The position numbers and the translations under genes are program-made. This document shows positions 1 to 64,000 of a DNA stretch of 64,000 bases, in pieces. The stretch lies in contig OY783192.1 in NCBI GenBank assembly GCA_963678675.1, positions 33,263,250-33,327,249 of the forward strand, given 5' to 3'. Source of the DNA: Xiphydria camelus (Eukaryota; Arthropoda; Insecta; Hymenoptera; Xiphydriidae). Within the stretch, counting starts at the first letter, position 1. Each line of letters starts with the position of its first letter. The notes beneath the pieces are model-generated. The model had not been told where the DNA came from. It worked only from the letters and a program-made list of their open reading frames with translations, and searched no databases.

Positions 1-397
1 AATGGTCTGGAGACCCCGGGGGACGTGCGGAGGTATACAGACGGGGGATCCTCCCGGGCCGCAGGGCCCCTCTCTCCTCAACCCCACTAACGATTGTCTT
101 AACCTTCCCCCCCGTTTGCTGCGGGAAGCTGCTGGCGCGCCCGCACCGCGACGACGCCCTCTCCCTCTCTCTCTCTCTATATCTCTCTCTCTCGAGGAGT
201 TCAAGAAAGTTCATTCGTCGGTGCGCTCACGTATGGAATATCGCGTCTGTTATATTGGCTTTCTATGGCATTGCGATCTAGCGTCGATTTCACTAATCAT
301 AAATGTGTGAGAAAATGGTTTATTTGTAGTCAATAAATGTTTGTTTGACTATGGTGAACTTTTGTATGTCGAAATCAACAAATTCTTCATGTTTATA
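1..397. other. Host noncoding DNA with a MITE remnant
   Basis: GC-rich at first, with a CT-rich low-complexity stretch around 161-193, then AT-rich. Bases about 311-350 (gagaaaatggtttatttgta and following) match the terminal part of the MITE family called R1 here (see 2021-2248), so a truncated R1 end is present. No convincing coding region; the open frame from base 2 has low-complexity composition. Confidence 0.5.
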
Positions 398-665
398 CTG
401 AGAAAAAATATTCGTTAAAATCAACTAAACATTTAGTCGAATAGTCGCAGTTAAATATTGTCTCAGCTGGAGTAATATTCGTTCGTCCGGACAAAATACT
501 TTCCTGACTTGAAATAACATATTGTCTTAATAAATGTTGCTTTGTCGCGCCGAGAAAATATTTTATCGCAGCAAATACGAACCAATATCATTCGAGCTGG
601 TAAAATATTCCATTGCGACTATTCAACCAAATGTTCAGTTGATTTCAATGAATTTTTTCTCAATG
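398..665. mobile_element. Palindromic MITE (about 268 bp)
   Basis: The two halves are inverted copies. The left starts ctgagaaaaaatattcg and the right ends with its degenerate complement, finishing ttttttctcaatg. Shared inner blocks read aactaaacatttagtcgaat on the left and attcaaccaaatgttcagtt on the right. TA dinucleotides adjoin both ends. No coding capacity. A nonautonomous DNA transposon of unassigned superfamily, possibly related to the other ctgagaaaa-ended MITEs in the window. Confidence 0.7.
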
Positions 666-1561
666 TAGGTAATTAACATTCTCTGTATTAATCTTAACAC
701 CCTTTGCGCTAGTTTCAACACAAAAAATGCTGGATCGACAAGAAGAATCGGTTGATTTTAACGTACAAAAATGAGTAGAACAATTCCAATATGAAATATT
801 CAACTACAGAGAGAGTGCACGTTATTTAATCTCCACGGTAACATATTTTTTATAATCGAAGGAAATTAAAATTCGACGCAGAAAAATCCCCTCGAGAGAC
901 CAAGAGCGAGCAAAATAGAGCGAGCGCGAGGCCGTATTTCCGAAGCCTGTAGTGCGCGAGCGGGAAACGCGATCGAGTCCGACGGAAGCGATCAACCGTT
1001 CGGGTGACGTTTAACGCGCGTTAAAAACCGGATCCGTCCGACGTCGGTGCTGCTCTGATCGACGGAGCGACGGCTACGCGTCCACGGGTTGCCCTCGAAC
1101 TCATCGCGCGTCGTCTTCGCCGCGTAGCGATCGTTGCGACCTTCTCTAACAACTAGATCGCGTGTATCGTCGCGCCACCCCACCGCCGGGCGTCTTTCTC
1201 TCCTTCGCCGTAAAGGTTCGGCGTAGGTATACGTCTCTGTCGCGCGAGGTAAGAATGCGGATGCGCCCTCTCCTTCCACGATGTGATGGATCGCGGGTCG
1301 TCCACTTCGAGGCGCCGCGATTCCTCTGTATTCTTTTTCCCTATCCCTCTTTCCCCTCTTTCGTAGATCATCGCGCGCGGTTTTTCGCGCGGGGAAAGAT
1401 TTACGGCAAGACTCGATAGGCTTAGCTTTGGCTGGCGTAAACCGTGCAGCGTTGCTATACGGCGAAGGTTAGTGTCCCGGGCGGGAGAAAAAGTCAGCCG
1501 CTCTGGATTTGGCACGATCGAAATACCAGAAGTGAAATACGATATTTGACGAGAAAAAATG
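666..1561. other. Host noncoding DNA, no gene recognised
   Basis: AT-rich to about 890, then CpG-rich (about 890-1520). Overlapping open frames on both strands at 990-1560 are rich in Arg and Ser and look like by-products of GC-rich sequence. Bases 690-780 weakly resemble 47560-47640 (both contain a 'gatcggtt' and 'caaaaatg' block), suggesting an old repeat. Confidence 0.4.
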
Positions 1562-1778
1562 TTCATATTTTTAAACTCAATTCAATTCACACGAAAAAGA
1601 TGAGCACATTTCTCTGCTGAATTGTGACGTCATCGAAGAGCCGTGAAGGACGCACTTATGCCAAGCGACGAGTGCGAGAGAGATAGATTTACTGAACGAC
1701 GACGTGTGCTGCACTTCTAAATAGCGTTTTCCGGCTTAGATGAGGCCGAAGATGAAAAAGGAAAAAAATACGGGGTAA
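1562..1778 (+). repeat. Dispersed repeat, family R8 copy 1
   Basis: Shares ordered blocks with 30770-31000: cacacgaaaaaga near the start, tgcacttatg, gagtgcgagag, ttccggctta, and a terminal aaaaaatacgg. Spacing is similar and divergence is high, so these are old copies of one interspersed element. No terminal inverted repeat, tRNA-like box or ORF was seen, so the class is unknown. Confidence 0.55.
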
Positions 1779-2020
1779 ATGTTTTTTTCAAAATTTTTCA
1801 AATGATTATTTTTAAAAAATCAGTCTATCCTATCGCCGTGGCGAGAATCTCTATTACCGACTATTTTAATCGTTGACGTTACACGCGGCGTCGTTGAAAT
1901 GTCAACGATTATCGCGGATTGACATGTGAGAGTCGACCGTTATATTTTTATCTGCCGCTGGATCCACGATATGTTATTTTTCGTGCGTGTATATCGCGTG
2001 ATAAGTATTAAAATCGTGAA
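1779..2020. other. Host AT-rich noncoding DNA
   Basis: No gene or recognisable repeat seen. Confidence 0.4.
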
Positions 2021-2248
2021 GAAAACAGTTTATTAGCAGTTAATAAATGTAATTTCAAATACGGCGAAATAAATATTTCTTTAGGACGAGAAAATATCTA
2101 TGTTTTAACTGTTAAAATGTTTATTTCATTCAAACGGCTACCTCGAAGGATCAGATTGTGGCAAATCAATGTTGTAATAGTTTAAGAATATTTACTCGGT
2201 CCGATAAAATCTTTATTTCGCCATATTCAAACGAACATTTATTAACTA
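2021..2248. mobile_element. MITE, family R1
   Basis: Starts gaaaacagtttattagcagt and has inner inverted blocks: tacggcgaaataaatatttc near the left end and ctttatttcgccatattcaa near the right. Copies or fragments lie at 311-350, 3647-4378 (split), 32031-32281, 33418-33659, 37835-38052 and 50535-50821. No coding capacity. Its right end abuts the next MITE. Confidence 0.75.
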
Positions 2249-2493
2249 CACTGTTAGAAGTTCCCAAAAGCTTCCAACACACATTTGTGAATTAACTTTA
2301 CAAGACTAATTGTAAAACTCAAAAACAATTGGGAATTAACAATACATTATTGCGATCCTGCAATATTCAACGTAATTCTCCTACACATACTTTAGGGAAT
2401 TTGTGTTTCTCTGGGAATTTTACCACGCTTTTTTGTATTTGTGAAAAGCTTCCAACACAGTTCTTGAATTCAAAACAGAAATTTCTAACAGTG
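2249..2493. mobile_element. MITE with CACTGTTAGAA ends
   Basis: Terminal inverted repeat CACTGTTAGAA (2249-2259) and its complement ttctaacagtg (2483-2493), with a second inner pair built on cttccaacaca. Both ends are flanked by TA, a plausible 2-bp target duplication. 245 bp and noncoding. The CACTG end plus TA flank matches the large transposon at 12835-28166, but the rest of the sequence does not. Confidence 0.7.
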
Positions 2494-3646
2494 TACAAAT
2501 AAACTAGTTTCTCGCTGTACGACAACTCCGCAAGAGTACGCAATTTTTTGATCATCCTAAATCCACCCCCTCCTGAGATAACGCCCCATCCAATTGGAAA
2601 AAGCCCAGCGCGAATCCCACCGCGCGAAACAAATCATCACCAGCGCGAAAAGCCTCTCCCCGCGCGCGACGAGGGCGAAGGAGAGAAACCCCGGAAAGCC
2701 CGTCGGAAGGAGGAAGGAAGATCCCTTTTATCCTCCGCGTCTACCTGCAGCATCACGAGGGCACGCGCCCTCTCACCGAAACGCGTGCGATTCACTCCAT
2801 TTTCGCGCCGCGCGGTAAGGCGCCCCTGCGATTGTGACAAACGCCCCGAGTATAGAGGAGTAGCCGAGAAACGGAGTCCCGTCGGAGCGTCTCCCTTTCA
2901 CGGGGACAAGTGTCGGCGACGCGACGGCGAAGAGGAGACCATCGCCGTGGAGGATTTTCCCTCTGCGGTGGGTATATTTATACCTGTAGGGGTAAACGAC
3001 CACGCGCGCGCCCGCGGGGGTTGAACTGCCAATTTCGAGGATCCTTCGCCCTCGCGCTCATCGCCGTAACAGGTGCGGGGGGCTCGGTCCTTTCGCGCAT
3101 TATCCTACTGTAGTCCGGCGTGAGACGCGCTCTCTTTCGCCTCTCGACACTTTACGCGCGGCGAAAGAGAGGATCGGCTTTGCGGTCGTCAGGAGTCGAA
3201 AACTGACGGATGAATGGAACGGTTTACCGACGTTTACGGCCGAGCCGCGATTTGTTTGGGAGATTCCGCCCTCCGGAGGGATCGCTCGTAATGTATCCTC
3301 GCCACGGAAGGCCCGCTCGTACAATTGGGCGCGCGTATAGAAGTCTGGGTCGAAATGCACTCGCTTTACTGCGGGGAAATTACTCCCGGAGTCTAGCGTA
3401 AAATTCGTTCGAAGTTCTTCAAAAGGGGATCTCATTATTGTGGATAATTTTCGGGCAATAATTCTGATTAAGGAAAGATCAGAGTACGTGGTTTCGAGAT
3501 CTCTTATCTCCGATCGAGACTGCATTGCGATACGCGTAATTTAACGATTGCAAAACTCCAGTAATTTATTCGCGCTCGCGATCGATCTGCGACATTTTAT
3601 CCTCGCAGCGGAACATTTCCAGCGACTCGGTCTACCGCGCAGCATT
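2494..3646. other. Host CpG-rich noncoding tract
   Basis: GC- and CpG-rich with overlapping open frames on both strands (for example 2548-3024 +, 3100-3525 -) of low-complexity Arg/Pro/Ser composition. No domain, signal peptide or consistent splice structure was recognised. It could be upstream regulatory or 5'UTR DNA of a host gene outside the window; I cannot show this. Confidence 0.4.
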
Positions 3647-4378
3647 CACCGGAGAAACAGTTTATTTGTGGTTGATAAATATTTATTTCAATGTGGCGAA
3701 ATAAACATTTTATTGGATCGAGAAAATATTCGTTAACTATTGCGGTATTTATTTGGCGCAATTCGATCCTCAGAGGCAACCGTTTGAATTAAATGAAGAT
3801 TTTAATAATTACTGTGTACCTGACGTTTCGAACGATTATTTGAAGGAAAAATTTCAAGTTTAAGAGATCATAGGCAATGTTCAGTTTATTGGTCATTAGA
3901 TTTAATAGAGAAATTTTTGCGAGAAATTTTGGTGAGAAAAAAAATTGGTTGAATCGATTTAGTTGGTTTGAATTATTTCACACAAGCAATTTAATATTTT
4001 CTTCACTTATATAATTGTGTTCAATGCTCGTTCATTCGCAACTAATATAATGCCTTATCACTCCAAATAGATATTTAGTTCGCCATATATGACTATTTTT
4101 GTGCAGTTTAAACAATTAACTATCTTTCTAACGTGATTAATATTTACTCGCGTTGATCATGCTTATACTCGCTATCGTTAAATCAGTATCGAATCAAATA
4201 CAATTTCCTTCATTCAAATGAACATATCATCATTTCAACTGACTTAAACCAATTGAATCTTTCAACCAAATTTTTCTCTCAGTGCACATTAATTACATAT
4301 TTTCTCGTCTTAACGAAATATTTATCTCGCCGCATTTAAAATTACATTCACTAACCACTGATAAACCGTTTTCTCGCG
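3647..4378. mobile_element. R1 MITE split by another insertion
   Basis: Bases 3647-3821 match the left part of R1 (agaaacagtttatttgtggt, then aatgtggcgaaataaacatt) and 4285-4378 match its right end (attttctcgtcttaacgaaa through gataaaccgttttctcgc). About 460 bp of other sequence, including the MITE at 3932-4284, separates them, so the R1 copy is older than that insertion. Confidence 0.65.
3932..4284. mobile_element. MITE inside the split R1 copy
   Basis: Left end gtgagaaaaaaaattggttg, with gatttagttggttt just inside. The right end is the degenerate complement, finishing caaccaaatttttctctcag then tg. About 353 bp and noncoding. Resembles the R4 family (18936-19156) in end sequence. Confidence 0.6.
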
Positions 4379-4794
4379 GTTAAAACCCGCCCGACACAAA
4401 CGTACTCGCCCTATGTGCAGATTTCAAGCGCGGAGCCGCCCAGCATCCCGTTATCGGACGCGGAGTATAAATTCCACCCGGAGCGAGTCGCCGTGAGATA
4501 AATATCCGCGCGCGCTAGCCGCGCCGAAAGAACCGAGGAGTTACGGAGGACGGAAGGAGCGGGAGACCAAGAGGAAGAAATAGGCTTGAACGGCGACGAC
4601 TTCAAAGCCGACGACAGATCCTGTCGAGCGGCCCTTAATGGCACGCGGGCACGAAATTAATCATCCGCTTCGCTTTGCCGCCGAAAAGCATCGCAGAGAA
4701 AAGGAAGTATTCACCTGCGAGAGAGAGCGAGCCGCGCCGAGAGGAGAGACTTCGAATTCATCATCCCTCTAACGAGGAGAGCGCCGCGAGAACG
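4379..4794. other. Host noncoding DNA
   Basis: Mixed-composition, purine-rich tract. No gene recognised. Confidence 0.4.
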
Positions 4795-5038
4795 CACATA
4801 GAAAAAGAAATATTTCGATCTACGAAAAATTACTTGCGCGGTCGCAAGTAATTTATTTAAATCAATTAGATATTTTTTCACATTAATTTGATATTCCTTC
4901 CCTGCAATCACATGTCATTTCACATGATTGTAAGGAAGAGATATCTAATTGACGTATTACAAAATTTCACTGATGTAAATAAATAATGACCTCGCAAGTA
5001 ATTTTCAGTAGATCCAACTGACTCTCTTTCTCTGTGTG
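4795..5038. mobile_element. MITE, family R7 copy 1
   Basis: Ends are inverted: cacatagaaaaagaaatatt on the left, tctctttctctgtgtg on the right, with the inner block ttacttgcgcggtcgcaag matching cctcgcaagtaatttt inverted. A second, 5'-truncated copy lies at 58288-58500 with the same gtagatccaact block. About 244 bp and noncoding. Confidence 0.7.
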
Positions 5039-7500
5039 AGTCTTCTCGCTCGGGAGAAACGCTCGCGTGTTCGATTCTCGCGGAGCGTCGCGCGAAGGAA
5101 GAACGGAGTTCAATTATTATGCGTCAGTTATATCGAGAGTAGAACGGATGAAGTGCTTTACCTGAGAAAATTCGCAGCTCCATCGGATCGTTCGAAGAAA
5201 AGCCGACGATTCTTTTTAAGGTTTAGGGTACGTTTTATTTTAATTCATCGCAGCGTGTTTTTCTCTCATCGCCCGACGGAAGGTCCTTCCCGCGCAGCTC
5301 TTCCTCACTTTTTACCACACATAAATATCATAGCACTCCCGCACTCGCGACGGAGAGCGTTAAAACTCTCCTCGTCTTCGTGCCGATCGTCGCGGAGAAG
5401 TTTTCGTACGGCGGCTCTGTTCTGCCGCGGCACTGCGAGTTTTCTTCCGGAGGACGATTTATCGTGAGATTTTCACGCTGCGCGATCCATCCATTTCGCG
5501 AAGATCCATCGGCCGTCCCCGAGACGCGTGTCGGAATGGAAATTCCGAGGTCCGAATCACGGTTGGAGCAATGACGAAGCAAACACGCGAAAGTTCACAA
5601 ATGCGCTCGGATCTGCGTACCGTTCAACCCGGCCCAAAGGTGCACGCGATACGAACAACTCCGTTGCCCCGCGTCGAAACGCCGAACAGTGTCTTTGGTG
5701 TGCTTCTCATTCGGTTCCCACTTGAGTTCGCGTCGACGGACGATAGAAATTTCAAATGCGCATCGATCAAACAGGTGCATCGATGCATCGGAGCGGGTCG
5801 GCGCGCTCCGTATAGTCTGCGTTGCCCGCGCCCGTCGCTCGCGAGCGTACGGTATCTCGAAGCGTACACCCGGCACACCGTCGTTTCTCGGTGCTGCGCG
5901 CCGCCGATTCAACCGCATCCGAGTTCACGTCCTCCGCTTCTCTCCAACTTCACTGAATCCGCACTCTCTCTCTTTACTCGCGCCCCGCTCGATGTGTCGC
6001 GCGAATCACTGGGCCTCGGAAATATCGGACTCGCGATCGTCTCCCCGCTCCGGCTATAAGCGAGAGCCGTGCGCGCTTCGCGAGAGCGCGCGCGGATAGC
6101 CGGTGAGTGCACGTCGCGTTCTCCGGCGGTTCAAAGTTGCGAGGCGCGGAAGGATTCGACAAAGCGCGGGTCCGATCAGACGCGGGCGTCGAGTTTTCTT
6201 CACCGGACACTCGCAGTGTGCTTCCGACGGACTCCTCTCTCCTGCGCCCCTCGAAGTCCCGAACGAGCGAGAGCCTCCGGTCGCTGGCACCGAACGGACG
6301 AGACGAAGTTCGACGGACGGGAAGCCAACAGTTGTGTCCGGCGGTCCGATCGCTGTCGACTGAGCGGCGGCGACGCCGTTCGCCGCGTTGTAGAAAGCCG
6401 ATTACCGACCGCCGCCGCCGCCTCCCCGCCATGGCGTCGCAAGAGAGACCCGCTCTTTTCGACCCACTCTGATGTTCTGCGCTAGCCCCAACGTCGCATG
6501 CTCCCGTCCTACGTCCTCCCGCGGCGCACGTCCGTCGCTAAGCTTCCCCCACCGCTCCCGCCGAGCCCCCCTTCCCGCGTGTCGACGTCCCCCCGCGCAC
6601 TTCTCCTCTCGCCGTCCCCCACCAGAGCCGCACTTGCCCCCCCACCCGCGGTACCCCCGCCACTTCTGCATCCGACGTACGGAAAGGGCCGAACGCACCA
6701 TGCGTCCGCTTCGCGCGATCCTCGCGGCGCGGAGCCACCGCTCAAAGTCGCGCGCGCTCCGCTGATCTCCTTCTCCTTCTCCCACCGCGTCCAGGGCGGA
6801 GAGCCTTCTCTTTCTCCTTTTCCGTCCTTCTCGGCCGCGGAAAAGCTAGAAAGTGCGTTCCCCGTTGGCGCTACCACTAAGAGGGGGAGCGATAGATATC
6901 TTTTTCCCTCGCTCTTTTCTCTCTCTCTCTCCGTCTTTCCCGCCCCTCCCGAGGTATCTTACGGGGAGCACACTCTCTTTTCGCCTGCTCCCCTCCCTCT
7001 CTCGCTACCGCGCGCACCGCCGCGCACAGTATCCGGTGGAGAGGGACTGAGAGAGGTCGCGCGCGCGGTTTCCCGACTCTTTCTCTTCCCGTTCGACGAC
7101 GACGCGGAGGGAGGACGTTCGACGGGTTACACGAGGCCGAATGGTGGGGGGTAGAACGCCGCGACGCGTCGCCGTGGCTATGTGCCACGCGTTCTCTCGC
7201 GCTTCCTTTTATATACGCTCAGATGTTTCCCTGGGCGGTTCGACAACCCTTGGAAAATTTTCGGAGGGACTTTGCCACGGACGATGATCCTGATCGGAGA
7301 TCGGCAGAGGCGTTCGATCGTCTGACGAGCCGGGACGATGATTGTGCGTTCGAGGTCGAATGAATTCGTTCGAATTACCACTTTGGCATCGATTTTTCAT
7401 AAATTCTCGGTACAAATACGGCGGTGATTGACACTTTTTCAGGAATTATGGTATTGGTGCTCCGATTCCAACACTAAAATATCCGCCGGATGCCGTTGGT
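5039..7500. other. Host CpG-rich tract, promoter-like, no gene proven
   Basis: Strongly GC- and CpG-rich, especially 5900-7150, as in insect promoter and first-exon regions. Large overlapping frames (for example 6498-7154 +, 6402-6785 -, 5974-6432 -) are open on several frames at once and consist of Pro/Arg/Ser low complexity, so I treat them as compositional. A TATA-like box and a good splice donor are listed separately. Confidence 0.45.
6054..6108 (+). promoter_or_regulatory. Possible TATA box followed by a splice donor
   Basis: ctataag at 6054-6060 lies in a CpG-rich tract. A strong donor consensus gtgagt begins at 6103. If real this would be a short noncoding first exon of a plus-strand host gene whose body lies in or beyond the window. 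No acceptor or coding exon could be tied to it. Confidence 0.2.
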
Positions 7501-9500
7501 AAATTTTGACTGATACGGGACACACTCTTTGACTGCTCCTACGACACTGACTTTTCTACAAATTTTTTCCAAGTATCGCATTCGAATTGAAGACCTGCGT
7601 TCGCTTAATCCCGTCTGGTGCATCGATAGCGTGAGCATATTTCATTTGCCGAATAGCTGGAGTCTACGCGAGTGGAATTTCACTGCGTTACGACGAGGAG
7701 ATACGAAACATGGAAGCACGAATAAAGCGAAATAGATTGATCAGCCGTTTTCAGTTATTTCATTATTTCATTATCGCAATACAGCATAGTTTTATACAAT
7801 TTGATATTTACCGAGAATTCAGTTTGATATTGAGTCTACAATTCGATCGATACCTTAAAAAATCACATACTCGCGAATGTAATGAATTTTTGGTTCTTCC
7901 GCGCAAACCGCCTAGAATTTATAAGAGCTACAAGCATGACTATTGTATCGCGCATGAAAAAAAAACTGAATTTTACGTCGCGACAATAAAAATCTTCTCG
8001 GATGAGAATTTCCAGGCACGCCACGGCTAAAAACCCAACGGTCGACCGATAGAAAAATATCTTATCGCGCTCCCGTTATCATCGGCACGAGCGCTTATCG
8101 CGCGGTTTATTTATAACTGATAACTCGGTTATCGTTTTGGGCGTTCGAGATACGCCCGCAGCACTTTCCACCTCTACAAACGCCTATTTCATTCGAAACT
8201 TCGTCCGCGGCTTGGATCACTCGCGTTTGGAAAATCAGATCCGATTGATTAAGCGACCCCAACAAATTCAAAATATTGCGCTACGAAGAAAGCTGACGAC
8301 GAAAAGTTTTTCCGAGTTATTCGACAGTCAATACTTATAAAACGAAACAATTGGTGCGACGTGAAGCACAGGAGTATTGAGTTTTGCGGTACCTTTTAAA
8401 AAAATCGCGAAAAAAATACCACGGTTCATTAATTACAGATTCGAGTGATTGTTAACTAAAGTCAGAGAATGTGATCATTCGTAATTTGTATTAGTATATC
8501 GATGCAAAACAATTATGAAAGAAATCTGCAGCCAGATCGCAGTTATCCAAATGTCAATAATTACGAAGTCGTCTAAAATAGCTAATTAGAATTTGATACA
8601 TGTAATTATTCAACACTTGCTGAGATTTTACAGTATCGAATAATTTTTAAAGAAGACCCGAGAAAATGTTTTTCGAGTCACTATACGTTCCTTTATTTCT
8701 ATCGCATTGCACTTCTATAAAGTTCATAAAATTCAATGCTATACATCATCCTGTAATAATTGATCACAATATCATTGACCCAGCAATAAATATCGTTGCC
8801 ATTACAATTTTAATGTCGCGCAACATTTTAATCGCCAAATCAAGAACACTTCTTTTCCGTATATCAAACGGGTTTTTGATCAACGAAGAGAAACCGAGAA
8901 AAATAAAGCTAGAGAGATACGAATATTGAGACTTCTTAAAACTCCCTGCTATAAATTCGTACTCAAAATAACACGTGTCCACGTAGCACGCTTTCGCTAT
9001 ATCTTCCTAAGTTCCGACCAAATGCGTATAGCAGCAATTACTATCATCTTGGTACTGCTTTTTATACAACTTTTATAATTGGCTCGTTATTATTATTAAA
9101 ATTCACCACCCCGTTAAATTAAACTGTCCGTTCTACCTATCATTCAGTTTTTAATTACTGTTTTAATTAAACTGCGAGATTCCCATCCGTTTGATTCGCA
9201 ATCCAACTCGTATCATCCCACCACCCCTATCCGTATCAGCATCACGCGTATAGACTATCGCGGCGAGTCGATCACGACGATCTCAGGATCAATCCCGACG
9301 CACTGCACCCGCGATATATTGTACAGATTCGTCGCGCTACTTGCATCCGCGCAGAGCGCTTTCGTTCCCTGTCCATCTTCCCGAGAAGTACCGCACCGAA
9401 CCGACCTCCGTGCGAATCTCGCGGGACCGAATCGCGCGAAGTCGCCGGTAAAATTGGCGGCGATAGACGTCGCGAATTTGAATTAAGAAGAGAGAGAAGA
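7501..9500. other. Host AT-rich noncoding DNA
   Basis: No domain-bearing frame; the longest (7710-8030 + and 8666-8929 +) have no recognisable features. No inverted-repeat element with clear ends was found. Confidence 0.4.
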
Positions 9501-10780
9501 TAACGCGAGTACACCGTTTGTTGTCGAGAGAGGGTTGGCACGCGTTGAACTGGCTTCTCTCTGGCTCGATCGGTCTGCCCGGAGCGGGCATGTCTCCCCT
9601 TCACCACTTTCCCTACCCTCGCTCCTCGCGCGTCGCCCTCGTCGAGCCGCCGCCACCACCACCACCACAGATACTCTCCTCTCCTCGTCATCCCTTCCCG
9701 AAGTCGCGCGCGACGGCGGCGCTCCCCTCCTTCACCGACGCCGCGGAATTTCAGAACTCCGCGCGCGCGTCACGGGCGCATGATCGCTCCACCCCGCGCG
9801 ACGCGCTGCGCCTGAGTCTTTTTTTCAAACTCCGCCTCGCCGCGTGTGAAAAGCGCACGGGGAAAAACGCGCGGGCTTCCCACTTCTTCCGAGCGCCGCG
9901 GCGAAACCCCGCCCCCGGTGTCCCGCTTTTTCGCAACACGATTCTTCCGAGCATGGCCACGCGACGTGGGGGTTGCGGGCGTCCCCGCCGATGGCGCTGC
10001 TGGCTTTCGCGGCCGCGGCGCCATCTGTCGGCGCCGCGAAAGCGGGGAATCCTGTACGTGGGGTAAGTCGCGGACGGTGCGTACGGTTTCTTCGTCTCGG
10101 ACTTTTTCCGACTCGTTTCTCGTCATTCCGAAATGCGTTCGGTGTCGCGCGATTGGGAGGATTTCTTAATTCTTGCAATGTCTCGGCTTCTGGAGATTCT
10201 GCGATTAATGGGCCGATTAATAGTTTCTCGTAGAGCTCAGAGAATGTGATAATTTATAAACGCAGATTTATGCTGATGATTTCTCGGGACGAGAAATGCG
10301 AGATTAATGTAGACGATGGGATTTTTCTATCAATTGATTATAGCGAAAGCCGAACGAGCTGTTCGGGGGTAATACGGTACACGTGTCGCGCGTCTCCGCG
10401 GGGTTCGAAGAAATCGCGGATGCTGCCTGCCGAAACGGATAGGAATCTGCAAATGTTCGGTTACCGACGCCTCGAATCTCTCCTTCCCACTGTGCTGCGG
10501 TAACCGCGCGCTAGCGGCATCCACCGAGGAAGTTTCACACTAGGATTTACCCCCCCACCCTGTGACGAACATCAACCCCTAACTTTTGCGACAAGACCTT
10601 CACCGACGAATCGAGACTTGCCTTCAGCTCGACATTTAAAGTGGTTGTAGAACCGAACTAAATTATAACTTTCGAAAAAAAATGCCTTTTGCGGTAATTA
10701 GACTGATATTACACGTATTCATTTCGAAAACGTTATAGGAACGTTATTGATTCAGGGGAAATATTTGTTTAACGTTAGAA
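9501..10780. other. Host GC-rich then mixed noncoding DNA
   Basis: 9500-10170 is CpG-rich, with a ccaccacca run near 9650-9668 and overlapping frames on both strands (9518-10066 +, 9770-10126 -) that look compositional. 10170-10780 is unremarkable. Confidence 0.4.
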
Positions 10781-11165
10781 ATTATTTCTCTCAGTGTACT
10801 TAGCTGCTTCAACGAAATATTTGTTCAAGTAACTATATATTTAATTGGACGCCCGTAACGTTACAATCTGGTTGAATAAAACGATTTTTTTTCTCAGTAG
10901 ATATATAATAACACAATTCTTCCGCCGTTCGTCTGACAAAAACTTTTGTTGAAACAAACCAGTACATATTGATAATAACAAGGCAGACAAGTTTAATTGA
11001 TTTCCATTTACCAATGAAAAATGAATTTTTTTAAATAACACGATAAAAATTTTGTTTTTTTTTCAACTATATACAATCCAACAAAACACACAATAGTTAG
11101 TTTGACGAAATTTAATCTTCAACCCAAACAATTTGGTCGGAAGGACTAAATTTTTTTCTCAGCGT
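10781..11165. mobile_element. Fragments of R4-type MITEs
   Basis: 10800-10900 matches the inner and right half of R4 (caacgaaatatttgttcaag, tggacgcccgtaacgtta, ending ttttttttctcagta). A second end, ctaaatttttttctcagcgtg, lies at 11146-11166. These are partial copies; their full boundaries are unclear. Confidence 0.5.
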
Positions 11166-11166
11166 G

Positions 11167-12833
11167 TTTCTCGTCATCATTAGCGCCCGAATTACACACG
11201 CGTAACGCTTTAACGCTTGCACGAAACCCGGTGAGCTTTCTCACCTCGCGCGAAAGTCTCGCAACGCGGCCGCAGCTACTTTTCCGAGCGATTAACCCGA
11301 AATTGGGTGCAAACGAGCCGGCAGCGCGTGCTCCGGATAATTTGACGGATCGTGCGGCTAAGTGCAGGAAACCGAAACTTCGCCCCGCGTCGAGATTGGT
11401 ATGCAAATTTTCGGACAAACTGTGTGTGTTTAAACGTCTCAATTACTCTGAACGAGGAGACCGCAAAAACCACGGTATTCTCCCCTTTCCGCTCCCTTCC
11501 CGTTGCCAATCCCCCGCGCAACCCCTTTCCGTTTCCTCGCACCCCGGCGCCTCTATAAATTTACGCGCGCTGCATCGAATTGCGAGAAAGTCGTTACGCG
11601 GAGATTTAGTACAGCGAAAAATATGTAGACCGCAAGCACACATGCGCGTTATACATTCGTATTTTTATTAGTTACAGTCCAAGCGTTTATCCGAGTATTC
11701 TCAAAAGAGACGTACGCTGACCGGTGTAACGCGAGAAATGAATAAGCGTGCAGTGTATCCTGATAATTATGACACTTCCCTAATCTCTCTCTCTCTCTCT
11801 CTCTCTCTCCCCCCCTCTCTCTCTCTCTCTCACGTTCTACATACGCGTACACTTAATTACACCGGTGTACGGTACTCGGGAGCAATTACGCGCGAGTGCC
11901 CCGAGGCTGGGACGTTTCCTGCCTTGGAATTGTGGCTGCGACAAAAGGGCCCGCCAAGTCGTAGGGCCCTTTATCCTTCTCCTTCGGAGAAGCCGAAACA
12001 TCATTCCGGTTTCCGCTCGCGTATGCGCAAGCTTCGAAGGTTTTTTAGCCTCTTGAGTACGTATATGGTACCCGTTGGTATAATTATCACGAAAGCAGGA
12101 TAGTCCTTGGTGATAATTGAACGATTACAAGAATCCGAGGACTTGACTTGAATTTCATCTAGATCGAAGATCTATGGCCTGCCTTCCCTGAGGTAAAATA
12201 AGAGACGCGGAGAAAAATGACTTTGAAAAAGAGAGCACTGGATGTTTCAAATTTTGACGCTGAGTTTCCGAATTTTGGCATTGTCTGCCATTTGTTTGAT
12301 ATTGCAGTGACAACTTGAAATTATGGGAAATACTGCCATACAGAGCAGCATGCTGCAGCACTTCATTACCCATCCAATGGCAATTTAATTATTAATATAA
12401 TATCGCATATTTTTAAACTAATTTGATATTTCACGAGGTTTGGCTATATTGAAAATAGCTATGAGTCGTGAAAATATTGTCATACGCAGTAGCATTTCAT
12501 TCTCCTTTTTTTTGTATATAACAGCACAGCATTTTTTGCTATGGATACCTCATGATCGAACCTCATGAAGTGCCTACTAAATTGCTTAAAAATATATGCC
12601 ATATTTATTAATGTTTGCTGTGTGAGGAAAAGGAAATATTATTCTACATGTCAATATTATCTAACATTCCGAGTATATTCACTGCAGTGTCATACAAAAA
12701 GTATATAGTCCCAAAATTCAGACACCCCCAGTATCAAAATTCAGGGACTCGATGCTAAAATGCGGGCATCCAGTGCACTTTCTCCCAAACCCACTTTTCT
12801 CCGTAAGTAATTCTACAAAGCTTGACCAAAGCT
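11167..12833. other. Host noncoding DNA with a (CT)n microsatellite
   Basis: Contains a CT-rich microsatellite at about 11784-11831 interrupted by a short C run. The remaining sequence has no recognisable gene. Bases 12700-12833 immediately flank the large transposon and end in ...gcta, of which the last TA is the target dinucleotide. Confidence 0.5.
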
Positions 12834-12834
12834 A

Positions 12835-13090
12835 CACTGCAAATGGAAGTGTGTTATGAAGTGTGTTAATTTACACACAACACACGTTTTTCGTGTGTTA
12901 TTGAAATCCTATGTGTAAAATAACACGTCTAAAGTGTGTTTTCAGATGAATTAACACATTTTGTCTGTGTTATTTGCAGAACACACGGTTTTTAGTGCGT
13001 TAAAGCTTAAAACGTTTAACTTAACACACATGAAACGTGTTAAAATAAAGCACGTAAGCATGATTTACACACTTCAACCGATTAACGCAC
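12835..13090. repeat. Outer terminal and subterminal repeats, left copy
   Basis: After the 19-bp end CACTGCAAATGGAAGTGTG come many short copies, in both orientations, of gtgtgtta/taacacac and aacacgtt/aacgtgtt type words, for example at 12853-12900, 12920-12935, 12950-12975 and 13020-13045. Clustered subterminal words of this kind bind transposon-encoded proteins in plant CACTA elements; binding here is inferred. Confidence 0.75.
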
Positions 13091-13317
13091 TTGTAACTTA
13101 AAACATGAGCCAAGAATAACATCCCCGTCTTGAAATCATTATTTTGTTTGGGCTATAGTTTCAGGAATTAAGTCGTACGTATGGAATATTTACAAACTTT
13201 TTTGACAAGTGTTGTTTTATTTTTTTGCATGTACACATTATGTATTACAGGGTTAAATGGTAATGAGAAATGCGTATATAACTGAAATTTTTTTAAATGC
13301 GAAAATTATAATGTTAG

Positions 13318-16248
13318 CTATCCAATAAATTCGACGTGGTCACAGTTGATTAAGGGAACATATTTCCCACGCATGACTGTAAAGGAAGACAATGGATGTG
13401 GAAATACTAAATTCTCGGTAGCAATTACGTTTTGCTGGGTATCTACAGGTCGTTCAATCAAATATGCATTCAATTCTTCACAATAATTTACAGTTTCAAG
13501 ATGTGAAATTATAAACAATTTCCAATTTTGATAAACAAATAAGTCGTTTATTTCTGCAAATAAAGGAAGCGAATTATCGTTACTGAATTGATATAAAATG
13601 ATACTGTTTTTCTCGTACATTGTTCCATATATAACTATTTTGCTGGTTCGCATAATTTGGCATGTATCTCGTTCAGCCTCATCAACAAATCGATTAAACA
13701 ATCTTGCGTAAGGAAGATTTTTCAGCAGTAGTATAGGACCTGTTTTTACCTGATCACCTTTGTATAGAAATTTTTTTGATGGCATTCCTGGATATGAAGC
13801 AAGTCTAGAAGATAGTCGTGCTTGATGTCGGTAGCTCAACGTGAAAGGAATGTTTTTGAAATTTCGAACGATCGGCACTAATGATTTGAAGTATGCATGA
13901 GCAGCTTCAAATCTAAAGCACCACTGTTGTCTTGCAGGTCCAAACAATTTGATGTATCGTGGAATATGAATCATAAAATGAAATTTTGGTGTAATCCAGT
14001 CAGAATGCAATCTACTAAATCGCAATAGAAACACTTGGATCATTCGACTTAATAAATCTATCGACTCTGTTCGGACTTCATATGCAAGACAAACGTTCAT
14101 AATTTGCAGAAGCAGAATGTGACAATTAATTACATCCTTGATATCTTCCTTTTCACACTCTAATATCCATTCGCAAATTAAAAATGGCAATATATGTGCA
14201 AGCACGAATATTTGCGATGCTTTTTGGCGTAAGGTATTGTTCTCCGTAAGTTGATCACGTTCGATGAAAGCAGGTTTATCTCTTTTAAAGTGACCATAAT
14301 GGAAGCAAGTTAATTTTTCATTGAATTCATCAACTGTGAAAAGGTTATTCTGAATAATGCAGTCTCGCAATGTTACTCGGCATATAATTTCCGCTACACC
14401 TTCAATTAAAATGTGCATACAATCCTGTGGAAGGCACATTGTAATATCAAAATTAGGTATACCCATCAACGGACTTTTTCTGTTGATTCCATACTGCTTT
14501 TGCCAGAAGTTTTTAGCCGCTTTTGTAATATTCGGTTCACAAATTGCATCAATATGTTCCTGGTGGTCGTTAGTATTACGTAAAATAAAATTATTTTCAT
14601 GAAAATTATTTTTCCACTCTTCTCTGGTCGTCATGCATGAACGACAGAGTCGATAGGCAGAAACAGACTCTTTATATCCTCCAATCATCGCTGAAGCAGG
14701 GGTATCTCCAGCGCAAAACAAAACTGATCCTTTGAAATTTTTTATCTGACCATTGACAGTTATATTGACTCCCTCAATTTGTAATTTGATGATATCGGAA
14801 ATAAACGGTTCCAAAATTCTTTCTAGAGCGTTGAATTCTTTTAAAAATGAGGTCTTGACGACAGCCAATAGCTGAATACTATCCTTTGACGATCGTACTT
14901 CAGGATTGATATTTGCAAGGGACCAATAAAACATCGATAGTTTGTGAGTTTTTGAAGCGGCTCCTAAGGGATTCGTGACTCCAAGGTCATCATAATATAG
15001 TATAATAGCTAAGGCGTTCTCGTTATTTCGGAAAAAGTCATTTTCTCGATAATAACAGCCGTCCAGAACTGTTCGAAGAATACATTTGTCATTGTTTGAC
15101 GGGTTTTCAATGTGAAATCGGACTTCGTCGTTATTTAGAAGATTTTTTAAATTGTCAAGGAAAGGTATAATATACGCATGACGATTGACTTCTACAAGAT
15201 CTGGTATTGTGCCAAATTGCCTCTTCTTCTGTTTCCATTGAAAAGTAGCACCAATAACATGTGCTTGTGGCATTACCATGCCAAACTTCTCAATAAGTAC
15301 CTTATCGAGAGCATCTTTTGAGCATACCGAAGAATATATCGACGATGGTGGATATTCATTTCCTAAGATATTTTGATAATCTTCTAAACGAAGTAACTTT
15401 GTTTCGGGGTCACATCTCCTCTTTAATTCATCCTTTAAAGAGAAAATCATTTGTTTTCATATTTAATCTATTATTATGAGCATAATCAAACAAATGTTTT
15501 ACAAAAGTCTTACCAACAAAACTGACAAATAAGCATCTAATAAATTCGTGACGCCATCGATAAGATGATCGACAGCAGTTTGTGAAACTTTACAATTTTC
15601 GCGAATATTGACGAGGAATTTGGCCGCATGCCATTCGAGAAATTCAGATGGTAACACGACAGGCTGTGCTCTGTTTTCTGAAATTTAAATGCACTCACAT
15701 AGTATAATCTGCACACACTATTGTAGGACACAGAAAAAAAATATTTATATCGAAGAAATGTTAATTTTAAATTATAGCAAAGAAATATTTCTTCGATTTA
15801 AAGAACATTTCTTTAATGAAAATAATATATTCCTTAAATTAAAGGATTATTCTGTAAATGAAAGATATATCTTTAAATCAAAGAAATATTCATTTGCAAC
15901 TATCCAAATTTTAAACAGTGTACATCGCATACCATCGTCTTCACGTCCCACATTTTGATTATTTTCTACCTCACAGGGTATATCGGGTAAATTAACTTCT
16001 ACTTCCACTAATTCTGCTTCCTGATTTATTTCGTCTCGAAATTCCGGAATATCTGGATGATTTCTACATAAATGCTGACAGAAAGATTTCCATTTTCCAA
16101 ACGTGGCAGCACATCCGTTATGTACACATTTCACTCTGAACTGTGGATCGTATCGATGATGTCGAATGACATGTTGCATCAAGAGATCACTCGTTGCACA
16201 AGAAAAGAAGCACATTGTGCACGGAAAATTTTGTTTCACTCCGATCAT
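13318..16248 (-). CDS. CACTA/CMC-like transposase with N-terminal C2H2 fingers, left copy
   Basis: Three exons on the minus strand, read 16248-15933, 15677-15514 and 15432-13318, with GT-AG introns that keep frame and give about 864 aa. Residues 10-30 form a C2H2 finger (C10, C13, H26, H30) and 41-64 a second (C41, C46, H59, H64), likely DNA-binding. The core carries an acidic YYDD motif (about 306-309) followed by NPLG (314-317), a CAGD motif (400-403) with a CRSC cysteine pair soon after, PQDCMHILIEG (495-505) and RFEAAH (667-672). I recall these motifs in animal CMC-type transposases and read the two D motifs and the RFE glutamate as the probable DDE triad (inference). It would cut and join the element ends in the nucleus. 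Start: first ATG before the fingers, facing the companion gene. An AATAAA signal follows the stop (13216-13221, minus strand). No frameshift seen. Confidence 0.85.
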
Positions 16249-16779
16249 ATTAATATTGTGCCATTAAAATCCAAATTTTCAATATTATTTCCGAGCTGGC
16301 TGTACGTGTTTAGCATAAAACTGTTTAACATCGGCTGCGTTCCTATCGCCACCGGCCAAGTTCATTGGGCCGTCATATTCAACTGTAAGATAGAGCAGTG
16401 ACTCCAGTAGGAGAAAGTTTCTCTACCGATAGCGTCAGGCAAGGACTTTTTTTATCCATTGTTTCCAGCCGTACTCTGGACAGTTGGTTGCCAGATGCCT
16501 TGCCTGCACAGCTTCGTTCGTAGCACGGGTCATCGCAGCCCCTTACGCGGCTTTCCGACGCCTCGGAAGATGCGCAACCCTACCAGCCTTTGTCTCCTTC
16601 GGTTTTTTTCCTCAGCAATAGCCAGTAGAAAAATGCACATTCCCACTCCTCTCTCGACTTCACCCCCAACACAATTTTGTACATAACAGTCAGTCACCAT
16701 CGACACTGCAATAAGGCAAGTCGCGCCGTCGCTGTCGCGCAAAACGCTCGTGACGCCGAGACAATCCACGTGTAAGAAA
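16249..16779. promoter_or_regulatory. Divergent promoter region between the two transposon genes, left copy
   Basis: 531 bp separates the start codons of the minus-strand transposase and plus-strand companion gene, so both promoters must lie here or in unseen 5' exons. It has higher GC content than the rest of the element. I did not find a convincing TATA box, and 5'UTR boundaries cannot be set from sequence. Confidence 0.5.
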
Positions 16780-19700
16780 ATGGAAAAAAAGGCGTATTGT
16801 ATAATCGGAGAACGTTGCAAATGTATTAGATACGTGTCGGAAAAAAATAAATGTGACGCTGAAGTTGTACGTGGCAAGTTATTCGAAGTGTGCAAGACGG
16901 ACGCTATATTGAAAGCGATGGTGCATCACAAATCAATCGTTTTGCAAACAAAGGATCCTGACAGAGGGGATAAATTTTGCGATATTGAAGAAGACTACGA
17001 GATTCCTGACAAAAGTGATGTTAATGTGGTTCTCATTCAAACCGTCGAAGAAATTGTGCCCGGCTCGAAGAATCGTAACGAAGATTTCGATCAAGATGAT
17101 TTGCAAAACAATTGGAACTCAATGGAAGTAAATGTTCTGTACACTGAACCTCTGCAAAGTACTTCAAATGCGACAAGTGAATTGGAAGCCTCACATTCAG
17201 TTGCGAACGTATCGGAAAAGAAGTCTGAAGATCATGCGTTGAAAAATATTTTCAAAAAAGAGGTATGTTTAATCATTTGTCATCGATGTTATGTATTCTT
17301 GTTCTTTATTATTTAATTAATCCTTAGTTGCCTTCAGTATCTTACCTTTTATTTTGTTTCATAAAGCCAACCCCCCTCCCCCCAAGATAAGGTTAGAGAC
17401 TATCAAAGATGTTGGGGTGTTCTTTATTAATTGATGAGCCAGATGATTTCCGCATTTTAAAAAATTCAAATTATCAAATTTTTCTTCTGTTTATAAGAAA
17501 ATTATATCCTTATAATCCCAAAAAATTAATTAGGATATAAAATATTGCCATAGTTTTGAAAATTGCTAAAATCATGAAGATTATATTAATTTCTACTATT
17601 TTATCGTCTCAAAGATTTTTAAAATAATTTTTCGGAACGATATCGTTGCATATTGCAGATATCAATTGAAAGCGAAGAATGTAAGGCAGGTCCAAGTGAG
17701 ATAACAACTATCTCGCCAACTATTCCGTATGAAGGAGAAAAATCGCAGTCAGTGATTGCCGGGCCCGGCTCCATATTATTTCCAGCACCATTGCCACCGT
17801 TAACTTTTGATTTGGAGAAAAAATTGCAAGAAGTTGGTGTTCTGGAAGCTCAAAAGTCTTTCATGTATTTTTGGGGATCTTATTTGTGGCAAGCGACTAA
17901 AGGGGTGCCTACTAAACAAGATTACCACAATTTTGCAATGAGCATTGTTGCAGCTTATCCTTTGCTTCGCGGAGGTCACATGGAATGTGTTAGTAAAATG
18001 CATATTATTTTTGCCTTTTATTTATTGCTCATTTTAGGATCCTTTGGACACTTATAATGTTGGCCAATAATTTTTCAAATTTATATATTTCTTACACTGC
18101 AGTAAACCAAACTTAATAGTTTTTGGTGATAATTTTGTACAGTATAATTGGAGAAATGTGTATATTAAATTTAATTCCCCATTTGTTTCATTCGTCCTGA
18201 CGGTATAAAACTCATTTTAAACGAATATTGTAGTCACTATAATTAGTATATCTTAAGGCGAGAAATCCCTTTAAAAGCGTGAAAAATAGGTATTTTTCGG
18301 GAATTTTCCAAAAGCCACGCTTTATATAGAATATCTATTTCATTATTAATAAACCACGTATTCAACATTCCGTGCATCAACATACCCCTCTGAAACATGG
18401 AGATGCGACGCACCGAGGCTTCGCAGTATTGTAATAACATATAGGTACTTGTATTTCTGTTTCTTCAATCCTTAAGGGAATTGTGAAAACACAACTAAGT
18501 ACTTGGGTAAGAAATCATCGATCCAACATGAAGAAAAAGACTTTAAAAAGAGACTACCATGGAAAACTCAAAACGCCAGCTGAGCAAGCCATGTTAATTG
18601 ACTTAAAAACGTAATCCTTACTTTTTTTAATATGGTCAATCATTAGTTATTATTTTAATTGTATTATTAGTTATTATATTATTTAAACTTATTTCGTTTT
18701 TTCTGGTAGTGGTCAACCGACAGAAACAGATATAAAAAACGCTCTCAAAGAATTAGAGAAAAAACATAAAGATAATAATACACCGCATGTAAAACGATTG
18801 TTAAAGATTACACTTTCACACCGAAGAACCTGGATTGAAAAGGAAGCCACTGGAATAGTGGATATAATTCAAAAGTATCCGCAATTGAAGGAATATGAAA
18901 CAGTATATTACTTATGAACTATAATATCTAACATACATTGAGAAAAAAAGTTTTTCAGTCAACTCAATTTTAAGGTTACGGGCGTTCAACCTTATTTATG
19001 GTCATTTGAACAAATATTCAGTTTAGGTAGCTGAATATTTAGTTAGTTCAAATAAATTTTAGTTACTTTAACAAAATATTTTTTCAGATAATTATACATT
19101 AAGTTGAGCGCCCATACCCTAAAAATTGAGTTGAATCAACTCATTTTTTCTTAGTGTATTATGCGATTTTTAGGTCGGCTTAAATTACAAGAAATAATAG
19201 TTTTAAATTATTCGCAGATTTTTTTCGACTTCCTAAATTTGAGAAAAGTAGACGAAGGTGTGATTTTCCAAAACATCGGTCTGATGATGCAAAATTTAAA
19301 GAAATACTTTTCCTCCGAAGCTAATTCAGAGAGGGCTGAAATTTTGTTAATGACAAAACTCGAAAATGAATTAGCAAACAAGAAGCTGAAGAAAAAATTT
19401 TCGCCTCTAATCACCGTGAGCGAGGTATGACAATAATCAAGCAATTTTTATTTTATTCAAATTTTATATAAAGGCATATTTCTGCACACAGGCGATGACA
19501 TCCTCGGAGAATCATCTCGTTGGATGTAAGGACAACTCGCCACGCGCTATTATTTTTACAGCAGAGGAAAGGATAGCAACAGTGTACATCGTAGCGGATG
19601 AACACGTAAAAATCAAAATAGATAATCCTACGGCTACGAAAACTATCACTTGTCTTCTTGCTGCATATTACGTCTGGGATATAAGGTACCCGACCGCCTA

Positions 19701-19812
19701 CTGTAATGTCCTGGAATACATCGATGGTGAAGTTCTGGGAACCACTACGGTAAACAAGAATTCGACAGTGCAAAAATTTCTCCGAAAACGAAATAGTATC
19801 TTGCGTAATTAA
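16780..19812 (+). CDS. Transposon companion protein, left copy
   Basis: Six plus-strand exons, 16780-17262, 17659-17988, 18477-18610, 18710-18902, 19218-19424 and 19492-19812, joined by GT-AG introns in consistent phase to give about 555 aa. Residues 1-161 are acidic and Ser-rich with several Cys near the start; an in-frame ATG ten codons upstream (16750) is an alternative start. Exon 2 holds a Pro-rich linker and then an aromatic segment with a KYP-like motif (about 250-264, ending AAYPLL). Exons 3-4 are basic with a second such motif (IIQKYPQL). The last exon has AAYYVWDIRYP (about 506-516). From memory this arrangement recalls animal proteins loosely annotated 'SAM domain-containing protein 3-like', though I see no SAM domain. 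Function unknown. By position it could be an accessory to transposition, like the second protein of plant CACTA elements (inference). A MITE sits in intron 4. Confidence 0.75.
18936..19156. mobile_element. R4 MITE nested in intron 4 of the companion gene, left copy
   Basis: 221 bp with inverted ends (cattgagaaaaaaagttttt and ttttttcttagtg) and internal mirrored blocks around cgttcaacct and agttgagcgcccata. Flanked by TA (18934-18935 and 19157-19158), a clean 2-bp target duplication. It lies wholly within an intron, so it does not break the gene. Related copies: 43828-44053 and fragments at 10800-10900 and 35771-35875. Confidence 0.85.
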
Positions 19813-19820
19813 ACCAAATA

Positions 19821-19948
19821 GGGCCAGTTGTTTCAACTTCTAGGTAAAATTTATCCTCTCGGTAAACCGCTTATTGGCTACTCTGATTGACTGATAAGCG
19901 GTTTACCGAGAGGATAAATTTTACCTAGAAGTTGGAACAACTGGGGCC
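19821..19948. mobile_element. Hairpin MITE downstream of companion gene, left copy
   Basis: Two arms of about 50 bp, nearly perfect inverted repeats, beginning ggccagttgtttcaacttct and ending aacaactggggcc, with a short loop near ggctactctgattgactg. It starts 9 bp after the companion stop codon (19812), so the companion 3'UTR would contain this hairpin. Confidence 0.8.
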
Positions 19949-20299
19949 ATACATAGATGTTTCTACATATATATGCGGCAGTCACAATTTTTTAGTTTAC
20001 AATCTCAAATATTTAGTTTACATGCATGTAATATATATGTAAAATATATTTTACAATAACAATAATTTTTTTATTACTTTATAAAACGCCTTCGCACTGT
20101 ATATAGATAAAAGATGACCAGTAAAGGAAAACAATTCAGCTGGAAAAAAATGCAAAGTAGTTTTTATGGAGCATCAGAAGAGCTTTTTTTGCAGAAACAG
20201 CTCTTTTGAAGCTCCCTATAAGAAAAAACTTTTGGAATTTGATAATAGCTGCGCTATTTTCTTTTATAATCACTTTTTATCTATAATTTACTCGTTTTA

Positions 20300-20499
20300 A
20301 ATGTGTTAAAATAACACGTTTACAATGTGTTAAAATAACACGTTTACAATGTGTTATACCGGATTAAAACGTTTTAAACGGTTCACTTTAACACGTTTAA
20401 AACGTATTATACATTAAAACGCCAGGAAACGTTTAAAACTTAACTACAAGGATTTACACACGTAAAGTGTGTAAATATAACACACTTCCATTTGCAGTG
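20300..20499. repeat. Inner terminal and subterminal repeats, left copy
   Basis: Contains two tandem copies of aatgtgttaaaataacacgt at about 20308-20345, then related words with cgttttaaacggtt and taacacgtttaaaacg, and ends in cacacttccatttgcagtg. Mirror image of 20502-20701. Confidence 0.75.
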
Positions 20500-20501
20500 T
20501 A

Positions 20502-20701
20502 CACTGCAAATGGAAGTGTGTTATATTTACACACTTTACGTGTGTAAATCCTTGTAGTTAAGTTTTAAACGTTTCCTGGCGTTTTAATGTATAATACGTT
20601 TTAAACGTGTTAAAGTGAACCGTTTAAAACGTTTTAATCCGGTATAACACATTGTAAACGTGTTATTTTAACACATTGTAAACGTGTTATTTTAACACAT
20701 T
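20502..20701. repeat. Inner terminal and subterminal repeats, right copy
   Basis: Exact mirror of 20300-20499: CACTGCAAATGGAAGTGTG followed by acacac, ttaacacattgtaaacgtg and related words. Together with the left copy this forms a perfect inverted repeat about the central TA. Confidence 0.75.
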
Positions 20702-21052
20702 TAAAACGAGTAAATTATAGATAAAAAGTGATTATAAAAGAAAATAGCGCAGCTATTATCAAATTCCAAAAGTTTTTTCTTATAGGGAGCTTCAAAAGAG
20801 CTGTTTCTGCAAAAAAAGCTCTTCTGATGCTCCATAAAAACTACTTTGCATTTCTTTCCAGCTGAATTGTTTTCCTTTACTGGTCATCTTTTATCTATAT
20901 ACAGTGCGAAGGCGTTTTATAAAGTAATAAAAAAATTATTGTTATTGTAAAATATATTTTACATATATATTACATGCATGTAAACTAAATATTTGAGATT
21001 GTAAACTAAAAAATTGTGACTGCCGCATATATATGTAGAAACATCTATGTAT

Positions 21053-21180
21053 GGCCCCAGTTGTTCCAACTTCTAGGTAAAATTTATCCTCTCGGTAAAC
21101 CGCTTATCAGTCAATCAGAGTAGCCAATAAGCGGTTTACCGAGAGGATAAATTTTACCTAGAAGTTGAAACAACTGGCCC
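21053..21180. mobile_element. Hairpin MITE downstream of companion gene, right copy
   Basis: Mirror of 19821-19948, again directly downstream of the companion stop codon. Confidence 0.8.
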
Positions 21181-21188
21181 TATTTGGT

Positions 21189-24100
21189 TTAATTACGCAA
21201 GATACTATTTCGTTTTCGGAGAAATTTTTGCACTGTCGAATTCTTGTTTACCGTAGTGGTTCCCAGAACTTCACCATCGATGTATTCCAGGACATTACAG
21301 TAGGCGGTCGGGTACCTTATATCCCAGACGTAATATGCAGCAAGAAGACAAGTGATAGTTTTCGTAGCCGTAGGATTATCTATTTTGATTTTTACGTGTT
21401 CATCCGCTACGATGTACACTGTTGCTATCCTTTCCTCTGCTGTAAAAATAATAGCGCGTGGCGAGTTGTCCTTACATCCAACGAGATGATTCTCCGAGGA
21501 TGTCATCGCCTGTGTGCAGAAATATGCCTTTATATAAAATTTGAATAAAATAAAAATTGCTTGATTATTGTCATACCTCGCTCACGGTGATTAGAGGCGA
21601 AAATTTTTTCTTCAGCTTCTTGTTTGCTAATTCATTTTCGAGTTTTGTCATTAACAAAATTTCAGCCCTCTCTGAATTAGCTTCGGAGGAAAAGTATTTC
21701 TTTAAATTTTGCATCATCAGACCGATGTTTTGGAAAATCACACCTTCGTCTACTTTTCTCAAATTTAGGAAGTCGAAAAAAATCTGCGAATAATTTAAAA
21801 CTATTATTTCTTGTAATTTAAGCCGACCTAAAAATCGCATAATACACTAAGAAAAAATGAGTTGATTCAACTCAATTTTTAGGGTATGGGCGCTCAACTT
21901 AATGTATAATTATCTGAAAAAATATTTTGTTAAAGTAACTAAAATTTATTTGAACTAACTAAATATTCAGCTACCTAAACTGAATATTTGTTCAAATGAC
22001 CATAAATAAGGTTGAACGCCCGTAACCTTAAAATTGAGTTGACTGAAAAACTTTTTTTCTCAATGTATGTTAGATATTATAGTTCATAAGTAATATACTG
22101 TTTCATATTCCTTCAATTGCGGATACTTTTGAATTATATCCACTATTCCAGTGGCTTCCTTTTCAATCCAGGTTCTTCGGTGTGAAAGTGTAATCTTTAA
22201 CAATCGTTTTACATGCGGTGTATTATTATCTTTATGTTTTTTCTCTAATTCTTTGAGAGCGTTTTTTATATCTGTTTCTGTCGGTTGACCACTACCAGAA
22301 AAAACGAAATAAGTTTAAATAATATAATAACTAATAATACAATTAAAATAATAACTAATGATTGACCATATTAAAAAAAGTAAGGATTACGTTTTTAAGT
22401 CAATTAACATGGCTTGCTCAGCTGGCGTTTTGAGTTTTCCATGGTAGTCTCTTTTTAAAGTCTTTTTCTTCATGTTGGATCGATGATTTCTTACCCAAGT
22501 ACTTAGTTGTGTTTTCACAATTCCCTTAAGGATTGAAGAAACAGAAATACAAGTACCTATATGTTATTACAATACTGCGAAGCCTCGGTGCGTCGCATCT
22601 CCATGTTTCAGAGGGGTATGTTGATGCACGGAATGTTGAATACGTGGTTTATTAATAATGAAATAGATATTCTATATAAAGCGTGGCTTTTGGAAAATTC
22701 CCGAAAAATACCTATTTTTCACGCTTTTAAAGGGATTTCTCGCCTTAAGATATACTAATTATAGTGACTACAATATTCGTTTAAAATGAGTTTTATACCG
22801 TCAGGACGAATGAAACAAATGGGGAATTAAATTTAATATACACATTTCTCCAATTATACTGTACAAAATTATCACCAAAAACTATTAAGTTTGGTTTACT
22901 GCAGTGTAAGAAATATATAAATTTGAAAAATTATTGGCCAACATTATAAGTGTCCAAAGGATCCTAAAATGAGCAATAAATAAAAGGCAAAAATAATATG
23001 CATTTTACTAACACATTCCATGTGACCTCCGCGAAGCAAAGGATAAGCTGCAACAATGCTCATTGCAAAATTGTGGTAATCTTGTTTAGTAGGCACCCCT
23101 TTAGTCGCTTGCCACAAATAAGATCCCCAAAAATACATGAAAGACTTTTGAGCTTCCAGAACACCAACTTCTTGCAATTTTTTCTCCAAATCAAAAGTTA
23201 ACGGTGGCAATGGTGCTGGAAATAATATGGAGCCGGGCCCGGCAATCACTGACTGCGATTTTTCTCCTTCATACGGAATAGTTGGCGAGATAGTTGTTAT
23301 CTCACTTGGACCTGCCTTACATTCTTCGCTTTCAATTGATATCTGCAATATGCAACGATATCGTTCCGAAAAATTATTTTAAAAATCTTTGAGACGATAA
23401 AATAGTAGAAATTAATATAATCTTCATGATTTTAGCAATTTTCAAAACTATGGCAATATTTTATATCCTAATTAATTTTTTGGGATTATAAGAATATAAT
23501 TTTCTTATAAACAGAAGAAAAATTTGATAATTTGAATTTTTTAAAATGCGGAAATCATCTGGCTCATCAATTAATAAAGAACACCCCAACATCTTTGATA
23601 GTCTCTAACCTTATCTTGGGGGGAGGGGGGTTGGCTTTATGAAACAAAATAAAAGGTAAGATACTGAAGGCAACTAAGGATTAATTAAATAATAAAGAAC
23701 AAGAATACATAACATCGATGACAAATGATTAAACATACCTCTTTTTTGAAAATATTTTTCAACGCATGATCTTCAGACTTCTTTTCCGATACGTTCGCAA
23801 CTGAATGTGAGGCTTCCAATTCACTTGTCGCATTTGAAGTACTTTGCAGAGGTTCAGTGTACAGAACATTTACTTCCATTGAGTTCCAATTGTTTTGCAA
23901 ATCATCTTGATCGAAATCTTCGTTACGATTCTTCGAGCCGGGCACAATTTCTTCGACGGTTTGAATGAGAACCACATTAACATCACTTTTGTCAGGAATC
24001 TCGTAGTCTTCTTCAATATCGCAAAATTTATCCCCTCTGTCAGGATCCTTTGTTTGCAAAACGATTGATTTGTGATGCACCATCGCTTTCAATATAGCGT

Positions 24101-24221
24101 CCGTCTTGCACACTTCGAATAACTTGCCACGTACAACTTCAGCGTCACATTTATTTTTTTCCGACACGTATCTAATACATTTGCAACGTTCTCCGATTAT
24201 ACAATACGCCTTTTTTTCCAT
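21189..24221 (-). CDS. Transposon companion protein, right copy
   Basis: Mirror of 16780-19812 on the minus strand: exons 24221-23739, 23342-23013, 22524-22391, 22291-22099, 21783-21577 and 21509-21189, about 555 aa, identical to the left copy in the stretches compared. The arm mismatch at 23493 falls in intron 1, so it does not change the protein. The two companion genes converge on the palindrome centre, while the two transposase genes point outward. Read-through from either companion gene across the centre would transcribe the other copy in antisense. Confidence 0.75.
21845..22065. mobile_element. R4 MITE nested in intron 4 of the companion gene, right copy
   Basis: Mirror of 18936-19156 at the same internal position, so this MITE entered the element before the copies separated and has been carried along. 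Confidence 0.85.
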
Positions 24222-24752
24222 TTTCTTACACGTGGATTGTCTCGGCGTCACGAGCGTTTTGCGCGACAGCGACGGCGCGACTTGCCTTATTGCAGTGTCG
24301 ATGGTGACTGACTGTTATGTACAAAATTGTGTTGGGGGTGAAGTCGAGAGAGGAGTGGGAATGTGCATTTTTCTACTGGCTATTGCTGAGGAAAAAAACC
24401 GAAGGAGACAAAGGCTGGTAGGGTTGCGCATCTTCCGAGGCGTCGGAAAGCCGCGTAAGGGGCTGCGATGACCCGTGCTACGAACGAAGCTGTGCAGGCA
24501 AGGCATCTGGCAACCAACTGTCCAGAGTACGGCTGGAAACAATGGATAAAAAAAGTCCTTGCCTGACGCTATCGGTAGAGAAACTTTCTCCTACTGGAGT
24601 CACTGCTCTATCTTACAGTTGAATATGACGGCCCAATGAACTTGGCCGGTGGCGATAGGAACGCAGCCGATGTTAAACAGTTTTATGCTAAACACGTACA
24701 GCCAGCTCGGAAATAATATTGAAAATTTGGATTTTAATGGCACAATATTAAT
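24222..24752. promoter_or_regulatory. Divergent promoter region between the two transposon genes, right copy
   Basis: Mirror image of 16249-16779, between the start codons of the companion gene (minus) and the transposase (plus). Confidence 0.5.
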
Positions 24753-27683
24753 ATGATCGGAGTGAAACAAAATTTTCCGTGCACAATGTGCTTCTTTTCT
24801 TGTGCAACGAGTGATCTCTTGATGCAACATGTCATTCGACATCATCGATACGATCCACAGTTCAGAGTGAAATGTGTACATAACGGATGTGCTGCCACGT
24901 TTGGAAAATGGAAATCTTTCTGTCAGCATTTATGTAGAAATCATCCAGATATTCCGGAATTTCGAGACGAAATAAATCAGGAAGCAGAATTAGTGGAAGT
25001 AGAAGTTAATTTACCCGATATACCCTGTGAGGTAGAAAATAATCAAAATGTGGGACGTGAAGACGATGGTATGCGATGTACACTGTTTAAAATTTGGATA
25101 GTTGCAAATGAATATTTCTTTGATTTAAAGATATATCTTTCATTTACAGAATAATCCTTTAATTTAAGGAATATATTATTTTCATTAAAGAAATGTTCTT
25201 TAAATCGAAGAAATATTTCTTTGCTATAATTTAAAATTAACATTTCTTCGATATAAATATTTTTTTTCTGTGTCCTACAATAGTGTGTGCAGATTATACT
25301 ATGTGAGTGCATTTAAATTTCAGAAAACAGAGCACAGCCTGTCGTGTTACCATCTGAATTTCTCGAATGGCATGCGGCCAAATTCCTCGTCAATATTCGC
25401 GAAAATTGTAAAGTTTCACAAACTGCTGTCGATCATCTTATCGATGGCGTCACGAATTTATTAGATGCTTATTTGTCAGTTTTGTTGGTAAGACTTTTGT
25501 AAAACATTTGTTTGATTATGCTCATAATAATAGATTAAATATGAAAACAAATGATTTTCTCTTTAAAGGATGAATTAAAGAGGAGATGTGACCCCGAAAC
25601 AAAGTTACTTCGTTTAGAAGATTATCAAAATATCTTAGGAAATGAATATCCACCATCGTCGATATATTCTTCGGTATGCTCAAAAGATGCTCTCGATAAG
25701 GTACTTATTGAGAAGTTTGGCATGGTAATGCCACAAGCACATGTTATTGGTGCTACTTTTCAATGGAAACAGAAGAAGAGGCAATTTGGCACAATACCAG
25801 ATCTTGTAGAAGTCAATCGTCATGCGTATATTATACCTTTCCTTGACAATTTAAAAAATCTTCTAAATAACGACGAAGTCCGATTTCACATTGAAAACCC
25901 GTCAAACAATGACAAATGTATTCTTCGAACAGTTCTGGACGGCTGTTATTATCGAGAAAATGACTTTTTCCGAAATAACGAGAACGCCTTAGCTATTATA
26001 CTATATTATGATGACCTTGGAGTCACGAATCCCTTAGGAGCCGCTTCAAAAACTCACAAACTATCGATGTTTTATTGGTCCCTTGCAAATATCAATCCTG
26101 AAGTACGATCGTCAAAGGATAGTATTCAGCTATTGGCCGTCGTCAAGACCTCATTTTTAAAAGAATTCAACGCTCTAGAAAGAATTTTGGAACCGTTTAT
26201 TTCCGATATCATCAAATTACAAATTGAGGGAGTCAATATAACTGTCAATGGTCAGATAAAAAATTTCAAAGGATCAGTTTTGTTTTGCGCTGGAGATACC
26301 CCTGCTTCAGCGATGATTGGAGGATATAAAGAGTCTGTTTCTGCCTATCGACTCTGTCGTTCATGCATGACGACCAGAGAAGAGTGGAAAAATAATTTTC
26401 ATGAAAATAATTTTATTTTACGTAATACTAACGACCACCAGGAACATATTGATGCAATTTGTGAACCGAATATTACAAAAGCGGCTAAAAACTTCTGGCA
26501 AAAGCAGTATGGAATCAACAGAAAAAGTCCGTTGATGGGTATACCTAATTTTGATATTACAATGTGCCTTCCACAGGATTGTATGCACATTTTAATTGAA
26601 GGTGTAGCGGAAATTATATGCCGAGTAACATTGCGAGACTGCATTATTCAGAATAACCTTTTCACAGTTGATGAATTCAATGAAAAATTAACTTGCTTCC
26701 ATTATGGTCACTTTAAAAGAGATAAACCTGCTTTCATCGAACGTGATCAACTTACGGAGAACAATACCTTACGCCAAAAAGCATCGCAAATATTCGTGCT
26801 TGCACATATATTGCCATTTTTAATTTGCGAATGGATATTAGAGTGTGAAAAGGAAGATATCAAGGATGTAATTAATTGTCACATTCTGCTTCTGCAAATT
26901 ATGAACGTTTGTCTTGCATATGAAGTCCGAACAGAGTCGATAGATTTATTAAGTCGAATGATCCAAGTGTTTCTATTGCGATTTAGTAGATTGCATTCTG
27001 ACTGGATTACACCAAAATTTCATTTTATGATTCATATTCCACGATACATCAAATTGTTTGGACCTGCAAGACAACAGTGGTGCTTTAGATTTGAAGCTGC
27101 TCATGCATACTTCAAATCATTAGTGCCGATCGTTCGAAATTTCAAAAACATTCCTTTCACGTTGAGCTACCGACATCAAGCACGACTATCTTCTAGACTT
27201 GCTTCATATCCAGGAATGCCATCAAAAAAATTTCTATACAAAGGTGATCAGGTAAAAACAGGTCCTATACTACTGCTGAAAAATCTTCCTTACGCAAGAT
27301 TGTTTAATCGATTTGTTGATGAGGCTGAACGAGATACATGCCAAATTATGCGAACCAGCAAAATAGTTATATATGGAACAATGTACGAGAAAAACAGTAT
27401 CATTTTATATCAATTCAGTAACGATAATTCGCTTCCTTTATTTGCAGAAATAAACGACTTATTTGTTTATCAAAATTGGAAATTGTTTATAATTTCACAT
27501 CTTGAAACTGTAAATTATTGTGAAGAATTGAATGCATATTTGATTGAACGACCTGTAGATACCCAGCAAAACGTAATTGCTACCGAGAATTTAGTATTTC
27601 CACATCCATTGTCTTCCTTTACAGTCATGCGTGGGAAATATGTTCCCTTAATCAACTGTGACCACGTCGAATTTATTGGATAG
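24753..27683 (+). CDS. CACTA/CMC-like transposase with N-terminal C2H2 fingers, right copy
   Basis: Plus-strand copy of the gene at 13318-16248, with exons 24753-25068, 25324-25487 and 25569-27683. Intron 1 starts gtatgcg after a phase-1 break and ends ttcag. Intron 2 starts gtaaga and ends ttaaag. The spliced product is about 864 aa and identical to the left copy in every stretch compared, with the same two C2H2 fingers and YYDD/NPLG, CAGD, DCMH and RFEAAH motifs. The third exon alone encodes 704 residues plus stop, and AATAAA follows at 27780-27785. Two intact, identical transposase genes 8.5 kb apart imply very recent duplication. The exon model is from reading splice consensus only; no transcript evidence is available. 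Confidence 0.85.
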
Positions 27684-27910
27684 CTAACATTATAATTTTC
27701 GCATTTAAAAAAATTTCAGTTATATACGCATTTCTCATTACCATTTAACCCTGTAATACATAATGTGTACATGCAAAAAAATAAAACAACACTTGTCAAA
27801 AAAGTTTGTAAATATTCCATACGTACGACTTAATTCCTGAAACTATAGCCCAAACAAAATAATGATTTCAAGACGGGGATGTTATTCTTGGCTCATGTTT
27901 TAAGTTACAA

Positions 27911-28166
27911 GTGCGTTAATCGGTTGAAGTGTGTAAATCATGCTTACGTGCTTTATTTTAACACGTTTCATGTGTGTTAAGTTAAACGTTTTAAGCTTTA
28001 ACGCACTAAAAACCGTGTGTTCTGCAAATAACACAGACAAAATGTGTTAATTCATCTGAAAACACACTTTAGACGTGTTATTTTACACATAGGATTTCAA
28101 TAACACACGAAAAACGTGTGTTGTGTGTAAATTAACACACTTCATAACACACTTCCATTTGCAGTG
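27911..28166. repeat. Outer terminal and subterminal repeats, right copy
   Basis: Mirror of 12835-13090, with taacacac, aacacgtt and aacgtgtt words ending in cacacttccatttgcagtg. Confidence 0.75.
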
Positions 28167-28959
28167 TAGTTCAAGCCCATATCTCCACCAGGAATATACG
28201 AAGCTAAGCCGCGACTAATTTTACTCCCCCCCCCCCCCCCTCCCTCCGAACAGTCCTTAAGGGATTAGACGCACGTACAACAAATCGAACTGACATCATG
28301 GATTAACATATTATCTAAACCCGAGAGAGAAAATAGAAAACCTCCCTCTCCAAGGCGCGAACCAGACGCAGCCCCCGCGGAGCGCCCCGCGCGGATGCAG
28401 GACGAACACACATCCCCGCAGCCTCGTTACGCTAAACACACACCGCCGCGCGAGGAGAGAGAACAACGGGATAATAATTATCGTGCCACGGTTTTTGCCC
28501 GCCTCCCGTTCGACACCGTGAAATTAGTGACAGCCGTGAAGGCCCTCGGAATTCCGCCCGTCGCTTTTTCCAACCGCGCCCGTTAATTCGAGGCCGTCGT
28601 GTTTACTCGCGGGGCGCCCGGCGCGCGATGCGGAAAGCGCGCGCGCGGCGGGTCGTCTTCCGCGCGAGGCGCGCAATCGCGGAACGAAAGGCGCGGCGAT
28701 GGATGCGGACGCGGGAAGGGAAGAGAAAGGAGAGGCTCGCGCAGGGGGCGAGGGCCGATTACCGCGGCGACCACCTGAGGATTTCTCGGGATAAAGTTTT
28801 TTTCCATTCCGCTCGCGACATTCCGAAGAAAGACGGAGCTCAAATTGTAAGACACTGTAGCGGTTGCCCGCGACTTCGTTTGTGTGGAATTTTAATTATA
28901 TTTTTTTGTTAAATTACGTGAACTTATGATGACGACACACACCCTGTATGCTCCTCATG
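28167..28959. other. Host noncoding DNA with a 15-C run
   Basis: Starts with the TA flanking the transposon. A C homopolymer occupies 28226-28240. 28340-28830 is CpG-rich with open frames of Arg-rich composition (28395-28586, 28628-28912) and no recognisable domain. Confidence 0.4.
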
Positions 28960-29245
28960 CACTCGGAAAAAAAATCTGGTTGAAAGAACTATAATTTGAC
29001 CAGAAATTGTGGTCGATTTTGGCGACAACTTTGATTCAGTAGTTTCTCGAGAATTCAGATCTGAGCAGTGAGATGCTGGTTATAGTAGCGAGAGGTGAGG
29101 ATTGCTGCGTCCAGATCAATTTGCAGCGTGGTCAATAGATATTTTTATATAGTTGACATTATCATGCAGTCATATTATTGATATACTTTTATGGTTAATC
29201 CAACTATGGTGCATGGCTATCATAAACTACGAATATGATAGGTAA
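28960..29245. mobile_element. MITE, family R5 copy 1
   Basis: Starts cactcggaaaaaaaatctgg then ttgaaagaactataattt. Its inner sequence (catggctatcataaactac, ggcgacaact) recurs in reverse orientation at 35876-36148, which ends ccggattttcctccgagtg. The second end is not sharply defined here. Confidence 0.6.
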
Positions 29246-30235
29246 TGTCTTATGCATTTTATTACAATTATGATTTATTTAAATTCATCCTCTGCCAGAA
29301 GTGACGAATTAATAAAGCATTTGATAAAATGAATTGCATTAGTTATGAGAAATTACGAATTCAATATTGCTAATTATTATCTTAAACATTGTAGTAAATT
29401 TTTATCTATTTGCATAGTGAAATTTACTTTATTTTGACTTTTCCTGTTCTTATAGTAACATATGACGCGTAAAAGATATTCGTTAAGTAATACTTCGAAT
29501 CTTTAGTTTTATAACAGTATAATTTTTACTAAAAAATTAGTCCCGTTTTTCACGCGTGGTACGGAACTCGCATTCAATCGTTTTTCGCCGCCGAAATGCA
29601 CGCCGCGTCTTGATCCGAAAAGAAAGGAACATGAATTCGACATTTTTCAATCGAGCAAACATTCGCCCTTCCCGCCCCGATTTAAAACGACCTATACACC
29701 AAAGCGCCCATCACGCGTAATCCCATTACTAAACGGAAGATCGACGCAGGATCGCAGGTGGTGGTCCCGCGACTCTCACGAACGAAGAATAACGACTGGC
29801 GCTAACGAATGAAGAATATTGCGGGCGAGTGACTCGCCCGCGAGCGCGTCGACGCGTGGTATTAGCTCGTTGACGTTGCAAAAGCGCAAGCCGAGGGGCT
29901 AATTCGCCTTAACGACGCAGCGAGCTCGAAGCGGGGGATCCGAGCGATTTGATTGGCCTCCGACGGTGTGTCGCCCAATACCTGGACGTCCGACGGACGC
30001 CCCGCGGAGGATCGCTCGTCGAGATGCATACGACTCGACGGATTACCGGCTCATCTCCGTCACGAGGCGTAATTGATTTCGTTTAAATAGCTAAGCGCGC
30101 CGATTACCCCGCGCTGGGGTGCGCGGGGCGCGCCCCTTTCGATGGACTGATCCGCGAGGATCGATGACTATCGCGAGGAAGACCGGGAGTTCAGTTGTTC
30201 CTCGTTAACGATATCAGCGAGTTCGGAAGGAAGCT
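29246..30235. other. Host noncoding DNA, AT-rich then CpG-rich
   Basis: 29246-29540 is AT-rich and 29540-30180 CpG-rich. No gene seen. Confidence 0.4.
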
Positions 30236-30441
30236 CGCTGGTCAATCTGACAAAAATCCTGGAGACGATGACTGAACCGTTTGGTGAAATGTGGATCCTC
30301 TCGATCTGTTTCGTTAGAGTGACCAATTTTTGGTTAGAATAACTAAACTTTTGGTTGGAATAGCTAGAAATTTGGTTAGAATAACTAAACACGTCAAACT
30401 AGATGCGTTTTGTCAAATTATCCTAATTATTTTTCTCAGTG
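30236..30441 (-). mobile_element. MITE, family R2 (left end truncated)
   Basis: Carries the R2 hallmarks aaatcctggaga, aaccgtttggtgaaatgtgg, atcctctcgatctg and repeated gttagaataacta blocks, ending tttttctcagtg. Other copies: 30492-30759, 33302-33737, 42096-42553, 49193-49445 and 50331-50520. Confidence 0.7.
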
Positions 30442-30491
30442 TGACTAAGAAAATAATCATATTTTTATTCAACTTGTAATCTGTACCTGTA

Positions 30492-30759
30492 CACTAAAAA
30501 AAATAATTTGATTAAAATGGCAAAACGCATCTCATTAAACGAATTTTTATTCTGACCAAAATACTAGTAAGTTGAATCAAATATTTAGTTATTCTAACTA
30601 TATGTTTAGTTAGAATAACTTCATACATGTCCAGTTATTCTAACCAGAAAATGATCAATTTAACCAAACAGATATATATATGGAGGATCCATATTTCACC
30701 AAACGGTCTGGTCATGGTCCCCAGGATTTTGGTTCAATTGACCACGTTATTTTTCTCAG
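30492..30759 (+). mobile_element. MITE, family R2, opposite orientation
   Basis: Starts cactaaaaaaaataatttga, contains tatttagttattctaac blocks and ggaggatccatatttcacca, and ends accacgttatttttctcaga. Inverted relative to the copy ending 50 bp upstream, so the two could pair. Confidence 0.7.
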
Positions 30760-30769
30760 AGAGAGTGTA

Positions 30770-31000
30770 CATATTTAACATCACACGAAAAAGAAAATAT
30801 CCGAAGAAATAATTATTCGCAAAGAGTTATGTGTATTTCTCTGCGACATAATCAAAATGAGAGAGAGATGCACTTATGAGTGCAAGCAATGAGTGCGAGA
30901 GGGCTAGATCTGCGGCACAAAGACGTGGCTGTATTTTTTTATGTTACTTTCCGGCTTAAATAAGGCTGAGAATAAAAAAGAAAAAAATACGGAGTAATTA
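30770..31000 (+). repeat. Dispersed repeat, family R8 copy 2
   Basis: Matches 1562-1778 block by block: cacacgaaaaaga, tgcacttatg, gagtgcgagag, ttccggcttaaataaggctg, aaaaaatacgg. Class unknown. Confidence 0.55.
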
Positions 31001-32030
31001 ATTTTGTCCGAATTTCTCGAATCAGCGGGGAAAAAGAATTAGTGAAATAACCGAATTGTGCCAAGACTATAATCCGAGCGTCGAAACGAGCGTTGTACTA
31101 CGATTTTGATACGGATCAAAAAGAGACTACGATGAGACTTACGATACGAGAAGTCGTTAATACACCGCGCGACGTTGAGTATCGCGAGATAAGATACCGA
31201 TTGGTATGTACAGTGGCGCGTACTATGTTTCGCCTTGACAGTCCATAAAAAGCCCGAGATGGAGATAAACGCGGAGAAGAAATCACGCATCGAAGTACAG
31301 CCCCGATTTTCAACGCGGACAAAGTATCGCCCATTAAAACTCGACGGATATACGCGCGCTTCCGCGAGAGCGCTACGCAATAAGCGTGCATTAACCGTTC
31401 CCGCGATTTATCGAGCCTTTTATTTCAGGCGTAGCGGCGCGGCAGAGTAGCTCGCTCTCCGCGAGCGTTCTGATTGGCAGATGCCAATTTAATTAAGCAA
31501 AAACCGGCTTCGGACTATTCGATGGATATCCATTGATAAGGGGGAATAAAAATGAACGAGTCATCGCGTGGCTGTAACTGTGCCGATAACTGTTGTCGAC
31601 ACCGAATCGGGCATCGAGAAGGCGCGTAATCGAAACGCTGCCAATCGGCACGCACGATTCTCCCTCTCTCCTCTCACCGTATAAAAGATCTGTTTCCCCT
31701 CACGCATAAAAACCGCTGCTAAATATTCGCACTCTCTCCCACCGATACGAACATACGTAACTAACATACGCGACAAATCAGCAACGCGTACGTTTACATA
31801 GGGGCTGTCCATAAGTTACGTAAGACGACTTTAAAGAGTCACATCCTCCCCCCTCTTCTGTATAAGATTCAGTAAAATTTCTCCCCTCTCTCTCCACTCC
31901 TTCTCTCATATAATATTACGCACGAAAATTAAATTCAACAAATTCGATAGAAAAAGGTTTGCGGGGCCTGTTCTCAGACCAGTTCTAGTTACTTGCTCAA
32001 AATGCGTGGCAGCATTTTTGTGAATCTTGA
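31001..32030. other. Host noncoding DNA
   Basis: CpG-moderate sequence with overlapping unconvincing frames at 31039-31450. No recognisable gene or bounded repeat. Confidence 0.4.
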
Positions 32031-32281
32031 ACCGAGAAGGCAGTTTATTAATAGTTGATAAAATATAATTCGAAATACGGCGAAATAAATATTTCTTTAG
32101 GACGAGAAAATGTATGTTAATTATTAAAAAGGTTTATTTCATTCAAAATGGTTGCCTCGAGTGATCTAATTGTGCCAAATAAATATCGTAAATAGTCAAC
32201 GAACATTTTCTTACGATAAAATGTTTATTTTGCCACATTCAAACAAACATTTATTGACTACAAATAAACGGTTTTCTCGCC
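32031..32281. mobile_element. MITE, family R1
   Basis: Left end ccgagaaggcagtttattaa, right end caaataaacggttttctcgc, with inner inverted blocks built on tacggcgaaataaatatttc and tttattttgccacattcaaa. Confidence 0.75.
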
Positions 32282-33301
32282 ACGCAATTCTACCGAAAAG
32301 TTGTTGATTCTTCTTCAACATTTAAGCGAAGTCAATTCTTTGTCGATGTACACGTAAGGAATTTTTTAAAGGAAAAAAAATTCCTCTAATATTTCTTACG
32401 TAAAATTGACCGTCCCCCTCTCTTCTCCCTAGCGTAAGTTACCATAGAGATTTGTATGGACCCTTCCCCCCCCCCCCCCTTAGCCGCCTTACGTAATTAT
32501 CGACAGCCCCACACGCCCGCGCAACGTGAACACGAGGCGCGGAGGTGTAGGCAAACAGGAGTAGTGAGTTCCTCTCCCCTGGAAAATTGATACGTCGCGA
32601 ATCGCACCCGCGTGCACGCACGCGTGGGTGACGACTCGCCCGCTGCGTTATGTCACGAAGAAACGAACCGGGGAGAGGGCGTACGAAACGACGTGGCGCG
32701 CGCGATGGCGCTCTCGTGGTTGCGCTCTCTATTTACGAGCCGGACGCGTCCCATGAATAGTCCCCAGAGTGACATCCCGCTCGTCCGCGCCGGTCTCCTC
32801 GCCACCTACGTCGCTCCGTGTCTCTCGCGTCGCGAGAGACGCTCCTTGCTTCGAGTCTCGCTCGAGTGACGAATCGACGGGCCACCAATCGCACGCGCGC
32901 GCGCGTTTACGACGTGTGGGCATTTATAAGCGCGCGTTTCTTTTTCTCTCCCTTCCCGCCCGATAGCAGCGTATACAGAATCCGGCCAACGCCGGCATCG
33001 GAGATGAATCTCCCCGTGTCCCACGCGATTTCCGCATGGGCATACGTGTAAGACGCGTAGATGAACGCAAGGCGATACCGATCTCTATGGCCGGCCCATG
33101 GGACGTCTTTGACGACGGTGTAAAATTGGAGTGGACGCGAGAGCGAGTAATTCTCTGGAATAGACGTGCGGGGGGGGGGGGGGGAGAATGAAACTGGATA
33201 CTTCAGATGACCCCTCGTTGTTGTAATTTATAACGGAAAGGAGGGGCTAACTCGAGTACCCGTGTTATACTTCACTTTCCCCCGTATACTGGAGTGGAAT
33301 C
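32282..33301. other. Host noncoding DNA with C and G homopolymers
   Basis: A C run at about 32466-32479 and a 15-G run at 33170-33184. 32500-33060 is CpG-rich with low-complexity frames on both strands. No gene supported. Confidence 0.4.
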
Positions 33302-33737
33302 ACCTGGTCAATTTAATCAAAATCCTGGAGACCATAATCAAACCGTTTGGTAAAATATGGATCCTCTCCATCTGTTTGGTTAAACTGATCATTTTTCGGT
33401 TAGAATAACTAGACATACCGAGAAAACGTACAGTTTATTAACAGTTAATAAATGTAATTTCGGATACAGCGAAATAAATATTTCGTTGGGACGAGAAAAT
33501 ATGCACTAATTGTTACAATGTTTGTTTTATTCGAACCGTTGCCTCAAAGGATCTAATTTTACCGAATAAATGTTTTAATAGTTCACAAATATTTATTTGA
33601 TCAAATAAAATGTTTATATTCCGCCGTATTCAAAGAAACATTTATTAGTATTTTCTCGGTATAGTATTTCAGTTAGAATATTTAAACTCGCTTAACCAGA
33701 TGCGTTCTGCCATTTTAACCAAGTTGTCTTTCTCATT
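33302..33737. mobile_element. R2 MITE interrupted by an R1 MITE
   Basis: R2 sequence runs from cacctggtcaatttaatcaa to ctagacata (33417), stops, and resumes at tagtatttcagttagaata (33660) through accaagttgtctttctcatt. The intervening DNA is a complete R1 element. Confidence 0.8.
33418..33659. mobile_element. R1 MITE nested in R2, TA target duplication
   Basis: 242 bp from ccgagaaaacgtacagttta to attagtattttctcgg, flanked by TA at 33416-33417 and 33660-33661. The continuity of R2 on either side fixes the R1 ends (CCGAGAAAA/TTTTCTCGG) and a 2-bp TA duplication, as in Tc1/mariner or Mirage-like elements. Confidence 0.85.
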
Positions 33738-35508
33738 ATACGGAGCGATGGGACGCACCTTGCACTCGAAGCGGAGGAAGGCCGGTGGCACGCAACCGTC
33801 GAATTACCGACCCTCCTTGTTCCCCTGCATCGTTGCGACGGGGAATAGAGTTTCGAAAAGCGCGTAGAACTTATACGCCGGTTTTCCCGGCTGTATATCG
33901 CTCGCGCCACAGGGAAGGGCAACAGGTGAACGATATCTTCAATAGACGAGCCAACCCCGCCCCCGGGGTTCCGTAACCCGCGGTTTACCTGTCGATACCT
34001 CTCGCTCTTTCTCTTGCGCGACTCGAGCCCCGTTCGACGACCCGTCGGGGCGATCATCACGCCCCCGTTGCCAATACATCCCCTCTATTATGTTCTAGTC
34101 GAATGTTTTCCTCGTCCCTTTGTATATGCGCGTTTGCCCGCAACTAAAAACCCTCCCTTTCCGCGTATATTTTGCCTCCGAGGGTTCCCGAATAAAGCGC
34201 CGAAGGAATAAACATAATCGTATCACAAAGCTCCGATTGAAACGTTTTAACCGCGACTTTTTTAGAAAATCTCTCGAGCAACTCGCAGCACCGTCAGTCT
34301 GTCGCTGCTTCCCTTATAAAAACCCAACCCCCAAAGAGTCATAGACGTATTGTACAATACGACGACCTTATCGAATAAACGTGCTCTTAGGACTATTCAA
34401 AAACACGTTTAATTGACTGAAGCAAATTTTTGTCTCAATGCACACTTCAGAACGAACTTAGATTTGCAGTGGCAGGTATCTAAACCGCAACAATTGCCTG
34501 CTTTTCCATACAAAATCGCACGCGCCCCTCTCCCAACGATTCGTACGCGAGATCATTTTGCGAGGGTGATTTTCGGAAATCTCCATGTTTGTACACAGGG
34601 TTGCATACGTAATACACCTGCTCGCCGAGCGACCGACTTCGAGCAGCCCTCACGGCGTAATTCTATGTGTTTAGGATCGCGTTTTCCGGATACCTGCGCC
34701 CCGTTTCCTCCCCCCCCCCCCGGCCTCCTTTTCTCCTCGTCCTCCGCAAAACCACTCGCGGTCCCTCTCGTTTCATCCCCCCGGCGCGCGTACCTGCAGG
34801 AGAGGCGCGGACGGCGGGTCCCCCGAAAACCGGGCCCTTATATTATATCGGGCCAAGAGGGCGCTTCGCCCGTTGCATGGCGGGACGGCATTGTACTCCT
34901 AACGACTTTGGGTTACACGGCCATTTGCTCGGCACCTCCGCGAGGACGGGGTCAAGTGGGTACCGGGCGTCGACAGGTGCCAAAAGTCGCCCCTCTGATC
35001 GAACGTGCAAACGAGGCGCGATATCCTCTCGTTGACTTTGCGGCTTCCAGGTAAAACGGGGAGGGGAAAAAAAGAGAGAGAGAGATCGGTTTCGCGTCGA
35101 CCGCGGGGATAAATTTCCCGTGTTCCCCTCAACGAGGAAGCGACCGGAGCGCGAAGGGGAAGGAAGAAAAAAGCGAGGGAAGAGGACCGCCCGCAAGAAC
35201 AAGAGACGCCGCGCTTCTTTACGAATCTCCTTAGCGCGAGCCACAGCTAATCGATTTTCCCTCGTGCGAATCGATTCACTTTTTCTCACCACCGCGACGC
35301 GTCGAGGGTCCCTCTTGTTTTTGAGGGGACTTCGGGGAACATCGAGTGCGAGAGCGACTAATCGATACTTTTTTTTTTCTCTTCTTTGAGATGGATTTCG
35401 TTCGTTGCTACTCGCGGCAACGAGATGTAGGTAGTGCAGGGATGTGACTATCGGCGATACTTTTTACGGATATTTTTCAATGACGCACCTTATAAGCGAA
35501 CACGTTAA
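33738..35508. other. Host noncoding DNA, CpG-rich in parts
   Basis: Around 34380-34445 a short piece (gactgaagcaaatttttgtc) matches the end of the MITE at 37591-37740. The 213-residue open frame at 34413-35054 starts in that remnant and has overlapping frames on the other strand; I do not regard it as a gene. 35060-35230 is purine-rich. Confidence 0.4.
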
Positions 35509-35758
35509 CCCTTTAAGTTTTACTGGGAGACTAGTTTCCCACCAGACCCCTGAGTCTCCCGGCTGATGTTTTAATGGAAAACTAATATTACACCAGATAA
35601 ATGTAAATTCTAATACATATGAGAAAATAATATAAAAAAGTACTTATCCATAATTTTAAAAAATCTGAAAACACTTTTTTCATGGCAAGAAATATTATAT
35701 AGAAGGAGTTCATATAATGTGTTTTAAAATGTATCCCAGTCTTCTGCCACTTAAAGGG
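35509..35758. mobile_element. piggyBac-type MITE, TTAA target duplication
   Basis: 250 bp with perfect 10-bp ends CCCTTTAAGT (35509-35518) and ACTTAAAGGG (35749-35758), flanked by TTAA at 35505-35508 and 35759-35762. CCC-starting ends and TTAA duplication are the piggyBac signature. It has no transposase frame. Confidence 0.85.
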
Positions 35759-35770
35759 TTAATTTTAAAT

Positions 35771-36148
35771 ACACCGAGAACAAAAAATCGCTTGATTTAA
35801 CTAAAATTTGAGATTACAGACGGCCAACTAAATATATATAAATATAAATTGACAAATATATAGTTAGAGCAACAATAAGGTTGTAGTTTATGATAGCCAT
35901 GCGCAATGGTTGAATTAACCATAAAGGTAGATCAATACTATTACTGCAAGGTGCTGTCAACTATGTAAAAAAAAGTTAGGGACATTTATCCCTACCATGC
36001 TACCTGGTTATAGCAATCCTGATCTCTTTGTTATTATAACTCGAATCTTGCTGCAGCTTGAGACAACTATAGAATTACGGTTGGCGCCAAAATCGACCAT
36101 GGCTTCTAGTTAAATTATAGTTCTTTCAACCGGATTTTCCTCCGAGTG
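35771..36148. mobile_element. R4 fragment joined to an R5 MITE copy 2
   Basis: 35771-35875 resembles the left part of R4 (caccgagaacaaaaaatcgc, tgatttaactaaaatttgag). 35876-36148 is R5 in reverse orientation to 28960-29245 (gtagtttatgatagccatg, ggcgccaaaatcgacca, ending tcaaccggattttcctccga then gtg). The R5 copy seems to have truncated the R4 copy. Confidence 0.6.
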
Positions 36149-37590
36149 TAAGCTTACCATAAGTGGAATTAATAATTATTGCAAAAGTTGCAGAATAATT
36201 TCTCTTGATACGAGTGTACCACCCAAATAAGATGATCCAGTTCAACTAGAATCATCTCGATATTCGTTAACTTTTGGCCGAATTTTGTATCACATTTTTT
36301 TGTAGGCGACATTTCAATTTACAAAAAATTAAATATGTACTATACATTTTTTAGAAAGATTCATTTACCGAAATAATTAATCCTTTCAATAAGAAAGAGT
36401 TCTTAGAAATTCCTTTTGTTATAAAATGAACAATGAGAGGAATTTGTTTCAAACACAATTCATTAATAGGAATAATCGTTTCGGAGCGAAAAAATATCTC
36501 TACCTAACTTTCAATTGGACTTCAATGATACGAGAATCAAAAGAATATACGTTGAAAGCAGTCTCTGCTTAATTTTGATCGCGATTATCTCGAAACACTA
36601 TGGAAATATATATATATATATTGATCCACATTTTTTGCTTAGACTTTTCTTCGATATCTGCTGTGGAATAAATTTATGATAATCGATTTTGAACTTGCTC
36701 TTCAACCGGGACATCTATCTCACTTTTATTTATCCTAAATGCGGAGAAAAGTAGATTGTATTTAAGGCGAACAGATCTTTCCTAGAAACGCGTTTCAGTG
36801 TCAAGCCAACACGATAAAAAATCCCGGCAGTATATGGAAACAATATGGGTCCCCTACACAAACGTATCACGCCATTCCAATCCAGAAATAGCAGCACACA
36901 ACCGGCAATTACGGGCTGCGGAAGACTTCATCAGCAATTATCGACATACCTCGTCCCCCCACCCTCGCCCGCCTTCTTCCTTCCTCCTCGGCACGAAAAT
37001 ATCGCTTCACCACGTGTGTTCCGCGTGTGCTGTAGGTCGGGGCACCGCGACGACGAGGAGAGACTACGTGGATGCAGCTGCCGCACGAAACTGACCTGCC
37101 CCCTCGAGTAGTCTCTCCGCCGTTCCTCCACGCTTTTTTTTTCTTCTCACCCCTCGGCGTACACACGCGCACGCACACGCGCCCGCGCGCGACCGCCCGG
37201 GATTCTCCCGGCCGAAAAATCTCCCGCGCGCACCCTCCCGCCCTCGTGTAGGTAATACGTGAACGCGCGGGGACTCGATAAAAAACCGCCCGGACCGGCC
37301 CCGGGGACTTATCTGACCGTCCGAAGAGTTCCGTGCCCCCGAACGCGGCGCGGTATACGGCGACTGTGGTCGAGAGACGTGGAATCCGATGTAACGCCGC
37401 GCTCTGATACGGGAGAGAGGGCTCTTTCTCTCTCTGCGGAGAAAGAACAAGAGGAATGGAGAGAGAAAGAGAGGAGGGAAGACTTCGTTAGACGAGAGGA
37501 ATACTTCTATACACGGTTGGAAATTTTGTATCTAAATCGTTCCTATTTCTGTACGTTGAATTAACACAAGTGATTTATTGATTTTAGCTG
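36149..37590. other. Host noncoding DNA, AT-rich then CpG-rich
   Basis: Includes a short (TA)n run near 36608-36621. 36950-37450 is CpG-rich with low-complexity frames on both strands. No gene recognised. Confidence 0.4.
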
Positions 37591-37740
37591 CGCTAAAAAA
37601 ACTTGCTTCATTCAATTATCGGTGAGGTTGAATACGGCGAACCTCAGGATGTCATTGGAACAATTGCATCGTGAGGTTCGCCATATTCAACTTCACCGAT
37701 GGTTGCACAATGAATGAAGCAAATTTTTTGTTTCAATGTG
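37591..37740. mobile_element. Palindromic MITE, family R6
   Basis: Left arm ttgcttcattcaattatcgg, then tgaggttgaatacggcgaac. Right arm gttcgccatattcaacttca, then ccgatggttgcacaatgaat. Loop near gatgtcattggaacaatt. A 3' part recurs at 59500-59590 and an end fragment at about 34415-34440. Confidence 0.75.
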
Positions 37741-38333
37741 CAAAAGTGAGTGGACTGATGTGAACAGAACATTTCTAACTGTGTCTACGTATATGGTGGA
37801 ATTTTTGAACACACGCTAAGAGATTTCGCCATATACCTATGGCGAAATAAACACTTGTTGGGCCAAGAAAATATACATTAACTATATAGTTATTGGAATA
37901 TTTATTTCATTGAAAAAGTCGCCTCAAGACATTTAATTATTTCAAGCAAATATCGCAATAGTTCAGAAATATTTATTTGGTCCGATAAAATATTTATTTC
38001 TCCATATTCAAACAAACATTTCAACTACAAATAAACTACTGTTTCAGTGATAGGTACTAATAATTTTTCTCATTGTACCGGAACGATAAATATTTCTAAA
38101 AAATTGATCTAATCGCTCACGCGCGAGCGCATCCGAAATTTTCAAACACCGTGTACGGGAGTGATCGTCCCATAGATGCGCGAGGTTCGGGTGCTTAATG
38201 AACGCACGAGAGAACGTATAGGAGATTACGGCCGCTGCGCCGATCCTCTCTTCGATCGACGATTATGCCGGCGAAAGAATGCGTACTTCTCTCTCTCTCT
38301 CTCGCCTCACATTTATGTTAATTAAACTTGTAT

Positions 38334-38393
<60 letters not shown>

Positions 38394-38947
38394 TCTCGCG
38401 CCTCCCGAGGAGAGGTATGTTAATTAAACCCTTTCTCTCAACCCCCTCGGAAGCCGCGCCTCCCCTGTGCGCGCGGTTTCCAAAATTTACATGCATGGAC
38501 AAAAATGCTGATGTTTTTTAGATTTACAAAGTCAAAATTACAAATATATTTTTATAAATGCAACTAAACTCTGCGTACAATTAATTATTCGATATGTAAA
38601 CTGCATCCGACTCTGCTATTAATTTTACATTCTCCTGGTAAATTTTACATTTTTCGGCTGTACATTTAACATTGTCCTGCGCCTATCACGTGATAAACCC
38701 AGACTGTGTTACAATTTGCAGCACAATTGATGTAGGTACTGTTTACATGAAATTTTTTTCCGTGTAGGAAAAACTGGTATAGTGCCCGCTGTACCGCTCT
38801 ATAAGTGACTTTTTTTTTTAAAAAGTGACCTTTTCAGTTTTTTTCTTTTAGAAGGATGTTTATAATAAACTGTAATTTTTTTTATAAACCAATTTCCTTA
38901 ACTTAGATACGTGAACAATTAATAAATCCGTTTTCAGAATGAACATA
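37741..38947. other. R1 remnant, microsatellite and host DNA
   Basis: 37835-38052 is an R1 MITE lacking a clean left end (atggcgaaataaacacttgt to acaaataaactactgtttca). A long (CT)n microsatellite covers about 38333-38388, with shorter CT blocks at 38288-38303. The remainder is AT-rich with no gene. Confidence 0.55.
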
Positions 38948-40120
38948 CCCGACCAGAAATTTGGCTTGACATGCCGGTTGTCACATCAGGCCCTGATCAG
39001 GCATACGCCCGGCATGCCGGATCCGGTTTGCCTTAGCTGCGCCGGACCCGGCCCTGATCAGGCATACGCCCGGCATGCCGGATCCGGTTTGCCTTAGCTA
39101 CGCCGGACCCGGCCCTGATCAGGCATACGCCCGGCATGCCGGATCCGGTTTGCCTTAGCTCCGCCAGACCCGGCCCTGATCAGGCATACGCCCGGCATGC
39201 CGGATCCGGTTTGCCTTAGCTCCGCCGGACCCGGCCCTGATCAGGCATACGCCCGGCATGCCGGATCCGGTTTGCCTTAGCTGCGCCGGACCCGGCCCTG
39301 ATCAGGCATACGCCCGGCATGCCGGATCCGGTTTGCCTTAGCTGCGCCGGACCCGGCCCTGATCAGGCATACGCCCGGCATGCCGGATCCGGTTTGCCTT
39401 AGCTGCGCCGGACCCGGCCCTGATCAGGCATACGCCCGGCATGCCGGATCCGGTTTGCCTTAGCTGCGCCGGACCCGGCCCTGATCAGGCATACGCCCGG
39501 CATGCCGGGTCCGGCTTGCCGTAGCTGCCTGACGCCAGATTGCGCCGACCCTCTCGGCTCTCGGTAGTAAAACGGCGGTACAGTACTATATACCTAAGAG
39601 GACCACAGAGCGTCTAAGGCAGGAGTCGGCCTAGCCTTACTGACGAGTTCACAGGCCGACTCCGGGTCGAAATGACGAACTCACTCGTCTGCCACAGCGA
39701 TTTTTGAAAGCGATTTTGTTTATATATAAAAATAAACAATTATCGTATGGGAAATTTAGACCCGACCCGACCCGACCAGAAATGTCGATACTTGTCACGT
39801 CAGGACCGAATAAGGCAACTTTATCCGGCCCTGGTCAAGCATGTAACGCGTTGTCACATCAGGGCCGAATCCGGTAACCGGATCCGGGCCCGACCAGAAA
39901 TTTCGATACTTGTCACGTCAGGACCGGGTAAGGCAGCCTGACCCGGCCCTGATCAAGCATGTAACGCGTTGTCACATCAGGGCCGGCAACCGGCCCTGAT
40001 GTGACAATGCGTTACATACCTGACCAGGGCCGGGTAAGGTTGCCTGATAAGGGCCTGACTTCCAAGATCCGGCTGCCTGACCCGGCCCTGATGTGACAAG
40101 TATCGAAATTTCTGGTCGGG
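38948..40120. mobile_element. Minisatellite-bearing inverted-repeat element, copy 1
   Basis: 1173 bp between CCCGACCAGAAATTT (38948) and its complement AAATTTCTGGTCGGG (ending 40120), with TA on each side. The left part is a 61-bp tandem repeat (about 38990-39520, some 8-9 units, each with cggcatgccgg and ccctgatcagg). A single-copy middle (39525-39750) follows, then about two units of a 129-bp repeat that restates the terminal sequence. No transposase frame; the frame 39747-39941 lies in repeats. Foldback-like nonautonomous DNA element (inference). Confidence 0.8.
38990..39520 (+). repeat. 61-bp minisatellite array, copy 1
   Basis: Successive gccctgatcaggcatacgcc motifs recur every 61 bp with few point differences (for example agctgcgcc, agctacgcc and agctccgcc variants). 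Each unit holds palindromes tgatca, gcatgc and ggatcc. Confidence 0.9.
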
Positions 40121-40231
40121 TAGGTATGTGCAGCCGTTTCCGAATAAATATTACCAAGAAAATTTTGCCCTAACAGTGCAGCCATCTATTGAAAAAATTT
40201 CATACTATTTGTCGGGGACATTTAGCCTTAA
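40121..40231. other. Host noncoding spacer
   Basis: Short stretch between two mobile elements, ending in the TTAA (40228-40231) that flanks the next element. Confidence 0.5.
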
Positions 40232-41279
40232 GGAGTCTCGTCAGTACTTTGCGGGGTGAGGTACGCGGGGCGAAATATCAAAGAAACCGACGGTTATTGC
40301 CAATCCTAGATAAGTTAATTTACAGAAGAAAAAATAGTAAATACATGGTTAGAGGCAGATTCAAGATCTGTTAATTTCAGATTTCTTATGCATTTTAAAG
40401 ATGATGAATATGTTTATAATTTATTTTTTGCGTTAAATTGATTTTATTATAAAATTATAAAATGTGTGCAAGAGACGTGGCAACGGTGGATTAGAATATT
40501 CCGCAGTTGGTACTAGTTCTGTAGATAACGTAGAATATCTGATTTACCACACAGCGTTTACTCATAACCTAGAACAAGTGTAACTTCTCGTGAAAAGTAG
40601 CATGAGTGAAAAATATTCGAAGAAAAGAAAAAATGTTTAATTTTTTGAAACCCCAGAAGATTCGGTGGAACGGAAAATTTGTAACAGAAAAATATTATAG
40701 GAAAATGATTCAATGTCAACGAATGGGTCGTGGAGAGTCACCAGGGCCGCTTCTAGATGTTGAGACGCCTTCGTGCTTAGCGCCCTTTTCTGGAGAAGGT
40801 ATGAGGCCTTTTGGCGCCCCATGGCTAGTGCACCTTCGTGCGTGGCACGAAATGGCCCCCCGTTAGACGCGGCCCTGAGAGTCACAGCAAAACGTCATAG
40901 CCTCTGCGTTGCCACGATTTTGCATATGGCCGCCGGTTTTGCCTGAAAATTCGCGTTTTCCCTCACATTTTTTCCTATTATACAAAAACCGCTAAGTAAA
41001 AGTGATTTATTTCATGCAAAAACAAAACTACGCATCTTACCATATAATTTGAGCATATTTTGTGAATTTTCTGTCTTGCTAATACTGTGTTTGACGTCTG
41101 TTTAGCAGTACGTGCATAAGCCACAATGTTAAAATGCCTACTTTTTAAAAAATTAATTACAAAGAAACGGTTAAGTGAAAATTGATTGCTTTTTGATTTT
41201 CATCTATAAGATACTTGGCTAAATACATGAAAAAAATCTAATAAAAATCTGTCTTGAAAAATTTCACTGACGAGACTCC
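40232..41279. mobile_element. TTAA-flanked nonautonomous element (piggyBac-like)
   Basis: 1048 bp with perfect 14-bp ends GGAGTCTCGTCAGT (40232-40245) and ACTGACGAGACTCC (41266-41279), flanked by TTAA at 40228-40231 and 41280-41283. Target choice suggests piggyBac-type mobilisation, although the ends do not start CCC. Internal frames show no transposase. A hAT MITE is nested at 40742-40877. Confidence 0.75.
40742..40877. mobile_element. hAT-type MITE with perfect 8-bp target duplication
   Basis: 136 bp with ends CAGGGCCGCTTCTAG and (complement of) CAGGGCCGCGTCTAA, flanked by AGAGTCAC on both sides (40734-40741 and 40878-40885). CAGGG ends plus an 8-bp duplication are diagnostic of the hAT superfamily. 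Noncoding and nested in the TTAA element. Confidence 0.9.
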
Positions 41280-41283
41280 TTAA

Positions 41284-42095
41284 ATCGGGGCCTCTCCGAT
41301 GCAAAACGCTCCTTCGCGCGGCGCGGTAGTACGGCGGCCGAGCGCGCGTCGTAGGTACTTTACGAGGCATTAAAACTCTGAACTCTACGGTAATCCGGGC
41401 TCCGTTGCACGCCGCGCTACGGGGCATTCGTTATTCGAAATATTAATCATCTTCTACGCGTCGGTATAGAAAGAGAGAGAGGGAGGGAGGGAGAGCCACG
41501 GAATCGAGCCACATTTATAAGCGCCGCGCCCGTGTAATCCGTAACCGGTCACTCCGTACGAGAGCGCACAGGTTCTCGGGGCGTGTATACCCGTGCGTGT
41601 ATGCGCCCAAGAGTAGAGGAGGGAGGAAAGAAATGGAGAAAGAGAGACGGGGAGAGAATAAGATACGACGTCCAATAACGCGATCGCTATGGGACCCAAA
41701 GCCGATTATGGTTATTTACGCGTAACGAATTTCGTGGTTCGACGAGCGGAGGAAATCTCGCGTGTGGTTCCCACGAAATCGGAGAGAGGATTCGTTAGAT
41801 TCTCGATCCGAAGCGCGGTGAGGGCGCATACGACTGCACGCGTAACGACGAATGGGAGTAATTATCGTTAAAAAATATTAATTCCTCCCGCGCTTATGAG
41901 CAAGTGCCAATCGACACGTTGTATCGTCGTATAGAGTAGGCTCAGGCATTGCCTTTGGAGAGATGCGGCGTATCTTTTAACGACGAGATTTTTCGATAGG
42001 ACCAAAGCCGATTACAATTGTTATTTACTACTGCCTACCCGGCTTGTAATATATGTATGGTATCGGAGGAGTATTATACGAGAGAAGAGAAAATA
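41284..42095. other. Host noncoding DNA
   Basis: CpG-moderate DNA with a purine-rich (gagaga) block near 41468-41495. No gene recognised. Confidence 0.4.
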
Positions 42096-42553
42096 CACTG
42101 AGAAAAAAATGAACTAATCGATCAAACCAAAATCCTGGAGACCATAACCAAACCGTTTGGTGAAATATGGATCCTCTCCATCTGTGTTTGGTGACTTATC
42201 ATTTTTTTAAATTTTAGGCTTTCATGGCAATTGCCATTATATTATAGTTATGAATATTACTACTCTTGTAGTATCTAAAGCCCTGATAAAACAAACTGCA
42301 ATGTTTGGGAAACGTTCGCAAATTAGTAATTTTTGACGCGGTTACCACCCGGGAGCCAAGGGTAGTAATACTCATAACTATAATGACCATTTTTTGGTTA
42401 GAATAATTAGACATGTAGTTGGAATAACTAAACATGTAGTTAGAATAACGCAATACTCGTATTTGGTTCAACTTACTAGTATTTTGGTTAGAATAACTAA
42501 ACTCATTTAACTACATCTACCTTTCCATTTTAACCGAGTTATTTTACTCAGTG
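42096..42553. mobile_element. R2 MITE with an internal insertion, TA target duplication
   Basis: Ends cactgagaaaaaaatgaact and accgagttattttactcagt then g, flanked by TA at 42094-42095 and 42554-42555. The R2 body is interrupted at about 42195-42390 by unrelated sequence listed separately. Confidence 0.8.
42241..42384. repeat. Inverted-repeat insertion inside R2
   Basis: 23-bp arms, 22 matching: attatagttatgaatattac then tac (42241-42263) and its complement (42362-42384). The interior includes ctgataaaacaaactgcaat, gaaacgttcgcaaatt and gacgcggttaccacccggga. Such 'gaaacgt...gacgcgg' strings recall 3' regions of some insect retroelements (Penelope-like), but I cannot confirm that. Confidence 0.5.
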
Positions 42554-43735
42554 TAGAGAAGTGCGTGGAGCATACCGAAGAAGTAAATGTTTCAGTCGAA
42601 TGAACTTTGACCTGGCCGTCGCGTCCGATGAATATTTATTTCATCGAAACGATCAGATGCTCGTTTTTGATCCGAGTTCTCTGATAGGATCTGTATTTAT
42701 TTGGATTATGTAAATAGCTTCGCTTTAATCGAATACATAATTTAGCAAAACGATGGCCAAATGGACGTTCATTTGAATAAGAGCATTGACTCTTCATTTG
42801 TTTACGCTAATTTTTTGATTGCACCGATTAAACTTTAACGAGTACCTATCATCAAATGGACCAGCGCGGTATCGAATCGTCAGCCTAGCTATAGACTGCG
42901 TGACTCTGACGGCTGTATAAAAAAAAAGCAGTTTTACGAATAAAAAAAAAATAGAGAGACCAACGCGGCAAATTCCACGGTTGTTCGAAACACGAATGGA
43001 AGCTCCCGCGATTCCCACGGGACAGGAAATATAGGTATGCGTTCGCATATCGAAGCGTGAATGAGGATCGACGCATGGGTGAAAATGCAAACGACGGTGT
43101 ACCTATATAACCACGAATGGGCGTAATTATTGCCGGAAGGATATTAATTCCTGCTGCGTTTCGACGCGTAATTACATATCTGTATGTGTAGGTAAAATAA
43201 AATACCACGCGCGAGGGATCTTGAAAGCGCAATCGATTACTCATATATCAAAGGTAGAAGCTCGACCGGTATTTCGAGTAAAGATACACCGTTTAATAAC
43301 GCGTTCGCGTTGACCGCGAAGAGCCGCTTACGGTTATTTACTCCCAACAAATTTCGACGGGGGGAAGAGGAAGCACGCTCGCGGTTTTCTCACGAAACCG
43401 GAGATAAATACGAGCCCGTCGGATCGCGGCTGTATCGGCGGATTAAATTTACCTACGAATGGAGCTGATTAACATTAAAAGAAAATAATTTCTTCCATTT
43501 TTTTTTGAGGAAGTCCACCGAACGCCCAGCGCGTTTTATATACGAGACTCTCGAGTGTAACCGTATATAGCTGACCGATGACCCCGCGAGCGCGAAGAGG
43601 GACGTGTTTTTCGGTATTGCTGCAATCGTCGTTGATCTATTGGATGTATCTAATTACCGTTAAAAAAAACTCGCTTGTCATAAGTTCCGGGGAGCTCCGA
43701 TCTGCACGTCGCAGACGCGAGGTGCTGCAGGTAGA
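42554..43735. other. Host noncoding DNA
   Basis: Mixed composition, with poly-A/T tracts near 42920-42950 and 43665. No gene recognised. Confidence 0.4.
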
Positions 43736-44053
43736 CTGAGAGAAATAATTGCTGGTAGCAAAGAAATGTTTTATTTAATCGAAAACGTGATGTAAATGCG
43801 GGCTTTTTGTAGAAGAAAATATTTGATCACTGAGAAAAAATCAGTAGATTTAACTAAATCTTGAGGTTACGAACGGTCGACTAAATATACTTATAGTTAT
43901 TTGAACAAATATTTAGTTGAAGCAGCTAAGTATCAAGTTACTTCAATTAAATTTTAGTTACTTTAACTACACACTTGTTGAAATAATTACATATTAAGCT
44001 AGTCGCGCGTAACTTTAAAATTTAGTTAAATCAAACGATTTTTTTTATCAGTG
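43736..44053. mobile_element. R3 fragment followed by an R4 MITE
   Basis: 43736-43827 matches the left end of R3 (actgagagaaataattgctg). 43828-44053 is an R4 copy: cactgagaaaaaatcagtag to the inverted end cgattttttttatcagtg, with the inner block gaacaaatatttagttga. No clear target duplication for this R4 copy. Confidence 0.65.
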
Positions 44054-44489
44054 CTCTCTAAATCTGTATCAGCAAAAATAACTGAAAATCAATGTAAAAG
44101 TCACTGTAATTTCAGCAACCCTCTACTCGCTGGATTCAGTGACTATTCACTGACTTAGATTTACAATTAGAGAGAGACAGGCACGAGTAATCACGGAAAA
44201 ACTAATACCAGTAAATGTTATTGTATTTGCAATGAAAGAGGTATGCACATTTGACGGTTTTCGGATGATACTGTGCTGAAGAACAATATTTCCTTAGAAA
44301 CCAATAAATTGCAATGTAAGCTATCACGAATTAATGTTTAGAACAAGAATTACCGTACCGCAGTATAGAAACATCCGAAAAATCCTCTTTTATTAAAATA
44401 CAATAAAATTTATCAGTGTCAGTCTTTCCGTGACTGTTGTCTTTGTACAGAAATAATATTGTGTTTCAACAAAGATACCATATCAGACC
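44054..44489. other. Host AT-rich noncoding DNA
   Basis: No gene or bounded repeat seen. Confidence 0.4.
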
Positions 44490-44673
44490 AAACTTTCTCG
44501 CCAGGAGAGAAATTTAAATATTTCATTATTTATGAATTTTTTTCCGCCATCAACATAAGCCATCGCTTTAGAGAAAAATATAATCTTCAAAAAAGTATTA
44601 TACAAACACGAGCCAAAAGCTCGCAGATAATGAAATAGTAATGATTCAAGTTTCTTTCCTGGCGAGTAAGTTT
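44490..44673. mobile_element. Inverted-repeat MITE
   Basis: Ends aaactttctcgccaggagag and its imperfect complement ctttcctggcgagtaagttt, extended inward by tttcattattta and gataatgaaatagta. About 184 bp and noncoding. Confidence 0.65.
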
Positions 44674-46250
44674 AACCTCATGTTACATAAATTCTTCAAT
44701 TAAGAATCCTCACTCTTAAAAATATTCAAAATCGTAGCATTTTTTCTCGGTCTAAGATATAAGTACGCTCTTTGTGTCACTCTGGTTATTATTTTTCTCT
44801 CGCTATAAAAAATACAGGGAAATGAAAAGACTAGCGGAGGATAGGAAAAGATAGAGAATGGTATCAAACCAGTCTTAGGACTGATAACTTTACGATGATG
44901 ATGATGACGATAAAACCCTAGACCGATGACGTCGTCGAAAGCGCGAGAGACGAATCATCGTCAACTTCCACGCGATCGAGGGGTCGATCTTAATTATATT
45001 CCACACACACACACACACGTACGAATTTATGCGACTCTACGCGAATCTCTCTCGCAGAGGTGATCTCACCAATAGCCACGTATATAAAACCGTATACGCG
45101 CGCGCGCGGGAACGTAGAAATCAAAAGATACGACGCATCCGCGGAGACCCGTTCGCAATTCGCCCCGGAAGTACGAGGTATCGTTTCCGTCTCGACGCGA
45201 GGAGCGACTAACGCGAGCGCAAACTACCGCGCGATCGCAGCTGTCTCGCCCTCGCACCAGCACACACGTGCACGCGCGTGAATTCGCCGCGCGACTGCGA
45301 GCGCGTCTTCCGACGCTCGTAAATCCCGATAACGGCCGCACTCCGCCGCGTCGTCGACGCCGTCGTCCGACGATTTCCCCCGCCCCCTTCGAAGTCGGAA
45401 AATTTCTAATGTCCGCGGATTTTATCGGCCGCTCTTTCGCGCGCCCCGCCCCCGCGGAGACGACGAGAGATACGATCGCGTTTATCCGCCCCCGGCGATA
45501 GTTTACCGCCGTCACAACAGCATCGGCGCGCAACGCGATATCGCGTGCTTCGCGGCGTAAATTATTCCGACCCCTTTTTTCCCAGTCGTTACATTCATTC
45601 CCGGCTGTCTTTACATGCCAGGGATATATGAAGTTCGGGAGACGCAGAAACGTTCGTCTCGATGGCCAGTGCCAAGAATGTCGTCCGCGGCGGCCAAAAG
45701 TATCGCCGGGGTTCGAAGTACCGATCGAATTTGCGATTGGTAAGCTCGTTTCGACGCGCGGACTCGCGTAGAATGGACGCGGCGATGAGCGAGCGCGGCG
45801 TACACGAAGGAGTTCCACGCCGCGAGAAGATCGACGGATCGATCGGCGATGCGGTCCGGCGTGTAGAGCGGCTAAGCGGAGAGGCGCGCATCCCGCGCTT
45901 CTACGCGTCCGAGGGAGCGACGCGCGCGGCGAACGTTGCCGCGCGTCGCGTCGTCCGTGCCTCGCCGCATCTAATCGTCGTCGGTCGATCCCGCCGGCGG
46001 TGCTGCTGCAACTTCCCGACTACATATACTTCGCCAGATCCTGGCGTAAGTACGCGCTCCTGAATACGAGATTCCGCCGCGGCGCCCATTGAATTCCGAA
46101 TAAGAGGCCGCGCGGGAGGCTGAAGAGGATCGCTGCACCGGAATGGGAGGGAGGAAAGCGAATTTCGTCCGCGCGACGAGGAGACGGAGGAGGGATGCGG
46201 GACGAGACGGCGGATGTCTCAGATTTTCCGGACGATTCGAACACTCGCTA
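44674..46250. other. Host noncoding DNA, CpG-rich from 45.0 kb
   Basis: A (CA)n run at about 45002-45018 precedes a CpG-rich tract (45060-46220). The frames 45066-45818 (-) and 45662-46063 (+) are Arg/Ala-rich, overlap each other and lack recognisable domains, so I do not call them genes. The tract could hold the first exon of a host gene. Confidence 0.4.
45069..45089 (+). promoter_or_regulatory. CCAAT plus TATA box, candidate promoter
   Basis: CCAAT at 45069-45073 and a canonical TATATAAAA at 45081-45089, at the upstream edge of a CpG-rich tract. This is the best TATA candidate noticed outside mobile elements, but the usual CCAAT-TATA distance is larger, so the CCAAT may be incidental. No coding exon downstream could be assigned. 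Confidence 0.35.
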
Positions 46251-47214
46251 TTGCTGCATTCGATTGGCTGCATTTGGAAATGGAAAAATATTGCAATAAT
46301 GTCAACTTAACCCTGGAACACATAGCCAGGAAAATATTTTGAACGAATACGAGCCAATAAAACGTTTTTTTGGAATCGCAAAATTCTTTGGTTGATTTCA
46401 CGAAAACTTTGATGGCAGAGAGCTAGGCATTTGGATAATCCAACAAATATTTTTTTAGGATATCAAATTGACTCGACGAAATTAATTGAAACCCTATGTA
46501 CACTTTTCGTTTTGCTTTGCTTGAAGTCTACAACTTTCAACAATTTCTACTTCCATTCGCTACAGATATACCGACAAGAGAGATTCTCGCGATTCTCTCA
46601 GAGAATTCTCTCCTTTTCCTACCGGACGGAACGAGAAATACGGTTTTACATTCTCCGGGAGCGAAGAGGAACTCGAGAGAGAGAGAGTCGCGCTCTTATA
46701 TCTCTCACGTTCGGTAAGGTATGCGGAGATTCGTCAGAGAAAGTCGTAAAGCCCGATGAGGGACCCTTATCCGAAAAAGAGGAGGGAGAGGGCGCGGTGG
46801 AAGGTGAAAGACGGTGGGAAGGGGAGGGATAGAGAGAAAGAGAAAGAGCTAGGGCCGCAAGATAGTTCGGAGCCCTGGCAGGTTTCGAGATTTAAGAGGC
46901 TTACTGCTTTCTAGTTAGTAGGATGCATAAACTTCGTTTCTCGTGCGTTGTCTAGAGGCGGGACTTCGGGAGTGGGTCTTCTCTTGCGCGGAGAGGGTGC
47001 AGTGCCTTTTCGTCTCGAGAGGGTTGTAGATTCCAGATACCGAAAGAGGAATAGGGTTACCGGTTCGAGCTTAGCAGGTGGAGTCGGTCTGTGTCTTACG
47101 TATACGTTCTTATATACCGGGTGGCTGTGATTGAAATGGATACGACGCGGTGAATAAAGGAAAAGCGTGTTCGATTGAATCCCGAACATATTGCCATCTT
47201 ATTTTTGTGTAATA
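46251..47214. other. Host noncoding DNA
   Basis: AT-rich, then purine-rich around 46660-46850. No gene recognised. Confidence 0.4.
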
Positions 47215-47430
47215 CACTGAAAGAAATAATCGCTGATGCCAAAAAAAATGTGTTCTTCGATCAAGAACATGATATAAATTGTAGGATCAAGCCATAGTTT
47301 TTTTGTAGGGGAAAATATTTGACATGCTCGAATAATTGTTTTGTTTGTCGCACAGGAAAAATTTCTCGTTCGAAAAGAAAGGTATTTTTGAATCAAAAAT
47401 ATATTTTTTGTACTACATAGTTGGAAATAT
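47215..47430. mobile_element. MITE, family R3
   Basis: Starts cactgaaagaaataatcgct then gatgcc, with ggatcaagccatagtttttt in the interior, as in 48587-48887. The right end is indistinct. Confidence 0.6.
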
Positions 47431-48586
47431 TACGTTCAAATCACACAATCCACTTATTTTTATATTACATTAAAACCAAGCGATTTTTCGTGTTATATAC
47501 AATGGAACATTTTCATGTTAACATTAACACAGATACTATTAAAATGAACATAGAGAATGTTAACTTGATACGAAGGATCGGTTAATTTACATATGCAAAA
47601 ATGGGTGGACTGATTTCAACACAAAATTTCTATCTGTACAGCTATTATTTCTCTCAACGTAAAATATAGAGAAAATTCAAATGAGTACACGTCAGAGATA
47701 TCGAGGATTTTGCGGAAAAGAAATAGATATTTTCGTTCGTAAAATCGTAAACTTTGTTTACCACCTTCGAGAAATCAAAATCATAATTTTTTAAATCACA
47801 GAAAAAGATATATAAGTCCTCCGACTTATCGCTTGGCTAATTCCTCGCGTCATATCTATTATCTTATACCGTCCGTGTATGCTGCAATTCATTTTTCTAT
47901 CAACCCCACATTCGCATTATTCATTCTCTTTTGTATTTCAATACTTCAGCAAGTATTACCCCGCATTCAAAATTACCTAGCTCTTAAACAAATCAATTTA
48001 TCTCCCTCCCTCTTTTTAATTTTAACCTTTCCTCCCTCCACTCATTCTTCCCCCGTTCCCCGATCATCTGACCACCGAGAGCACGGAGATTCCGATCCTC
48101 CGAGAATTTTGGGCAGTCTGTTTATCGTCTGGGCGACGAGACGAAGTGTACCGGGATGAGTTGGGAAAGGGGACTGAAAAAAAGGGTGCACGGGATAGAC
48201 GGGGCACCCACGCAAGCGGGCAAGGAGAACGCACGTGTATGTGTGGGACAACCGTAGGGTTCGTTTCGTGTCTGACCACCAGGCGGACACGGGACGAACG
48301 TTCGAGAGACAGAGGGAGAGGAATTTTGTTTGAAAAGCCGAGAGACTATAGCCGGAACTTTATAAGGGTGTAACTTGCCCTGCAGACATAACATACTCTC
48401 GTTAAAAAACGCGTTTATATCCTTGCAGTTCCCTGGCCCTCTTTCTCTATTTCTTATTTTGACTATTAATTCATAAAGTGGGTGTAACGCGGCACCGGAC
48501 CAATAAAGAGCCGATGCTGGTGCCTGGTAAATCGATATTATAATAATTAATATAATGACTATTTACTCATTACTACTGTCATACTG
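47431..48586. other. Host noncoding DNA
   Basis: 47470-47640 has weak similarity to 690-780. 48000-48300 is pyrimidine-rich then CpG-moderate. No gene recognised. Confidence 0.4.
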
Positions 48587-48887
48587 TACTGAGAGAAATA
48601 ATTGCTGATGCTAAACAAATGTTTTTCTCGATCAAAAAGATGATGTGATTCCAGGATCGAGCCATGGTTTTTTTCAGGCAAAAAAATATTTTATAGGCTC
48701 GAGTAATTGTTTTTTTTTTCGCGCAGAAAGAACTTCTAGCTCTAACGCGCGAAGGTACCCTTGGGATCAAGAATATATAGGTATTCTTCGACAAACAATG
48801 TGCATTCTTAAAAATTTGTAAGACCATGCATATATTTTTGATTCAAGACATATTTTTGTTTGAAACTAGCAATTATTTCTCTTAGTG
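48587..48887. mobile_element. MITE, family R3
   Basis: About 301 bp from actgagagaaataattgctg to actagcaattatttctctta then gtg, so the ends are inverted repeats of about 20 bp. The interior contains gatcgagccatggttttttt. Confidence 0.75.
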
Positions 48888-48965
48888 TGGCTCCTCTACT
48901 ATCTACCCCAAAAGCGATTGATTGAAATAGGAATTGGAATTGCGAAAGAAGCCAAGTTGGATAAA

Positions 48966-49105
48966 AACGACGATCAGGAAGAGGAGAAAAAAGTATCGAA
49001 TTAACAGTAATATCTCTAAGACATCTGCAAGATGCCTAGGGGAGATGTCTTTTAAATATTCCTGCTATACTCGGATGTTTTTTCTCCTCTTCCTAATCGT
49101 CGCTT
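48966..49105. repeat. Long hairpin (about 140 bp)
   Basis: Arms aacgacgatcaggaagagga and (inverted) tcctcttcctaatcgtcgct, extended inward with few mismatches to gacatct/agatgtc around a small loop near gcaagatgcctagggg. Either a small MITE or a small-RNA-producing hairpin; sequence alone does not decide. Confidence 0.7.
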
Positions 49106-49192
49106 GCATCTAATTTGACTTCCCTCGCAATATACTGATTCGTATTTCACCAAATCGCTTCTCCAAATATAGACTATAATAACACTGAGACA

Positions 49193-49445
49193 AATAACTT
49201 GGTCAAAATGACAAAACGCACCTGGAATAAATAAACGAGTTTAGTTATTCTAACCAAAATCGAACCAAAATACTAGTAAATCTAACCAAATATTTAGTTA
49301 TTCTAACTACATATTATCTAGTTACTGTAACCAGAAAATGGTCAGTCAAACCAGATAGAGGGGAGATCCATATTTCACCGTTCACCAAACCGTTTCGTCA
49401 TGGTGTCCAGGATTTTGGTTAGATTGACCAGGTTATTTTTCTCAG
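49193..49445 (+). mobile_element. MITE, family R2
   Basis: Starts cactgagacaaataacttgg, contains caaaacgcacc, tatttagttattctaact and ccaggattttggttagattg, and ends ccaggttatttttctcagtt. Confidence 0.75.
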
Positions 49446-50330
49446 TTTAGTGACCAGTATCATTAATCGGTATTATCGAATGCATCAGCAGTTCCGCGAT
49501 TCAATACCGATCCTGAATAATATTTACGACTTGGAATATCGATCGTTACGCTTCGACAGCTGTAGGTACGTTAGAAAAACATCTTTTACGCAACCGCCGC
49601 ACTGATGCAATAATCGACACACGTCCGGGGAGGGTGCAGGCGCTTTACCGTAGGTATAATTACCGCGACGCACCTTACGCTATAACATTGTTCTCGATAC
49701 GGCGATCGGCCGTCATTGTGAGTCACCGTGATTCATGGTCGCAGTTTAGCGTTAACAGTTTAGCGTTTACGGCGACCTCACGTATACCGGGCTTCGTCGA
49801 TCGCCGGTTAAAATTCAACATACATCGACCACTTTCCCCCGATTTTCACGAGCGCGCGCGCAAGACGGCCAAACGAACCGAAAGTCATTCGATCGGTAAT
49901 TAACGCCGTGCATGTTTCGGTCTTTCTTATCGCTCGCGTTGTTTCACTTCGTCGCGGCGGTGGTACAGGTGCGATATTCCGTAACAACGTCGCGCTGCAC
50001 GGTGTGCTTATTATTTCATGAATTCCAGCGCGCCCCGAGCGAGTCGCTTTAATAAATATTCAAATGGGAAGGTATGCAGTACACGCGGTATTTTACAGAG
50101 ACACGCTGCCGAGGGTTTTGCATTCTCAATGACGAGAGCATATGCGAAATCGCTGTGGCGATATTCTCGTCCGATCCGCATTGTCAGATGATGATCTTGG
50201 AGCAACGCGTTTGACGTCTATGAGTGAGAGAGAGAGAGAGAGAGAGAGTAATATTTTAATTAATTTCCTTCGTTATGAAGAAATATTTAGAAGAATAATT
50301 TTCGACGCAGGAATATCACGGAGACGTGAA
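49446..50330. other. Host noncoding DNA with a (GA)n microsatellite
   Basis: A GA microsatellite covers about 50224-50248. The rest is CpG-moderate with no recognised gene. Confidence 0.4.
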
Positions 50331-50821
50331 AAATAACTTGGTCGATTTAATCAAAATCCTGGAAACTGTGGTCAATAATCGTTTGGTTAAACTGGCCACT
50401 TTCTGGTTACAGTTACTAAATATTTGATTCATCCGACCAGTATACGAGTCTTTGATTATAATAACTAAATGCATTTAACTTGACATGTTTTGTTATTTTA
50501 GCTCAATTATTTCTTTCACCGCACGAATCGTACACCAAAAAAAAAACAGTTTATTTATAGTTAACAAATATCATAATTATTTAAATACGGCGAAATAAAA
50601 ATTTTATTAAACAAAGTTAACATTCGCTAATTATTAAAATATTTATTTAGCACAATTGAGTTCTTCGAGGTAATCGTTTGGATGAAATAAACATTTTAAT
50701 AATTAACATAGGTACACATACACAGGTACATAGGTACACATATTTTCTCGTTCTAACGAAATATTTATTTTGCCGTATTTTAAATTACATCTATTAATTA
50801 TCAATAAACTGTTTTCCCGGC
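50331..50821. mobile_element. R2 MITE followed by R1 MITE
   Basis: 50331-50520 is an R2 copy (ataacttggtcgatttaatc, aaaatcctggaaactg, ending ctcaattatttctttcacc). 50535-50821 is an R1 copy (aacagtttatttatagttaa to aataaactgttttcccgg) that contains a short acaggtacataggtacaca repeat at about 50710-50740. Confidence 0.7.
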
Positions 50822-53181
50822 ATAGCTTTAAACGTCTCGCAACCCCTCGAGGTACGCGGGAACCCGCGGGCACAGGTGGCCGAGTTGCGAAACCGTGGAG
50901 CATGTAGGTACCGGTTCGTCGCGAGATCGGTCACGCGGCGATCCCTTCCGAACTCATGAATGGGCCGGGCGAACCGCGCGGCGTAGCCGGGAGGGCTCTC
51001 CTATCTGGGGGCATAAAATTGCCAAAGCGCCGCTCAACATTGTCGATGCGCGTTGATATACGACGCCGTAAATACCGGCTTCGCCCGCCGCGTCGAACTT
51101 TGCGGCTACTGAAAACACGATAGGTATGCGCCGGTGCGGCAGCCCCCTTCACCCCTTCCCCACCCTCCGTTAAAGTCCGATCCGACGTCGCGATTGGCGA
51201 TAAATTTGTAGCCCCCGCTATCGCAGCGTCGCCCAGCTCCTCTACTCCGGTCGTTAGCCCCGATTCTGGACGCGACGAAGAAAAATCGCCGATCGAGTTT
51301 ATTCTCGAGACGCGATTAATTAGATACCGGGTCGCGATGTTGGTTATTTTTCTCGGTGTATTTTTAAATCGAATAAATGAATGAATTATAAGATTCCTTT
51401 ATAATGAACCGCTCGCGGAAAGCACCGTACGCAACGACGCGTCTCTACCCCCGGTTATGCATACCAGGCTGCAGATTTTCCGAGCGTCGCCGAGACTCCG
51501 AGGTAGTCGCAGCAACGACTTTCCGGAAGAGCCCGAAGTGCACCGGCATTTAAATACATCTCCATCCGTTTCTCTCCGTGCAAGCGACTCGCACAGCGAG
51601 ACGACGGCAGTTGGAATCGATGATATTTAATAAAGCAAGGATCGAGCGTCGCGCATTCCTATCGAGCGTGAATTATCGCTCGGCACTTTCGAGCGAGTCT
51701 GTGGCGCGCGCGCGTGTGGTGAGAAAAATAATACAATAGGTACACGCGAAGCCCGCGCGATACGCACCGATACGAAGCGGAAGAGAGTACGTTAGACGCG
51801 TGTCGGATCGTATTATCCATACGAGTAGAACGTCGAGTCACGTTATATATGATCCTTACGAATTATACATTAAGCATCAGTCGAGGCGAACCGAGCGATT
51901 AGAATATACGAGTAATATGGACACGAAGTAACCGCATCCGAGCGAGCGAACGTATCTGAAATAAAGGACGCCGATTAAATGATTAATATTAATCGTCCCG
52001 AACGAGGTTTCGGAAGGCTCCGACTGGTGGTTGACACGTATATACGACGCGTCTGGTGAACGGTGACAAACGCGACTTCGACTACACGCGTGTCACGAGA
52101 CCGCGGCACAATTGTGATAGCTGTGAAAGTTCGTTCTTGATAAAAATTCAGGGAGATACTTTAAAGACGATATAACGCGTGATTCGCTGATGCGAGAGAA
52201 AATAGTTTCGAATAAAAGTTCTAGAGTCATCAAAACTACGCAATTTTTATTCGGGACATTTTCACCTTCGAGCAGCCAATCGCGAGATACATCAACATTT
52301 AGCGTATTCGAAGGAATATGATTAGGTGGTCACATAAATTGATAAAAATAAATATTTATCGCTGATCCGAGTGCTTCGTATTTATCGTTCGAAGAAAATA
52401 GAAGGATGTAACTCAATTTCGCCCTGTCGTCGTATCATTTGGCTCGACAACGCGGTCACTTTTTAGTCCAAGAAGCATTTGGTGAGCGATGATTTATAGG
52501 GACGACCTTTCCGCTCGCGCAACCCGCGCACGAGCGCGGTTACACGCTCGAACGATCTTTCTATATCTCTTTCCTCCCCCCTTCCCTCTCGCGAAGATCG
52601 TGGAATGTCTCGTCCGATCATCCTACCCCTCCCACGCTTCTCCACGGCTTTGTTCGAAATCTAACCGGGATATACCGAGGCGCACTCCTCGACGTATAGA
52701 AGAGGGGCAACAGTACTGACATTTACACCCGCGTAGAGTAACGCGGCTGCGCTCGCCGGTGCAAGCCCGCATGTACGCGACATTTGAAGAGCGCCACTTA
52801 AAGCCTCGGGGGGGATGTAGACGTATCCGCATAGGCGAGATGGGATACGACTTTGTTCCGACGAGACGGAAAATGATTTACGACGGTACGCGGCTCTCGC
52901 GGGGAAATTTATTCGCGCGGGATGTGCTACCCCTTTCTCTCCGTTCGGACGCGCGCAAACCCCTTTTACGTATTCTCGTTTCTCTGAGGGAGGAAAGGGG
53001 GCGAGGAGGTAAGACGCGCGAGCGATACCTAGGCGCGAGATCTGTACAATATGTACCTACTCGAAATTGCGATCGTTGACTTTTACCGTGTTATTAATTT
53101 TGTTACGAAATTTATTATACTTATACACATGGAAAAAAAAAATAAATTGTAGCATTTACACAAAGTTCGTGGTAAGTTTCG
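50822..53181. other. Host noncoding DNA, mostly CpG-rich
   Basis: Long stretch with no bounded repeat and no recognised gene. Frames such as 52489-52719 (+) and 52759-53079 (+) are short, Arg-rich and unsupported. Confidence 0.4.
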
Positions 53182-53294
53182 TGACAAGGCCAATTTATCG
53201 TTACGATAACTACAGTTTTAGTAAAAATTACTACGAGTTTTACTATAATTTTTACCAAAATTGTAGTTACCGTAATAATAAATTGGCCTTGTCA
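53182..53294. mobile_element. Hairpin MITE (113 bp)
   Basis: Arms of about 48 bp: tgacaaggccaatttatcgt on the left and its near-complement ataataaattggccttgtca on the right, with inner pairing of actacagttttagtaaaaat to atttttaccaaaattgtagt. Confidence 0.75.
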
Positions 53295-54094
53295 AAAAAT
53301 AGAATTGCCACAGAATTGTCGTAGAATTTTCACGATAATTATCATAATCTGGCAGCAAATGGTAATATAATAATTCAACTTTTAAAGTCGTCTCTTGGGA
53401 AAATTCCAGTTTTGAGTTATGCCACTGTTGCAGCCCATGAGCGATATTATATTTGAAAAAATAAATGTATCGTAATTTTTTAATACGACATTTATACGTA
53501 CCTACGCTGAAAACTTTCTACACGTTTGTATTAATTTTACGACAGATATTATTTACAGTGCAAATAAGAAGAAACAGAAGAGATGATATAGTTCATCGAA
53601 ATATAAGTCCGATAACGCGGAGTATCTCCCACTTCCCAGGTGAATGCCTCGCGATCTAATCGTGCGCGGTTGACCGATGCGATCGCGCTCCCACCCCCGC
53701 GAAACTCGGGTGCGTACGTAGGTACGTTACATCGCGCGAGGCACTCGCGTGTGCAAAATCAAACGAGCCACAGAGACGAGCGCGGCGCGCCGCTGGCCTT
53801 ATCGCTTATTAATCGCGCGACTGTGATCGATTATCTTAAGTGAGAATGAGCATTGCCACGGCAAGAGAGGGTAGCAATTATGCCCGCTGCGCGGTATATT
53901 ATTACCGACGAGAGGCCCGCCTGCAGCTGCAGCGCGTAATCGTTTGCGTTGGAGGCTCGCGGGAGAGCCGGCGCGAGAGAGAGTGCAGGGCGGCTCTCTT
54001 TCTCCCTCTCGCCAAGAACGCACGATTGATTTACAAAGTATTAATTGCCTGCGGGAGACGCGGTGCCTGCGCGCGATCGTCGTTTTCGCGTTGT
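53295..54094. other. Host noncoding DNA
   Basis: AT-rich to 53580, then CpG-moderate. No gene recognised. Confidence 0.4.
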
Positions 54095-54600
54095 AATGAG
54101 GAACTTTCATGATTTTTTGTATTGGCTTAAAAATAGAGTAAAAAATTACAATTTCAACGGTATATAAACTTATGGTGTTAACATGTCGGATACCTTCACA
54201 CAAATTTGAATTAAAAATGTAGCGTTTTAAAGAGCCGCGCAAACAGCGAGAAGCAATGTGTGACGTCACGCAACAGTAAAAGCGCTATCGGCCAATCACA
54301 TACTGCGTTCTAGGGCGGGGCGTAGTTAGGAGCACTCTCGACAGTCATTGGTTAAAATTGAGATTTAGCCAATGATAATCGAATGTGTGACGTCACGCAA
54401 CAGTAAAAGCGTCTAGGCCAATCATACTGCGTTCTGGGTTGGGGCGTGGTTTAGGCGTTTGAGGCACGATTAATTAATTCTTTTTCTCCAATATAGTTAC
54501 ATATTATTAAAAAATACAGTGCTCCCTGGTTTTTATAATACGATAGCTTCATTCAGTAAAATTTTCAAGGAAAAAAAAATGTCATGCAAGTTCCTCATTG
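54095..54600. mobile_element. Inverted-repeat element carrying promoter-like modules
   Basis: Ends aatgaggaactttcatga (54095) and its near-complement tcatgcaagttcctcatt (54582-54599), with A/T-rich inner flanks, about 505 bp. The middle holds two tandem copies of a CRE/CCAAT/GC-box module. No transposase frame, and a target duplication is not obvious. Confidence 0.6.
54254..54456 (+). promoter_or_regulatory. Duplicated CRE, CCAAT and GC-box module
   Basis: Two units with a 127-bp offset. The first (54254-54331) has palindromic TGACGTCA at 54261-54268, CCAAT at 54292-54296 and GGGCGGGG at 54313-54320. The second (54381-54456) has TGACGTCA at 54388-54395, CCAAT at 54418-54422 and GGGGCGTGG at 54440-54448. 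Between them are an inverted CCAAT (attgg 54347-54351) and another CCAAT (54369-54373). These match CREB/ATF, NF-Y and Sp1/KLF binding sites. Promoter activity is inferred. Confidence 0.6.
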
Positions 54601-55250
54601 GAAGTGGTGAGGTCCCGTTCGAATTTTCGCGAAGGTATCGTGGTTAGGGATGTTATCAAAATGTGAGACGAACGAGGAAAGGAAAGAAAATCTTGCGGGG
54701 GAGATGCAAGTGTAAGACCGGAAGCACTTTCAAGTGCCAATGAGGAATGTACGAGACGTTTGCTGGGCTAGTACCAATCTTTTCAAAGTCTGCATGGAGA
54801 AAAATGTTCGTTCAAAATTACCACGAAAATAACGTGGTAATTCACTCATTTGTTTTCCTGAAAAAAACGGCCAATTCAGCCCTGAAGCGTATGTAAAAAT
54901 TTGGTCATCGACATCATGTCCCGTGGTTACGTGAATTTCACGGTAATTTCTCATGAAAATTTCTCTCGGTGTATTTTCTAGTTTTTCCGCGTAAGAAAGT
55001 ATCTACACTGAGAATAAAACGAGTTCGTTTCAAGTAAGTATGATAACTGAATATTTTTAATAGCAAATTCATTTGATTTGAATGAACATCGATCAGATGA
55101 AAACATTCTTCGATTCGATCGATGATATTTGTATAAAACTAATCGAACTCAAGCAACGAAGCGAAGTGCAGTACCGCGCGATATACTTCAACGAGAGCGG
55201 CGTTGAAAAATTGCGCCGAATGGTCGACACATAGGTACTTCTCGACATAA
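54601..55250. other. Host DNA with MITE fragments
   Basis: 54800-54975 carries an imperfect inverted pair built on aattaccacgaaaa and ttcacggtaattt, and ends tttctctcggtg. 55003-55080 starts cactgagaataaaacgagtt, like the left end of an R4-type MITE. No gene. Confidence 0.45.
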
Positions 55251-55327
55251 CGCTGCCTCAGAATTATAAGGTTCTATGTTCCGTAGAAGTTCTATGTAAC
55301 ATAGAACCTTATAATTCTGAGGCAGCG
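55251..55327. repeat. Perfect 30-bp-arm hairpin
   Basis: Left arm 55251-55280 and right arm 55298-55327 are exact reverse complements (cgctgcctcagaattataag and on), with a 17-nt loop. The flanks carry a degenerate direct repeat, aaaattgcgccgaatggtcg on the left and aaaattgcactgaatgggtc on the right. Confidence 0.85.
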
Positions 55328-55868
55328 ATAAGGAAAATTGCACTGAATGGGTCCACATACGCGCGAGATACGGCCGATACAGGCAAATAGAATTTTTGCG
55401 CCCCATCTCGCCGAGGAATCAGAGCGAGACTTCGTCGTAACAGGGGAGTTCCTTTTGCCGGAGCGCGGCGATCATGGCGCGGGACGCGTCAATTATCTAT
55501 CCGCGGGGTGTATGCGCGCGCGAGATTGCGCGGATGTAATTAGTCCTCGCGAATAAACGTATCTGATGCGTACAGGTGCTCCTACCTATCCACGACTGAT
55601 AATTGCCGTTCTTAATTGCATAATTAATGTCAATTTCCAGCTGGGAGCGAGCCGCGTTTGCTATACATATGTTGCGATTATTGAGAATCTTCTTTCATAT
55701 TGCTACCTGGCTTCCGATGACAATTTCTGCCATGTGAAATATCAGCTTCTACAAAATTCTTGTTCCGTGCGCAACGAGGAAACGACACCGTGGCGTAGGC
55801 ATAATACACGCGCGCGCGCGTTTACTCTCCACGGCGCGTCCCCGCCGCTGTTTCACGTAGGACGCGCC
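55328..55868. other. Host noncoding DNA
   Basis: CpG-moderate sequence between the hairpin and the second minisatellite element. No gene recognised. Confidence 0.4.
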
Positions 55869-55910
55869 CCCGACCAGAAATTTGGCTTGACATGCCGGTT
55901 GTCACATCAG

Positions 55911-56345
55911 GCCCTGATCAGGCATACGCCCGGCATGCCGGATCCGGTTTGCCTTAGCTACGCCGGACCCGGCCCTGATCAGGCATACGCCCGGCATGCC
56001 GGATCCGGTTTGCCTTAGCTGCGCCGGACCCGGCCCTGATCAGGCATACGCCCGGCATGCCGGATCCGGTTTGCCTTAGCTGCGCCGGACCCGGCCCTGA
56101 TCAGGCATACGCCCGGCATGCCGGATCCGGTTTGCCTTAGCTGCGCCGGACCCGGCCCTGATCAGGCATACGCCCGGCATGCCGGATCCGGTTTGCCTTA
56201 GCTGCGCCGGACCCGGCCCTGATCAGGCATACGCCCGGCATGCCGGATCCGGTTTGCCTTAGCTGCGCCGGACCCGGCCCTGATCAGGCATACGCACGGC
56301 ATGCCGGATCCGGTTTGCCGTGGCTACGCCGTACCCGGCCCTGAT
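55911..56345 (+). repeat. 61-bp minisatellite array, copy 2
   Basis: Same 61-bp unit as 38990-39520, about 7 copies. The last unit is diverged (gcatacgcacggcatgc, gccgtggctacgcc). Confidence 0.9.
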
Positions 56346-56639
56346 CAGGCTAATCCACGGTAAACCTAGTCCAGTCAGTCAATCCACGCTGTAGCGGCCT
56401 GACGCCAGATGGCGCCGACCCTCTCGGCTCTCGGTAGTAAAACGGCGGTACAGTACTATATACCTAAAAGGACCACAGAGCGTCTAAGGCAGGAGTCGGC
56501 CTAGCCTTACTGACGAGTTCACAGGCCGACTCCGGGTCGAAATGACGAACTCACTCGTCTGCCACAGCGATTTTTGAAAGCGATTTTGTTTATATATAAA
56601 AATAAACAATTATCGTATGGGAAATTTAGACCCGACCCG

Positions 56640-57140
56640 ACCCGACCAGAAATGTCGATACTTGTCACGTCAGGACCGAATAAGGCAACTTTATCCGGCC
56701 CTGGTCAAGCATGTAACGCGTTGTCACATCAGGGCCGAATCCGGTAACCGGATCCGGGCCCGACCAGAAATTTCGATACTTGTCACGTCAGGACCGGATA
56801 AGGCAGCCTGACCCGGCCCTGATCAAGCATGTAAAGCGTTGTCACATCAGGGCCGAGTCCGGCAACCGGCTCCGGGCCGGATCCGGGCCCGATTAGAAAT
56901 TTCGATACTTGTCACGTCAGGACCGGATAAGGCAGCCTGACCCGGCCCTGATCAAGCATGTAACGCGTTGTCACATCAGGGCCGAGTCCGGCAACCGGCT
57001 CCGGGCCGGATCCGGGCCCGATTAGAAATTTCGATACTTGTCACGTCAGGACCGGGTAAGGCAGCCTGACCCGGCCCTGATCAAGTATGTAACGCGTTGT
57101 CACATCAGGGCCGAATCCGGTTACCGGATCCGGGCCGGAT
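56640..57140 (+). repeat. 129-bp tandem repeat restating the element end
   Basis: Units begin cccga(c/t)(c/t)agaaatttcgatac, followed by ttgtcacgtcaggaccgg and ttgtcacatcagggccga. The 129-bp period is read from unit starts at 56761, 56890 and 57019. Each unit starts with the terminal inverted repeat sequence of the whole element. Confidence 0.8.
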
Positions 57141-57284
57141 CCGGCAACCGGACCCGGCCCTGATGTGACAATGCGTTACATACCTGACCAGGGCCGGGTA
57201 AGGTTGCCTGATAAGGGCCTGACTTCCAAGATCCGGCTGCCTGACCCGGCCCTGATGTGACAAGTATCGAAATTTCTGGTCGGG

Positions 57285-58287
57285 CCGTTGGCCAATCGCT
57301 ACCCGCGGGGTCAGAGCGCGCGGGCGGATCGACGCGTCCGCGACTCCCGAAACTCTGGAGACGTACACGCGCGCTGCGGGTGAAGATAATTCCGCGGTGG
57401 AATCCGGCGTGCGTGCTTCCCGGTAATTAAAAACCCGATTGTAACACTCGCGCGCGCGCGCGCATTCTCCTCGCAGATACGATCGAGGCCGAGAGGTTGT
57501 CTCGGTATAAGCCGATCAAAAAACAGCGGATGAGCGCGCGAGTCCGCGCCGTTCGATTTGAATAATCTCTTTCTCTCTCGAGAGAGAATCTATGGGAGTG
57601 AAGGGGAAAGAGAAAGGCGAGAGGAGGGAGAATATTCGAGCACGGAAGATGTTATATGAAAAAAAATTGAGGGCTTAGGAATTTAATCCGCGTCGAGGAT
57701 TATTAACTAAACATCCATGGAATTTGATTTTGATAGTAAATTATAAACGCGGAGCTTCCTAACTTTTTTTCCTTCTTCCAGTCTAAACCTCGTATATGTG
57801 TAATTCTAATATGGCATTGGATGCGGCAATCGTCATCTCGGATAATTTTATGGGGGAGGGAGGAGGATAAAATATACCGAGCTGTTGTTATAATTTTGAT
57901 AAATGGATTGCTCGAGCTTCGTCTATTTTCAATAAGATATAAGGAATTTAGTAGTGGAACCACGTAAAGAGACTCTACTCGGAAAAAAAATCATTTATTC
58001 GTATATGAAGTTCGTGGAAAACGCATTTGTTGTACAGGTAGACATTTATTTTGCGAAGAAAAAATTAATATTAAATAAACAAATGTTTGACAAGGTTTGT
58101 GTTCCATTTGAATTCTACATTTGGGAAATATTCAATTTGGAATTACGATGTCAGCATCTTATGATCGGACCATACCGACGATATGAAACATTCTACATGA
58201 TTTCTCTGATTAATTATTACGAACATATTTTTGTTTTAGATGCCATCATGCAATTTTACGATGATAGCATTTAGGGAAAAATATGGT
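57285..58287. other. Host noncoding DNA with a (CG)n run
   Basis: A CG-alternating run at about 57449-57461. The frame 57954-58274 (+) has no recognisable domain and AT-rich composition. No gene supported. Confidence 0.4.
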
Positions 58288-58500
58288 CGCAAGTAATTAT
58301 TTACTTAGATCAATTTGATCTTTTTTCATATCATATTAATTTTAATATTACTTTCTCGCAATCACATGCCATTTGAAACGATTTTAAGAAAGAGATAGGT
58401 ATCAAATCGATATATTGAAAATGTCATTGATGTGAATAAATAATTACTTGCGACCGCGCAAGTAATTTTTAGTAGATCCAACTAATTCATTTCTCTGCGC
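58288..58500. mobile_element. MITE, family R7 copy 2
   Basis: Matches 4795-5038: gtcgcaagtaattatttact, tcgcaatcacatgccatttg, cgaccgcgcaagtaattttt and agtagatccaactaattcat, ending tttctctgcgc. The left end is truncated. Confidence 0.7.
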
Positions 58501-58670
58501 AAGTATAGCAAATGTGACAATACTTATAATAAATATCGGCATATTTATAGTACTGGACATCATATGCCGCAATAATTCAATTTTACACCACATGGATTTT
58601 GAAAGTGGTTACTACAAACTTTTCTCCGTGTGCAAATCTGATTTCCTCGACAAGATCTATTCATGCTGTG

Positions 58671-58740
58671 GCAGCCCGACACCAGATGGCGCCGACCCCT
58701 CTCGGCTCTCGGTAGTGGTCCGACAACGGTGTCGGGCAGC
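58671..58740. repeat. Small hairpin with a CTCF-like core
   Basis: Arms gcagcccgacacc (58671-58683) and ggtgtcgggcagc (58728-58740), 12 of 13 paired. The interior ccagatggcgccgacccctc then tcggctctcggtagt is nearly identical to 39534-39568 and 56404-56438 in the minisatellite elements. Confidence 0.65.
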
Positions 58741-59314
58741 TACAATGCTAAGCCGAACGTTTCTTCGTATGACTCGTCGAGTGATACGCTTACACTGCGC
58801 CGAGCGACGGTTTTCGTAACACTCAGAACCTCAAGTTGAGAGTGATGAAATAAAGCGTGTCGGCGTGGCGCGTAATTTTACCGCATCTCGATTTACAGAC
58901 TGCAACGAAGAGTTGGTTTAAAGAACCTAAAGATATAATCAATTTTAATCGAGTCTACTTTAAAGGAATTCGCACAGGCGATGCCGGACCTGCCTACACC
59001 GCTGATAGACGATTCGTTTCAGTACGTCGAGTACCGTTGATTAACCCGAGCGAACGCGAAGAAGTACACCCGACGCTCGCGGGTTAACTGTAAAGATCAT
59101 TGTGAAATGACCCCCTATGCGATAACAATCATCGAGCATTCCCATTCATGCCGCGGCCCGGAATCGCGCGTGGAGAGGCGTGACCGATTCCAAGTGCGAG
59201 GTGTCGACGTCCGGTAATTTCTTATTATGAGAGAACGCAGTCGTCAGATTTTTCCGCTGCAGTGAGCGGCGAATCGACTCGCGCATCGCGTCGTATACCG
59301 ATGCATCCTAAAGC
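58741..59314. other. Host noncoding DNA
   Basis: No recognised gene. The frame 58857-59087 (+) has no domain. Confidence 0.4.
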
Positions 59315-59490
59315 GGGCCACTCACGATACTGAAGCGCCGTACGATTTTATCGCATCCAACGAAATTGACCAGAATTTGACCGCGTGTAGCCGTGCGTCC
59401 AACGGAATCGTACGAATTTACCGCAGACAAATGAACCTGTCTGCTGCAGTACGATCCTGTTGTACGACGTCGCAGTATCGTGAGTGGCCC
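59315..59490. mobile_element. MITE with GGGCCACTCACGATACTG ends
   Basis: Perfect 18-bp terminal inverted repeat at 59315-59332 and 59473-59490, 176 bp in all. Inner repeats include cgtacgattttatcgc and gaatcgtacgaattt. No convincing target duplication, so the superfamily is unassigned. Confidence 0.8.
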
Positions 59491-59499
59491 ACTTGTTAC

Positions 59500-59590
59500 A
59501 CTCTCATGGTATTGAAACAATTGCACCGTGCGGTTCGCCGTATTAAACTTCACCGATGGTTGAATGAAGCAAATTTTTGTTCAGTGCAGA
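59500..59590. mobile_element. R6 MITE fragment
   Basis: Matches the right half of 37591-37740: ttgaaacaattgcaccgtgc, ggttcgccgtattaaacttc, accgatggttgaatgaagca. The left half is missing. Confidence 0.65.
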
Positions 59591-60240
59591 CTTTCAGCCG
59601 ATAAACGATGTGCTTTTCAATTAGAGTTCAGTTTTTTCTACGAGGTTATGCTGTAATCGATGTCTGTTGCTATCAGTTGATACCTATTATTTCAATTTAT
59701 TGTTTTATTAAACTCTCAAATTATTACTAATAAACTATATTCTAGTACTGAACAAGTCATTATAATTTTATAATGTGAAGAGCCCATACAAATACTACAG
59801 AATTGAATCAAAATATTTTTTTAAATCCAGCAATCATTTCTCTCAGTGCAGTATGGATGTAGGAATCCGCGTAAAAAAAGTATGGCCAAAGTATGGCAGA
59901 ATTCTGAGAAAAATTGAATCAAAAAAGCATGGCTACGAATCGTGCTTTTACAAGGTACAGGCAAGTCGAATAAATTTGACTTTTCAGCCGATATGAAAAA
60001 ACTGTCTGGCTGAAAATCTGGGATACTATCCGTAGCCATGCTTTCTTGATCCAACTTTCCCCAGACTTCCGCCATACTTTTCTTTTACGCGGACTCCTTC
60101 ATCCATGCCGCACTGAGAGATATAATTGCTAGAGTCAACAAATATATTTCTCGAGCCAAGAACACATGATCTTATAAATTGCCCAGACTTCCGCTACACT
60201 TTAGCCATACTTTTTGTTTACGCGAGAAGAGACGCGCAGC
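59591..60240. mobile_element. Composite of R3 ends and an inverted-repeat element
   Basis: An R3 right end (cagcaatcatttctctcagt) reaches 59850. An inverted-repeat element follows (gcagtatggatgtaggaatc, inverted at ggactccttcatccatgccg, to about 60112). An R3 left end (actgagagatataattgcta) then begins at 60114 and breaks into a second partial copy of the inner element (cccagacttccgctacactt). Host AT-rich DNA fills 59591-59790. Confidence 0.55.
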
Positions 60241-60853
60241 GTATCAGCTCGTCGTTATTCTCCCCCTCGACGGACCCAACGGTAAATTGAATAGTTATAT
60301 CCGATCCTGCGAAGAGTCCGTAGGCGCGACTTAATCCGCGCGCGCGGTCGTTGTTGATTAATGCTTTCGAATCGAATCACCCGGCAAGTGCATAATATCA
60401 AAGTTGTTAGCCGCGCTTCTCCATATAATCCCTCTACATGAGTTCTCCGCGCGCTGCGCGATATGATTGCCTCGAGGAATCGTCTCGCGTTTTTCTGCCG
60501 GTCGCTCCTGGGAATCGCGGCGGCGAGCCTCGGGATGAGCGGTTTTGCGAATGAGTAAAAAAGGGTACGAACGCGCATGCACGTTAGCGCCTGACGCGCG
60601 TGTACGGGCATAACGTATCGCGGGGATATCGAATGGTACGGTGCGAGAAAACGAGTGCCGATTCGCGTAGTCCCTTAATTAAACGCTCTCGCTTAACTAA
60701 GTCGATCGTTCCCCGCTAATTGGACTCGCCTGCTCCGCGCTTCTTGCGCTCCATCGGTCACACGACTACTTTATACGAGTATATGCACGCGCGATCGCAT
60801 ATGTTGGTGGTCCATGGGGTCGTGGATTTTTATTCAATTAAAATGAATTCGTA
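60241..60853. other. Host CpG-rich noncoding DNA
   Basis: Overlapping minus-strand frames (60255-60611, 60358-60582) lack recognisable domains. No gene supported. Confidence 0.4.
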
Positions 60854-61235
60854 CACTGAGAGAGATAATATCTAGTGCAAAAAAAAACATGCCTCGAATC
60901 AAAAATATTAGGATCTCAAAGGTTTTTCAGGTTGAAGAATATAATATAAATTCTTGATTTTCACAGGAATACCTTTGCCGGGGCAACACATTTTTACTGT
61001 GCAAGAAAAAACATTCTTAAGAAAATATATTCTTAGTTGAAAAATATATACATTTTTGACTCTTGAATACTTTTGTCGGAGCAAGAAATTCTCTCTACGC
61101 GAAAAAAATAATTACTCGAGGCAATCAAATATTTTTTACACGAAGAAAACCATAGCTTGATCATATAATTAGATATATCATGTTCTTGACGGAGGAAAGC
61201 ATTTTTTCTGGCATCAGCAATTATGCCTCTCAGTG
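60854..61235. mobile_element. MITE, family R3 (long copy)
   Basis: Ends cactgagagagataatatct and catcagcaattatgcctctc then agtg. The interior has aaaaccatagcttgatca, as in other R3 copies. A second end-like string (ctctctacgcgaaaaaaata) near 61091 suggests two R3 copies are joined. Confidence 0.65.
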
Positions 61236-61858
61236 ATACAAGGACATTCAGCGACACTTCGAAGAGTTTCCTCGGTTATTTTAAAGTCTTTCAGCCCTTC
61301 GCGAGTCCTGAATTAATGATACTCTTCTACAATCTCGGATATAACTACAAAATCCATTCGCTTCGTCGATATTCCCATTGACAAAGATCGACCGCGTTGG
61401 TTAAATGCGCAGCTTAAAAGACATTTTCCCAGGCCATTACTCGAGCTTAACGAAAGTCCAGCCGTAAGTACACATATATGCAATTGCAAGTCCCAATTAA
61501 TTGCCGCCGTAAGAATCCCACAATTGCGTCCCATCGAGAAGATAAGACGAAGAGAAGGTAACGAAAGAGCCGAGGAGGTCGGAGAGATCTGAAAGAAGCG
61601 ACGAATCTCGTTTCCCGTGTCGAGCCGCGCAGCGAAGTCTGTATCGGAAGTCGGTATCTGGACTGGCGAAGCTCTCTACGCGCGCGCGCTAATACTGCAT
61701 CGGATGCACCGTCAGCATCGACACGCTCATCGACGAGCGTCTAAACGCGCCGCACGGCAGTCGCATCAGGTTCGTGCGTTCTTTGAAGAACGCGGCAAAT
61801 TCTTCGACCTCGACCAGAGCCTCTCGACGTATTCGCGACTTGTGCACGCGTCTCTTAA
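61236..61858. other. Host noncoding DNA
   Basis: No gene recognised. A frame from 61617 runs into the following mobile element and is not supported. It ends with TTAA at 61855-61858. Confidence 0.4.
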
Positions 61859-62400
61859 GGTAGTTCTATCACCAGATGAAAGATTGCAGAAAAATTGTAT
61901 TTTTTGATATAATGTTTATCGAGCTATTATAGTGTTGATTTGTTATAATACAAAAAATGTGAAGACAGGTTACCGACGATTTTCACGAGAAAAATTGAAT
62001 TGAAAATGAGTTCTTAGGGCATAGCAAAGAAGGGGCCTTATTCTCATATTTCCATGACTTATATATATTACGGAAGATTTGTGACAAAAACCGTTTAACA
62101 TATTTCAGAAACAGTCGAAAAATTTAATGCTAAAGAACAGAAGGGCCTCACCGGTTAATTGGATGAAAAACGCGTAATAATTAAAATTGTAGATCTTGAG
62201 AATCTCGCTAACAAAGTGGATATAACTACCACATGCATCTTCTGAACTAAAAAATGGAAGAGTAATGCTGCAAATATTTCTTTCTTCTAGACTGATCCGT
62301 ATTATCAGTTATGAAGAAAAAAAAAATCTATTTCAAATTAATTTAGTCGGGCTTTTCTTACATATATACACCAAATACAGCCCTGCGTCATAGAACTACC
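61859..62400. mobile_element. TTAA-flanked nonautonomous element
   Basis: 542 bp with ends GGTAGTTCTAT (61859-61869) and ATAGAACTACC (62390-62400), flanked by TTAA at 61855-61858 and 62401-62404. The match extends a few bases further with mismatches (caccag / gacgcag). TTAA targeting suggests piggyBac-type mobilisation. No transposase frame. Confidence 0.75.
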
Positions 62401-62404
62401 TTAA

Positions 62405-63295
62405 ACGTCCGCGCATACATATCAAGAGACACGGTAGTGTCTCGCGGCATGTTCATTCAAGTCGTCAGAACGACGCCGCCAGCGCTGTCGCCGCGAGCAC
62501 CCGTGTATCTTTACAGGAAAAATGTCTGCCCCCTTCACCCCTCAATTTTAACATCGAATTTTCTCAATAAATATACGGTTATAACCAAAACTATGCTTAG
62601 TTACGCCATATAAATCGACTATTCTCTATCGATAGAGACCAGAGTAAATGTTGTAAGTTACATATTAACAGATATTTTTCCTTAGCAACGCGAAGCCACG
62701 CCCCTCGCGCCTCGAAAGTCGAGAATCCGATTTCTCGGGCGATATATATATGTCAAAATCTCACAAAAATTCCGCCTGTCTTCGGCGATATTCGGCCATG
62801 GTCGGAAATGTGTACACAGATGCGGCCACACGCATACGCCATCAAATGTATGTGAGAGTGTGTGAGAGAATATGTTTCTTGAATGTTTAGTTGTTTTTTA
62901 AAATTAATAAAATAATATTCCATTCGCGAAACGATTTCCCTCGCATTTTTTCGATCCTCGGACGCGCTTGTTAATTCAGTGTAATCGGAGTAGTGAATGT
63001 CAATAGTGGTGAATGTGACAGACGCTCCGTATAGTTTAATAATCGTTTGTATTTTTTTCGAATATCGAGATAGTGAACGGGTGCAGTGGTATTCTTCTCT
63101 CCAATGCCTGTGCATCAAGAAAGGAGCAGGAAAGGAGACGGTCTCAGAAGAATTGAAATCAGATAAGTTTAATTGCCATTTGACAGCTTTAACCTCACTT
63201 TCCATGGAAGGACAATATCTTTGTGTTTGTTCTATTTTTTGTTTTCAGGGTCATGCGAGCACGGGAAAAATCGAAGAAAATCAATCACCAACACA
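62405..63295. other. Host noncoding DNA, possible 5' region of a gene
   Basis: A TCAGT-type initiator (62977-62981, ttaattcagtgtaatcgg) precedes an open frame at 62997-63309. An acceptor-like ttttgttttcag ends at 63249. This could be a gene start but shows no recognisable domain. Confidence 0.25.
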
Positions 63296-63343
63296 AGCCG
63301 TGGCAGAATAGGAGATGAAATGGAACTGGATCACAATAATCAG
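63250..63343 (+). CDS. Possible internal exon, duplicated downstream
   Basis: After the acceptor ttttgttttcag (ending 63249) the frame encodes a basic stretch and then GRIGDEMELDHNNQ, followed by gtaattac, an acceptable donor. An inverted copy at about 63650-63780 encodes the related GRKVGDTIELDYNNE followed by the same gtaatta donor, so part of the difference falls at synonymous or conservative sites. Protein family not recognised. It could be an exon of a host gene or of a transposon; evidence is weak. Confidence 0.25.
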
Positions 63344-63410
63344 GTAATTACTTTATCACTATTTTTCTCTATCGATATATTTCCTCTTTCGTACTATTAC
63401 ACGTTCCGAT

Positions 63411-63986
63411 AATATACCGTCTTCCCGTACTGACAGTATACATGCATTTTACCTCCAATATGCCGGAATTAAAAATCTCTAGAACTCTGCGGTACAATGC
63501 CACGGTATGAATATCAGGTTCTACCGACATGACATGCTTCGACAAGGTCTGTATCAACTTTAGCGGTATATTAAGGGCACTGCACTAATCCTGTGGCACA
63601 TTTTTCTATCTGGGAAAGCATATTATTATGGTAGTACAGCTGTACAGCGTTCCGATAATATATAATTGGAACTTTTAATAATACGAAAGGGAAAATATAT
63701 CGATAAAGAAAAGATAATAAAATAATTACTTCATTATTGTAATCCAATTCTATCGTATCTCCTACTTTTCTACCACGGCTTTCCCAGATAGAAAAATGTG
63801 CCACAGGATTAGTGCAGTGCCCCCAATATAATGCTAAAGTTGATACAGACCTTGTCGAAGCATGTCATGTCGGTAGAATTTGATATTCCTACCGTGGCAT
63901 TGTACCGCAGAGTTCTAGAGATTTTTAATTCCGGCATATTAAAGGTAAAATGCATGTATACTGTCAGTATGGGAAGACGGTATATT
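63411..63986. repeat. Long inverted repeat with rearranged spacer
   Basis: Left arm 63411-63620 (aatataccgtcttcccgtac and on) and right arm 63779-63986 (gctttcccagatagaaaaat to ggaagacggtatatt) are near-complementary over about 208 bp. The spacer 63648-63778 is itself an inverted copy of 63298-63408, just upstream of the left arm, giving the order A-B-A'-B'. Confidence 0.8.
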
Positions 63987-64000
63987 TCTACATATTGGAG
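63987..64000. other. Window end
   Basis: Too short to interpret. The inverted duplication may continue beyond the window. Confidence 0.5.

Follow-up and report, generated by a model that had tools for sequence, protein, structure and literature searches.

Results

Two transposon copies form a 15.3-kb palindrome

The window, by which we mean the whole stretch of 64,000 nucleotides analyzed here (C6:33263250-33327249 of an assembly of 357,211,407 bases in 38 contigs), contains a 15.3-kb palindrome at positions 12832-28169. Its arms, 12832-20500 and 20501-28169, lie 0 nt apart, and when compared outward from the center (20500|20501) they differ at 3 of 7669 positions with no indels, after which the symmetry is lost directly. 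The three differences (20147/20854, 17508/23493, and 14863/26138) are all transitions. Because the left and right 2-kb flanks share no convincing similarity (the best of three matches spans 24 bp, with an E value of 0.041), the symmetry does not reach beyond the element ends plus CTA/TAG. A 15-kb palindrome cannot be a product of chance, and the identical structure is present in the genome assembly on contig C6 (39.5 Mb). The inverted repeat, the base comparison, and the set of genomic copies delimit a left transposon copy (L018, 12835..20499, minus strand) and a right one (L019, 20502..28166, plus strand), each of 7665 bp. TA occurs as a target-site duplication at the outer left border (12833..12834) and at the outer right border (28167..28168), and a further TA at the center (20500..20501) is common to both copies. 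The preliminary description of this DNA had reported a near-perfect palindrome of two 7665-bp copies with TA at its center and at both outer borders, and our comparison bears out both statements. The companion genes of the two copies face the center of the palindrome, and the transposase genes face outward.

Each arm is an intact two-gene element

Each arm carries an intact DNA transposon that belongs to the CACTA/CMC group and has two genes. Its terminal inverted repeats (TIRs) are perfect over 23 bp and start with CACTG (CACTGCAAATGG...), giving the CAC...GTG ends of CACTA/EnSpm elements (CMC supergroup). In the right copy, the TIR at the companion-gene end lies at 20502..20524 on the plus strand (mirrored at 20477-20499) and the TIR at the transposase end at 28144..28166 on the minus strand (mirrored at 12835-12857). 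Arrays of subterminal repeats are a defining trait of the same group, and the element has one at each end, with 9 copies of the GTGTWA/TWACAC motif at the inner end (20502..20699) and 11 at the outer end (27931..28166) of the right copy, both mirrored in the left copy. The two terminal 350-bp stretches hold 20 of the 26 motifs, a density of 28.6 per kb versus 0.86 per kb internally. The G+C content of the element is 34.7%, versus 47.2% and 44.6% in the rest of the window to the left and right, respectively. Two segments within the element look like miniature inverted-repeat elements (MITEs). One, at 21057-21177 (mirrored at 19824-19944) just past the companion stop codon, carries a near-perfect 51-bp hairpin and resembles Rfam MIR7993 below the Rfam cutoff; the other, at 21852-22040, has stretches of about 75% similarity at 43852-44044 and 10802-10896.

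The transposase gene of the right copy (24753..27683, plus strand) is modeled with exons at 24753-25068, 25324-25487, and 25569-27683, which together would encode 864 amino acids, the first intron being one of several splice options tried. In the left copy the gene occupies 13318..16248 on the minus strand, and the protein encoded by its long open reading frame (ORF; 13318-15450) is the same as that of the right copy. The long exon, with a 710-amino-acid ORF, is uninterrupted and keeps residues D154, D249, C269-x2-C272, H491-x3-H495, and E515. Motifs of the C(2)C and H(3-4)H type are described as lying between the second D and the E of the DDE triad in CACTA/EnSpm transposases (PMC12730594), and this hallmark is present here. 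By its structure model the protein is RAG1-like, the predicted fold of the long ORF resembling RAG1. The Pfam family Transposase_21 (PF02992) matches the transposase at an E value of 0.00073 and 19.2 bits, below the cutoff of 28.6, and DUF4218 also matches beneath its curated cutoff; 21 of 35 aligned sequences match Transposase_21 at E values up to 1. The 864-amino-acid model extends the protein by a zinc-finger-like region at the N terminus, which those relatives that reach that far share. At the C terminus, structure comparison suggests a BAH-like fold for residues 565-698 (window positions 27243-27644); since Pfam finds no family in this C-terminal piece, the BAH-like reading rests on predicted fold. 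PDB sequence searches returned nothing or only FokI matches at E values of 0.08 to 0.09, which we took as noise.

Among 7990 candidates scored, 61 relatives of the 710-amino-acid ORF were found at an E value of ≤0.001. The close named ones are nearly all hymenopteran, from ants and wasps of genera including Chelonus, Prorops, Venturia, Vollenhovia, Leptopilina, and Microplitis; an exception is the lacewing Chrysoperla. Remoter relatives include fish and sea cucumber proteins. Many among the nearest relatives are metagenome proteins without a name. Viral contigs, contigs of prokaryote genomes, phages, and plasmids yielded no relatives, as expected for an insect element.

The companion gene runs opposite to the transposase gene. 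It is modeled with six exons in the right copy (24221-23739, 23342-23013, 22524-22391, 22291-22099, 21783-21577, and 21509-21189; 21189..24221, minus strand), predicting a protein of 555 amino acids, and by symmetry its mirror lies at 16780..19812 on the plus strand of the left copy. No Pfam family was found for the protein, and its five relatives at an E value of ≤0.001 come from Solenopsis (two isoforms), Cotesia, Temnothorax, and the flea Ctenocephalides. The structure model of the Solenopsis relative is poor (pLDDT of 48.8).

Elsewhere in the window, nine other ORFs of at least 150 amino acids matched no Pfam family, and an Rfam search of the window gave nothing at gathering score. The observed/expected CpG ratio of the window is about 1.5; high CpG is common in Hymenoptera. 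Together with the transposase relatives, this ratio points to an insect host, probably a hymenopteran, although transposons can move between species and relatives by themselves do not establish the host. GC-rich tandem arrays with a 61-bp unit followed by 59/118-bp arrays occur at 38989-39528 and 55910-56350 and are about 95 to 98% identical, and a 576-bp segment at 63411-63986 forms an imperfect inverted repeat onto itself at 81% identity.

The element belongs to a young family in the same genome

Searched against the genome, one 600-base end of the element gave at least 22 matches of about 100% identity over the full or nearly full query, together with older partial ones, and a scan with a 22-base end allowing up to 1 mismatch gave 83 matches genome-wide, versus 0 for the reversed control. 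From the positions of the end matches we chose a full-length set of 22 copies, a set that excludes copies with more diverged or missing ends. The genome thus holds at least 22 full copies, of which 21 are exactly 7665 bp long; the remaining one, L026, has an extra 669-bp insert. This insert (contig C17, between element positions 2248 and 2249) has inverted ends and is apparently another mobile element. Some pairs of end matches only about 230 to 270 bp apart, such as those at C10:34063639-34063890, C22:7862506-7862755, and C1:36422941-36423210, look like short nonautonomous relatives.

All 22 copies are bordered by identical 2-bp flanks, in keeping with the 2- to 3-bp target-site duplication of CACTA/EnSpm elements: TA in 10 copies, CA in 4, AG, TG, and TT in 2 each, and CG and CT in 1 each. 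TA is the commonest duplication, against a share of 6.6% of dinucleotide positions in the window without the palindrome. The preliminary description had assumed insertion into TA; the duplication itself stands in 22/22 copies, whereas a strict TA target does not (10/22). These flanks also bear on whether the palindrome is an artifact of assembly, produced by a fold-back read or by a wrong join of near-identical repeats. A family of 22 near-identical 7.7-kb copies is hard to assemble, and yet the symmetry stops at the element ends rather than at random, the two flanks differ, all three junctions carry a 2-bp flank of the transposition type, and the other 20 copies have matching flanks as well, so that we regard an artifact as extremely improbable.

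Apart from the L026 insert, the 22 copies vary at only four element positions (353, 1837, 2992, and 5637). Positions 353, 1837, and 2992 and the insert fall outside the modeled exons. Position 5637, with 14 copies carrying T and 8 carrying C, lies in the long transposase ORF, where the change is synonymous. With almost no differences among the copies, and with variants that are nonexonic or synonymous, the family is, to judge from these sequences, very young, and its copies carry matching gene models. The mean pairwise difference of 0.84 per 7665 bp corresponds to about 16,000 generations at an assumed mutation rate of 3.5e-9 per site.

Copies are clustered in close inverted pairs

A genome check for other inverted pairs, which the preliminary description had proposed, found three more. 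Including the palindrome, four pairs lie less than 1 kb apart and account for 8 of the 22 copies, and all four are inverted: L018/L019 with the 2-bp gap of TA on C6, L023/L024 on contig C10 (gap of 261 bp; spacer of 55% G+C), L037/L038 on contig C29 (385 bp; 65% G+C), and L035/L036 on contig C28 (806 bp; 33% G+C). The facing ends are companion ends in two pairs and transposase ends in two. In each of the three nonpalindromic pairs there are two separate target duplications, one per copy, which means that near-adjacent insertion recurs in this CACTG-ended family. Random placement of 22 points on a line of genome length gave a mean of 0.001 such pairs, and four were reached in 0 of 20,000 trials. 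The inverted orientation of all four, with a chance of 1 in 16, is not significant on its own, and recombination may remove close repeats that are direct. One looser pair is direct: L021 and L022 lie 9.9 kb apart, are identical at the four variable sites, and both have AG duplications. Compared by eye with 54 window blocks of 900 bp, the insertion flanks, which for paired copies include parts of the neighbor, do not stand out in composition.

The members of close pairs differ at 5637 in two of the four pairs, L037/L038 being one of them, and are identical at all four variable sites only in L035/L036. In the palindrome, position 5637 is T in the left arm (window position 14863) and C in the right arm (26138), and each arm has a private base, G at 2992 in the left and C at 353 in the right. 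L020, a further copy with C at 5637 like the right arm, is found 133 kb away from the palindrome.

Discussion

How did two copies come to share one TA? Most probably the palindrome arose in two cut-and-paste steps, in which one copy inserted first and another, probably descended from a different copy, then entered the TA that the first had duplicated. The first copy would have inserted at the TA in ...AAAGC-TA-GTTCAAG..., duplicating it; a second copy, which probably came from another place and belonged to the other sublineage, would then have inserted in inverted orientation into one of the flanking TAs, and its own duplication of TA would yield TA-element-TA-element'-TA. Which copy inserted first, where the second came from, that the transposase acted, and why insertion falls near residents are parts of this scheme that we infer rather than observe. 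Of the origins offered in the preliminary description, insertion into the TA beside a resident copy is the best explanation, given the 2-bp duplication of every copy and the differing arm haplotypes.

The same description had offered a joined or aberrant double-end product as a second origin. In such a scheme, hairpin closure or end joining of one excised copy, followed by replication, would generate a 15.3-kb palindrome that inserts via its outer ends. A palindrome centered on 2 bp is one form that such a product could take, and a hairpin model has been published for inverted repeats newly formed next to a Ds element (PMC1978519). A dimer made from one copy, whether through a hairpin, a fold-back, or copying from a sister, should, however, start with matching arms, and the arms here differ in haplotype, which leads us to prefer two insertions from different copies; the dimer would need a family-wide change at 5637 to have begun in one arm. 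This haplotype argument turns on a single family-shared site and is to be read with that in mind. A change at 5637 after self-copying, with the arm then seeding its type into the family, would still fit, and gene conversion, recurrent mutation, or mispolishing of near-identical repeats could mimic the difference. Arm seeding explains at most one of the two 5637-discordant pairs without conversion or recurrence. The TIR-TA-TIR junction, moreover, occurs once in the genome: a search that allowed up to 3 mismatches and covered other 2-base spacers found none elsewhere. We consider the aberrant dimer highly improbable. The uniqueness of the junction also means that there is no sign that the 15.3-kb unit moves, and the suggestion that the outer ends act as those of a 15.33-kb mobile unit finds no support, the 20 other copies being single with their own duplications. 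A composite transposon, or macrotransposon, is likewise unsupported, as the dimer was found at one site only.

A local hop, in which the neighbor jumped after replication into the TA beside its sister and 5637 changed later by a seeding mutation, conversion, or recurrence, would account for the strong spatial clustering (four pairs within 1 kb versus 0.001 expected), and it has a precedent in the P element (PMC7776569). The identity of L035 and L036 at the four variable sites agrees with it, and the A at 1837 that L024 shares with L032 (contig C24) is compatible with a descent of L024 from its neighbor L023 and a later seeding of L032 by L024. In contrast, three of the four close pairs are nonidentical at these sites, seeding rescues only one discordant pair, and discordance at 5637 in two of four pairs is what copies paired at random gave most often (38% of 20,000 trials). 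We therefore hold a local hop to be improbable as the origin of the palindrome, and two insertions from different copies remain our preferred explanation.

The clustering as a whole may stem from hot-spot targets, from attraction to residents, or from local hopping, and of these, hot spots and attraction fit the haplotypes of the pairs somewhat better. A tentative and rather unlikely extension is that the transposon steers to within about 1 kb of residents in inverted orientation, a resident capturing incoming copies of any sublineage. As part of that speculation, the cue for capture might lie in the repeat-rich ends with transposase on them or in a chromatin state that the BAH-like domain recognizes, and the shared-TA palindrome would be the case of zero distance.

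The palindrome is best explained by ordinary transposition, but following it up revealed a young CMC family whose copies, at least 22 in number, are nearly identical and very strongly clustered in pairs. The family allows direct questions to be asked: is a RAG-like transposase drawn to its own residents, and why are the close pairs inverted? RAG2 has a chromatin-reading domain, and a BAH-like C-terminal domain on a RAG1-like transposase, as suggested by the predicted fold, would parallel it. A near-perfect 15-kb palindrome is also likely to act as a fragile site and to give rise to double-stranded RNA.

Compared with known systems, we place the element within CACTA/CMC as a new member and class the palindrome as an adjacent insertion of an ordinary kind. 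The element is like the insect CACTA/EnSpm elements in CMC (CMCT) in its CAC...GTG ends, 2-bp duplication, subterminal repeats, C(2)C and H(3-4)H motifs, and possibly tnp2-like transposase. It differs from them in its sub-cutoff Transposase_21 and DUF4218 matches and may do so in its N-terminal zinc-finger-like region and predicted C-terminal BAH-like fold. Wasps and their viruses are reported to carry CMC MITEs that end in 5'-CAC/GTG-3' and duplicate 2 bp (PMC6004678), and a duplication of 2 bp is also on record for animal relatives of CACTA (PMC1636069, PMC4298943). Among these, SmTRC1/TRC is an animal CACTA-related element that has both a Transposase_21 domain and direct repeats of 2 bp (PMC1636069); its ends begin with CCC, whereas those of the present element begin with CACTG. 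The EnSpm-like fungal elements CNEST, which is about 7.2 kb long with ends that begin with CACGG (PMC12810828), and ESTA (PMC12730594) are described as duplicating TA, and they have a CMC-type transposase and TA duplications in common with our element, which also duplicates CA, AG, TG, TT, CG, and CT. Membership in the TA-duplicating ESTA/CNEST group was rejected because only 10 of the 22 duplications are TA, and Tc1/mariner was rejected because 12 of 22 are not TA and the transposase is RAG1-like. The clustering of copies is the part that ordinary transposition leaves unexplained. In a literature search for adjacent transposons or shared duplications we found no direct case, including in the portions of PMC1978519, PMC7776569, and PMC9319602 available to us, and one may exist in print. 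The nearest parallel in the comparison is the local hopping of the P element, which is reported to prefer sites about 50 to 150 kb from existing copies (PMC7776569). Both elements favor sites near existing copies, but here the gaps are 2 to 806 bp, all four pairs are inverted, and three of the pairs consist of nonidentical copies.
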